From a virus: a DNA stretch of 33,766 nucleotides. A program made the translations under genes and the position numbers. Position 1 is the first letter of the stretch. Each line of letters starts with the position of its first letter. The stretch spans positions 1 through 33,766 of the IMG/VR virus record IMGVR_UViG_3300032299_000948. The stretch is one strand, 5' to 3'. Below the pieces are notes generated by a model. The model worked only from the letters and a program-made list of their open reading frames with translations. It made no database searches and was not told the origin of the DNA. This document shows positions 1 through 33,766 of the stretch, one piece after another.

Positions 1-46
1 AATACACCGTTGCGGCGGCGCCAACGATTGCAGCTGTAATTCCCAT
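1..46 (-). CDS. Partial duplicate: first 15 codons of the Gln/Ala coiled-coil virion gene
   Basis: These bases encode the N-terminus (MGITAAIVGAAATVY) of the gene that is complete at 33027..33689. The ATG reads leftward from position 46 and runs off the window edge. It follows the GNAT stop codon (48..50) with one base between them, as in the late operon. It is not a separate gene. Confidence 0.9.
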   Translation of the reverse strand, partial: MGITAAIVGAAATVY

Positions 47-123
47 GTCAGTCTCCGATGAACTTGGTGTACAGGCGCTCGGTTTCCTTGTGCCCAATGA
101 ACTCCAGCAAGCGCCCGACGTCC
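1..123. repeat. Left copy of 123-bp terminal direct repeat
   Basis: Bases 1..123 are identical to 33644..33766. The repeat lies within coding sequence: it holds the start of one late gene and the end of the GNAT gene. Joining the ends restores a continuous operon, so this is most simply the overlap left when a circular assembly graph is cut. A true short terminal redundancy is less likely because such repeats are usually noncoding. Confidence 0.95.
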
Positions 124-506
124 TTGTGCAGCTTGGTGCCGGTGTAGATCCGCTGCACCCCAAGCTCGCGCAGCGTCTGCTCCGCAAACAGGAACAGCTT
201 GATTCCAACCCGCCCACGCCGGTGCTCCGGGTGGATGAAGTACATATCGACGTATGCGGTGAGGCTTGAGCGGTAGTGCAGGTGGGGGCGCACCACGCTG
301 ACGTGGTAGCCAACCACCTGGTCAGCCTCGTCCCTCGCCACGACGATGTGCAATCCGCCCGCGTCCTCAAGCACCCGAAAGGTCTCGATGTCCGGCTCCA
401 GCGCGATCTTGTCCCTGTCGAGCGCAATCTCCTCCCAATGCACCATCCACAGATGGCGCATATCCTCGAGGCACTCGTCCATCGACTCCACGCGGTAGCT
501 GATCAT
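48..506 (-). CDS. GNAT-family N-acetyltransferase
   Basis: This 152-residue protein has the GNAT layout. An N-terminal helix-rich part is followed by beta strands (VVGYHVSVV) and the acetyl-CoA pyrophosphate-binding region HPEHRRGRVGIKLF, which matches the family Q/R-x-x-G-x-G/A motif, near residues 94-107. The C-terminal segment IYTGTKLHKDVGRLLEFIGHK also fits the family fold. Such enzymes move an acetyl group from acetyl-CoA to an amine; the substrate cannot be read here. I chose the ATG at 506 over the GTG at 509. The gene lies between the dioxygenase and the coiled-coil virion genes in the late operon, so it may modify a phage or host protein late in infection. A 96-bp gap upstream holds a candidate promoter element and a palindrome. 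Confidence 0.85.
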   Translation of the reverse strand: MISYRVESMDECLEDMRHLWMVHWEEIALDRDKIALEPDIETFRVLEDAGGLHIVVARDEADQVVGYHVSVVRPHLHYRSSLTAYVDMYFIHPEHRRGRVGIKLFLFAEQTLRELGVQRIYTGTKLHKDVGRLLEFIGHKETERLYTKFIGD

Positions 507-534
507 CACGCACCTAGACAGGTCGCAAACGCTT

Positions 535-550
535 GATTTGATTGTTGTAC
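535..550 (-). promoter_or_regulatory. Late promoter-like element (copy B) upstream of GNAT gene
   Basis: The minus strand reads GTACAACAATCAAATC here, about 30 bases before the GNAT start. It shares its TACAA core with the elements at 3797..3812, 13268..13283, 13542..13557 and 18936..18951, but it is one of the weaker copies (10 of 16 bases match the 3797 copy). No convincing -35 box is visible. Confidence 0.4.
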
Positions 551-570
551 GGCGGAGGCGGCAAATGCAA

Positions 571-601
571 GCGTTTGATATCTGCCGGATATCAAAAACG
601 C
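571..601. repeat. Inverted repeat in the dioxygenase-GNAT gap
   Basis: TTTGATATC (574..582) and GATATCAAA (588..596) form 9-bp perfect arms around a 5-base loop. Flanking GCG and CGC extend the pairing, with a two-base bulge. It lies just after the dioxygenase stop codon on the transcribed strand. No T-tract follows on the minus strand, so it is a poor intrinsic terminator. An operator or an mRNA 3'-end stabiliser would fit better. Confidence 0.55.
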
Positions 602-602
602 A

Positions 603-1151
603 TCAGCCTGCTGTGCGCACGTCCATGACGATGTGGATGCGTTCTGTGTTGCTGCGATTGATCACTTCGTGCTCCAACCTGTTGTTGAACCACCACAGCT
701 CGCCGGTGCCCATTTCAACGGTTTCGTCTTCGCACCGGAACAGCGACCCAGGCTCTCCCTGCAGCACCAGGTGGAAGCGGTCGTAGTAGGTCGGCGGCGC
801 CCCCTCATCGCAATGTGGCGCGATGCGTGCGCCAGGGCGCATCTTGGTGATGACGACGCGCCCCAGCCGCAAGCCCTCGACGCGCCTCATCACGTCCAGC
901 ACCAGGCGGCGGGATTCGATAAGCTCTTGGAAGGCGGGGTAGTTGACGCATTCCAGCCCGTTGAAGATCTCCATCGGTGTCGCGCCTTCGATTGGGTTGT
1001 AGCGCAGCCAGATGTCGTTGACCTCAGAATGGACCGTTCCTGCGTGCGTGGTGCGCAGGGTGATCTGGTTCCACAGGTGTTCGCTGGCTTGAAGCTGGGC
1101 CAGTGCCGGCGACACGTCGACGGTCTCGGGGTACTTGAAAAAGTTGCGCAT
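603..1151 (-). CDS. Aspartyl/asparaginyl beta-hydroxylase-like 2OG-Fe(II) dioxygenase
   Basis: This 182-residue protein resembles the aspartyl/asparaginyl hydroxylase fold. These enzymes use iron and 2-oxoglutarate to hydroxylate a side chain. The iron ligands are visible as the HxD pair in IAPHCDEG (about residues 112-119) and a distal His in LEHEVINRS. RIHIVMDV near the C-terminus supplies the Arg that usually binds 2-oxoglutarate, and LWWFNNRLEHEV is typical of the family. The ATG at 1151 has AAGGA about 5 bases upstream and starts 14 bases after the terminase large subunit ends. Its place in the packaging/late operon is odd for a metabolic enzyme, so it may modify a virion or host protein. 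The substrate is unknown. Confidence 0.82.
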   Translation of the reverse strand: MRNFFKYPETVDVSPALAQLQASEHLWNQITLRTTHAGTVHSEVNDIWLRYNPIEGATPMEIFNGLECVNYPAFQELIESRRLVLDVMRRVEGLRLGRVVITKMRPGARIAPHCDEGAPPTYYDRFHLVLQGEPGSLFRCEDETVEMGTGELWWFNNRLEHEVINRSNTERIHIVMDVRTAG

Positions 1152-1165
1152 GGTTGTCCTTGCGG

Positions 1166-2707
1166 TCAGGAAAAGACGTCGAAGTCGGCCTTGGCGATCA
1201 CCGGCGCGTGGTGCGGCCCGTGGTTGTAGGTGTCGGCACGGGTCATGCGCTTGTACTCGCCGCCGCCCAGCAACAGGTAGCCGAACGCGTCGCCGACGTG
1301 CGAGTGCTCGTTCTTGTTCGGTGCGTCGCGGAACCTTTCCTGGCCGGCGCCGACCGACACGCGCTTGAAGTGATACCCGCCTGAGAGTGCCTTGCGCACC
1401 AGCTTGCAGCTGCGGTCGACCAGCAGTCCCGGCTTGCCCTGGATGAGGCGGGACATGGGCGCCGCGCTTGCCTCGCGCCGGACCTTGAAGTCGTTGCTGG
1501 CGGTCGGCTGCGCCTTGAGCCCAAGCGTGCGCAGGTAGTCGAACGCGGTCACCTCGTAGATCGCGTCGCGTGCCTGACCGGCCGGGTCGCCCCACAGCAT
1601 CACCTGGTGCTTGGGGTAGCGGGTATTGAGCTCGGAAAGCAGGATCTCGCCGAACCGCTGCAGGCCCATGTCGAACGTGACAATCTCATGCAGGATCTGC
1701 CAGCGCCCGTTGCCGAGCTTCTGGCCGATCACCGCGGCCGGCGTCAGACCGAAGTCGAGCCCGACCTGGATCGGCACCTGCGGGTCCGGCGTGAGCGCCT
1801 CGGCCGACATCGTGATGTCGTCGTACTCGGGCCAGACCGGCCGGCCCTCCTGGACGTAGACGTACTTGTTGCCGGCGTAGCAGTGGATCCAATCCAGCGA
1901 CTTGCCGCCCAGCATCTGCTCGTAGTACCCGGCCGGCAGGTTGTTGATGTTCTCGGCCTTGGAGTTGACGCGCCACCACTTGCCGGCGCTGAAGATGCAG
2001 CCGTTCGCCTCCGGAAACTCCGGCAGCTCCTCGGCCTTCACCTCCGCCACGCCGCCGGGCTGGTCGTAGAACTTCCAGGCGAACTTGCCCTTGATGGGAT
2101 CCTTCACGGCCACCCGGTGCCACCAGTGGTCGTCGTCCATTGAGTTGGTGTCCATCCAGATGCCGTACCAGGTCGGAGACCCGTCGCGCTTGGTCGGATA
2201 CCGGCCGACCCGGTGGGTCAGTCCGTCGATCACCGCCTTCGGCAGCTCGCGTGCTTCGTTCACCCAGGCGCCGGTGAGCTCGAGCGAGAGCAGTTTCCTG
2301 ACGTCCTTGGGCTGGTCGAGCGCCAGGAAGATGACCTCGCAATCAATCCCAGCCGCATCGCCACGCGCCGGCAGGCGCAGGTGGTGCGTGATCGGCGGCG
2401 TCCACAGCATTGGCCCCCAGACGTTCTCGGGGAACAGATCCAGCCAGGTCTTAATCGTGGTCGTCTTCAGCTCGGGGTACGAATTCCGCACGATGACAAA
2501 CCGGCTGTACTTGATGCCGTCGATGGGGGAGGGCTTCTGCTGCACCGCCTTAAGCATGATCTCGGCCGCGCACGCGTAAGACTTCCCCGAGCCCACCGGC
2601 CCGCGGATGCCGCGCACGAACGCCCGGTCCTGCAAGAACTGCCAGGTGGTCGCAGACTGCGAGAAGTCTAGGTTGAGCCCGGTGACCGGGCTATTCGCCT
2701 CTGACAC
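1166..2707 (-). CDS. terL: Terminase large subunit (packaging ATPase and nuclease)
   Basis: This 513-residue protein has both terminase domains. The N-terminal ATPase shows a Walker A motif, GPVGSGKS (36-43), and a probable Walker B/catalytic Glu in GAWVNEA (about 146-152). The C-terminal RNase H-like nuclease shows three acidic sites: VGLDFG (D318), WGDPAG (D374) and HVGDAF (D473). The motor pumps DNA through the portal into the procapsid and cuts it at the ends of packaging. Translation starts at a GTG with GAGGAG seven bases upstream, and the gene overlaps the small-subunit gene by 17 bp. T7 gp19 (586 residues) is somewhat longer. The sequence does not say whether packaging is cos, pac or terminal-repeat type. 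Confidence 0.95.
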   Translation of the reverse strand: MSEANSPVTGLNLDFSQSATTWQFLQDRAFVRGIRGPVGSGKSYACAAEIMLKAVQQKPSPIDGIKYSRFVIVRNSYPELKTTTIKTWLDLFPENVWGPMLWTPPITHHLRLPARGDAAGIDCEVIFLALDQPKDVRKLLSLELTGAWVNEARELPKAVIDGLTHRVGRYPTKRDGSPTWYGIWMDTNSMDDDHWWHRVAVKDPIKGKFAWKFYDQPGGVAEVKAEELPEFPEANGCIFSAGKWWRVNSKAENINNLPAGYYEQMLGGKSLDWIHCYAGNKYVYVQEGRPVWPEYDDITMSAEALTPDPQVPIQVGLDFGLTPAAVIGQKLGNGRWQILHEIVTFDMGLQRFGEILLSELNTRYPKHQVMLWGDPAGQARDAIYEVTAFDYLRTLGLKAQPTASNDFKVRREASAAPMSRLIQGKPGLLVDRSCKLVRKALSGGYHFKRVSVGAGQERFRDAPNKNEHSHVGDAFGYLLLGGGEYKRMTRADTYNHGPHHAPVIAKADFDVFS

Positions 2708-3158
2708 GTTCCGTCTCCTCGATGGGAATGTCGACCACGTCCGGCGCCTTGAGGTTGATGCCGATCACGCTCGGGCGCTCGGCGTTCTCCTCGGCGTCCA
2801 GCAGGCCGGAGGCCTTGGCCAGCAGGCGCAACACTTGCACCTTGTCGTGCAGCTCGATGTCGAGCTCGCTGGTCGAGTTGCCTTCCTTGTCAACGCGGGT
2901 GCGCACCTTGACGTTCTTGATCGCCCGGATCGCCTGCTCGGGAATCTGGCTGGCCGCCTTGATGCGCACGTTGCCAGACTCGTCCCAGCTCAAGATGTCG
3001 GTGATCTTCGTCGTCGCCATGCACAGCAGCTCGGTCGCCACCGCCTCGCGGTTGTGCTCGAGCGTGGCCGACCGGCCCAGCCGCTGCTGGATGGAACGCA
3101 CCCCGCCCCAGGTCTTGAGGGCAGGGATCGAGTCCGTCGCCTTCTTGCGCTCGGCCAT
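2691..3158 (-). CDS. terS: Probable terminase small subunit
   Basis: This 155-residue protein directly precedes and overlaps the large terminase gene, the standard position for the DNA-recognition subunit. The N-terminal part (SIPALKTWGGVRSIQQRLGRSATLEH...) is basic and helical, as expected for DNA binding. The middle (IKAASQIPEQAIRAIKNVKVRTRVD) is helical, then becomes strand-rich (STSELDIELHDKVQVLRLLAKASGLL). I chose the ATG at 3158, which overlaps the previous stop codon as TGATG, over the GTG at 3161. The assignment rests mainly on position and size. It is longer than T7 gp18 (89 residues). Confidence 0.75.
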   Translation of the reverse strand: MAERKKATDSIPALKTWGGVRSIQQRLGRSATLEHNREAVATELLCMATTKITDILSWDESGNVRIKAASQIPEQAIRAIKNVKVRTRVDKEGNSTSELDIELHDKVQVLRLLAKASGLLDAEENAERPSVIGINLKAPDVVDIPIEETERVRGE

Positions 3159-3430
3159 CACCAGGGCACGTCGTCTTGCGGGTCAACCTGGGGCTGGTAC
3201 CCGTTGCCCTTGGCCGCAGCGTGCTGAGACACCGGCGCACCCTTCTGCCGGCCCACGCGACCCGAGATGTAATCCTTCCCGCTCGAGCTCTTCTTCTTCC
3301 AGGCGTCGAAGAAAAACTCCACCCCGTCCCCGTTCACAAACGTGCCCGTCAGATCCGGGTGGGTGTCCGACTGCTTCCGGTCATTCGCAAACAGCGTGAA
3401 CGTGTTCGGCTTCGGTTGGTACTGACTCAT
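3158..3430 (-). CDS. Small phage protein with SSB-like acidic C-terminal tip
   Basis: This 90-residue protein begins SQYQPKPNTFTLFAND and contains strand-rich, charged segments (GTFVNGDGVEFFFDAWKKK, DYISGRVGRQKG). It ends in PQDDVPW, which recalls the acidic-hydrophobic tip that single-stranded-DNA-binding proteins use to recruit repair and replication partners. I do not see a full OB-fold signature, so an SSB-like function is only a suggestion. I know similar short phage proteins only as hypothetical. The ATG at 3430 is chosen because an ideal AGGAGG lies 5 bases upstream. Its stop overlaps the terminase small subunit start. Confidence 0.7.
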   Translation of the reverse strand: MSQYQPKPNTFTLFANDRKQSDTHPDLTGTFVNGDGVEFFFDAWKKKSSSGKDYISGRVGRQKGAPVSQHAAAKGNGYQPQVDPQDDVPW

Positions 3431-3440
3431 CACTGCCTCC

Positions 3441-3602
3441 TCACGGCGCACGGCCGCTCTCGTTGACGGCCTCGATGTACGGCAGCGAATCCGCCATCCG
3501 CACCTTCGTGGCCTGCAGCGCCTCCATCACAGCGATGGGCGACGCCCCCATGCGCAGCTGCTGCATCACCAGCTGCTGCAATTCCTGTTCGAGCTTGTTC
3601 AT
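3441..3602 (-). CDS. Small helical protein, first gene of the late transcript
   Basis: This 53-residue protein (MNKLEQELQQLVMQQLRMG...) is strongly helical and leucine/glutamine-rich, consistent with a short coiled coil. GGAGA precedes the ATG at 3602 by about 4 bases. It lies 10 bases upstream of the SSB-like gene and after a 230-bp GC-rich leader, so it is the first coding unit downstream of the putative late promoter at 3797..3812. No family is recognised. A much longer reading frame extends upstream (to 4037), but that part overlaps the initiator gene and the leader and is an artefact. Confidence 0.6.
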   Translation of the reverse strand: MNKLEQELQQLVMQQLRMGASPIAVMEALQATKVRMADSLPYIEAVNESGRAP

Positions 3603-3832
3603 CTGTTCTCCAAAAACGGGGAAAAATTTGAGAGGGGCACCCCCACCGCTACCGGTAGGGGGAGGGGGGAAAGGGTGCCCTTCGCGCCCGCGCACGCCCG
3701 CGCACCACGCCTGCGTGCCTGCCCGCACACGCGCACGCGACACGCGCCCGCGCATGGGACACGTCGCGTCCACCCCGTGTCGCGGACGCATACGAACGTT
3801 TGGCGATTGTACGCACGCACCGCTGCGGGCTC
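3603..3832. other. 230-bp GC-rich noncoding leader between initiator and packaging genes
   Basis: No convincing gene lies here. GGGCACCC (about 3636..3643) and GGGTGCCC (about 3673..3680) can pair across roughly 30 bases. A very GC-rich alternating purine-pyrimidine stretch (about 3683..3775) follows, with three copies of GCCCGCGCA at 3686..3694, 3696..3704 and 3746..3754. A promoter-like element is at its upstream (right) end. Its place just before the terminase genes makes it a candidate packaging-initiation region as well as an mRNA leader. Confidence 0.6.
3797..3812 (-). promoter_or_regulatory. Late promoter-like element (copy A) upstream of packaging operon
   Basis: The minus strand reads GTACAATCGCCAAACG, containing TACAAT, a good sigma-70-type -10 box. 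No good -35 hexamer is seen 16-18 bases upstream. The element is 13/16 identical to the copies at 13268..13283 and 13542..13557. It would drive the small helical gene, terminase and everything downstream. Confidence 0.5.
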
Positions 3833-4732
3833 TCAGGGCGCTGCCAGCTTGCGGAACGTGGGCAGGTAGAACGCCAGGCTGGCCGGCAGTGGCTTGCCAC
3901 CCTCCATGCGCCACCGCAGGTCGGCCTCGACCAGCGCGGCAAACTCCCCGCCGTCGACGCCGAGGGTGGTCAGCTCGGTGGCAGCTGCCTGGTCGTTCTC
4001 GTTGGTCACTGCTGCTCGTTTGCAAACATTTGTCCACAAGCTTCGATACACCAACAGATAGTTAACAGTAGTATTTATTAGTTCACTGGGTAGTTGGTGT
4101 GCTCCCTGCGGCACATTAGATGTGCTGCCTACAGCACATTGACCATCATCCTGATGTGCTGCTGGCGGCACACTTGCAGGTGAGTTATCCACAGGCCCGC
4201 TGGGTTTCTTCTGCCTCACTTTGTTGAGCAATTCGCGGCTGCGTTTGCGGCCTTCTTCCGGCGGCAGTGGCTTGCTTTCCATCTTGCGTTCCTCCCTCTT
4301 GAGGTGTGGTGGGGTGAGGTCTTCGTCGTTGTCTCGGTCTGAGGCGATGGCGATGGCGTCTCTGGGTTCTGGCGCGTCTTCCCTGCGCAGCACCTGGTAG
4401 CAGGTAGCGCGGGCTGCGACGCTGTTGCCGCGGCTGACCACGCGCAGGTAGTTGAGCTCGATCAGCTTCTGCACGGCGCGGTTCACGTTGGGTCTGGTCA
4501 TGTCGACCATCTGGCTGATGCGGTCCTGTCCTGGCCACGCCATGCCTGCCTTGTTGGCGAACGAGCAGATCGCCATCAGCACGCGGAACTCGCCGCCGGT
4601 GAGGCGGTTGTCTGAGATGGCGCGGAACACGCCGACGAAGATCTCGCGCCGGTCGGTCTGCTCCTGTTGCTGGATCTTGTGCTGCTTGGGCACCGTCCAC
4701 TGCGGGATCGGCGGAAGGTCATTCAGCATCAT
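3833..4732 (-). CDS. Lambda O-like replication initiator
   Basis: This 299-residue protein has an N-terminal winged-helix domain (about residues 30-115). FVGVFRAISDNRLTGGEF is followed by ICSFANKAGMAWPGQDRISQ and the recognition-helix region TRPNVNRAVQKLIELNYL, as in the DNA-binding domain of lambda O and related phage initiators. A charged linker follows. Residues about 180-231 are encoded by DNA carrying a DnaA box, three inverted repeats and an AT-rich stretch. In lambda, O binds iterons inside its own gene and recruits the helicase loader; the same layout is inferred here. The C-terminal part (LWTNVCKRAAV to the end) would contact replication partners. Two ATGs lie at 4732 and 4729. The start overlaps the winged-helix gene by 14 bp, suggesting coupled translation. 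Confidence 0.78.
   Translation of the reverse strand: MMLNDLPPIPQWTVPKQHKIQQQEQTDRREIFVGVFRAISDNRLTGGEFRVLMAICSFANKAGMAWPGQDRISQMVDMTRPNVNRAVQKLIELNYLRVVSRGNSVAARATCYQVLRREDAPEPRDAIAIASDRDNDEDLTPPHLKREERKMESKPLPPEEGRKRSRELLNKVRQKKPSGPVDNSPASVPPAAHQDDGQCAVGSTSNVPQGAHQLPSELINTTVNYLLVYRSLWTNVCKRAAVTNENDQAAATELTTLGVDGGEFAALVEADLRWRMEGGKPLPASLAFYLPTFRKLAAP
4030..4038 (+). promoter_or_regulatory. DnaA-box-like site (TTGTCCACA)
   Basis: This 9-mer differs from the strong DnaA box TTATCCACA at one base (G for A at position 3). It lies on the opposite side of the AT-rich stretch from the perfect box at 4185..4193, inside the initiator gene. Confidence 0.45.
4039..4096. promoter_or_regulatory. AT-rich stretch, candidate DNA-unwinding element
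   Basis: This segment (for example GTTAACAGTAGTATTTATTA) is clearly AT-richer than its surroundings. It lies between two DnaA-type boxes and beside three inverted repeats, as expected of the duplex-opening part of an origin. It still encodes initiator residues of about 212-231. Confidence 0.45.
4098..4173. repeat. Three related inverted repeats, candidate origin iterons
   Basis: Each unit contains TGTGC facing GCACA. Unit 1 is 4098..4115. Unit 2 is 4120..4139, with perfect 8-bp arms ATGTGCTG/CAGCACAT. Unit 3 is 4154..4173, with two arm mismatches. The centres are 23 and 34 bp apart, close to two and three helical turns, so bound proteins would sit on one face. They encode the low-complexity linker of the initiator (about residues 186-211), matching lambda's layout with iterons inside gene O. 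Confidence 0.75.
4185..4193 (+). promoter_or_regulatory. Perfect DnaA box (TTATCCACA)
   Basis: This exactly matches the high-affinity E. coli DnaA box. It lies 12 bp from the third inverted repeat, inside the initiator gene. With the repeats and AT-rich stretch it marks the probable replication origin and suggests use of host DnaA. Confidence 0.65.
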
Positions 4733-5012
4733 CGACGACGGTCCAGATGTTGTGCAGGGTGAGCCGTTGGCGCAGCTGGTGGCGCTGCACCAGGCCTTTC
4801 TCCTCGAGGTCGTACAGCGCCGACAGGCAGGCTCGCTGGCTCAGCCCTGCCAGCTCTCTGAGCTGCACCGTGCTGCGTGGCTTGCCGGCCTCTGTAAGCG
4901 CGTCCAGGGCGCGCTGCTGGTTGCCGGTGAGGCGTCGGGTCGGGTCTTCCTTTTGCAGGCGTTCTGCGTGCGCCTGGGCGGCCACCAGCTGGGTGTAGAG
5001 AGACAGCGTCAT
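4719..5012 (-). CDS. Small winged-helix protein upstream of the initiator
   Basis: This 97-residue protein has a MarR-like winged-helix pattern. LTGNQQRALDALTEAGKPRSTVQLRELAGLS is followed by the probable recognition helix RACLSALYDLEEKGLVQRH and a wing, RLTLHNIWTVV. It could bind the origin or regulate the leftward early arm. The ATG at 5012 overlaps the upstream stop codon as ATGA, and its 3' end overlaps the initiator gene by 14 bp. A longer frame reaching 5219 is not needed, because the small gene at 5009..5188 occupies that stretch in another frame. Confidence 0.75.
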   Translation of the reverse strand: MTLSLYTQLVAAQAHAERLQKEDPTRRLTGNQQRALDALTEAGKPRSTVQLRELAGLSQRACLSALYDLEEKGLVQRHQLRQRLTLHNIWTVVDDAE

Positions 5013-5188
5013 GTCTTGATCACCGGCACCGAGAAGCAGGCGAACTGATCGCCCTTGTGCTCTGGCATCTCCTCGAGCTGGACCTGCTTGTCGTGGCAGG
5101 TGTCCCACGTCTCGAACGCGCCCAGCCAGAACAGCTGGCCGTCGTGAACCATAAGCAGGCTGAACAGGATGTAGACGGTCGGGCTCAC
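5009..5188 (-). CDS. 59-residue hypothetical protein with GTG start
   Basis: The protein begins (M)SPTVYILFSLLMVHDGQLFWLG and ends FACFSVPVIKT. It is mixed hydrophobic/acidic with two Cys and two His. A GTG at 5188 overlaps the upstream stop as GTGA, and its own stop overlaps the next start as ATGA, so it fits exactly between neighbours with translational coupling at both ends. No strong ribosome-binding site is seen, which suits coupling. The function is not recognised. Confidence 0.7.
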   Translation of the reverse strand: MSPTVYILFSLLMVHDGQLFWLGAFETWDTCHDKQVQLEEMPEHKGDQFACFSVPVIKT

Positions 5189-5370
5189 GCTGCTGCCCCC
5201 GGTTCGTACTCGTACTCATGGCAGGTGCCGAGTGCTACGCAGTCCCAGTGCTCGCACCAGAGCTTGCCGTAGCGGCCTACGGACCATCGGCAGCTTTCGC
5301 AGCTGCCCGTCTGGCCAGACACCGGCCGCAATGCCACCGTCTGAACTTGCCGTTCGCCACCACCTTCCAT
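5185..5370 (-). CDS. Small Cys-rich (zinc-binding-like) protein, second of an overlapping pair
   Basis: This 61-residue protein has a C-terminal half with five Cys (SCESCRW, LWCEHWDC, GTCHEY) and an acidic tail, EYEYEPGAAA. The CxxC and later Cys/His pairs suggest a metal-binding knuckle. The C-terminal pattern looks conserved-type; the N-terminus is uncertain. The ATG at 5370 has GGAGG about 7 bases upstream. A GTG at 5445 would give 86 residues and a GTG at 5322 would give 45. With the 5370 start the gene overlaps the TTG-started CxxC gene by 94 bp in another frame. Its stop overlaps the 59-residue gene as GTGA. Confidence 0.6.
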   Translation of the reverse strand: MEGGGERQVQTVALRPVSGQTGSCESCRWSVGRYGKLWCEHWDCVALGTCHEYEYEPGAAA

Positions 5371-5438
5371 TTCCCGCCCTCCACTGGTTGAGTCATGCGG
5401 CACTGGCTGCAGTACCGCGTGCTTACTTCCTCGATCAA
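5277..5438 (-). CDS. Small zinc-ribbon-like protein with TTG start
   Basis: This 53-residue frame, easily missed because it starts with TTG, contains two Cys pairs: YCSQC (about residues 9-13) and HCGRC (about 36-40). Between them is a strand-rich turn, GGKWKVVANGKFRRW. This is the classic two-knuckle zinc-ribbon layout. A basic tail LARRAAAKAA follows. The TTG at 5438 overlaps the nuclease stop codon as TTGA. GAGAGGTGA lies just upstream as a ribosome-binding site. DNA or RNA binding is plausible; no specific role is known. Confidence 0.65.
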   Translation of the reverse strand: MIEEVSTRYCSQCRMTQPVEGGKWKVVANGKFRRWHCGRCLARRAAAKAADGP

Positions 5439-5773
5439 AGCTCACCTCTCATCAGTGGGATGAAGTGCTCCAGGCGCAGCACCACGCGCCAAGGCTCGCC
5501 GTTGCGGCGGAACGCCAGCACGGGCACACCGTCGATGGGCGTGCAGGCCTCGACCTGTTCGCACCACTCGACAACGTGCAGGCGCTCGCGGCGCTTCACC
5601 TCGATATGGAACTTGCCGACCTCGATGTCGTCGCCACCGTCGCGGGCCTGGCCGAGCTTTCGCTTGACCACCAGGCCGAGCTCCTCGGAGAGCAGGGCGG
5701 CGAGCTCACGCTCACCGGCCGCGCCCTTGTTGCGGGCCGAGCGCCCGGAGCGGGCTGCGTTTTCTCTTGTCAC
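5435..5773 (-). CDS. PDDEXK-like nuclease, possible Holliday-junction resolvase
   Basis: This 112-residue protein begins with a basic segment (RSARNKGAAGERELAALLSEE) whose E-R-E resembles the first acidic motif of restriction-like nucleases. It continues RDGGDDIEVGKFHIEVKRRE, giving the D-(x)n-E-x-K core near residues 46-61. A helix with WCEQVEA and a strand (GVPVLAFRRNGEPWRVVLRLEHF) follow. The size and order match small phage resolvase/VRR-type nucleases that process recombination or replication intermediates, fitting the neighbouring recombination genes. The start is a GTG at 5773 with GAGG about 9 bases upstream. It overlaps the previous gene by 62 bp, which is long for this genome. Confidence 0.7.
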   Translation of the reverse strand: MTRENAARSGRSARNKGAAGERELAALLSEELGLVVKRKLGQARDGGDDIEVGKFHIEVKRRERLHVVEWCEQVEACTPIDGVPVLAFRRNGEPWRVVLRLEHFIPLMRGEL

Positions 5774-6104
5774 GTTGACGATCCTCGGTAGACATCGACG
5801 ACCAGAGCTTGCGCAGGCGATCCTTGAGCTGCTCGGTCACCTCCGGGCCATGCGCCCGCTGGAAGTGCTCCAGCCACTCCCTGCGGTCCTTGTGGCGCAC
5901 CGTCTGCATGACGTGCTGCGCCATCCGCTGGTAGAAGCAGGGCAGGGCATCCAACAGGTGCTGATGGGCGTTGTACGCGTCCCGGTGCATCCGCTCGATG
6001 GCCGTCAGGTGCCCCTCGGCGTGCTGCCTGGTGGGCGAGGCCAGGATCAGCTTGGTCGTGCAGTGCGTGCAGCTGGCCTGCGCAATCTTGTGTTCGCACG
6101 TCAC
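5712..6104 (-). CDS. Cys/His-containing helical hypothetical protein
   Basis: This 130-residue protein begins (M)TCEHKIAQASCTHCTTK, with three Cys and a His in the first 15 residues that could bind a metal. A long helical, His/Arg-rich body follows (ERMHRDAYNAHQHLLDALPCFYQRMAQHVMQTV), then a basic C-terminus. A GTG at 6104 overlaps the regulator stop codon as GTGA. I do not recognise the family. Position and the Cys knuckle suggest a DNA- or RNA-associated early protein. The 62-bp 3' overlap with the nuclease gene leaves the end slightly uncertain. Confidence 0.6.
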   Translation of the reverse strand: MTCEHKIAQASCTHCTTKLILASPTRQHAEGHLTAIERMHRDAYNAHQHLLDALPCFYQRMAQHVMQTVRHKDRREWLEHFQRAHGPEVTEQLKDRLRKLWSSMSTEDRQRDKRKRSPLRALGPQQGRGR

Positions 6105-6283
6105 TTGCCCCCCAGCAGCTGCTGCAGGCGGGTGCCCAGCTCGCCGTAGCGCGGCTTGAGCTGCGCCCGGATGGCCTCGTCGACGATGGACGCACGGCTG
6201 CGCCGCTGATCCTCTGCAGCGCGGTCGAGCAGGGCGCGAGTGTCCTCGCGCAGCCGTACCAGGAAAGGTTTCGTGGAGTTCAT
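6101..6283 (-). CDS. Ribbon-helix-helix (Arc/CopG-like) regulator
   Basis: This 60-residue protein starts MNSTKPFLVRLREDTRALL, a short beta strand followed by helix. It continues AAEDQRRSRASIVDEAIRAQL, the second helix after a turn, as in Arc, MetJ and CopG dimers. It is the first gene of the leftward early arm, divergent from the serine recombinase, so it probably represses one or both arms by binding the 106-bp gap. The ATG at 6283 has AGGGG upstream; a longer in-frame start at 6409 would run through the palindrome and the opposite promoter region and is rejected. Confidence 0.75.
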   Translation of the reverse strand: MNSTKPFLVRLREDTRALLDRAAEDQRRSRASIVDEAIRAQLKPRYGELGTRLQQLLGGK

Positions 6284-6315
6284 TTGCCCCTGCGTAAAGA
6301 ATGCAAACGGGGGGT

Positions 6316-6345
6316 ATTGCACAACGATATCTTCTGTGGTGCAAT
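6316..6345. promoter_or_regulatory. 30-bp palindrome in the divergent early control region
   Basis: ATTGCAC (6316..6322) and GTGCAAT (6339..6345) are perfect 7-bp arms around 16 bp. On each strand TTGCAC and TGCAAT are 17 bp apart, like weak -35 and -10 boxes. The site lies between the RHH regulator and the serine recombinase. It could be the RHH operator, a pair of face-to-face promoters, or a crossover site for the recombinase. The sequence alone does not decide. Confidence 0.6.
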
Positions 6346-6389
6346 GTTCACACCAGCCAATTGAGAGCTGTACATCCAAGGAGATGCAG

Positions 6390-7064
6390 ATGGCACCCCA
6401 TAGCGGCAAGTTCGTCGCTTACTACCGCGTGTCGACCGGACGGCAAGGCAAGTCGGGTCTGGGCCTCGACGCCCAACGCGAGCGCGTCATGACGTATCTA
6501 AACGGTGGCAGCTGGTCGCTGGTTGGCGAGTTCACTGAGGTCGAGTCCGGCCGCATGAACGACCGCCCGGCGCTCGAGTCGGCAATCAAGCTGTGCAAGA
6601 AGGAGAAGGCCACGCTGGTGGTGGCCACGCTCGACCGCCTCACCCGCGACCTCGCGTTCGGCGCGATGCTGCTCAACGACCGGCAGGTCAAGTTCGTCTG
6701 CGCAGACTTCCCCGAGGCCAGCCGCGAGATGCTGCAGATGCGGATGGTGTTCGCCGAGTGGGAGGCCCGCAAGATCGGCGAGCGCACCAAGGTCGCATTG
6801 GCCGAGCTCAAGAAGAAGGGCAAGAAGCTGGGCTCGCCGGACCCGAAGAAGGGCAGCGTGGTGGGTATCGCCAAGCTGCAGGCGAAGGCCGACCGCTACG
6901 CCGACCGCGTGGGTCCGGTGGTGCGCGAGATCATCCGCAAGTCTGGCGCCACCACCCTGCGCGAGATTGCGGCCGCGCTGTCCGCCCGTGGCGTGCAGAC
7001 GCCACGCGGCAACAGCGAGTGGCACGCGTCGCAGGTCAGCAACCTGCTGAAGAGGATCAAGTGA
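6390..7064 (+). CDS. Serine recombinase (resolvase/invertase type)
   Basis: This 224-residue protein carries the serine recombinase catalytic domain. The nucleophile Ser15 lies in YYRVSTGRQ, followed by the conserved GLDAQR and the catalytic segment TLDRLTRD (about 80-87). The long helix AEWEARKIGERTKVAL follows. The C-terminal part (TTLREIAAALSARGVQTPRGNSE...) is a short helix-turn-helix DNA-binding region, so it is a small resolvase/invertase-like member, not a large serine integrase. It may resolve genome multimers, invert a segment or integrate. I see no attachment site or invertible segment. The second ATG (6390) is chosen: AAGGAG ends six bases before it, against zero before the ATG at 6384. 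It is the first gene of the rightward arm. Confidence 0.9.
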   Translation: MAPHSGKFVAYYRVSTGRQGKSGLGLDAQRERVMTYLNGGSWSLVGEFTEVESGRMNDRPALESAIKLCKKEKATLVVATLDRLTRDLAFGAMLLNDRQVKFVCADFPEASREMLQMRMVFAEWEARKIGERTKVALAELKKKGKKLGSPDPKKGSVVGIAKLQAKADRYADRVGPVVREIIRKSGATTLREIAAALSARGVQTPRGNSEWHASQVSNLLKRIK

Positions 7065-7219
7065 TGGACGTCCTGCTGCTCATCGTCATCGCCGGCATCG
7101 TCGGCCAGATCGGTTTTATCTGGTGGTCCAAGCGGCGCGCCGAGCGCGGCTACCTCGAGGCGCGGCGCAAGCAGGCCGAGCTCATCGAGCAGGCCACCAA
7201 AGACACAGGCGACCAGTGA
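7064..7219 (+). CDS. Small single-pass membrane protein
   Basis: This 51-residue protein has one N-terminal membrane segment, LLLIVIAGIVGQIGFIWW, followed by a basic, highly charged helix (RRAERGYLEARRKQAELIEQA). It probably sits in the inner membrane with the tail in the cytoplasm. The ATG overlaps the recombinase stop codon as TGATG, so it is translationally coupled. No family is recognised; small early membrane proteins in phages often act in host takeover or superinfection exclusion, but nothing shows that here. Confidence 0.7.
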   Translation: MDVLLLIVIAGIVGQIGFIWWSKRRAERGYLEARRKQAELIEQATKDTGDQ

Positions 7220-7350
7220 TGCAGCCAGCTGTCGTCGACATCCGCCATCCGGCTAAAGAGTGGAATGTTTCACGGCCATGCGACCGGCGGGGGGAACACA
7301 GCGCACTGACTTGCTGGTCTCATTCGAGCACGACAATAATGGAACCCACC

Positions 7351-7680
7351 ATGGATGATCTGAGCGTCAAACCATTCGACGGCCAGCGCGGTTTAGAGCG
7401 CAAGCAGCTGGCTCAGTACCTAAACCGGGTCGGCCGCGGCGTGAACTGCCGCATGGATGTGCCGATCCTGACCATCGAAGACATCAAGTGGGCAGCGACC
7501 GTGTTCGAGCAGCTGGCCAAAGAGCTCACGCAGCTCGCGTTTACCGACGACCGCAGCGACATCTGGCGGATCCTCGGTGCGCGGTATGCGATGGAGAACG
7601 CACGCGGCGAGCTCGCGTTGCGCAACGCAAAAAAGGCCTCAGAGAAGGCCGCAAAAGAGGCCCAAAAGCGCGCACGGTGA
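7351..7680 (+). CDS. Hypothetical helical early protein
   Basis: The protein is 109 residues from the ATG at 7351 (MDDLSVKPFDGQRG...). It is helical, with a region ILTIEDIKWAATVFEQLAKELTQL, and ends in a lysine/alanine-rich helix (KKASEKAAKEAQKRAR) suited to nucleic-acid contact. The start is uncertain. The frame is open back to an ATG at 7219 that overlaps the previous stop as TGATG (153 residues), and another ATG lies at 7339. I chose 7351 because GGA lies seven bases before it and the upstream peptide looks unlike a folded domain. Function unknown. Confidence 0.6.
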   Translation: MDDLSVKPFDGQRGLERKQLAQYLNRVGRGVNCRMDVPILTIEDIKWAATVFEQLAKELTQLAFTDDRSDIWRILGARYAMENARGELALRNAKKASEKAAKEAQKRAR

Positions 7681-7762
7681 ACCACTACATCTAGTGGTGG
7701 CTCACCTGGCGACCTTTGGGAGCTGTACTTTGGGGTGTAAGACCTTGACCAAGGAGAAAATA

Positions 7763-8047
7763 ATGTTTCATAACAAGCCGCAAGCCGCGTCAGGCCTGCC
7801 TTCCGAGCGGCACAATGTGTATTGTGGTTATTCCCATCGGGACAACTACATAGCAGGTTCGGCGCATAATGTTTATAGGGGTTATTCATCGGCAAAACAC
7901 AACATCTTGGGGTTTGCCCCTGGCCACGGCACCAGCCGGCCAGAACATCTGGCGCCCTGCTACGCAGACACCCTTGAAAGCTTCCCGGAGCGGGTCGCCG
8001 GCACGGTAGCAATCGCCGGCATATTCCTGCTGCTGGCCTTCATCTGA
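7763..8047 (+). CDS. Tail-anchored membrane protein with HNVYxGYS repeats
   Basis: This 94-residue protein has two copies of HNVY(C/R)GYS and a partial third (KHNILG) in its first half. The repeats are also visible in DNA near 7811..7838 and 7864..7889. A C-terminal hydrophobic segment, VAGTVAIAGIFLLLAFI, reaches the last residue, so it looks tail-anchored. AAGGAG (7751..7756) precedes the ATG by 6 bases. The repeat half is AT-richer than neighbouring genes, hinting at recent acquisition. No family is recognised. Confidence 0.65.
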   Translation: MFHNKPQAASGLPSERHNVYCGYSHRDNYIAGSAHNVYRGYSSAKHNILGFAPGHGTSRPEHLAPCYADTLESFPERVAGTVAIAGIFLLLAFI

Positions 8048-8060
8048 CCGGAGGCCGGCC

Positions 8061-8258
8061 ATGCAACAGTTCCGCTATTTCAGCGGCGAGAGCCGCCACG
8101 ACCGCGTCCCGCGCTCCATGCGCGAGGCCTACCAGGCTGGGTACACCCGCCTCCACGTCGACCAAGACAACGGCCGCGATTGGGCTGACACCGCCAAGGT
8201 GTGCGCCATCGTGCTGGCCTGCTCGTGCCTGGTCTACAGCTGCACGGGGGTGGTCTGA
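8061..8258 (+). CDS. Small membrane protein with C-terminal hydrophobic segment
   Basis: This 65-residue protein has a polar, charged first part (SGESRHDRVPRSMREAYQAGYTRLHVDQDNG) and a C-terminal hydrophobic stretch with three Cys (VCAIVLACSCLVYSC). GGAGG lies upstream of the ATG at 8061. It follows another tail-anchored protein by 13 bases, so the two may work together. Function unknown. Confidence 0.6.
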   Translation: MQQFRYFSGESRHDRVPRSMREAYQAGYTRLHVDQDNGRDWADTAKVCAIVLACSCLVYSCTGVV

Positions 8259-8587
8259 TGCAGCTCGCCCTCACGCCGCCGGTGCCTGTAACCGGCAAGC
8301 AGATCCGGGACGCTGTCCTGGACGATCTGGAGAAGCGCCGCTGGGCCTACATTAGCCAGGCCCGCCGCTTCGCCGCTGACTTCGCCCGCCGCTGGGGCGT
8401 GGTCAGCATCAACGACGTGCGCAATGGGTGCCCGCCGCCGGCCGACGTGCCGCCGGCTGCCCTTGGCGCCGTCTTCAAGGAACGCAATGTCTGGGAGGTG
8501 GTGAGCTTCACGCTGGCCAGCCATCCCGCCGCGCACGCCCGTGTCGTCCGCGTCTACAAGCTGAAAGGAGAACATCGTGGTCGGTAA
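8258..8587 (+). CDS. Hypothetical protein upstream of the exonuclease
   Basis: This 109-residue protein is helical and basic at its N-terminus (GKQIRDAVLDDLEKRRWAYI) and then contains RRFAADFARRWGVVSINDVR. Its middle and C-terminal parts (LGAVFKERNVWEVVSFTLAS) have a mixed alpha/beta look, with a possible small DNA-contact fold. The ATG overlaps the upstream stop as TGATG, and the end overlaps the exonuclease start by 11 bp. Its position, coupled to recombination genes, suggests an early DNA-related role. It is not a recognised family. Confidence 0.65.
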   Translation: MQLALTPPVPVTGKQIRDAVLDDLEKRRWAYISQARRFAADFARRWGVVSINDVRNGCPPPADVPPAALGAVFKERNVWEVVSFTLASHPAAHARVVRVYKLKGEHRGR

Positions 8588-9533
8588 GGTCACCCCTGAC
8601 ACCATCATGTCCGCCAGCCGCCTGCCGGCGCTGCTCGGTCACTCGAAGTACAGCACCCCCAACGACGAGCTGCAGCTGTCCATCGACGCCATCAACGGCA
8701 AAGCGCGGGACAACGACAGCAACGAGAGCATGGAGTGGGGCAACCGCCTCGAGGCCGTGATCCTGCGCGAGGCCGCCTGGCGGCTGCAGCTGGACGACCT
8801 CAACACCCACCACCCGTCGGCCTACTTCCACGCCAAGCTGGCGCTGGCGTGCAGCCTAGACGGCGAGGGGCTGGGCACCGGCCACATTGTCACCAGCGAC
8901 CCTGAGAAGGGCATCTACGTCGTCGGGCAGGACACCATCACGCTCGACGGCCCCGGCGTGCTCGAGGCCAAGGTGACCAAGACCCCGCCGGAGGAGGTGC
9001 CGGCCCTGTGGCGCGGCCCGATCCAGCTGCAGGCCCAGATGATGATCACCGACACCCGCTGGGGTGCCGTCTGCGTCCTGTACCAGGGCGTCGAGCTGCG
9101 GATCTTCCTGTTTGAGCGGCATGAGGCGACCGAGCAGGCCATCGCGGCCGCGGTCGACGACTTCCAGCGCCGTCTGAACGCGTACCAGGCGAGCGGCGAG
9201 ATCGAGTGGTACCCGCCGGCCAACAGCGCCGACCTCGACCGGATGTACGCCCACGCCGAGGAGCGGGTGGTCGAGCTGGGCGACGACGCCGGGACGCTGG
9301 CGCTGCGGATCCTCGAGGCCAAGGCCGACAAGGCGCGCTTGGAGGAGCTCATCAGCGCGTCCGAGATAGAGCTCAAGGGGCTGATGCGCGAGGCCGACAA
9401 GGCACGCGCCGGTCGGTTCCAGATCGCCTGGCCGATGCGCAATTACAAGGCGCAGCCGGAGAAGGTCGTGCCGGCAAAGCCCGCGTACTCGGTGCGGCAG
9501 TCGACGCTGTCGATCAAGGAGGTGGTCGCATGA
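8577..9533 (+). CDS. YqaJ/lambda-Exo-like recombination exonuclease
   Basis: This 318-residue protein has the lambda-exonuclease/YqaJ PDDEXK pattern: a Glu in WGNRLE (about 59), the Asp in CSLDGEG (95), GVLEAKVTK (E130-x-K132) and the downstream Gln-rich helix IQLQAQMM (150-156). Such enzymes digest one DNA strand from double-strand ends and hand the exposed strand to an annealing protein, here the RecT-like protein one gene downstream. The C-terminal helical extension (LEELISASEIELKGLMREADKARAG) is typical of phage versions. A GTG at 8577 has AAAGGAG six bases upstream. Confidence 0.88.
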   Translation: MVGKVTPDTIMSASRLPALLGHSKYSTPNDELQLSIDAINGKARDNDSNESMEWGNRLEAVILREAAWRLQLDDLNTHHPSAYFHAKLALACSLDGEGLGTGHIVTSDPEKGIYVVGQDTITLDGPGVLEAKVTKTPPEEVPALWRGPIQLQAQMMITDTRWGAVCVLYQGVELRIFLFERHEATEQAIAAAVDDFQRRLNAYQASGEIEWYPPANSADLDRMYAHAEERVVELGDDAGTLALRILEAKADKARLEELISASEIELKGLMREADKARAGRFQIAWPMRNYKAQPEKVVPAKPAYSVRQSTLSIKEVVA

Positions 9534-9727
9534 AGGGCGAGCTGGCTATCAAGGCGCGCACCGCCGCCGCCAAGGAGCTGCAGAAGCTGGTCTACCAGGT
9601 GCAGCAAAACCCCGAAAAAATTGTCACCCGCGACCAGGCGATGCGCGTCATCGACGGCATCTGCGAGGCGGTGATCACCACCATCGAAACGTATCTCGAG
9701 GAGCAGAACAATGCAGTTAACAACTAG
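9530..9727 (+). CDS. Small protein between exonuclease and RecT genes
   Basis: This 65-residue, mostly helical protein (KGELAIKARTAAAKELQKLVYQ...) has a second helix, RVIDGICEAVITTIETYLEEQ. It overlaps the exonuclease stop as ATGA and the RecT-like start by 17 bp. Its location inside the recombination pair suggests a helper or bridging protein. No family is recognised. Confidence 0.68.
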   Translation: MKGELAIKARTAAAKELQKLVYQVQQNPEKIVTRDQAMRVIDGICEAVITTIETYLEEQNNAVNN

Positions 9728-10739
9728 CAACCAGGGCTTCGCGCCCGTCACCCTGGACGAGGCCATGCGCTTCAGCGAGATGCTGGCCAAGTCGCAGATG
9801 GTGCCCAAGGCCTACCAGGGCCGGCCGGAGGACGTGCTCGTCGCCGTGCAGTGGGGCAAGGAGCTGGGCCTGGCGCCCCTGCAGGCGCTGCAGAACATCG
9901 CCTGCATCAACGGCAAGCCCAGCGTGTACGGCGACGCCGCGATGGCGCTGGTGCAAGCCAGTGCCGTCTGCGATGGCGTCGACGAGCACTTCGAGGGCGA
10001 GGAGGGCACCGGCAAGTACACCGCGGTGTGCATCGCCAAGCGCAAGGGGCGCAACCCCGTCATCGCCAGGTTCAGCGTTGAGGATGCCAAGCGCGCCGGC
10101 CTGTGGGGCAAGTCCGGCCCTTGGCAGGCCTACCCCAAGCGGATGCTGCAGATGCGCGCCCGCGGGTTTGCCCTGCGTGATGCTTACCCCGACGTGCTGA
10201 AGGGGCTGATCACGGCCGAGGAGGCCGCCGACTTCCCAGCCGAGCGCGACATCACCCCCAGCCGGCCGGCCAACCCGCTCGACGTGGTCAAGCCGGTCGC
10301 GCTGCCGGAGCCCGAGCTCGACGCCGGCGTGCCGGCCGAGGTCATGCCGCCGGTCGAGATCTACGAGGCCGAGCTCGATCAGGTGCGCGAGGACGTGCGC
10401 AAGATGGCGGAGCGGGTCATCGACTTCGAGGACGCCCAGCGCGGCGAGGACGTGTCGCCGTCCAACAGCTACCCGCTCATGGTGCCGGGCAAGTCCGAGG
10501 CCGAGGCCGTCTACGCCACGCTTGAGGAGTGGGAGCAGGCCTACGAGGAGATGGCCGAGCGCGTCGCCAACAGCAAGCGGTGGGAGCCGCGCCAGCGCAT
10601 GACCAAGCTGCGCGAGCTCAAGGAGGTCAACGAGACGCTGATCCAGGAGCAGGGCGGCCCGACCCTGGTCGCCAACCTGCAGCGCGGATACCAGAAGCGC
10701 CTCGGCGTGCTCGGCCTCATGACGAAGGGGGCGGCATGA
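9711..10739 (+). CDS. recT: RecT-family single-strand annealing protein
   Basis: This 342-residue protein matches the RecT-type annealing family. An N-terminal helix with LDEAMRFSEMLAKSQMVP is followed by RPEDVLVAVQWGKELGLAPLQALQNIACINGKPSVYGDAAMALV, then WGKSGPWQAYPKRMLQMRARGFALRDAYPDVLKGLITAEEA, which is strongly characteristic. The last third is acidic and variable. RecT coats single-stranded DNA made by the exonuclease and anneals it to a complementary strand, supporting phage recombination and mosaicism. It overlaps genes on both sides in one rightward operon. Confidence 0.88.
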   Translation: MQLTTSNQGFAPVTLDEAMRFSEMLAKSQMVPKAYQGRPEDVLVAVQWGKELGLAPLQALQNIACINGKPSVYGDAAMALVQASAVCDGVDEHFEGEEGTGKYTAVCIAKRKGRNPVIARFSVEDAKRAGLWGKSGPWQAYPKRMLQMRARGFALRDAYPDVLKGLITAEEAADFPAERDITPSRPANPLDVVKPVALPEPELDAGVPAEVMPPVEIYEAELDQVREDVRKMAERVIDFEDAQRGEDVSPSNSYPLMVPGKSEAEAVYATLEEWEQAYEEMAERVANSKRWEPRQRMTKLRELKEVNETLIQEQGGPTLVANLQRGYQKRLGVLGLMTKGAA

Positions 10740-10894
10740 CCCCGAGGCAACAGCAGCTGGTCGAGATCCGCGGCGCGTTGCGCCGTCGATTCGGCCGTAA
10801 TCCGTCCGTCAGGGAGCTCGCGAAAGCGATGAACTGCTCTCACCACAACATCTGGAGGATGCTGAAAGGCATGGGGCCATCCGGCTGCACATAG
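10736..10894 (+). CDS. Small helix-turn-helix protein, last gene of rightward arm
   Basis: This 52-residue protein is almost entirely a helix-turn-helix: TPRQQQLVEIRGALRRRFGRNPSVRELAKAMNCSHHNIWRMLKGM. The pattern resembles the LexA N-terminal DNA-binding domain (lead helix, P-S-V-R-E-L-A, then a recognition helix), but without a protease domain. It may be a late-acting regulator of the early arms. The ATG overlaps the RecT-like stop as ATGA. A strong terminator follows 24 bases downstream. Confidence 0.7.
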   Translation: MTPRQQQLVEIRGALRRRFGRNPSVRELAKAMNCSHHNIWRMLKGMGPSGCT

Positions 10895-10918
10895 CGCGCA
10901 CCACAACACGCAGCCTTT

Positions 10919-10949
10919 GGGCAAGGGTCATCCCTTGCCCTTTTCTTTT
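10919..10949 (+). terminator. Rho-independent terminator of the rightward operon
   Basis: GGGCAAGGG (10919..10927) pairs perfectly with CCCTTGCCC (10932..10940) around a TCAT loop, followed by TTTTCTTTT. It ends the recombination operon. On the minus strand the hairpin lacks a following T-tract, so it acts mainly rightward. The leftward late genes end 18 bp away at 10967. Confidence 0.92.
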
Positions 10950-10966
10950 GCGGCGGTTGTAGCGCG

Positions 10967-11464
10967 TCACAGCGAGCCGTTTTTCAGCGAGCCCGCTCTC
11001 ACCGCGTCGTACTGGGTATAGCAGGCCTCGAGCTCGGCTCGGAGGGTGTCTGCGCGGGCAGCTTCCCCGACAAGAAACTCCGCATCCGGTCGATAAAGCT
11101 CGGCGCCCGTACATCCTGGCTGGCCTTGGGCAGGTCCGGCGCCACCGGACACTGCACCGGGGGCGGGGCGCTGGGCGCGGTCGCGCAGGCTGTCAACCAG
11201 AGCGCGGTGCTGGCGGCTAAGACGGTCGAGCGCATCTCTCTTCTCCCTCTGTTGTTGGTCTGCGGTCTGCTGCAGCTGCTGTTCTGCCTTGCGGACCAGG
11301 TCGACGAGCTTGGCTCGCGCCAGCTCCTGCTGCGCACGGTCGGCGTCCCACTCCCGCTGCACGCGCTCCTTGCCCGAGCTGTAGCCCTTCCACCAGGCGC
11401 CGCCCAGCAACAGCACGGCGGCGACGGCGCCGATCACCCAGCGGTTTATCAGTAGCCCAAGCAT
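10967..11464 (-). CDS. Rz-like inner-membrane spanin (i-spanin)
   Basis: This 165-residue protein has an N-terminal membrane anchor (WVIGAVAAVLLLGGAWW, about residues 9-25). A long periplasmic coiled coil rich in Gln, Arg and Glu follows (ELARAKLVDLVRKAEQQLQQTADQQQ). This is the layout of Rz, which links the inner membrane to the outer-membrane partner Rz1 and fuses the two at lysis. It lies directly after the endolysin with a 16-bp overlap, and Rz1 is nested inside it. The ATG at 11464 is chosen because the hydrophobic anchor follows it directly. Confidence 0.88.
   Translation of the reverse strand: MLGLLINRWVIGAVAAVLLLGGAWWKGYSSGKERVQREWDADRAQQELARAKLVDLVRKAEQQLQQTADQQQREKRDALDRLSRQHRALVDSLRDRAQRPAPGAVSGGAGPAQGQPGCTGAELYRPDAEFLVGEAARADTLRAELEACYTQYDAVRAGSLKNGSL
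10999..11235 (-). CDS. Rz1-like outer-membrane lipoprotein spanin (o-spanin), nested in Rz
   Basis: This 78-residue protein is encoded wholly within the Rz gene in another frame. It has a lipoprotein signal (MRSTVLAASTALWLTAC) with the lipobox LTAC and the lipid-bearing Cys at residue 17. A proline-rich mature part follows (APSAPPPVQCPVAP), as in lambda Rz1. It would be tethered to the inner face of the outer membrane and bind Rz to span the periplasm. GGGAGA lies upstream of the ATG at 11235. Nested Rz1 genes are known in lambdoid phages and indicate a Gram-negative host. Confidence 0.88.
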   Translation of the reverse strand: MRSTVLAASTALWLTACATAPSAPPPVQCPVAPDLPKASQDVRAPSFIDRMRSFLSGKLPAQTPSEPSSRPAIPSTTR

Positions 11465-11904
11465 TTGGCGTGCTCCTCGCGTCTGCGTTTGGTGAGCCCC
11501 GGCAGGGGCTGGCCCTTGAACTTGTCCCAACGCAGGATCTCCGCGCAGGCGCCGGCGTAGTCGCCGACCTTGAGCTTGCGTGCCAGCGTCGAGCTGCAGA
11601 ACGCGCCCGCGCCGATGTTGTAGGTCAGGCTGACGTACGCGTCGAACTCGTACTGGTACATGGGCACCGGCGTGCAGCGGCGCACCGCGGTCTCGAACTC
11701 GCTCGCGTCGTCCAGCAGGCGGACCATGGCGCGTGGCGGCGTGATGCGGTCGCCCATCTTCACGCCCTCGGTGGTGCCGAACCCGATGGTCGGCACGTCA
11801 CCAGGCACCGGGGTGTAGGCCTCGTCGCGGTAGCCCTCATGCAGCGCGATGCCGACCAGCGCCGCAGCCGACAGCGAGAGGGCGGCGACGTGCGTGCGCT
11901 GCAC
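11449..11904 (-). CDS. SAR-type endolysin (lysozyme-like muramidase)
   Basis: This 151-residue protein is a phage lysozyme of the GH24 type. HEGYRDEAYTPVPGDVP carries the catalytic Glu (about 23), followed by TIGFGTT with the Asp/Thr partners near 36-45. SLTYNIGAGAF and LTKRRREEHAKCL are conserved in the family. The N-terminus (AALSLSAAALVGIALHEG) is a weakly hydrophobic Ala/Ser/Gly-rich segment directly before the active site, the hallmark of signal-anchor-release endolysins that the host Sec system exports and that activate when the membrane is depolarised. The start is a GTG at 11904 sharing one base with the holin stop (TAGTG). Confidence 0.88.
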   Translation of the reverse strand: MQRTHVAALSLSAAALVGIALHEGYRDEAYTPVPGDVPTIGFGTTEGVKMGDRITPPRAMVRLLDDASEFETAVRRCTPVPMYQYEFDAYVSLTYNIGAGAFCSSTLARKLKVGDYAGACAEILRWDKFKGQPLPGLTKRRREEHAKCLGY

Positions 11905-12107
11905 TAGACGTCCTTCTGCGCGACCAGGCGCGCCACCAGCGCACCCATCGTGGCAAGCGCCGAGAGGGCGGCGAACAGGTTGCGCGGGATGGCGTCGGCA
12001 TACAGCGGCAGCACGATCTCGCACGCGGTGAGCACGCCGGCGATGATCATCAGCCGGATCGACCAGGCCTTGTTGAGGATCTCGCGCCAGTTCTCGTACA
12101 GCTTCAT
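11904..12107 (-). CDS. Holin-like two-helix membrane protein
   Basis: This 67-residue protein has two likely membrane segments (IRLMIIAGVLTACEIVLPL and LFAALSALATMGALVARL) and charged ends (MKLYENWREILNKAW..., VAQKDV). It directly precedes the endolysin. With a SAR endolysin, even small-pore holins (pinholins) suffice, because depolarisation releases the enzyme. Size and topology fit a class II-like holin; whether it is a pinholin cannot be read from sequence. Confidence 0.8.
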   Translation of the reverse strand: MKLYENWREILNKAWSIRLMIIAGVLTACEIVLPLYADAIPRNLFAALSALATMGALVARLVAQKDV

Positions 12108-12280
12108 TGCTGGTCGGCGTCCAGGAAGCGGCAGAACAAGTCGCCGTCCTCGTCGGTGTCGAGCTCAAGCTGGGTGCCGTCGTCCAGCACCACGCCGAAC
12201 GCGCCGTCCTCGGTGTACACGTCCTCGATGGTCCGGCCCACCAGCGCGTTGAGCCGCTGCTCGAACTCTTCGTCCGTCAC
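12104..12280 (-). CDS. Small acidic hypothetical protein in lysis region
   Basis: This 58-residue protein is very acidic (TDEEFEQRLNALVGRTIEDV... LDDGTQLELDTDEDGDLFC) and strand-rich in its second half. A GTG at 12280 has GGAGGTG about 5 bases upstream, one of the best ribosome-binding sites in the region. The end overlaps the holin gene as ATGA. No signal peptide or membrane segment is present. Function unknown. Confidence 0.65.
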   Translation of the reverse strand: MTDEEFEQRLNALVGRTIEDVYTEDGAFGVVLDDGTQLELDTDEDGDLFCRFLDADQQ

Positions 12281-12281
12281 T

Positions 12282-13250
12282 TCACACCTCCAAAAGCTTG
12301 CCGCGAAAGTAGAGCAGGCCGTCCTCCACCACCTGCGCCAGCTCGGGCGGCATGAGGTAGCCATTCATGAACGTGAGCACAGCGAACCCGCTGCGCCAGT
12401 TGCGCGGGCCGTCCTCGAGGTAGCCAAACTGCGGGCCCCACACGTCGGCCATCGTCCCGGTGTCGACCCCGTAGATCACGCCGCCGTTGGTCAGCGCCAT
12501 CGTCGTGCGCGGCGTCACTCTCAGGTTGTGCAGGTGCCCGGTCACCGTGCTGATCTGCGCGTCGCCGGTGTTGTTCCAGGTCGCGTGGATGCCGTTCTTG
12601 ATGCGGTGCTTGATGACGGTGTGGTCGTTCACGTTGATCGCCCAGCACGCCTTCCAGCGCGGCAGGTGGTCGGAGAGCGCCATGCCGAACACGCCCTCGT
12701 ACTCCGGCGCCTGTGTGGCGAGCAGGGCGTCATATCTGAGGTCGTGGTTCCCCCAGGTGCGGATGCACTTCGCGTTGCCGGCCACCTTCTCGATCTCATG
12801 CAGGCGGTCCTGCACCGCCTCGAGCTCCTGCTTCACGGTCGGCCGAGACTCCCAGCCCCGGCGGGGGTGGCGGCTGTTGCTGGCGCCGTCGAACAGGTCG
12901 CCGTTCAGCACGACGTGGTTGGGCTTGAGCTCCTTCACCAGGCGCACGAACCCGCGGTGCGCGGTGGTGATCATGTCCGGCCAGTAGTGGCAGTCGCTGC
13001 CGACGATGATGCAGCCATCGTCTAGGCGCACCCGCATCGTGGTGTCTTCGCCGGGTCGCATCACATAGTTGGAGGTCGGCAGCTCGGGCCGGTTGACCGC
13101 GGTCAGCGCGATGTCGTGGCTTTTCTCGATGTCGCGTCGCCGCCGGTGCGCCGCTCGCTCGGTGATGCCAACCTCTTCAGACAAAGCACGCGCACCGCCA
13201 ACGCGGCGCCAGATTTCGATGAACTCCTCATCGGACACTCGGGCTGCCAT
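12282..13250 (-). CDS. Calcineurin-like metallophosphoesterase with N-terminal HTH segment
   Basis: This 322-residue protein has the binuclear metal sites of calcineurin-type phosphoesterases in order: GSDCHYWP (D/H, about 84-91), NGDLFDG (about 116-122), TWGNHDLRYD (about 165-174) and TGHLHNLR (about 238-245). The first 45 residues form a helical, basic segment (EEFIEIWRRVGGARALSEEVGITERAAHRRRRDIEKS) resembling a helix-turn-helix, so the enzyme may act on DNA or nucleotides. Related genes occur near lysis or structural genes of other phages, but the substrate is not known to me. GGGGAG precedes the ATG at 13250. Confidence 0.85.
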   Translation of the reverse strand: MAARVSDEEFIEIWRRVGGARALSEEVGITERAAHRRRRDIEKSHDIALTAVNRPELPTSNYVMRPGEDTTMRVRLDDGCIIVGSDCHYWPDMITTAHRGFVRLVKELKPNHVVLNGDLFDGASNSRHPRRGWESRPTVKQELEAVQDRLHEIEKVAGNAKCIRTWGNHDLRYDALLATQAPEYEGVFGMALSDHLPRWKACWAINVNDHTVIKHRIKNGIHATWNNTGDAQISTVTGHLHNLRVTPRTTMALTNGGVIYGVDTGTMADVWGPQFGYLEDGPRNWRSGFAVLTFMNGYLMPPELAQVVEDGLLYFRGKLLEV

Positions 13251-13267
13251 CGCACTCCCCTTCGGGC

Positions 13268-13283
13268 CGTTTGGTTACTGTAC
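13268..13283 (-). promoter_or_regulatory. Late promoter-like element (copy D) upstream of phosphoesterase
   Basis: The minus strand reads GTACAGTAACCAAACG, 13/16 identical to copy A (3797..3812). TACAGT could be a -10 box about 27 bases before the start codon. It is preceded by a short palindrome (CGCACACTGTGTTGCG, 13283..13298, plus-strand reading). No good -35 is seen. Confidence 0.5.
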
Positions 13284-13306
13284 GCACACTGTGTTGCGTC
13301 AGGGTT

Positions 13307-13513
13307 TCAACCGCCCAGCATCTTCCTGAAAAGCAATGTGATAGCAGAACCGACCGCGCCGGCCGCCAGCACCAGGACGTACAGCCCGCCCTTGCCCTGG
13401 TTGATCATCGCGTTGACGTGCGCCATCTCCTGGCGCAGCAGGTGGATCTCGCTGGTCAGCGTCTTGACGTCAGCCTGCAGCGCGCCGAAATCCTTGGGGT
13501 CGATCTCGCTCAT
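13307..13513 (-). CDS. XhlA/holin-like protein: coiled coil plus membrane anchor
   Basis: This 68-residue protein has an N-terminal heptad-like helix (LQADVKTLTSEIHLLRQEMAHVNAMIN) followed by one membrane segment (GLYVLVLAAGAVGSAITLLF) and a basic end (RKMLGG). This is the layout of XhlA-type lysis accessory proteins and some class III-like holins. It may help the holin at 11904..12107 or be a second holin. I chose the ATG at 13513, which has AAGGTGAG upstream, over the GTG at 13516. Confidence 0.68.
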   Translation of the reverse strand: MSEIDPKDFGALQADVKTLTSEIHLLRQEMAHVNAMINQGKGGLYVLVLAAGAVGSAITLLFRKMLGG

Positions 13514-13541
13514 CACTCACCTTGCGTCGCCCCAATGGGGG

Positions 13542-13557
13542 CTATTGGCGGTTGTAC
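13542..13557 (-). promoter_or_regulatory. Late promoter-like element (copy C) upstream of XhlA-like gene
   Basis: The minus strand reads GTACAACCGCCAATAG in the 44-bp gap, about 40 bases before the XhlA-like start. It matches copy A at 13 of 16 bases. TACAAC is the possible -10; no clear -35 is present. Confidence 0.45.
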
Positions 13558-13926
13558 TTAAACCGGGGGTTGGATCTCCACCCAGCTGGTGGTCGACTCG
13601 TCCCAGCCGTACCGCTTGCCGTCGTCCGGCATCGGCACAGGGGCTTGCCACTGGCAGGTGTCTTCGACCAGCACCCAGCTGGGGTACGGCTGCGGCGGGA
13701 TGAACGCATCGCGACCGGCGTCGTAGGTGTACCCGATGCCGGCATAGTTCTTTCTCATGCTGGCGTTGTAGCTGGTCTGCTTCCAGGTGCCGCCGAACAG
13801 GCGTGCGCAGAACCCAGCGCCAACCGCCTCGCTCTCGACGCCGTTGGCATCGAGGCACTCGTTGTTGTGGACGACGATGACTTGCGTCACCACGTTGTTC
13901 TCATCAAGCTGTGCAAAGTGCGCCAT
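13558..13926 (-). CDS. Conserved small phage protein (MAHFAQLD type)
   Basis: This 122-residue protein begins MAHFAQLDENNVVTQVIVVHNNE. It has many aromatic residues (GGTWKQTSYNAS, NYAGIGYTYDAGRDAFIPPQPYPSW) and a proline/tryptophan-rich end. Similar short proteins are common in environmental tailed-phage genomes near tail-fibre genes, and I know them only as hypothetical. Its place right after the adhesin paralogues suggests a tail or fibre accessory or assembly role (inference). GAGG lies about 7 bases before the ATG. Confidence 0.7.
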   Translation of the reverse strand: MAHFAQLDENNVVTQVIVVHNNECLDANGVESEAVGAGFCARLFGGTWKQTSYNASMRKNYAGIGYTYDAGRDAFIPPQPYPSWVLVEDTCQWQAPVPMPDDGKRYGWDESTTSWVEIQPPV

Positions 13927-13934
13927 GTTGTGCC

Positions 13935-14870
13935 TCAGTAAGTAATTGAGCCAGAACCAGTAAATGTGTAGATGGTGTTTCCGCCGCTGGTAGTAACCGT
14001 AGGCGAACCAGTAGTAGAAGCTGCTGCACGCGGCGCTGAAATAATAACTACCCCAGAACCGCCATTACCGCCGGGACCAGAAGGGGCTTGTGCAGAGTAG
14101 CAACCGCCACCACCCCCACCGCCGGTATTGGCCGTTCCTGATGTAGCGTTAGGTGCGCCAGAATAGTTACCCCCGCCATTACCACCACCGCCTGCACCGC
14201 CCACACCAACTACTGCGTTGTCGTACGTGCCTCCACCGCCGCCACCAGCGTAAGTGACTGAGGAACCGGTAATTGAACTCGCCAGACCTACCCCGCCTGC
14301 CGCGCCTGTAGAAGTGGCTTTCCCGTTTGCGCCAACACCGCCTGCACCACCGCCTCCGCCGTGCGCATAATTCGGGGTTCCTGAAGTACCGGTTCCGCCA
14401 CTACCACCAGCATTACCTTGTCCAGATGTGGCTGCTCCACCAGCACCTCCCGCAGCATTGTTTGAGTTTGCGCCACCACCACCAGAACCGCCTGAACTAC
14501 CAGCATTGCCGTTATAGTTTGACGGGCCTTGTCTTGTCCCGCCACCACCGCCACCGGTTGAAGTAATGCTGGAAAAAACCGAATTACTACCGTTTACACC
14601 ATTAACAGCATTATCTGAGACGGTAGCTCCATTGCCCCCGCCACCAACCGTAACTGTATAAGAAGTTCCCGGTGTCAACGTGCTGGTGCCAGTCAACAAA
14701 CCACCAGCCCCACCCCCACCACCAAACGACCCGCCGCCGCCACCACCCGCAACAACTAGATATGTCACAGATACCGCAAGGGTCGGCCAGTTGTCGCCTT
14801 GCTCGGCACGCTTCTGTTTCTTCAGGGTCCATACCCCAGAAGCGCTAGCGGTAGAAGGGAATTGAGCCAT
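13935..14870 (-). CDS. Glycine-rich adhesin-like protein 3 (third of a tandem triplet)
   Basis: This 311-residue protein begins MAQFPSTASASGVWTLKKQKR and ends in a conserved module (TTGSPTVTTSGG...YTFTGSGSITY). Between them lie long glycine tracts (GGGGGGSFGGGGGAGG and others) separated by Ala/Ser/Asn/Tyr spacers. Such tracts recall the polyglycine-II layers of receptor-binding tips, such as the gp38 adhesins of T-even-like phages, so it may bind host receptors at the fibre end. Terminal modules are shared with the next two genes, showing tandem duplication. No ribosome-binding site precedes the ATG, which lies two bases after the upstream stop, so translation is probably coupled. Confidence 0.72.
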   Translation of the reverse strand: MAQFPSTASASGVWTLKKQKRAEQGDNWPTLAVSVTYLVVAGGGGGGSFGGGGGAGGLLTGTSTLTPGTSYTVTVGGGGNGATVSDNAVNGVNGSNSVFSSITSTGGGGGGTRQGPSNYNGNAGSSGGSGGGGANSNNAAGGAGGAATSGQGNAGGSGGTGTSGTPNYAHGGGGGAGGVGANGKATSTGAAGGVGLASSITGSSVTYAGGGGGGTYDNAVVGVGGAGGGGNGGGNYSGAPNATSGTANTGGGGGGGCYSAQAPSGPGGNGGSGVVIISAPRAAASTTGSPTVTTSGGNTIYTFTGSGSITY

Positions 14871-14872
14871 GA

Positions 14873-15778
14873 TTAGAAAGTAATCGAGCCAGAGCCAGTA
14901 AACTTATATTCACGGAAACCGCCGGAAACCGTGATCGTTGGAGATCCTGTTGTAGCTACTGCCGCAGCAAACGTGTCTGCGTATCGAATGATCACAATGC
15001 CTGAACCGCCAGCGCCACCGACACCCGGACCTCCGTTTGCAAAGTATGACCCGCCACCACCGCCACCGGTATTTGTTGTGCCTGCCGTGCCGTTGCCAGA
15101 ACCCGAAGCCCCAGCGCCACCGCCCCCAGACCCACCCGCCGCACCACCTCCGCCGGGACCGCCGCCGCCAGCAAAATAGCCCGCTGGAGATCCGCCAGAA
15201 AATTGCGAATACTGCCTCCCAATCCCCCCGGGTGTATTAGAACTACCGCCAACAGCGCCAGCCCCGCCACCGCCACCTGCCGAGCTACCACCAGCATTAC
15301 CATATCCAGTAGCGCCGCCCGAATTACCTTGTGTTGCTGCGCCGCCAGATCCATAGGTATCAAAGCCTGATCCGCCACCACCTGAGCCGCCTGAAGCACC
15401 AGCGGGCGTCATACCACCTCTTGGTCCGCCGCCAGCGCGACCACCGCCATTAGCAGTACAGCTAATTGCGACGCTATTACTACCGTTTGAACCAACGGCA
15501 GACCCAGCTCCAGCAGCGCCCCCACCACCAACCGTTATGGTGTAAGCAGAACCCGACGATACAGCTATTGATGCGCCATACAGCAAGCCACCAGCACCGC
15601 CGCCGCCAGCAAGAGAATCATTTGTGCCCCCTCCAGCGCCACCACCAGCAACTACAAGAAGCTCTACAGCGGTAGGTGCAACAGCAATTATTGGCCAGTC
15701 ACCGCCAGCTTTTGCACGATATTGGTCCGTAAGGTCCCAAACATCTGATGCGCTAGTTGTAGATGGAAATTGAGCCAT
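14873..15778 (-). CDS. Glycine-rich adhesin-like protein 2 (middle of a tandem triplet)
   Basis: This 301-residue protein is paralogous to its neighbours. It begins MAQFPSTTSASDVWDLTDQYR and ends ATTGSPTITVSGG...YKFTGSGSITF. The middle has poly-glycine blocks (GGGGAGGLLYG, GGGRAGGGPRGG, GGGGPGGGGAAGG) with different spacer residues from the other two, so the putative receptor-facing part has diverged while the ends stayed alike. An AT-richer composition than adjacent structural genes suggests separate ancestry. The ATG lies two bases after the previous stop and has no Shine-Dalgarno sequence. Confidence 0.72.
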   Translation of the reverse strand: MAQFPSTTSASDVWDLTDQYRAKAGGDWPIIAVAPTAVELLVVAGGGAGGGTNDSLAGGGGAGGLLYGASIAVSSGSAYTITVGGGGAAGAGSAVGSNGSNSVAISCTANGGGRAGGGPRGGMTPAGASGGSGGGGSGFDTYGSGGAATQGNSGGATGYGNAGGSSAGGGGGAGAVGGSSNTPGGIGRQYSQFSGGSPAGYFAGGGGPGGGGAAGGSGGGGAGASGSGNGTAGTTNTGGGGGGSYFANGGPGVGGAGGSGIVIIRYADTFAAAVATTGSPTITVSGGFREYKFTGSGSITF

Positions 15779-15780
15779 AG

Positions 15781-16731
15781 TTAGAACGTAATTGACCCAG
15801 AGCCGGTCCAGCGGTAAATACGATACCCGCCAGTGACAGTGATTGTAGGAGAGCCAGTAGTTGCCGATGCAGCGGGATAAGAATCAGGATAACGGACTAT
15901 GACTACACCCGAACCGCCAGATCCTGATGACCACGTTTGTGCCCCTGCATAGCCAGCTGCACCACCACCGCCACCAGTATTTGCGGTTCCACTACCGCCC
16001 TCTCCCGAACCGCCCCCATAACCGCCGCCACCTGCTCCGCCAGAGCAAATCTCCGCGCCGAAATAACGTGAACCGCCTCCACCACCGGCATACGTTACTG
16101 ATGAGCCGGAAATAGAAGATGCGGTTCCATCGCCGCCTTTGCCGGGATTTGGTGATGCATTGCCGTTATTGCCAACCGCGCCAGCACCCCCGCCACCACC
16201 AGAATAATCAGTAAAGCCAGAACATGAACCACCGTTGTTACCTTGGCTAGGTGAAGTAGAAGGAGTGTTTCCAGCTCCCCCATTCCCATTTTCGCACCAT
16301 GAACCACCACCAGAGCCGCCGGGCCCGCCATCTAATACTCGACCAGATGGAATGTTGTTATATGACCCACCATAACCGCCGCCCGCAGACGTAATAGTAG
16401 AAAACACACTGTTATTACCCGGATTGCCGGGAAGCCACGAAGTAGTTCCGTTTGATACACCTGCGCCACCAGCACCAATTGTCACGGTATAAGTAGTGCC
16501 TGCCACGACTGCGAGCCCTACTGCAGTTCTAAAACCGCCTGCACCGCCACCACCGCCGCCAGCTCTTGGAAACGCGTTTGATCCACCCCCTGAGCCACCG
16601 CCACCGACCACAAGGTATTCCACTGATGGCGGTGCCGTGATCACTACCGGCCAATTGCTCCCCATCACCGCGTCACGCTGGTCCGCCAGGTTGTAAAAAC
16701 CCGGAGCGGATGTGCTGGACGGAATGGGCAT
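15781..16731 (-). CDS. Glycine-rich adhesin-like protein 1 (first of a tandem triplet)
   Basis: This 316-residue protein begins MPIPSSTSAPGFYNLADQRDA, the most diverged N-terminus of the three, and ends in SATTGSPTITVTGG...YRWTGSGSITF. Glycine tracts (GGGGSGGGS, GGGGGGAGGF, GGGGGAGAVG) alternate with Ser/Asn/Tyr segments, including SVTYAGGGGG, a motif also present in paralogue 3. It follows the small virion protein with a one-base overlap (TAATG). A host-recognition role at the tail fibre is inferred from composition and position. Confidence 0.72.
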   Translation of the reverse strand: MPIPSSTSAPGFYNLADQRDAVMGSNWPVVITAPPSVEYLVVGGGGSGGGSNAFPRAGGGGGGAGGFRTAVGLAVVAGTTYTVTIGAGGAGVSNGTTSWLPGNPGNNSVFSTITSAGGGYGGSYNNIPSGRVLDGGPGGSGGGSWCENGNGGAGNTPSTSPSQGNNGGSCSGFTDYSGGGGGAGAVGNNGNASPNPGKGGDGTASSISGSSVTYAGGGGGSRYFGAEICSGGAGGGGYGGGSGEGGSGTANTGGGGGAAGYAGAQTWSSGSGGSGVVIVRYPDSYPAASATTGSPTITVTGGYRIYRWTGSGSITF

Positions 16732-17084
16732 TAGCTAATCTCTTCGTAGCTGCAGACAGCTTCAAGGTCGCTGGCCGCGTTGGCGGTCAGGCGCAGGCTG
16801 TCGCCTTCCTCGAGGTAGATCGACTTGCTGATCACGTCGAGCGTGGCATCCGCCGGGACCACCACCGTGTTGGCAATGCGATAGGCCGTCGAACTGCGGA
16901 ACAGATCGACCGTGATCTCGGCGTTGTTGGTGCCGTCCACGTTGCTGACGTACAGCGCGTTGACCTTGAGCACCTTGTTGCTGCCCGAGCTGTTGGTGAC
17001 GATCGCCGTGGCCGAGGTGCCGACCGCCTGCACGGCAGTCTTCCCGGTGATGGTGGCGACGTTGACTACGTTGGGAGCTGCCAT
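16731..17084 (-). CDS. Small virion-associated protein downstream of tail fibre
   Basis: This 117-residue protein (MAAPNVVNVATITGKTAVQAVGTSATAIVTN...) is beta-rich, with short hydrophobic strands alternating with Asn/Asp/Ser turns (VLKVNALYVSNVDGTNNAEITVDLF). Similar short proteins occur between tail genes in environmental podovirus-like and myovirus-like genomes, and I know them only as conserved hypothetical or structural. A fibre or baseplate-like accessory is likely. GGAGG lies six bases before the ATG at 17084 and overlaps the end of the fibre gene. Confidence 0.7.
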   Translation of the reverse strand: MAAPNVVNVATITGKTAVQAVGTSATAIVTNSSGSNKVLKVNALYVSNVDGTNNAEITVDLFRSSTAYRIANTVVVPADATLDVISKSIYLEEGDSLRLTANAASDLEAVCSYEEIS

Positions 17085-17086
17085 GA

Positions 17087-18922
17087 TTAACCTCCGAACA
17101 CGATGGCCATCGCGATGGCCTTACCAGTTGTGACGCCCGTGCTGGGCGTGCTCCAAGAAAGGGTGCCGCTGCCGTTCGTCTGCAGCACCTGCCCGTTCGT
17201 CCCGTCCGCGCCTGGCAAGGTCCATGTCACGTTGGACGTGATGGACGCGGGCGCCTGGAACTCGACGTAGTTGGCGCCGTTGGCGGTGGCTTCATTGAGC
17301 CGGACCTTGCCGCCCACGCTGGCGGTGGGAATGGCGCCGTCGGCCTTGGCGTCCAAGGTGGTTTGCAAACCGGTGATGTCTCCGACAGCAATCGAGCCCA
17401 CCGCCTTGAACGACAGGATGCGCACCTCGTCGTTGAGCTGCAGCGCCGAGTTGAACGTGATTGTGGTGCCGTTGGTGGCGACGATGTCCGCCGCGTCGAG
17501 CAGCACGCCGTTGACCCACACGAAGGTGTAGCCGATGCGGTATCCGCCGCTGAACGTGTAGCTGGTCTGGCCCGCGGTCGCGGCAAAGCTGCGCTCCGAC
17601 AGCGTGTCAGGCGACGCGGCCTGCGCCTGCCAGGCGCTGCCGGTCCAGACTCGCATCTCGGCGGCCACGGTGTTGAAGTAGATTGCGCCGGTGATGAGCG
17701 CGCTGCCGTCGTTGTCGACCGTCGGGTTGCTCGACTTCGCGCCCAGGTAGCGGTCGTCGAAGCTGTCGTACGCGGACTCAGCAGCGGTCTGCGCAGCCTG
17801 GGCAGCGGTGGCCGCGTTGCTCGCCGTCGTGGCGCTCGAGCTGGCAGCAGAGGCCGAGCTCGAAGCATTCGATGCAGACGTCGATGCCGCGCTTGCCGAG
17901 CTGGCTGCGTTGGATGCTGACGTCGACGCGGCCGATGCCGAGCTCGACGCGTTCGACGCGGAGGTGCTGGCCGCCGACGCGCTCGAGGAGGCGTTGCTGG
18001 CGGACGTCGATGCCGAGCTGGCACTGTTAGCCGCGTTCGTGGCCTGGGTGCTCGCCGTCGATGCGTGGCCGGCCGCGGTGGTCGCGGAGTTGGCAGCGTT
18101 GGTGGCTGATGTGCTTGCGTTGCTGGCGCTGGTCGACGCATTCGAGGCCGACGTGCTTGCGGCGCTGGCAGAGCTCGAAGCGTTCGAGGCCGAGGTTGAT
18201 GCGTTGCTGGCCGAGGTCGACGCGGCAGAAGCAGACGAAGCTGCATTAGAGGCCGACGTTGCAGCAGATGCGGCATCAACCAGCAGTGCCCACTTGGCCG
18301 AATCAGCGTTAGTCCCAATCGGCAAAGATCCGCTTGATGTGTGCTGCACGATGCACTGCCAGATGTTGCTGTTCGTCGTGTCCTTGACGATGTCTCTGAT
18401 GTAGTAGAGCGTGCTCGCCGCCCAGTTGCCGCGGTTGGTTCCTAGCGTGTCAGCGATTGTCGGGTTGCCGTTCGCGTCAAACCCAAGCGCCTTGTTGGCG
18501 CGCACGCTCGCACGGGGCAGCGTCATGTTGATGCTGGTCGGGTCGGTCTGCGGCGCCTGCAGCGCACGGTTGACCGCCTCGGCATTCTGCTGCGCGAAGA
18601 TGGTCAGCGAGTCGAGTTCGTCGTTGACGGTGTTGGCGAAGAAGTCGCCGCCGGTCACGAAGTCGCTGGTGCGCTGGATGGCGCGTGCGCCGACGATGGC
18701 GATCTGCGTGGCGCCGGTGGGCGCGGCCGTCAACGTGACGGACCCGGTGCCGTTCGCGTTGATGGTGACCGTGTAGTTGGTCGTCAGCGTGAGCAGCGTG
18801 TCGTCGCGGTACACCGCGAGGTCGGTCGCCGCCAGGATCTCGAAGCTGAAGTTGTACGGGCCGGTGCCGCTGGCCGCGTACACCACCCGCCTCGGTACAT
18901 TGCTGATCGCGTATGTGGCCAT
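17087..18922 (-). CDS. T7 gp17-type tail fibre with long Ala/Ser repeat shaft
   Basis: This 611-residue protein has the T7 tail-fibre N-terminal attachment domain (about 1-125: RRVVYAASGTGPYNFSF..., TSDFVTGGDFFANTVNDELDSLTIF...). This part docks to the tail tube complex. After a linker, residues about 215-395 are near-perfect repeats of Ser/Ala/Asn units (STSASNAS, SSASAAS), a low-complexity trimeric shaft. A beta-rich part follows (TFSGGYRIGYTFVWVNGVLL..., LQTTLDAKADGAIP...), and the protein ends MAIVFGG. No carbohydrate-binding or enzymatic tip is recognised, so the glycine-rich proteins downstream may supply the tip. GGAGG lies eight bases before the ATG. Confidence 0.88.
   Translation of the reverse strand: MATYAISNVPRRVVYAASGTGPYNFSFEILAATDLAVYRDDTLLTLTTNYTVTINANGTGSVTLTAAPTGATQIAIVGARAIQRTSDFVTGGDFFANTVNDELDSLTIFAQQNAEAVNRALQAPQTDPTSINMTLPRASVRANKALGFDANGNPTIADTLGTNRGNWAASTLYYIRDIVKDTTNSNIWQCIVQHTSSGSLPIGTNADSAKWALLVDAASAATSASNAASSASAASTSASNASTSASNASSSASAASTSASNASTSASNASTSATNAANSATTAAGHASTASTQATNAANSASSASTSASNASSSASAASTSASNASSSASAASTSASNAASSASAASTSASNASSSASAASSSATTASNAATAAQAAQTAAESAYDSFDDRYLGAKSSNPTVDNDGSALITGAIYFNTVAAEMRVWTGSAWQAQAASPDTLSERSFAATAGQTSYTFSGGYRIGYTFVWVNGVLLDAADIVATNGTTITFNSALQLNDEVRILSFKAVGSIAVGDITGLQTTLDAKADGAIPTASVGGKVRLNEATANGANYVEFQAPASITSNVTWTLPGADGTNGQVLQTNGSGTLSWSTPSTGVTTGKAIAMAIVFGG
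17740..18290. repeat. In-frame degenerate repeat array in the tail-fibre gene
   Basis: Short degenerate repeats encode the Ala/Ser/Asn shaft of the fibre. Units such as those encoding STSASNAS recur many times with variable synonymous codons. Slippage or unequal recombination could change shaft length. The repeats are coding and without spacers, so this is not a CRISPR array. Confidence 0.8.
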
Positions 18923-18944
18923 TGGTCAAGCCTCCCTACTGGAA

Positions 18945-18972
18945 ATTGTACTGCGCGGTTATGGTTTGTAAA
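18945..18972 (-). promoter_or_regulatory. Sigma-70-like promoter for tail-fibre gene (copy F of late element)
   Basis: On the minus strand TTTACA (18967..18972) is 16 bp upstream of TACAAT (18945..18950), matching consensus at 5/6 and 5/6. The -10 lies about 25 bases before the fibre start codon, within the 36-bp gap after the ejection-protein gene. The -10 and what follows also fit the recurring late element (11/16 bases match copy A). It is the best promoter of that set. Confidence 0.65.
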
Positions 18973-21763
18973 ACAAGCCGTTAGCCTTCCGGATTTCCTG
19001 CAGGTCCATGACCTTGATGCCGAGCTCCGGGTCTTCCTGCATGAGCTGCTCGCGTGACGCCTTCATCAGCTTGTCGTGCAAGCTGCGCACGGTGGTCTGC
19101 TGGTCATCCAGCGTCAGCAGGTCGAACCCCGGCGTGCGCATGAGCTCGAGCAGCTCGCCCTTGGCGTTGAGCTCCTTGCCGTAGATGGTGAGCAGTCGGT
19201 TGTACTGGCGGGCATCCATGTCGACCCCGTCGATCTTGCGCTCGGGCAGCGCCACCGGCGAGCCCATCCGCACCAGCAGGTCGTCCACCTCGGAGAACTG
19301 AATCGGCGACACGCGGGTCGGCAGCACCATCTCGTACAGGTTGCCGTGGCCCTGGAGGATGGGGTCGCCCCACAGGTTGAGCTGCGGCGGCAGATCCTCC
19401 GAGAACCAGGGCAGGCGCGAGCGGTACTTGTTGAACGCCTCGTAGAACCCCTTGATGCCGCTCGGCGCGTCCGGCGTCATGCGGTAGTCGCGCTGGGTCG
19501 GGTCGCGCATCCGCTCGATGCCGGCGACCAGCGAGTTGTACGCGCCCGCCGGCGAGCCGCCGATGGCGAACCCGCCGTACTGCTTGGCCAGGTTGTCGAT
19601 CACCTTGTTGACGTCGGCCGGCCCGTAGTCGCCGCCCAGCAGCTTGGCGAAGTCGGCAATGCCCTGCAGATAGGGCTGTTCCTTCATGTACTCGTACAGA
19701 CCCTGGACGCCGCCCAGGAACACCTCCTGGACGCGGCTGTCGTCGTACTCCATCTGCGCGTACTCGGCATAGTCCGCGGCGATGGCGAGCAGGGCGCTGA
19801 TCGGCTCCATGCCGGCATAGCTGTAGTAGCTGTCGCCCACCTTGATGCTGTACGGCTGCCAGCCGTCACGCATGAGCGCCTCGCGGTCGGCCTTGCGTGC
19901 GGGTCCGCTGCCGGTGATCTTGCCCTCGGCGGCGTAGCTGGCGAACGTGGCGAGCACGCCCGAGCCCAGCGTGACCTTGGCCAGCGCCATGTCGCGGTAG
20001 ACGCCACCGGCCAGCAGGTCGTCGCGGAAGCGGCCGGACAGCGGCGCGAACGGCGTGCGCTCCAGCACCTCGAGTCCGATGTTGGCCGGGGTGCGGAAGA
20101 AGGGCACCATCACCTTGCCGATGGGGTGGTTGAACGCGCCCTGCAGCTTCTGCAGCCCAGGCGGCAGATCCATCGTGAAGGTGCCGCGGCGGGCGTAGTT
20201 GAGCGCAGCCTCGTCGATGTCAGACGGCGGCGACTCCATGATGCTGCGCGCCTCGCTCTCGGCTCGGGCAATCGCGGTGCCTTCGTCCGCGCCCTGGTCA
20301 AGCGCGTCGCGGTACACGCTCTTGCTGCGGCGGATGGCCTGCGCGTTGAGCTCCATGCGGTACAGCACGCCCTTAAAGAACTCGTCCTCGGTCATCAGCG
20401 CACGGCCCGGCAGCGTGATGGCGTTGCCGTAGAAGTCGATGGCCTTGCCCAGCCACTTGTCCTGCTCGATGCCGAACGCAGCCGAGCTGATGGGCGGCGC
20501 GTCAGTCCCGCGGGTGAGCTCGATTTTGGACAGCGGGTCGTTGGGCGCGTTGTTCTTCCACGCACGGGACGCCAGCTGGAAGCCCTCGTCGAGACCGTTG
20601 CGCAGCGACTGCATCATCGTCAGCGCCTCGTCGAGCTCAATCTTCTCCTTCTCGGAGCCAGGCACCAGGCCGCGACGCAGGCGGGCGGGGAGGGCGGCGC
20701 TGTAGAAACTGCCGATCAGCCGCTCCGGGATTTGGTACAGGCCGAACAGCGAGTTGGACACGATGTTCTTGGCGTGGCTCACGGGCGACGACAGCAGGCC
20801 GTTGATCCAGGTCGTGAACCACACGTCCTTGACGCCGGACATCATCGACTTCTCGACCAGCTGGTTTCTGGCCGCACGCGACTCCAGCGAGAGGTAGCTG
20901 CGCGCCATGTCCTGCAGCGCGCCTTCGCCGCCGAACTCGTCGAGCGTGCGGCGGATGATGTCGGCATTGCCCTGGCGCGGGATGCGGAACACCGCCAGCG
21001 CACGCGCCGTTTCGGTCTGTACGTTCTTCACGCCACGCTGCACCATCCCGTGCAGGGCAATCTGCTGGCGCAGCTTGAGCTTGTCGACGTCGGTCGCGGT
21101 GCCGTTCGCCACCATCTTGAACAGGCGGTCCAGCTCGTTGGCCGAGCTCTCGAGCACCTCGAGCGCCTTGTAGGTGTCGACCGCGCTCGGCAGCATCTTG
21201 CCGTCCTGCGGGTTCACCAGGCGCGCCAGAAACGCCTCGTTGATGCCGGACTCGGCGGCCTTGGCCTTGATCTCCTCGAACGTGACGCGCTTGGTCTTGA
21301 TGCCCAGCGCATCCGCCACGCCGCCCACGATGGCGGCCGCGTCGTCGGTCTGGTACCGCTCCAGGTTGAACGGCTCGTTCGGCGTGCCGCCCGGCTTGCC
21401 CATCGTGTTGCCGGTGGCGCGGCGCTGCTGCGCGGCCTGCTGCACGTTGTCGACCAGCGTCTGCGGCGCCTCGGGCACGACCGTGAAGTTGCCGACCCTG
21501 CCGGCCTGGGGCAGGGCGTCCGGCGCTGCGCCGGCTGGCTGCGGCACCACCTCGCGGCCGGCCTTGCGCACAGCCTTGCCAACAATGCCACGCAGGGCAG
21601 ACCCGAAGCCGGCCACCTGCACCGGCTCCATCGCAGGGTCGCCTTCTTCGACTACGGTCGGGGCCGCCGTCTCCTCGGTCGACACGGGGTCGGCCTCCGG
21701 CAGCGGCTGGTCAGGAAGGATGGAGTCGAGACGCTGCTCGAGCGGATTCTGGTTGATGGCCAT
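18959..21763 (-). CDS. Large internal virion/ejection protein (T7 gp16-like by position)
   Basis: This 934-residue protein is the last and largest of the core/ejection genes, the place of T7 gp16. The N-terminus is acidic and proline-rich (about 1-50). A possible amphipathic, Gly-containing helix follows (VAGFGSALRGIVGKAVRKAG). The long body is helical, with hydrophobic patches (SSPVSHAKNIVSNSLFGLYQ, LGSGVLATFASYAAEG). I see no lytic transglycosylase signature, unlike T7 gp16 (1318 residues). Such proteins leave the capsid and help form the channel for DNA entry. The ATG at 21763 overlaps the upstream stop (TGATG); GTG 21766 is an alternative. Confidence 0.75.
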   Translation of the reverse strand: MAINQNPLEQRLDSILPDQPLPEADPVSTEETAAPTVVEEGDPAMEPVQVAGFGSALRGIVGKAVRKAGREVVPQPAGAAPDALPQAGRVGNFTVVPEAPQTLVDNVQQAAQQRRATGNTMGKPGGTPNEPFNLERYQTDDAAAIVGGVADALGIKTKRVTFEEIKAKAAESGINEAFLARLVNPQDGKMLPSAVDTYKALEVLESSANELDRLFKMVANGTATDVDKLKLRQQIALHGMVQRGVKNVQTETARALAVFRIPRQGNADIIRRTLDEFGGEGALQDMARSYLSLESRAARNQLVEKSMMSGVKDVWFTTWINGLLSSPVSHAKNIVSNSLFGLYQIPERLIGSFYSAALPARLRRGLVPGSEKEKIELDEALTMMQSLRNGLDEGFQLASRAWKNNAPNDPLSKIELTRGTDAPPISSAAFGIEQDKWLGKAIDFYGNAITLPGRALMTEDEFFKGVLYRMELNAQAIRRSKSVYRDALDQGADEGTAIARAESEARSIMESPPSDIDEAALNYARRGTFTMDLPPGLQKLQGAFNHPIGKVMVPFFRTPANIGLEVLERTPFAPLSGRFRDDLLAGGVYRDMALAKVTLGSGVLATFASYAAEGKITGSGPARKADREALMRDGWQPYSIKVGDSYYSYAGMEPISALLAIAADYAEYAQMEYDDSRVQEVFLGGVQGLYEYMKEQPYLQGIADFAKLLGGDYGPADVNKVIDNLAKQYGGFAIGGSPAGAYNSLVAGIERMRDPTQRDYRMTPDAPSGIKGFYEAFNKYRSRLPWFSEDLPPQLNLWGDPILQGHGNLYEMVLPTRVSPIQFSEVDDLLVRMGSPVALPERKIDGVDMDARQYNRLLTIYGKELNAKGELLELMRTPGFDLLTLDDQQTTVRSLHDKLMKASREQLMQEDPELGIKVMDLQEIRKANGLFYKP

Positions 21764-22257
21764 CACTTCGCCCCCTTGATAGCAGCACGCGTTGCCTTGC
21801 CGACCGCTCTGGCCGGCTTCACATAAGCCCCAGGCGCAAGGAACTCGCCCAAGGTCTCGTACGGGTTCTTGCCATCACCGACTTTGCCGACGTTCTCGTC
21901 TAGCCACTTCTTGACGTCCTCGGTGGTGGGCAGCTCGGTGTCCTCTTTCAAGGTTGCGCCCATCACGTTGAGAACCATACGGGCCACGCCCTCAAGGTCA
22001 CCGGGCAGCCCGACATACCCCTGCACCGCACCCTTGACCGTGGCGGCACCCATGTCTGCCAGCCCGCCCAGCGGGGTGGCCACGTCGGAAACAAACTCGC
22101 CGACCGACTGCGGGCCTTGCCCGCGGCTCGCGCCGCCGCCACCCATTGCCAGCATCACGGGTTGCTCGGCCGGCGTCTCCGGCTCAACCGGCTGGTCTGG
22201 AAATTGGACAGCGGTCAGGGTGTTGAGGTAGCGGTCCTCGACCGGGCTCAGTGCCAT
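21763..22257 (-). CDS. Small virion protein with glycine-rich amphipathic segment, putative ejection protein
   Basis: This 164-residue protein begins MALSPVEDRYLNTLT, has a proline/glutamate stretch and a Gly-rich patch (AMGGGGASRGQG). The central segment ATPLGGLADMGAATVKGAVQGYVGLPGDLEGVARMV looks like a glycine-zipper membrane-active helix. The C-terminus is basic (ARAVGKATRAAIKGAK). It lies between the two large ejection-type proteins and is translationally coupled to both, so a role in membrane penetration is likely but inferred. Confidence 0.68.
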   Translation of the reverse strand: MALSPVEDRYLNTLTAVQFPDQPVEPETPAEQPVMLAMGGGGASRGQGPQSVGEFVSDVATPLGGLADMGAATVKGAVQGYVGLPGDLEGVARMVLNVMGATLKEDTELPTTEDVKKWLDENVGKVGDGKNPYETLGEFLAPGAYVKPARAVGKATRAAIKGAK

Positions 22258-23993
22258 CAGATGTCTCCCTCGGCTTGCTTGAGCAGCTGCTCGATGCGAT
22301 TGATCTGCTGCAGCTTCTGACGGTCGTTGCCGGCCTTACGCTTGAGCGCCGGGATCGAGTCGGCCGTGAGCTTGCCGTTGATCCAATCCATCTTCTCGAA
22401 CACCTGCAGCTGCGTGCGCGCCTGCTTCGCGCTCTCGCTGTTGCGCTTCTGCTCGAGCCCGCGCTCGAGCTGGTCGAGCACCTGGCGCGGCGTGATGGTC
22501 TCGCCCTTGGCTGCAACCTCGGCCATGATTTGCATCGCGTCCGCCTCTAGCTTCTGGCGGCGCTTGAACTCGGCACCCTTGGGGTCGATGCTGACCACGA
22601 CGCCGGGGATGTCAGGGATGCCGGCCAGGCGGTTGAGCCCGGTGTTAAGCTCGCTGCGGGCGCGACGGTCGCTCGAGCCGAGGTGCTTGATCAGCTGCAC
22701 ATAGTCGCCGCCCTTGATGCCGCGGCCGACGTAGGGCGCCAGCTGCTCCGGCGTGGTGACTCTGCCCTGGTCGATGGCGTAGAAGAGGTTGCCCAGCAGC
22801 AGCGGGTTGCTGTCGCCCTGGTTGGGCTCAAGCAGATCCTTCAGCACGCCCAGCGGCACACCGTTGTCGGGGATGGCGGTGAGCTCGGCAATGAGATCCT
22901 TGCGCCCCTTGCTGCCGTCCGGCATCCGGTAGATCTGCTCCAAGATGTCCACCGCACGCTGCTGGCCTTCGCGCTTCTGGTCGTCTCGGCGCTGCTTCTC
23001 GAGCTGCTCGCGCTGGCTGATGGCAGACATAAAGTTCGCCATCACCTTGGCCTTGTCGTCCTGCGGCATCGCGGCGAACACCGGCTTGAGCCGGCCCACT
23101 TCGCCCGATGCGATAAGCTTGCGTCCGGCCACAGGGTCGGCGGTGTAGAGGTTGCCCAGCACTTCCTTGGTGACCGCGTTGATGCGCGCATCCGCGAGCG
23201 CCTTCTCGAACTTGCCGGCGTACTCCTTCTGAAGCTGCGCGTCTCCGACCAGCAGGGCAGAGCTCAGAATGTTCTGGCGGAACACGTCCGCCATCTCGTC
23301 GATGCTGCGCGCCTGGCTGGTCTTTGGGTCGACCCAGAATCCCTGCTCGACCGTCTTCTCCATCAGCCGCACACTGTTCTGGAAGTCCATGTCGAACCCG
23401 GCCAGGCGCTGCTCCTTGGCTCGCTTGACCTCGCCCTCGAGCACGGTCTTGAGCACGGTGTTGCCGTGCGTGGCCATCGTCGCCCGAAACTTGAGCGCGG
23501 CCTCCGGATCCATCTGGCGCAATGCCGAGGAGTAGCCCTCGGTCATCGTCGTGATCTTGTTCTGCACCTGCTCGGCCGTGACCTCGCCGGCCTCGCCAGC
23601 GGTCAGCAGCTTGACCAGCTCGTTGCGGCCCTCGGCCTCGAAATACTGCGAGAGCTCCAGCGAGCGCGCCTTCTCGACCGCCTTCTGGAAGATGGTGCCG
23701 CCGCGCCGGTTGACCAGAGGCGTGACGTCGCCCAGCTTCGCCGCTGCCAGCTGCTCCGGCGTGACGGGGTTGTCGGCAACAAACTGCGCGCCCGCCTCCT
23801 TGGCGAAGTCCGCGGCCTGGCCGAACAGCTGCGTGCTGAGACGGTCCAGGATCTGCGACATCTGCCCAGACGAAGCCGCGCCCTGGCGCAGCGCCGCGTA
23901 GTCAATCTCGGGCGGCGATACGGTCGGCAGGGTCGCGGCCGGCACGCCGTCAAACTGCACGCGGCCGGGGTCGATCAGACGAGCGTCAGCCAT
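22257..23993 (-). CDS. Internal virion protein (T7 gp15-like by position)
   Basis: This 578-residue, almost wholly helical protein starts ADARLIDPGRVQFDGVP and contains long charged helices (KTVLEGEVKRAKEQRLAGFDMDFQNSV, MSAISQREQLEKQRRDDQKREGQQ). T7 gp15 is likewise a large helical core protein (747 residues) that forms the ejection tunnel with gp14 and gp16. Function is assigned by position and composition, not by a diagnostic motif. Start and stop codons overlap both neighbours as TGATG. Confidence 0.75.
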   Translation of the reverse strand: MADARLIDPGRVQFDGVPAATLPTVSPPEIDYAALRQGAASSGQMSQILDRLSTQLFGQAADFAKEAGAQFVADNPVTPEQLAAAKLGDVTPLVNRRGGTIFQKAVEKARSLELSQYFEAEGRNELVKLLTAGEAGEVTAEQVQNKITTMTEGYSSALRQMDPEAALKFRATMATHGNTVLKTVLEGEVKRAKEQRLAGFDMDFQNSVRLMEKTVEQGFWVDPKTSQARSIDEMADVFRQNILSSALLVGDAQLQKEYAGKFEKALADARINAVTKEVLGNLYTADPVAGRKLIASGEVGRLKPVFAAMPQDDKAKVMANFMSAISQREQLEKQRRDDQKREGQQRAVDILEQIYRMPDGSKGRKDLIAELTAIPDNGVPLGVLKDLLEPNQGDSNPLLLGNLFYAIDQGRVTTPEQLAPYVGRGIKGGDYVQLIKHLGSSDRRARSELNTGLNRLAGIPDIPGVVVSIDPKGAEFKRRQKLEADAMQIMAEVAAKGETITPRQVLDQLERGLEQKRNSESAKQARTQLQVFEKMDWINGKLTADSIPALKRKAGNDRQKLQQINRIEQLLKQAEGDI

Positions 23994-24673
23994 CAGCTAC
24001 TCCTTGTTCCGCCCATGTTGCGGAAGATCTGCACCGGGTCGACCGCGGTGTTGAGGAAGTTCTGGATGCCCTGGCCGAGCTGGACGTTGCCCATCAGGCC
24101 ACCGCTAGACTCCGCAAAGCGGGCGGCCGTGCGGTACTGGCGGGCCTGCGTCTCGGCCGCGTCGAGCGTCATGTCGGCCTGCTGCTGTCCGGCGCCGTAC
24201 ATATTCAGCGCGTCTTCGAACCCGAGCACGCGTGCAGCCAGCGCGTTGAGGTCGGTCATGCCGACGTCAAAGTAGGTCGAGCGGACGTTGGCGTCCTGCA
24301 CCGTCGCGGCCGAACCAGAAAACGCCGAGACACCGCTCGCCGCTGCACGCGCCCGCACCGCGGCGTTGGTGCGGCGCAGGTTGCGCAGCAGGCTGTTGCC
24401 AGCGATCTTGTAGTTCAGCGCCTCGAACTCAGACTGCAGCAGCTTGCGGCCGGCCTGCACCGCGGCGTAGCGGCGGTCCTGGTCTGCGCGGATGTTCGCT
24501 AGGCGCAGCGTGTCGAGCGCCTGCACCTCGTAGAGACCGGCCTGGTAGATGCCCTGCGCACGCGAGGCCTGCGACGAGGCGTAGCTGTTGATCAGGCCCG
24601 AGACGCCAGACGCTGCCTGCGCGCCCTGCGAAAAGCCAGTGAACACCTTGCCAACGGTATCAAGGACGGCCAT
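23993..24673 (-). CDS. Internal virion protein (T7 gp14-like by position)
   Basis: This 226-residue protein has an N-terminal region with small residues (AVLDTVGKVFTGFSQGAQAASGVSGLINSY) that could insert in a membrane. Long helices rich in Ala, Gln and Arg follow (SQASRAQGIYQAGLYEVQALDTLRLANI). It directly follows tail tubular protein B in the order gp11-gp12-gp14-gp15-gp16, as in T7. In T7 gp14 enters the outer membrane during DNA ejection. It is similar in size to T7 gp14 (196 residues). Confidence 0.75.
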   Translation of the reverse strand: MAVLDTVGKVFTGFSQGAQAASGVSGLINSYASSQASRAQGIYQAGLYEVQALDTLRLANIRADQDRRYAAVQAGRKLLQSEFEALNYKIAGNSLLRNLRRTNAAVRARAAASGVSAFSGSAATVQDANVRSTYFDVGMTDLNALAARVLGFEDALNMYGAGQQQADMTLDAAETQARQYRTAARFAESSGGLMGNVQLGQGIQNFLNTAVDPVQIFRNMGGTRSS

Positions 24674-24675
24674 GT

Positions 24676-26661
24676 CTAGGTTCCTCCATGCACGGCGACC
24701 TTGTACTCAAGGCCGAGCAGCGTCATCTTGAGCGGCAGCGATTGGCTGACCTCGATGGCCTGCTCGCGGCTGTAGCCCAGCACGCCGTTGATCCGCTTGA
24801 CGCCGGTGAACTCCGGCTCGGGATCGTCGAGCAGCGGGTTGTCGAAGGCGCGGAACGGCACCGGCTGGTTGTTGATGTTAAGGTGCTGCGTGTCGTCGAC
24901 GATGGCGTTGATCTCCACCACCCGCTTCTTGAACCCGACGCGGTTGCCGGTCTGCAGCTGGATCTCCACCGGCATCGTCTTGGCGTACACCGTGAACGGC
25001 AGCCCCACCTCGTAGCTGGTGGTCGATGCGCGGTCGAACGTCACCGAGCCGCCGCCGCTCACCGTCTCGTTGTTCTGCGGCACGCCGTCGCAGATGACGT
25101 TCAAGCTCTTGCCGATGTGCGGCAGGCCCGAGGCGGTGGCGGCCGCGCCGCCGGAGAACGCGCAGTCGGTGAACAGGCCGCCTTGGAACAGCTCCACGAA
25201 GTACCGTGCGGTCGAGTTGAACGTGCGCTTGGTCACGACGTAGATGTCGGACACGTCGGTCTGCACGTCGCGGAACTCGCCATCGGTGGTGAACTCCGAC
25301 GGCGCTATCACCTGTTGCGAGCGCAGCACCGAGAACGCGGCCAGCGTGCCGTCCTGCGCGTTGGTGATAAGCAGCAGGTCGCCCTCGTCGGTCGACGTGG
25401 CGCGGCGCAGCGCCATCCGCGACGGCGTCTTGAGCAGGTGACCCGAGAGCAGCGAGATGCGCTGCGTGACGTAGGTGAGCTGCGAGTCGGAGAACAGGAA
25501 CTCGTTGAGCGCCTTGCCCTGGCGCTGGATGTACACCGTGCCGGTCTCGAGCTGCTCCACCCGCGTGCCCGGCTTTGTCCCATTTCGAGACACCGCCTTG
25601 AACGTGAAGGTGAGCGGGGTGATAGGGTCAGTGCCGGATTGCGGGACGTAGAACTCGCCCCCGGTGGTGAAGATCTGCAGGTCGCGCCCGCTGATCATGT
25701 CGACCAGGACGTTCAGCGAGTTGGTGTCGAGCGTGGCCTCGACCGCGTCGTCGTCCAGACCCTCAGACGGCTTGAAGTCGAAGAAGAGGCCGATCTTGCT
25801 GCCCCAGATGGTCGAGGGCCGCGCCTTCGAGCCACCGAAGTACAGGCGCCCTTCGTGGAAGTTGACCGTGCGCGGCCAGCCGCGGCCGCTGCTCCACACG
25901 TCCTCGTAGCCGGTCTCGAGCTCCCAGCTGCCGCTGGCGATGGCGGTCGTGCCGAAGAACGGGAACTCGGTCACGGCCTTGACCACCGTGCCGCTGACGT
26001 ACTCGACGATGCGCGCACGGCCCTGCGGGCTTGCGTTGACGTACTGGTTGACGTGGCTCGCCGAAAACACGCTCGCGCTCGCGGTCAGCGTCACGTTGCC
26101 GCTCACCTTGTCCGGGGTCAGCGTGGCGGCCGGGTTGCTGGTCGAGATGGTGAATGCGTGCAGCGGGATGCTATCAAAGGTGATGGTTGATATCGTCCAG
26201 CTGGCGTCGTTCGCGCCCCGCACCAGCTTCACCGGCGCCAGGTCGGGGTGGACGATGATCATCGTGTCGGCAGACTGCGTCCAGCAGATCTGGCTCAACA
26301 GCGAGCTGCCGATGGTGGTGGTGAGGTAGTTGTTGCCCGACGCGTTGATGTTGGTGATCAACACGCCGTCCTTGATGACGTACATCCGGTTGTGCGTGAA
26401 GCACAGCATATAGCTGTCGTCCACGCTGAACTCGAAGTTGACCAGGCGCACGCCGTTGGCGGCAGAGGGGGTGCTGCTGTTGGGCAGCTCGACAATGTGC
26501 TTGAGCCCCGGACGGCGGCGCATCCCGCCCTGCGGCTGGATCAGCACGTTGGTCGCCTTGGCCAGCGCGTTGTTGTACTGCTGCAGGTCGATACGCGAGC
26601 GCAGCAGCGGGTCGAGCTCGCCCGTCGAGAAGTTCGTCTGGATGTCGACGAAGCGCGGCAT
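24676..26661 (-). CDS. Tail tubular protein B (T7 gp12-like nozzle)
   Basis: This 661-residue, beta-rich protein starts MPRFVDIQTNFSTGELDPLLRSRIDLQQYNNAL, with conserved-type features such as GGMRRRPGLKHI (about 44-55). Strand-rich repeats follow (DDSYMLCFTHNRMYVIKDGVLI, GGEFYVPQSGTDPITPLTFTF). This matches the gp12 nozzle family that closes the tail tip. It is shorter than T7 gp12 (794 residues). The ATG at 26661 overlaps the tail tubular A stop (TGATG). The longer upstream frame to 26967 merely overlaps that gene and is rejected. Confidence 0.88.
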   Translation of the reverse strand: MPRFVDIQTNFSTGELDPLLRSRIDLQQYNNALAKATNVLIQPQGGMRRRPGLKHIVELPNSSTPSAANGVRLVNFEFSVDDSYMLCFTHNRMYVIKDGVLITNINASGNNYLTTTIGSSLLSQICWTQSADTMIIVHPDLAPVKLVRGANDASWTISTITFDSIPLHAFTISTSNPAATLTPDKVSGNVTLTASASVFSASHVNQYVNASPQGRARIVEYVSGTVVKAVTEFPFFGTTAIASGSWELETGYEDVWSSGRGWPRTVNFHEGRLYFGGSKARPSTIWGSKIGLFFDFKPSEGLDDDAVEATLDTNSLNVLVDMISGRDLQIFTTGGEFYVPQSGTDPITPLTFTFKAVSRNGTKPGTRVEQLETGTVYIQRQGKALNEFLFSDSQLTYVTQRISLLSGHLLKTPSRMALRRATSTDEGDLLLITNAQDGTLAAFSVLRSQQVIAPSEFTTDGEFRDVQTDVSDIYVVTKRTFNSTARYFVELFQGGLFTDCAFSGGAAATASGLPHIGKSLNVICDGVPQNNETVSGGGSVTFDRASTTSYEVGLPFTVYAKTMPVEIQLQTGNRVGFKKRVVEINAIVDDTQHLNINNQPVPFRAFDNPLLDDPEPEFTGVKRINGVLGYSREQAIEVSQSLPLKMTLLGLEYKVAVHGGT

Positions 26662-27275
26662 CAGTTCCTCACCGCGATCAGCGAGTAGTCCTCGATGACC
26701 TTGGTCGCGTTGTTCTGGCCGTCGATCTGCATGGCCTGGCGGAAGAACCCGCCGCGGCCGTTCTCGGCCGGCTGGCCCGTCGCGATGGTCTGCCAGTAGA
26801 TCGACTTCTCGCGCTGCTCGGTGATGGGCTCGGCCATGTGCCAGGCCATCATGTACTTGAGCAGCTGCACGAAGTACTGCGGCATCGCGTACTCGGGCGT
26901 CTGGTACTGGTAGTCGATCCAGACCGCGTCGAGGTTGGTGAGCAGCTTGTCGCCCTGGATCTCCCAATCCTTCGAGATGGTCGAGCCGGGATTTGCCGAC
27001 GGGTACACCGCTCGCGGGTTGGCGAGCCGGTCACCCGGCAGCTGGTATTCGTAGCGCCAGTAGGTGGTCGGCGTGGTGATCAGCCTGGCGAGGCCGATTT
27101 TCTTCATGGAGAAGCTCCACGGGTACATGACCAGCGTCATGTCGCGGACGTCCGGGTACAGGCGGTCCGCCACCGAGCTCTCGTCGGTGCCGTCGTTGAA
27201 CGAGCTGATGGCCTTTGCACCCAGCAGGAGCAGGGCGTCGGAGCAGATGGATACGCCGGTGTCGCCTGCAGCCAT
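26661..27275 (-). CDS. Tail tubular protein A (T7 gp11-like gatekeeper)
   Basis: This 204-residue protein closely fits the gp11 family. SICSDALLLLGAKAISSFNDGTDESSVADRLYPDVRDMTL is followed by YPWSFSMKKIGLARL and WRYEYQLPGDRLANPRAV. The long helix AMPQYFVQLLKYMMAWHMAEPITEQREK then follows. T7 gp11 (196 residues) forms the ring between portal and nozzle and gates DNA exit. The ATG at 27275 lies behind a 72-bp gap holding a hairpin. Confidence 0.9.
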   Translation of the reverse strand: MAAGDTGVSICSDALLLLGAKAISSFNDGTDESSVADRLYPDVRDMTLVMYPWSFSMKKIGLARLITTPTTYWRYEYQLPGDRLANPRAVYPSANPGSTISKDWEIQGDKLLTNLDAVWIDYQYQTPEYAMPQYFVQLLKYMMAWHMAEPITEQREKSIYWQTIATGQPAENGRGGFFRQAMQIDGQNNATKVIEDYSLIAVRN

Positions 27276-27297
27276 TGTCCAATCTCCAATGTGAAGA

Positions 27298-27328
27298 GGG
27301 CCAGCCTCCGCAGAGCAGAAGCTGGCCC
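27298..27328 (-). terminator. Hairpin between capsid-associated gene and tail tubular A
   Basis: GGGCCAGC (27298..27305) pairs with GCTGGCCC (27321..27328) around a 15-base loop. On the transcribed (minus) strand only a weak TCTTCACATT follows, so it is at best a leaky terminator. An mRNA processing or stabilising element that separates very abundant capsid mRNA from tail mRNA would also fit. Confidence 0.45.
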
Positions 27329-27347
27329 CGTGCTACATGACAACCGA

Positions 27348-27632
27348 TTAGTCGGTGTCGGTGATGGTCAGGGCAGTGGTGTCGGAGACGTCCACGACCG
27401 AGCCGGTATTGCTCACCACAACGTGCCAGCCAGCGGTCGAGACCGAGCCCGAGCTGAGAGTCACGCGGTAGATGAGGTCGCCGACCTTCATCAGCGAAGC
27501 AACGCTGTTGAAGTAGCCGGAGGCGTCGACATCGCCGGCGGCGTCGGTGGTGGTGTACGCCCAGATCTGCGGAGCGTTGCCAGCCTTCGATTGACCGCCG
27601 ATGGCGACCAGACCAGTAGAGCTGAATGCCAT
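27348..27632 (-). CDS. Small protein following major capsid gene, possible decoration protein
   Basis: This 94-residue protein is beta-rich and Ser/Thr/Asp-rich: AFSSTGLVAIGGQSKAGNAPQIWAYTTTDAAGDVDASGYFNS... VVVSNTGSVVDVSDTTALTITDTD. Small proteins in this position after the capsid gene in environmental podovirus-like genomes are thought to be capsid decoration or head-fibre-base proteins; that is inference from order and composition. It lies 13 bp after the capsid gene and before a hairpin. Confidence 0.65.
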   Translation of the reverse strand: MAFSSTGLVAIGGQSKAGNAPQIWAYTTTDAAGDVDASGYFNSVASLMKVGDLIYRVTLSSGSVSTAGWHVVVSNTGSVVDVSDTTALTITDTD

Positions 27633-27645
27633 GATCAGTTCTCCC

Positions 27646-28497
27646 TTATTCGCGGCAGGTGATGGAAACGATGCCGCCAGCGTCGATCGTCACAGCACCC
27701 GCCGAGAACACTTCGTTGACCAGCCAGCTGGTCTTCTCGGGGATGTAGTTGATCTCCGTGCGCATACCGAGGCCTTCGGCGTAGCCGATGGCGTCCTTGT
27801 GGAACGCGAAGCAGGTGCGGTCGCTCGAGCCGTCGATGGCCAGGCCACCTTCGGAACGATCACCCATCACATGGAACGTGAATCCCATGTAGGTGTTGAT
27901 CTCACCCTGCACCAGCGCCTTGACGCTGTTGAAGTCGGCCGAGGTGACCGAGGTCTCCGACAGCATATTGGCCAGGCCGTTGGCGTGGATGATGAGGTGA
28001 CGACCTTCCGGCGGGACGTTGCCGCGGTCCAGCAGGCGCTTGGCTTCGCGCAGCTTGCCCAGGTTCATGTTGCTGGCAGTGGCCGAACCCGATGTGACGA
28101 TGGTGTTGGCAACGGTCAGCGAGGTGCCCGAGGCAGCGAGCGCGTCGAGGATCAGCTGATCCTGGCGGCGGCCCATCGCGTTGGCGACGACCTGGACGAG
28201 CTCTTGACGCTCGTCGAAGTTGACCTTGGCCTGCGAGAAGATGTCGCTGTACTCGGCGGCATTCCAATCTTGCAGGGTGCAGGTAACGGTTGAGAAGCCC
28301 ACGTTGAGCGGGGTGACGTCGGTCTGCGGCACGCGCAGGGTAGCGACACCAGCGCCAACCTTGGGGAACTTGACGGTGGAACCCTCGACACCACGGCGTT
28401 GACGCACGGCGGGCACCAGCATGGCCTTGCCTTGATAGGCCTGCTTGACCTCGGCGTCGAACAGGGTGACGAAGGCATTGCTCAGAGAGACAGCCAT
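27646..28497 (-). CDS. Major capsid protein
   Basis: This 283-residue protein (MAVSLSNAFVTLFDAEVKQAYQGKAMLVPAVRQRRGV...) has features of HK97-fold capsid proteins of environmental podoviruses. After an N-terminal arm come a strand-rich E-loop-like region (STVKFPKVGAGVATLRVPQ), a helix-rich P-domain-like region (NFDERQELVQVVANAMGRRQDQLILDAL) and a C-terminal A-domain with IIHANGLANML. It lies directly after the scaffolding gene. It is shorter than T7 gp10A (345 residues). A terminator and promoter pair upstream suggests separate, strong expression. Confidence 0.88.
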   Translation of the reverse strand: MAVSLSNAFVTLFDAEVKQAYQGKAMLVPAVRQRRGVEGSTVKFPKVGAGVATLRVPQTDVTPLNVGFSTVTCTLQDWNAAEYSDIFSQAKVNFDERQELVQVVANAMGRRQDQLILDALAASGTSLTVANTIVTSGSATASNMNLGKLREAKRLLDRGNVPPEGRHLIIHANGLANMLSETSVTSADFNSVKALVQGEINTYMGFTFHVMGDRSEGGLAIDGSSDRTCFAFHKDAIGYAEGLGMRTEINYIPEKTSWLVNEVFSAGAVTIDAGGIVSITCRE

Positions 28498-28636
28498 TTC
28501 GTACTCCTTGTTGAGTTGGATGAGGTTTTTGCGCGCCGGTTAGCCTGTTGCCAGGGCCGTTTGCTTGCGAGTAACGCCCGCCACTCGTCACCTTCCGGTG
28601 CGGTAAGGGCTGCGGATGCAGTAAGCCTTGTGCGCC

Positions 28637-28665
28637 ATTCTGGTCGGTGACGGTACAAAAATCAA
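28637..28665 (-). promoter_or_regulatory. Candidate sigma-70-type promoter for the capsid gene
   Basis: On the minus strand TTGATT (28660..28665) is 17 bp upstream of CAGAAT (28637..28642), each matching consensus at 4/6. It lies between a terminator and the capsid start, in the 241-bp gap. The leader downstream is about 130 bases; I see nothing else definite in this gap. Moderate evidence only. Confidence 0.4.
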
Positions 28666-28678
28666 TAGGTTGGATTGG

Positions 28679-28707
28679 AAAAAAGACGCCCCGCACATGG
28701 CGGGGCG
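28679..28707 (-). terminator. Rho-independent terminator between scaffold and capsid genes
   Basis: On the minus strand CGCCCCGC and GCGGGGCG form an 8-bp GC stem (28687..28694 with 28700..28707) around a 5-base loop, followed directly by TCTTTTTTCC. It begins 31 bases after the scaffold stop codon. It should stop or attenuate transcripts from upstream. Confidence 0.9.
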
Positions 28708-28738
28708 AAAGGTGCCCAAGGAGAGGTGGGCTATGGCA

Positions 28739-29512
28739 TCAGTTGACGTGCGCGGCGAAGGCCTTCTCGACCTTCTGCCGATACGCGGGGTCGGTCTTGT
28801 AGCGCGGGTCCGCGACCATCTGGTAGAGCTCGTCCTTCGACGGCGCGCCCTCGAGCGGCACCGATTCGACCGGGATGCGGCCCTCGTACGCCTCGCGGAT
28901 TTTGACCAGAGCACGCAGGCCGCGAGCGGTGCCGCCCATGATCTTAAACTCGTCGAAGTCGTCCTTCGACCAGACGCCCTTGTTGACGAGGCCACGCGCC
29001 CAATCGACCATGCCGTTAACCAGCGCGGTACCGTTGGGGCCGAGCTGCTTGAGCTCGGCGACGGGGTCCACCGCTGGCTCGGCGCCCTGCATCTCCGCCG
29101 CCATCTTGGTGATGGTGCCGTGCAGCTCATCGAACGCGGCTTGGCTCACGCCAAACTTCTGCGCCCAGCCAACATACGCTTTGGCTATGGGGTCTTCTTC
29201 CTTGAAGGCGCTGATGTCGTACTTGCCGTCTGCCGGCGCCTTGTGTTTGCCCTGCGCGATCATCGTGCGCAGGTCGTGCCAGCTCTTTGCCATCTCCTCG
29301 TAGGCAGGCTGGCCGTCCTTCCAGAAGTTCTCCGGCAGCCACTCGGGGCGGTCTGCCGGTGCGCCGGGCGCCGCGGCCTGGGCCGGGTCGGCGCGGTGGT
29401 CAATCTCCGCGGCTTGCGGATTCTCGGGTGTCGCGTTCGGGTCTTCGACCGTCACTTGGTCGAGTAGGCCGCTGCTTTCGCTCGCGGGCTCGACGGTTGC
29501 GGTTTCGCTCAC
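28739..29512 (-). CDS. Capsid scaffolding protein
   Basis: This 257-residue protein is acidic and Pro/Ala-rich at the N-terminus (SETATVEPASESSGLLDQVTVEDPNATPENPQ). Then come the conserved-type segment RPEWLPENFWKDGQPAYEEMAKSWHDLRTMI and a helical C-terminal part. WLPENFW...D..AYEE is typical of podovirus scaffolds. The protein would shape the procapsid and leave before DNA packaging. The start is a GTG at 29512 overlapping the upstream stop as GTGA. T7 gp9 is 307 residues. It precedes the capsid gene as expected. Confidence 0.85.
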   Translation of the reverse strand: MSETATVEPASESSGLLDQVTVEDPNATPENPQAAEIDHRADPAQAAAPGAPADRPEWLPENFWKDGQPAYEEMAKSWHDLRTMIAQGKHKAPADGKYDISAFKEEDPIAKAYVGWAQKFGVSQAAFDELHGTITKMAAEMQGAEPAVDPVAELKQLGPNGTALVNGMVDWARGLVNKGVWSKDDFDEFKIMGGTARGLRALVKIREAYEGRIPVESVPLEGAPSKDELYQMVADPRYKTDPAYRQKVEKAFAAHVN

Positions 29513-29772
29513 AGGTTCCTCGCTCGTTTGATCCGTGCTTCAAGATCCCGCACCACGCTGTTCTGTCCCTCTCGGTAGAAAGCATAATCCGCGGATGCAC
29601 CCGGCACGGCGACGGGTTGCTCCAGAATCGTGTCCCGCAGCCAGCGCATCAGCGCCTGGCCGTCCTCGGTGCCCATCACCCGCATTACCAGGCGGTCAGA
29701 GTCCTCGCGCTTCTGCGTGGCCTCGCGGACGTCGTCGGCCTGGCCGATGGCCTCGAGCTCGTCCCAGCTCAT
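29509..29772 (-). CDS. Small conserved protein upstream of scaffold (Bbp19-like)
   Basis: This 87-residue protein has TEDGQALMRWLRDTI followed by ASADYAFYREGQNSVVRDLEARI. The pattern of a short helix, aromatic/Asp segment and R-E-G-x-N/R-x-V-x-x-x-I resembles small Bbp19-type proteins of Bordetella phage BPP-1 and relatives, next to portal and scaffold genes. A head-assembly role is inferred. It overlaps the preceding gene as ATGA and the scaffold start as GTGA. Confidence 0.65.
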   Translation of the reverse strand: MSWDELEAIGQADDVREATQKREDSDRLVMRVMGTEDGQALMRWLRDTILEQPVAVPGASADYAFYREGQNSVVRDLEARIKRARNL

Positions 29773-30092
29773 TGCGGGGGCTCCTCGATGTCTGCCTCAG
29801 AGGCAAATGGGGACTTGCCTGCTTTCATTCTCTGGACGGCGTGTTCGTAGGCCTTGTCCAAGATTGAAGGCGGCATCTTGTCAAAATAGCCTTTCTCCTG
29901 CGGGTCGTTGCGCAACAACCAATCCAGCTCACGCTTGTCGAGCGTGGGCACGATCAACGGGATTTCGACCTCCTTCCCGTCGATGCCGACTCCAATCGAG
30001 ATCTCGGTCGATACAGATCCGTCCGGTCGTTGCAACTCGCCAAAGTAGCCAAACCCCTTGGCAGTTCCGTCTGCGCGTTCTCCGTAGTTCAT
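29769..30092 (-). CDS. Conserved hypothetical phage protein (NYGERADGTAKG type)
   Basis: This 107-residue protein begins NYGERADGTAKGFGYFGELQRPDGSVSTEISIGV and continues KEVEIPLIVPTLDKRELDWLL, a pattern I know from many phage genomes without a proven role. The strand-rich first half and helical second half (SILDKAYEHAVQRMKAGKSPF) suggest a small globular protein. It lies between portal and scaffold, with 4-bp overlaps on each side. Confidence 0.7.
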   Translation of the reverse strand: MNYGERADGTAKGFGYFGELQRPDGSVSTEISIGVGIDGKEVEIPLIVPTLDKRELDWLLRNDPQEKGYFDKMPPSILDKAYEHAVQRMKAGKSPFASEADIEEPPQ

Positions 30093-31681
30093 TGCGGCAC
30101 TCCACCTGGCTGTTGCTGCATCGCGGCCATCTGCATCGCCATCGCGGCCTCCTGCTGCTTGCGCTGCTCTTCAAGCATGAAGGCGCGCTCGGCCGCAGAG
30201 TTGCGCACCGCGGCCGGCACCCCGAGCTTGTCGCCCAGGTAGTCGACTAGCGCGCCGGTCTTGAGCGCCATCGCGCCCTCCGCACCAAACGCCTGCACGA
30301 TCTGCGCGTACTGCATGATCGAGTTGACCTCTTCCATGTTCTGCGCCATCGCGAGCGGGGCCACCGGGGTCACCTTGACCTCGAGCCCGTTGACGCGCAG
30401 CGGCAGGTCGATGAGGCCGCGCTCGTCCATCACCTCGAGGATCTTGGTGACGACCGGGATCATCGTCTCGTTGATGAGACGGCCGAACGCGCTGCCCAGG
30501 TTCTGCGCGAGCTCCTTCATGCGCTCGACGATCTCGGTCGCAGAGCGTGCGCTCATGTTGTCCGGCGGCAGGCTCTCGTCCAGCAAGATGCGCTTGATGT
30601 TGGCGCGCAGGTCGTTGATCACCAGCTGCGTGATGTTGAAGTCGCCGGCGCGGGGCAGGGGAGTCAGGCTCGGACCCTGCGGGCCGCCATTGCGCGCCAC
30701 CGGGATGATGGCGCCCGGCACGATCTTCACCGTGTTTGGGTTGAGTACGCCGTCGTCCGCCGCGGTGTACACGCCGGCCACTGCCAGCGACGCGTTCTTG
30801 AGCAGCAGCTCGATGGTCTTGTTCAGCGTCTTGATGTCCGGCAGCGCGGTCACCAGCGGGCCGCGACCGTAGATCTCGCCCGCGACCTTCATGTAGCGCG
30901 AGATCACCCACGGCGAGCTGTCGCGCCGGCGGTAGACGATCTCCTGCTTCGACACTTTGTCGATGACGTGGTAGCAGTAGTCGCCGCGCCCGTGGTCGTA
31001 GATGGTGGCCTCGAGCAGCTCGACGTCCTCGGTCGGCTTGTGCTCGATGCGGCGCTTCATCTCGTCTGGGATCTTCGCGTCCGGCCACTGGCGGGTGATG
31101 CTCTCGCCCTTCATGCGCATCCGGCGGTAGACGTTGTCGACCTGGCCGTTGGCGCCTTCCTCGTAGGTGACCAGGAACAGCGGCACCGGGATGAAGTTGA
31201 TGGGCGAGACGTCGTCGCCCGGCTGCACCATCATGCAGGCGGTGCCGACACTCAGGTCGAGCAGGAACTCGCCCATCGCGATGTCGAAGTTCGACTGCTT
31301 GAGCACCGCGAACATCTTGTCCATGTACGCGTCGAGAATGGCCTGCGCCTGTGCGCGGCGGTCATCCGGGATGTCGCTGCCGGGCTCGAGCCGGCACCAC
31401 TTGCGCTGCGGCGGAAACACCACCGACTGCAGGCGGTTGGCGAACCGCTGGGTGCTGTTGATGGCGGTCGAATCGAACACGCGCTGCATCTTCTTTGAGC
31501 CGGTCGAGCCGCCCTCCCAGACGCCGTACAGCTGGCGCTGCGGCAGCGCGAACTCGTACGCGTCCTGGTAGAGCTGCTGGAACTCGTCCTTCTTGCGCTG
31601 CGCCATCTCCTGCCGCTTGAGGATCTCCTCAGGCTTAAGCCGCTTGCCGCCCGGCGCGTCCTTGTATTCGCTCTCTTCCAT
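30089..31681 (-). CDS. Portal protein (T7 gp8-like head-tail connector)
   Basis: This 530-residue protein matches the T7 head-to-tail connector family (T7 gp8 is 536). Visible features are YQDAYEFALPQRQLYGVWEGGSTGSKKMQRVFDSTAINSTQRFANRLQSVVFPPQRKWCRL, the middle SSPWVISRYMKVAGEIYGRGP, and PPDNMSARSATEIVERMKELAQNLG. Twelve copies form the ring at one capsid vertex, through which the terminase pumps DNA. The C-terminus is Gln/Met-rich (AMAMQMAAMQQQP). The ATG at 31681 is preferred to the GTG at 31684 because it overlaps the upstream stop as TGATG. Confidence 0.93.
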   Translation of the reverse strand: MEESEYKDAPGGKRLKPEEILKRQEMAQRKKDEFQQLYQDAYEFALPQRQLYGVWEGGSTGSKKMQRVFDSTAINSTQRFANRLQSVVFPPQRKWCRLEPGSDIPDDRRAQAQAILDAYMDKMFAVLKQSNFDIAMGEFLLDLSVGTACMMVQPGDDVSPINFIPVPLFLVTYEEGANGQVDNVYRRMRMKGESITRQWPDAKIPDEMKRRIEHKPTEDVELLEATIYDHGRGDYCYHVIDKVSKQEIVYRRRDSSPWVISRYMKVAGEIYGRGPLVTALPDIKTLNKTIELLLKNASLAVAGVYTAADDGVLNPNTVKIVPGAIIPVARNGGPQGPSLTPLPRAGDFNITQLVINDLRANIKRILLDESLPPDNMSARSATEIVERMKELAQNLGSAFGRLINETMIPVVTKILEVMDERGLIDLPLRVNGLEVKVTPVAPLAMAQNMEEVNSIMQYAQIVQAFGAEGAMALKTGALVDYLGDKLGVPAAVRNSAAERAFMLEEQRKQQEAAMAMQMAAMQQQPGGVPQ

Positions 31682-31842
31682 CACTTGTATTCCTTGGCCG
31701 CGGCCATGTTGTCGACCAGGTTGGGGTAGGGGCGGCCGGCCTTTTTGGCGCGGCGCATGGCCGAGGCCTTTTCCTTCGAGTTCAGTTCCTTCGGCTTACC
31801 CAGACCCTTCGGTCGGTCCTTCTCCCACACCGGCTTGTCCAT
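31681..31842 (-). CDS. 53-residue basic protein upstream of portal
   Basis: This short gene encodes MDKPVWEKDRPKGLGKPKEL followed by NSKEKASAMRRAKKAGRPYPNLVDNMAAA, a Lys/Arg-rich protein. It fits exactly between its neighbours: start and stop codons each overlap as TGATG, and the downstream portal starts at its stop. Similar tiny basic proteins sit before the portal gene in many podovirus genomes. Role unknown; possibly head assembly. Confidence 0.82.
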   Translation of the reverse strand: MDKPVWEKDRPKGLGKPKELNSKEKASAMRRAKKAGRPYPNLVDNMAAAKEYK

Positions 31843-33023
31843 CACGCCCCTCCCAGGAAACCTGCTTGCCCTAGCGACTGCCCCTCGGACAGGCTGGGTT
31901 GCTGCGCGGCCGCCACCTGCTCTTGCGAGATGACGGGTCGTCGACCGCCGGTCGCACGCGCACGCCGCCTGCCGGCCCGGCGCTCGGCGATCTCGCGGTC
32001 GTAGTACTCGGTCTCGCGGGCGATCTCAGCCTGCAGCGCAGCATCCTCGGCCGTGAAGTCGGGCTGCGCCGGCGGCGCAATCTCGGGCGGGCGGGCCGGC
32101 GCTGCCGGCGACTCCATTGTGAAGAGCGGCAGCGTGGGCGCGGTCGGCGCGGTCGGCGCATTAGGCAGCGTCGGCGCGATGATCGAAGCCGGACGGGTCG
32201 GCGCGGTGGCGCTGAACGTGGGCCGCTCGGTTTGCGTGTAAGCCTCCGGCCCCTGGTCGACGAACGTGCCGTCCGGCAACCGCTGCCGCAGATAGCCCTC
32301 GACGTTGTAGAACCCAACGGTTGTGCCGCCGCGCCCCTGCCGAGGGGGAACGTACTCCCGGCTAGTCGGGACAAACTGCACCGCGTCGCTGACGGTGACG
32401 TCCAGAACAAACGCGCCGCGAGGCCTTTGGATCTGGTACTGCAACGAGTCCGACACATACATCAGGTCGCTGTATGCGCGAAGACGGCCGCTTCGTAAAC
32501 TTCCGTCCTCTTCCTGGATGCCCGTGAACACGACCGGCTGCGCCTGCAAGTCACGCAGGTAGCCCTTCTCGTACGCATCGAAGTTGCGCAGCTGCTGCTG
32601 GTACTGCGCGAACGACCGGTTGTAGTCCTCCATCTGGTTCGCGTATGCGGCCTGCTGCGCCTGCAGCTGCGCCTGATACGGCTCCATGATCCGCAGCACC
32701 TCGGCCTCATAGTCGCCGCGCCGCACGTTGTACGACTCGACGTCGCGCTGGTAAGCCTCAAGCATCGACTGGCGCTGCGCGGCGTTGGCCTGCTGCGCCG
32801 CCTGGTACTCGGACACACGGGCGTTGTAGGCCTGCTGCTGCGCATCGAACTCGCGCTGCTGCGCAGCCACCGCCTGCTCGTAGGACGCGAACTCGGCCTC
32901 GTAGGCCGAACGCTTGCGCCCGACCTCCGCGTCGTACCGGCCCTGCGCCTCGTCCAGCGAGGCCTGCAGCCGGGCCAGGTTCTGGTCGACCCGCTGCTTT
33001 CTGCGTTGCGCGACTCTCGCCAT
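31842..33023 (-). CDS. Large coiled-coil/proline-rich virion-associated protein
   Basis: This 393-residue protein has a long N-terminal coiled coil (about 1-160), rich in Gln, Ala, Glu and Tyr (AEFASYEQAVAAQQREFDAQQQAYNARVSEY). A folded beta-containing domain follows (about 165-250: VVFTGIQEEDGSLRSGRL..., GGTTVGFYNVEGYLRQRLPDG). Then come a low-complexity Pro/Thr/Ala section (APTLPNAPTAPTAPTLP) and a basic Arg-rich end. It lies in the structural operon between GNAT and portal. A tail, core or scaffold-like role is likely; no family is recognised with certainty. Confidence 0.7.
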   Translation of the reverse strand: MARVAQRRKQRVDQNLARLQASLDEAQGRYDAEVGRKRSAYEAEFASYEQAVAAQQREFDAQQQAYNARVSEYQAAQQANAAQRQSMLEAYQRDVESYNVRRGDYEAEVLRIMEPYQAQLQAQQAAYANQMEDYNRSFAQYQQQLRNFDAYEKGYLRDLQAQPVVFTGIQEEDGSLRSGRLRAYSDLMYVSDSLQYQIQRPRGAFVLDVTVSDAVQFVPTSREYVPPRQGRGGTTVGFYNVEGYLRQRLPDGTFVDQGPEAYTQTERPTFSATAPTRPASIIAPTLPNAPTAPTAPTLPLFTMESPAAPARPPEIAPPAQPDFTAEDAALQAEIARETEYYDREIAERRAGRRRARATGGRRPVISQEQVAAAQQPSLSEGQSLGQAGFLGGA

Positions 33024-33026
33024 CGG

Positions 33027-33689
33027 TTACACCGGGGCGCTCATGTTGTTGCCCAGCGCGACGCCTTGGCCGAGCACGCCCATCTCTGGGTTGAGGCGCG
33101 CATCGGAGAGCAGCGAGCGCGCACCGCCGCGGGTGCGCACGCGAATCTGCGCCTGCTCTTCCGCAGCTGCGCGACGGCGCTCCTCTTCCAGCGCCTCGGC
33201 CTGCTGACGGGCACGGGCCTCGACCTCGGCACGCTGCTGCAGGTACTGCTGCGACTGCTGCTCGAGCGAGAGCCTGGCCGACTCGGCCTGGATGCGCTGT
33301 GCCGCAACCGCCTGTTCCTGCAGCGTCAGCTGCTGGTTGAAGTAATCCTGCTGCGAGCGGAAAAAACCCTCCTGCTGCGTGAAGTCGCGCTGCATCGCGT
33401 CGGTCTGCTGGCGCACCTGGTCAAGCTGCTGCTGTCGCGCAGCCTCCTGCGCACGGAACGCCTCCTGCTGCAGCTGGAACTCGCGGTTCTGCGCCTCGGC
33501 CTGCTGCGAGTAGAACTGCTGCTGCTGCTCGAACTCTTGGCGCGCCAGCTGTGCCTGCTGCTCTGCCAACTGACGCGCTTGCCGCGCCTCTTGCTCTGCC
33601 TGACGTCTAGCGTCTTTCGCGTTGCTGGCGTTCTGCGAGGCCGAATACACCGTTGCGGCGGCGCCAACGATTGCAGCTGTAATTCCCAT
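33027..33689 (-). CDS. Gln/Ala-rich coiled-coil protein with N-terminal hydrophobic segment
   Basis: This 220-residue protein starts MGITAAIVGAAATVYSAS, a small-residue hydrophobic segment that could insert in a membrane. A long Gln/Ala/Glu/Arg coiled coil follows (about 25-185). The C-terminus is less charged (SLLSDARLNPEMGVLGQGVALG). The layout resembles internal core/ejection proteins such as T7 gp14, so it may be an additional virion core component. The real ATG is at 33689, just past the GNAT stop in the circular order; a frame extended to 33740 runs into the GNAT gene. The first 46 bases are duplicated at the window start. Confidence 0.7.
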   Translation of the reverse strand: MGITAAIVGAAATVYSASQNASNAKDARRQAEQEARQARQLAEQQAQLARQEFEQQQQFYSQQAEAQNREFQLQQEAFRAQEAARQQQLDQVRQQTDAMQRDFTQQEGFFRSQQDYFNQQLTLQEQAVAAQRIQAESARLSLEQQSQQYLQQRAEVEARARQQAEALEEERRRAAAEEQAQIRVRTRGGARSLLSDARLNPEMGVLGQGVALGNNMSAPV

Positions 33690-33766
33690 GTCAGTCTCCG
33701 ATGAACTTGGTGTACAGGCGCTCGGTTTCCTTGTGCCCAATGAACTCCAGCAAGCGCCCGACGTCC
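33644..33766. repeat. Right copy of 123-bp terminal direct repeat
   Basis: Identical to 1..123. See the left copy for the circularity interpretation. Confidence 0.95.
33691..33766 (-). CDS. Partial duplicate: 3' end of the GNAT acetyltransferase gene
   Basis: These bases encode the C-terminal residues ending FIGHKETERLYTKFIGD, identical to the end of the gene at 48..506. The copy is cut by the window edge and is a consequence of linearising the circle. Confidence 0.9.
   Translation of the reverse strand, partial: DVGRLLEFIGHKETERLYTKFIGD

Follow-up and report, generated by a model that had tools for sequence, protein, structure and literature searches.

Genomic context

The window, the whole stretch of 33,766 nucleotides analysed here, belongs to a virus of bacteria whose structural genes are of the T7-like podovirus kind. 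These encode a head-tail adaptor, a T7 capsid assembly protein, a major head protein, tail tube proteins and an internal virion protein (P0008), for which Methylophilales phage MEP301 is the best named match at 32% identity. The minus strand carries, in order, D, the tail fibre F, protein 5, the candidate adhesins A-B-C, protein 6 and M. The features referred to in the text are as follows:

18959-21766, minus strand: D, upstream of tail fibre F
17087..18922, minus strand: tail fibre F (P0004), 611 aa, phrog_38058 / phrog_1640 tail fibre/tail protein
16731..17084, minus strand: protein 5 (P0005), 117 aa, phrog_1276
15781..16731, minus strand: candidate adhesin A (P0001), 316 aa, alpha-type tag SAPGFYNLADQRDAVMGSNWP, Gly-rich domain and C-module
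16642..16731, minus strand: alpha N-tag of A, residues ~1-30, from N-terminus comparison and typing
15784..15879, minus strand: C-module of A (TTGSPTITVTGGYRIYRWTGSGSITF and neighbours), from profile C
14873..15778, minus strand: candidate adhesin B (P0002), 301 aa, beta-type tag SASDVWDLTDQYRAKAGGDWP, Gly-rich domain and C-module
14876-14971, minus strand: C-module counterpart in B
13935..14870, minus strand: candidate adhesin C (P0003), 311 aa, gamma-type tag SASGVWTLKKQKRAEQGDNWP, Gly-rich domain and C-module
13938-14033, minus strand: C-module counterpart in C
13558..13926, minus strand: protein 6 (P0006), 122 aa, phrog_7759 (E=1e-49), unknown function
12282-13250, minus strand: metallophosphoesterase M
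9711-10739: RecT (PF03837)
8577-9533: YqaJ exonuclease (PF09588)
6240-7064: serine recombinase, resolvase-family

The tail fibre comprises a conserved N-terminus (residues 1-216), an Ala/Ser coiled-coil-like middle and the C-terminal end GKAIAMAIVFGG. No Pfam match was found in F or protein 5 at E<=0.1. The location of the triplet after the tail fibre, pointed out in an earlier sequence-only reading of this DNA, supports a distal receptor-binding position, and the RecT/exonuclease pair which that reading ascribed to the phage is present. A DNA-inversion switch of the Mu/P1-type invertase cassette was rejected, as no inverted repeat pair was found flanking 13558-17084. Reverse transcriptase, a feature of diversity-generating retroelements, had no match among the ORFs scanned.

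The glycine-rich triplet

A, B and C are three complete, consecutive minus-strand ORFs of the lengths first described, separated by stop-to-start gaps of 2 nt. Their glycine content is 30-33% and their mutual identity 47-53%. All three match phrog_2295 and the Pfam family Gly_rich_2 (PF21722), the latter with 94.6, 61.8 and 71.0 bits for A, B and C respectively (E-values 1e-26, 1e-16 and 2e-19), each above the curated cut-off of 24.3 bits. E-values here and below are per search.

The single-chain AF2 model of A, which carries no information on docking, has a pLDDT of 88 and a pTM of 0.86, and contains little regular secondary structure. Confidence is low in the tag region (pLDDT ~48-57), where a helix is predicted at residues 15-22; a low-confidence region with one short helix fits a segment that becomes ordered upon binding. 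The best PDB matches of the model in Foldseek were the Bxb1 tail tip (9d93, E 2.6e-5) and the glycine-rich fibre of Pam3 (7ypx, E 3e-3), with low TM-scores of 0.35-0.52; S16 gp38 was absent among the matches. A phmmer comparison of A with PDB sequences gave nothing at E<=10, a weak test for a Gly-rich sequence, and tblastn of A against named phages, under a low-complexity filter, returned only C-module matches in two unannotated records. Many relatives annotated as ‘glycine-rich domain-containing’ occur in uncultured phages. A, B and C are very probably adhesins.

The GC3 of the triplet is low (0.38-0.41, against 0.78-0.94 in the other window genes tested), which was considered as proof of recent import and rejected as such. 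The Gly-rich genes of high-GC relatives are also low (0.32 vs 0.72-0.81 in L164; 0.43 vs 0.90-0.92 in L317), and GC3 of Gly-rich genes tracks that of their flanks (r=0.87), so the low value is weak evidence of import at most.

Related arrays

Related loci (L004-L446) come from scans of viral contigs in which the queries were proteins 6, 5, F, A, B, C and D or a protein-5 alignment. One scan of genome contigs added four further loci; the contigs may be fragments. The order 5 - Gly-rich - 6 recurs among them. When profiles of the two ends, built from A, B and C, were run on the first 243 related loci, the N-terminal one scored 146 hits and the C-terminal one 265, so that conservation of the end modules, judged from these counts, exceeds chance.

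In the first sample, protein 5 is followed by one contiguous tagged gene in 30 arrays, by two in 10 and by three in 24, and never by more; this ceiling reflects a sample of contigs obtained largely by way of protein 5. The second sample contains arrays of one (13) and two (7) tagged genes. Triplets are also found on contigs of 50-105 kb (L103, L139, L142 and L274); as this exceeds T7-like genomes, the cassette is probably not confined to the kind of phage in the window.

N-terminal tags

The tag, taken as the first ~28 aa, occurs in three types. Their consensus sequences are AYGxWxLxxQRDAVMGxNWP (alpha), SDVWxLxDxYxAxAGxNWP (beta) and GIWTLKKQKRAxQGxNWP (gamma), and the window has one of each, with typing margins of +34 for A as alpha, +28 for B as beta and +25 for C as gamma. 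The sequence-only reading had described conserved modules at both ends of the three proteins. This holds for the C-module, which is common to all; the N-terminal end is not one module but three tag types.

Among 24 triplets drawn from viral contigs, the best N-tag matches are one-to-one in 143/276 pairs, against 30 ± 8 (maximum 59) when shuffled. Pairing by the middles is one-to-one in 22/276 and by the C-modules in 10/171. With typing seeds taken from one array (L136), 19 of the 24 triplets form complete alpha+beta+gamma sets, compared with a shuffled mean of 5.4 and a maximum of 14 in 20,000. Relatedness was controlled by collapsing contigs that share DNA, since clustering on Gly-rich protein identity merged nearly all arrays on account of their glycine. 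At three thresholds the complete sets then number 7/9, 11/16 (3.5 expected) and 13/18, with P values of 5e-4, 1.4e-4 and <2e-5 respectively; these counts leave out the cluster of the seed, and the control is a coarse one. The triplets not typed as complete sets are L132, L133, L134, L142 and L256 (5/24), in some cases because their tags have diverged too far for typing; tags in general are short.

The order of the types differs among phages (abg, gba, agb and bag). Two apparent alpha+beta doublets have a gamma farther on, which follows gene 6 in L429 and lies beyond a gap in L277. Genuine doublets with their own recurring tag pair also exist (L094, L097, L115, L259 and L447) and are found in the second sample too. 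The doublet array L447 sits in a Comamonadaceae MAG.

Between phages, tags of the same type are more alike than tags of different types (identity 0.59 vs 0.45). The corresponding values are 0.44 vs 0.44 for the middles and 0.53 vs 0.54 for the C-modules, and by these identities the type signal is confined to the tag. Tags are thus conserved per slot across phages while the domains behind them vary, as expected of docking in systems with several receptor-binding proteins. The same tags also precede LamG lectin domains (PF13385) in L429, L105 and L134. No description of such tags was found in the open-access papers covered by the search.

Proteins 5 and 6

The presence of tags is linked to protein 5. 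Among the loci obtained through gene 6 only, a tag is present on the C-module proteins in 7/9 cases when protein 5 lies upstream and in 1/45 otherwise (P=1.6e-6), an association that indirectly favours docking of the N-termini. The AF2 model of protein 5 is a beta-sandwich (pLDDT 87). It has weak Foldseek matches to oligomeric jelly rolls, including the tail needle knobs of Sf6/HS1, the trimeric cement protein of KHP40, and ExsF, which has an N-terminal anchor peptide; protein 5 matched no PDB sequence. At most, the predicted fold and these likenesses suggest that protein 5 may be a hub or adaptor binding the N-terminal peptides of the tagged adhesins.

Gene 6 comes next after the last C-module gene in 42/47 loci drawn by gene 5 and in 12/12 drawn by F/D. 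The best 80 relatives of protein 6 in viral contigs likewise lie mostly just downstream of C-module proteins. Protein 6 is a putative assembly factor or tip-associated protein.

C-module and 3' ends

The similar 20-mers at the 3' ends of the three genes (13942-13961, 14880-14899 and 15788-15807) exist as first reported and are identical at 17-18/20 positions. Their common product is the conserved peptide TGSGSIT. In the window's C-modules, residues that are identical share their codon in 9/24, 10/20 and 9/21 cases, which falls between the within-array (0.45) and between-phage (0.37) backgrounds, and the DNA similarity of the 3' ends is therefore mostly predicted by the conserved peptide. Over the sampled arrays, C-modules of one array agree in synonymous codons more often than C-modules of different phages do (0.453 vs 0.376, P 7e-8), a difference which fits occasional conversion.

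These ends had been proposed as recombination handles. The 20-bp similarity is real, but the exchange observed in related phages (below) broke elsewhere, at TTGSPT, which lies about 67-75 bp before the stop and not in the 20-bp 3' ends.

Exchange and turnover of the cassette

The sequence-only reading envisaged exchangeable middles, and a natural swap of an interior could be mapped, with breakpoints just behind the N-tag and within the C-module. L149 and L152 are 99.1% identical over 6.1 kb, a stretch that includes copy 1 and the copy-2 tag. Between 6119 and 6128, copy 2 of L149 turns into the sequence of copy 1 of L020, with which it is identical at 450/451 and 113/113 positions inside the swapped stretch. 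It returns to L152 between 6843 and 6852 and is then identical to it at 68/68 positions. L020 has a different tag, and its protein 5 is only 43% identical to that of the window. This pattern indicates that a middle entered behind a retained tag and before a retained C-terminus. The single clear swap lies in related phages, outside the window's own lineage. A systematic scan gave no second clear interior swap, and separate scans of viral contigs with A, B and C found no near copies of the window's own middles.

Gain or loss of cassettes, also anticipated, is seen between L151 and L137, which have two copies and one copy respectively and differ by one whole copy. Copies 2 and 3 of L133 are 80% identical and, at this level of identity, represent a recent duplication.

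The nearest relatives of the window, L317 and L164, retain gene M (90-98% identical) and the fibre F (78-85%) and differ in their cassettes. L317, with M, D and F at 98%, 89% and 78% identity to the window, carries a different Gly-rich protein along with two other genes in place of 5-A-B-C-6. L164, with M, F and protein 6 at 90%, 85% and 92%, has one Gly-rich protein without a tag and lacks protein 5. Variation of the cassette beyond that of other tail genes, on which the earlier reading had been staked, is thus borne out, since the closest relatives keep M and F while the cassette is replaced.

Comparison with known systems

Several receptor-binding proteins within one gene cluster are also a feature of the Ackermannviridae, as in TSP1-TSP4 of CBA120 and SPTD1. 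In these phages, docking and assembly of the complex depend on N-termini that are conserved and specific to each protein, whereas the receptor domains at the C-terminal side are exchanged; natural recombination right behind the N-terminus has been proposed (PMC9965104). The Ackermannviridae proteins are trimeric tailspike enzymes whose N-termini form large heads of several domains (up to ~480 aa in TSP4). The tags described here measure ~28 aa, they precede receptor domains of the Gly-rich or LamG kind, and the order of types is variable.

Short conserved N-terminal peptides, such as the hepta-/undecapeptide of K1-5, attach the receptor-binding proteins of K1-5, KP32 and KP34 to an anchor or adaptor (PMC6872550). 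The adaptor of those phages is a T4gp10-like domain; none appeared here in the Pfam comparison of F and protein 5 (E<=0.1), and protein 5 is a small predicted beta-sandwich. For the K1-5/KP32/KP34 group there is no description of a set of three tag types that recurs in many phages. By analogy, the principle of the cassette resembles Ackermannviridae TSP and K1-5/KP32 docking, with unrelated parts and, on the features compared, membership in neither.

Conserved GGGGxGG stems with variable tips, in a distal domain rich in glycine, mark the polyglycine-rich adhesins S16 gp38, Pam3 gp24 and the ‘brush’ domains of mycobacteriophages and LSH1, which the middles may resemble. Pam3 gp24, the fibre matched by the model of A, is present in virions and has been likened to S16 gp38; its glycine-rich distal part combines conserved stems with a variable tip (PMC9608196). 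Elsewhere such polyglycine-rich adhesins occur singly on a fibre, whereas the present three paralogues have different tags. A, B and C are members of Gly_rich_2 PF21722 / phrog_2295 by score; these families are defined by the middle only, with the tags, the C-module and the three-slot layout outside the definition.

Proposed model and alternatives

Taken together, the sequence comparisons indicate that the triplet is probably a multi-adhesin receptor-binding cassette with slot tags and exchangeable middles, and that the tags are likely to address the slots. Each adhesin would begin with an N-terminal docking tag of ~28 aa and end in the conserved C-module, with a replaceable Gly-rich domain for receptor binding in between. 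The three tags would be non-equivalent and the phage would require one of each, so that up to three different adhesins could each occupy a site of their own; the likeliest location is the end of the tail fibre, on protein 5 or close to it. The folding or assembly of C-module domains is probably aided by protein 6. Host range would be altered by homologous exchange of a middle between conserved flanks, and as the tag is kept, the new specificity would fit an existing slot. On the best reading, the ends differ in job, the N-terminal end being a slot tag and the C-terminal end common to all. We infer presence in the virion, receptor binding, tag docking and its partner, stoichiometry and RecT-driven recombination.

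The tag types may instead mark descent from one ancient triplication, as vertically inherited paralogues without meaning for assembly. Gene position agrees with best match (1-1, 2-2, 3-3) in several related phages, and related contigs supply many of the triplets. This account is nonetheless unlikely, as the type order is shuffled among phages, the middles and C-modules carry no type signal, L149 kept its tag while the middle was replaced, and unrelated LamG domains stand behind the same tags. With everything behind the tag exchanged, descent alone would not preserve one tag of each kind. It is also quite unlikely that the Gly-rich proteins are non-adhesive, serving as decoration, chaperone or low-complexity structural filler. 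PHROG does list the family as of unknown function, but the position after the fibre, the extreme turnover among close relatives, the alternative LamG lectin middles and the likeness to Pam3 gp24 and phage tail-tip proteins argue for a role in adhesion.

The manner in which the three products are used allows two further alternatives. Expression could be switched, with one adhesin in use at once through phase variation or inter-copy recombination, for which the resolvase-family serine recombinase and the synonymous likeness of C-modules within arrays might be cited. This is very unlikely given that all three genes are intact and have different tags, that their tight packing suggests co-translation, and that flanking inverted repeats were not found. 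Alternatively, alpha, beta and gamma may join in one three-part tip, a heterotrimer, rather than occupy separate sites. The limit of three tagged genes in a contiguous array, the doublets with a tag pair of their own and the likeness of protein 5 to trimeric jelly rolls are consistent with such a tip. The frequency of phages with one tagged gene shows that a general requirement for three chains does not exist, and LamG and Gly-rich middles that differ greatly in size can share an array. Adhesins of the S16 gp38 type, moreover, work as single chains. The heterotrimer is accordingly regarded as possible but doubtful.

Implications

Beyond the multi-adhesin cassette with slot tags, a more specific arrangement can be put forward tentatively. 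The tags may form an assembly code by which one ordered alpha/beta/gamma hetero-oligomeric tip is built on a protein-5 hub, giving three independently replaceable specificities, Gly-rich or lectin, per virion, a plug-in system common to several kinds of phage in fresh and marine water. If the slot-tag reading itself is right, virions are predicted to hold complete alpha/beta/gamma sets, the tag governing incorporation and the middle governing binding. Very short tags would then set the slot of an adhesin, and any Gly-rich or lectin middle could be plugged in behind them. This would account for shifts in the host range of abundant environmental phages through small homologous exchanges, and would supply an annotation rule by which thousands of ‘glycine-rich domain-containing’ phage proteins would be recognised as slot-specific receptor-binding proteins.

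Gene content of the window

The window pairs T7-like virion genes with genes for a replication-initiation O/DnaD-like protein and for RecT/YqaJ recombination; the scanned ORFs showed no T7-type polymerase. A serine recombinase gene lies beside those for RecT and the YqaJ exonuclease. Inverted repeats were looked for around the adhesin genes of the window and none were found. Of two further genes, one encodes a 330-aa protein with a C-terminal hydroxylase domain, and the other, close to the contig end, an acetyltransferase.

48-509 (-), GNAT acetyltransferase, close to the contig end (PF00583)
603-1595 (-), aspartyl/asparaginyl beta-hydroxylase domain (PF05118)
3833-4732 (-) and 8577-10739 (+), O/DnaD-like protein and RecT/YqaJ genes
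6240-7064 (+), serine recombinase, resolvase family (PF00239)

Variation of the adhesin cassette

GC3 is 0.38-0.41 in the three adhesin genes (13935-16731, -), whereas the remaining genes tested have values of 0.78-0.94. In further high-GC phages, too, the Gly-rich genes are low in GC3, which would reflect either repeated import of such genes or a constraint on their codons.

Cassette content varies among relatives. The closest, L317, carries in the same place a Gly-rich gene followed by two small genes of unknown function; its PF21722 protein differs from those of the window and lacks both the N-terminal tag and the C-module. In the triplet of the related locus L133, copies 2 and 3 are a recent duplicate, 80% identical and both gamma-tagged; there is no beta tag, and the gene total is still three.

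L317:14815-15624, Gly-rich protein, 269 aa (PF21722)
L133:5996-8660, triplet

Two kinds of doublet were also found, each with its own recurring heterotypic tag pair: one in L094, L097, L115, L259 and L447 (a Comamonadaceae MAG), the other in L011, L020 and L408. These pairs suggest that there are more slot systems besides alpha/beta/gamma.
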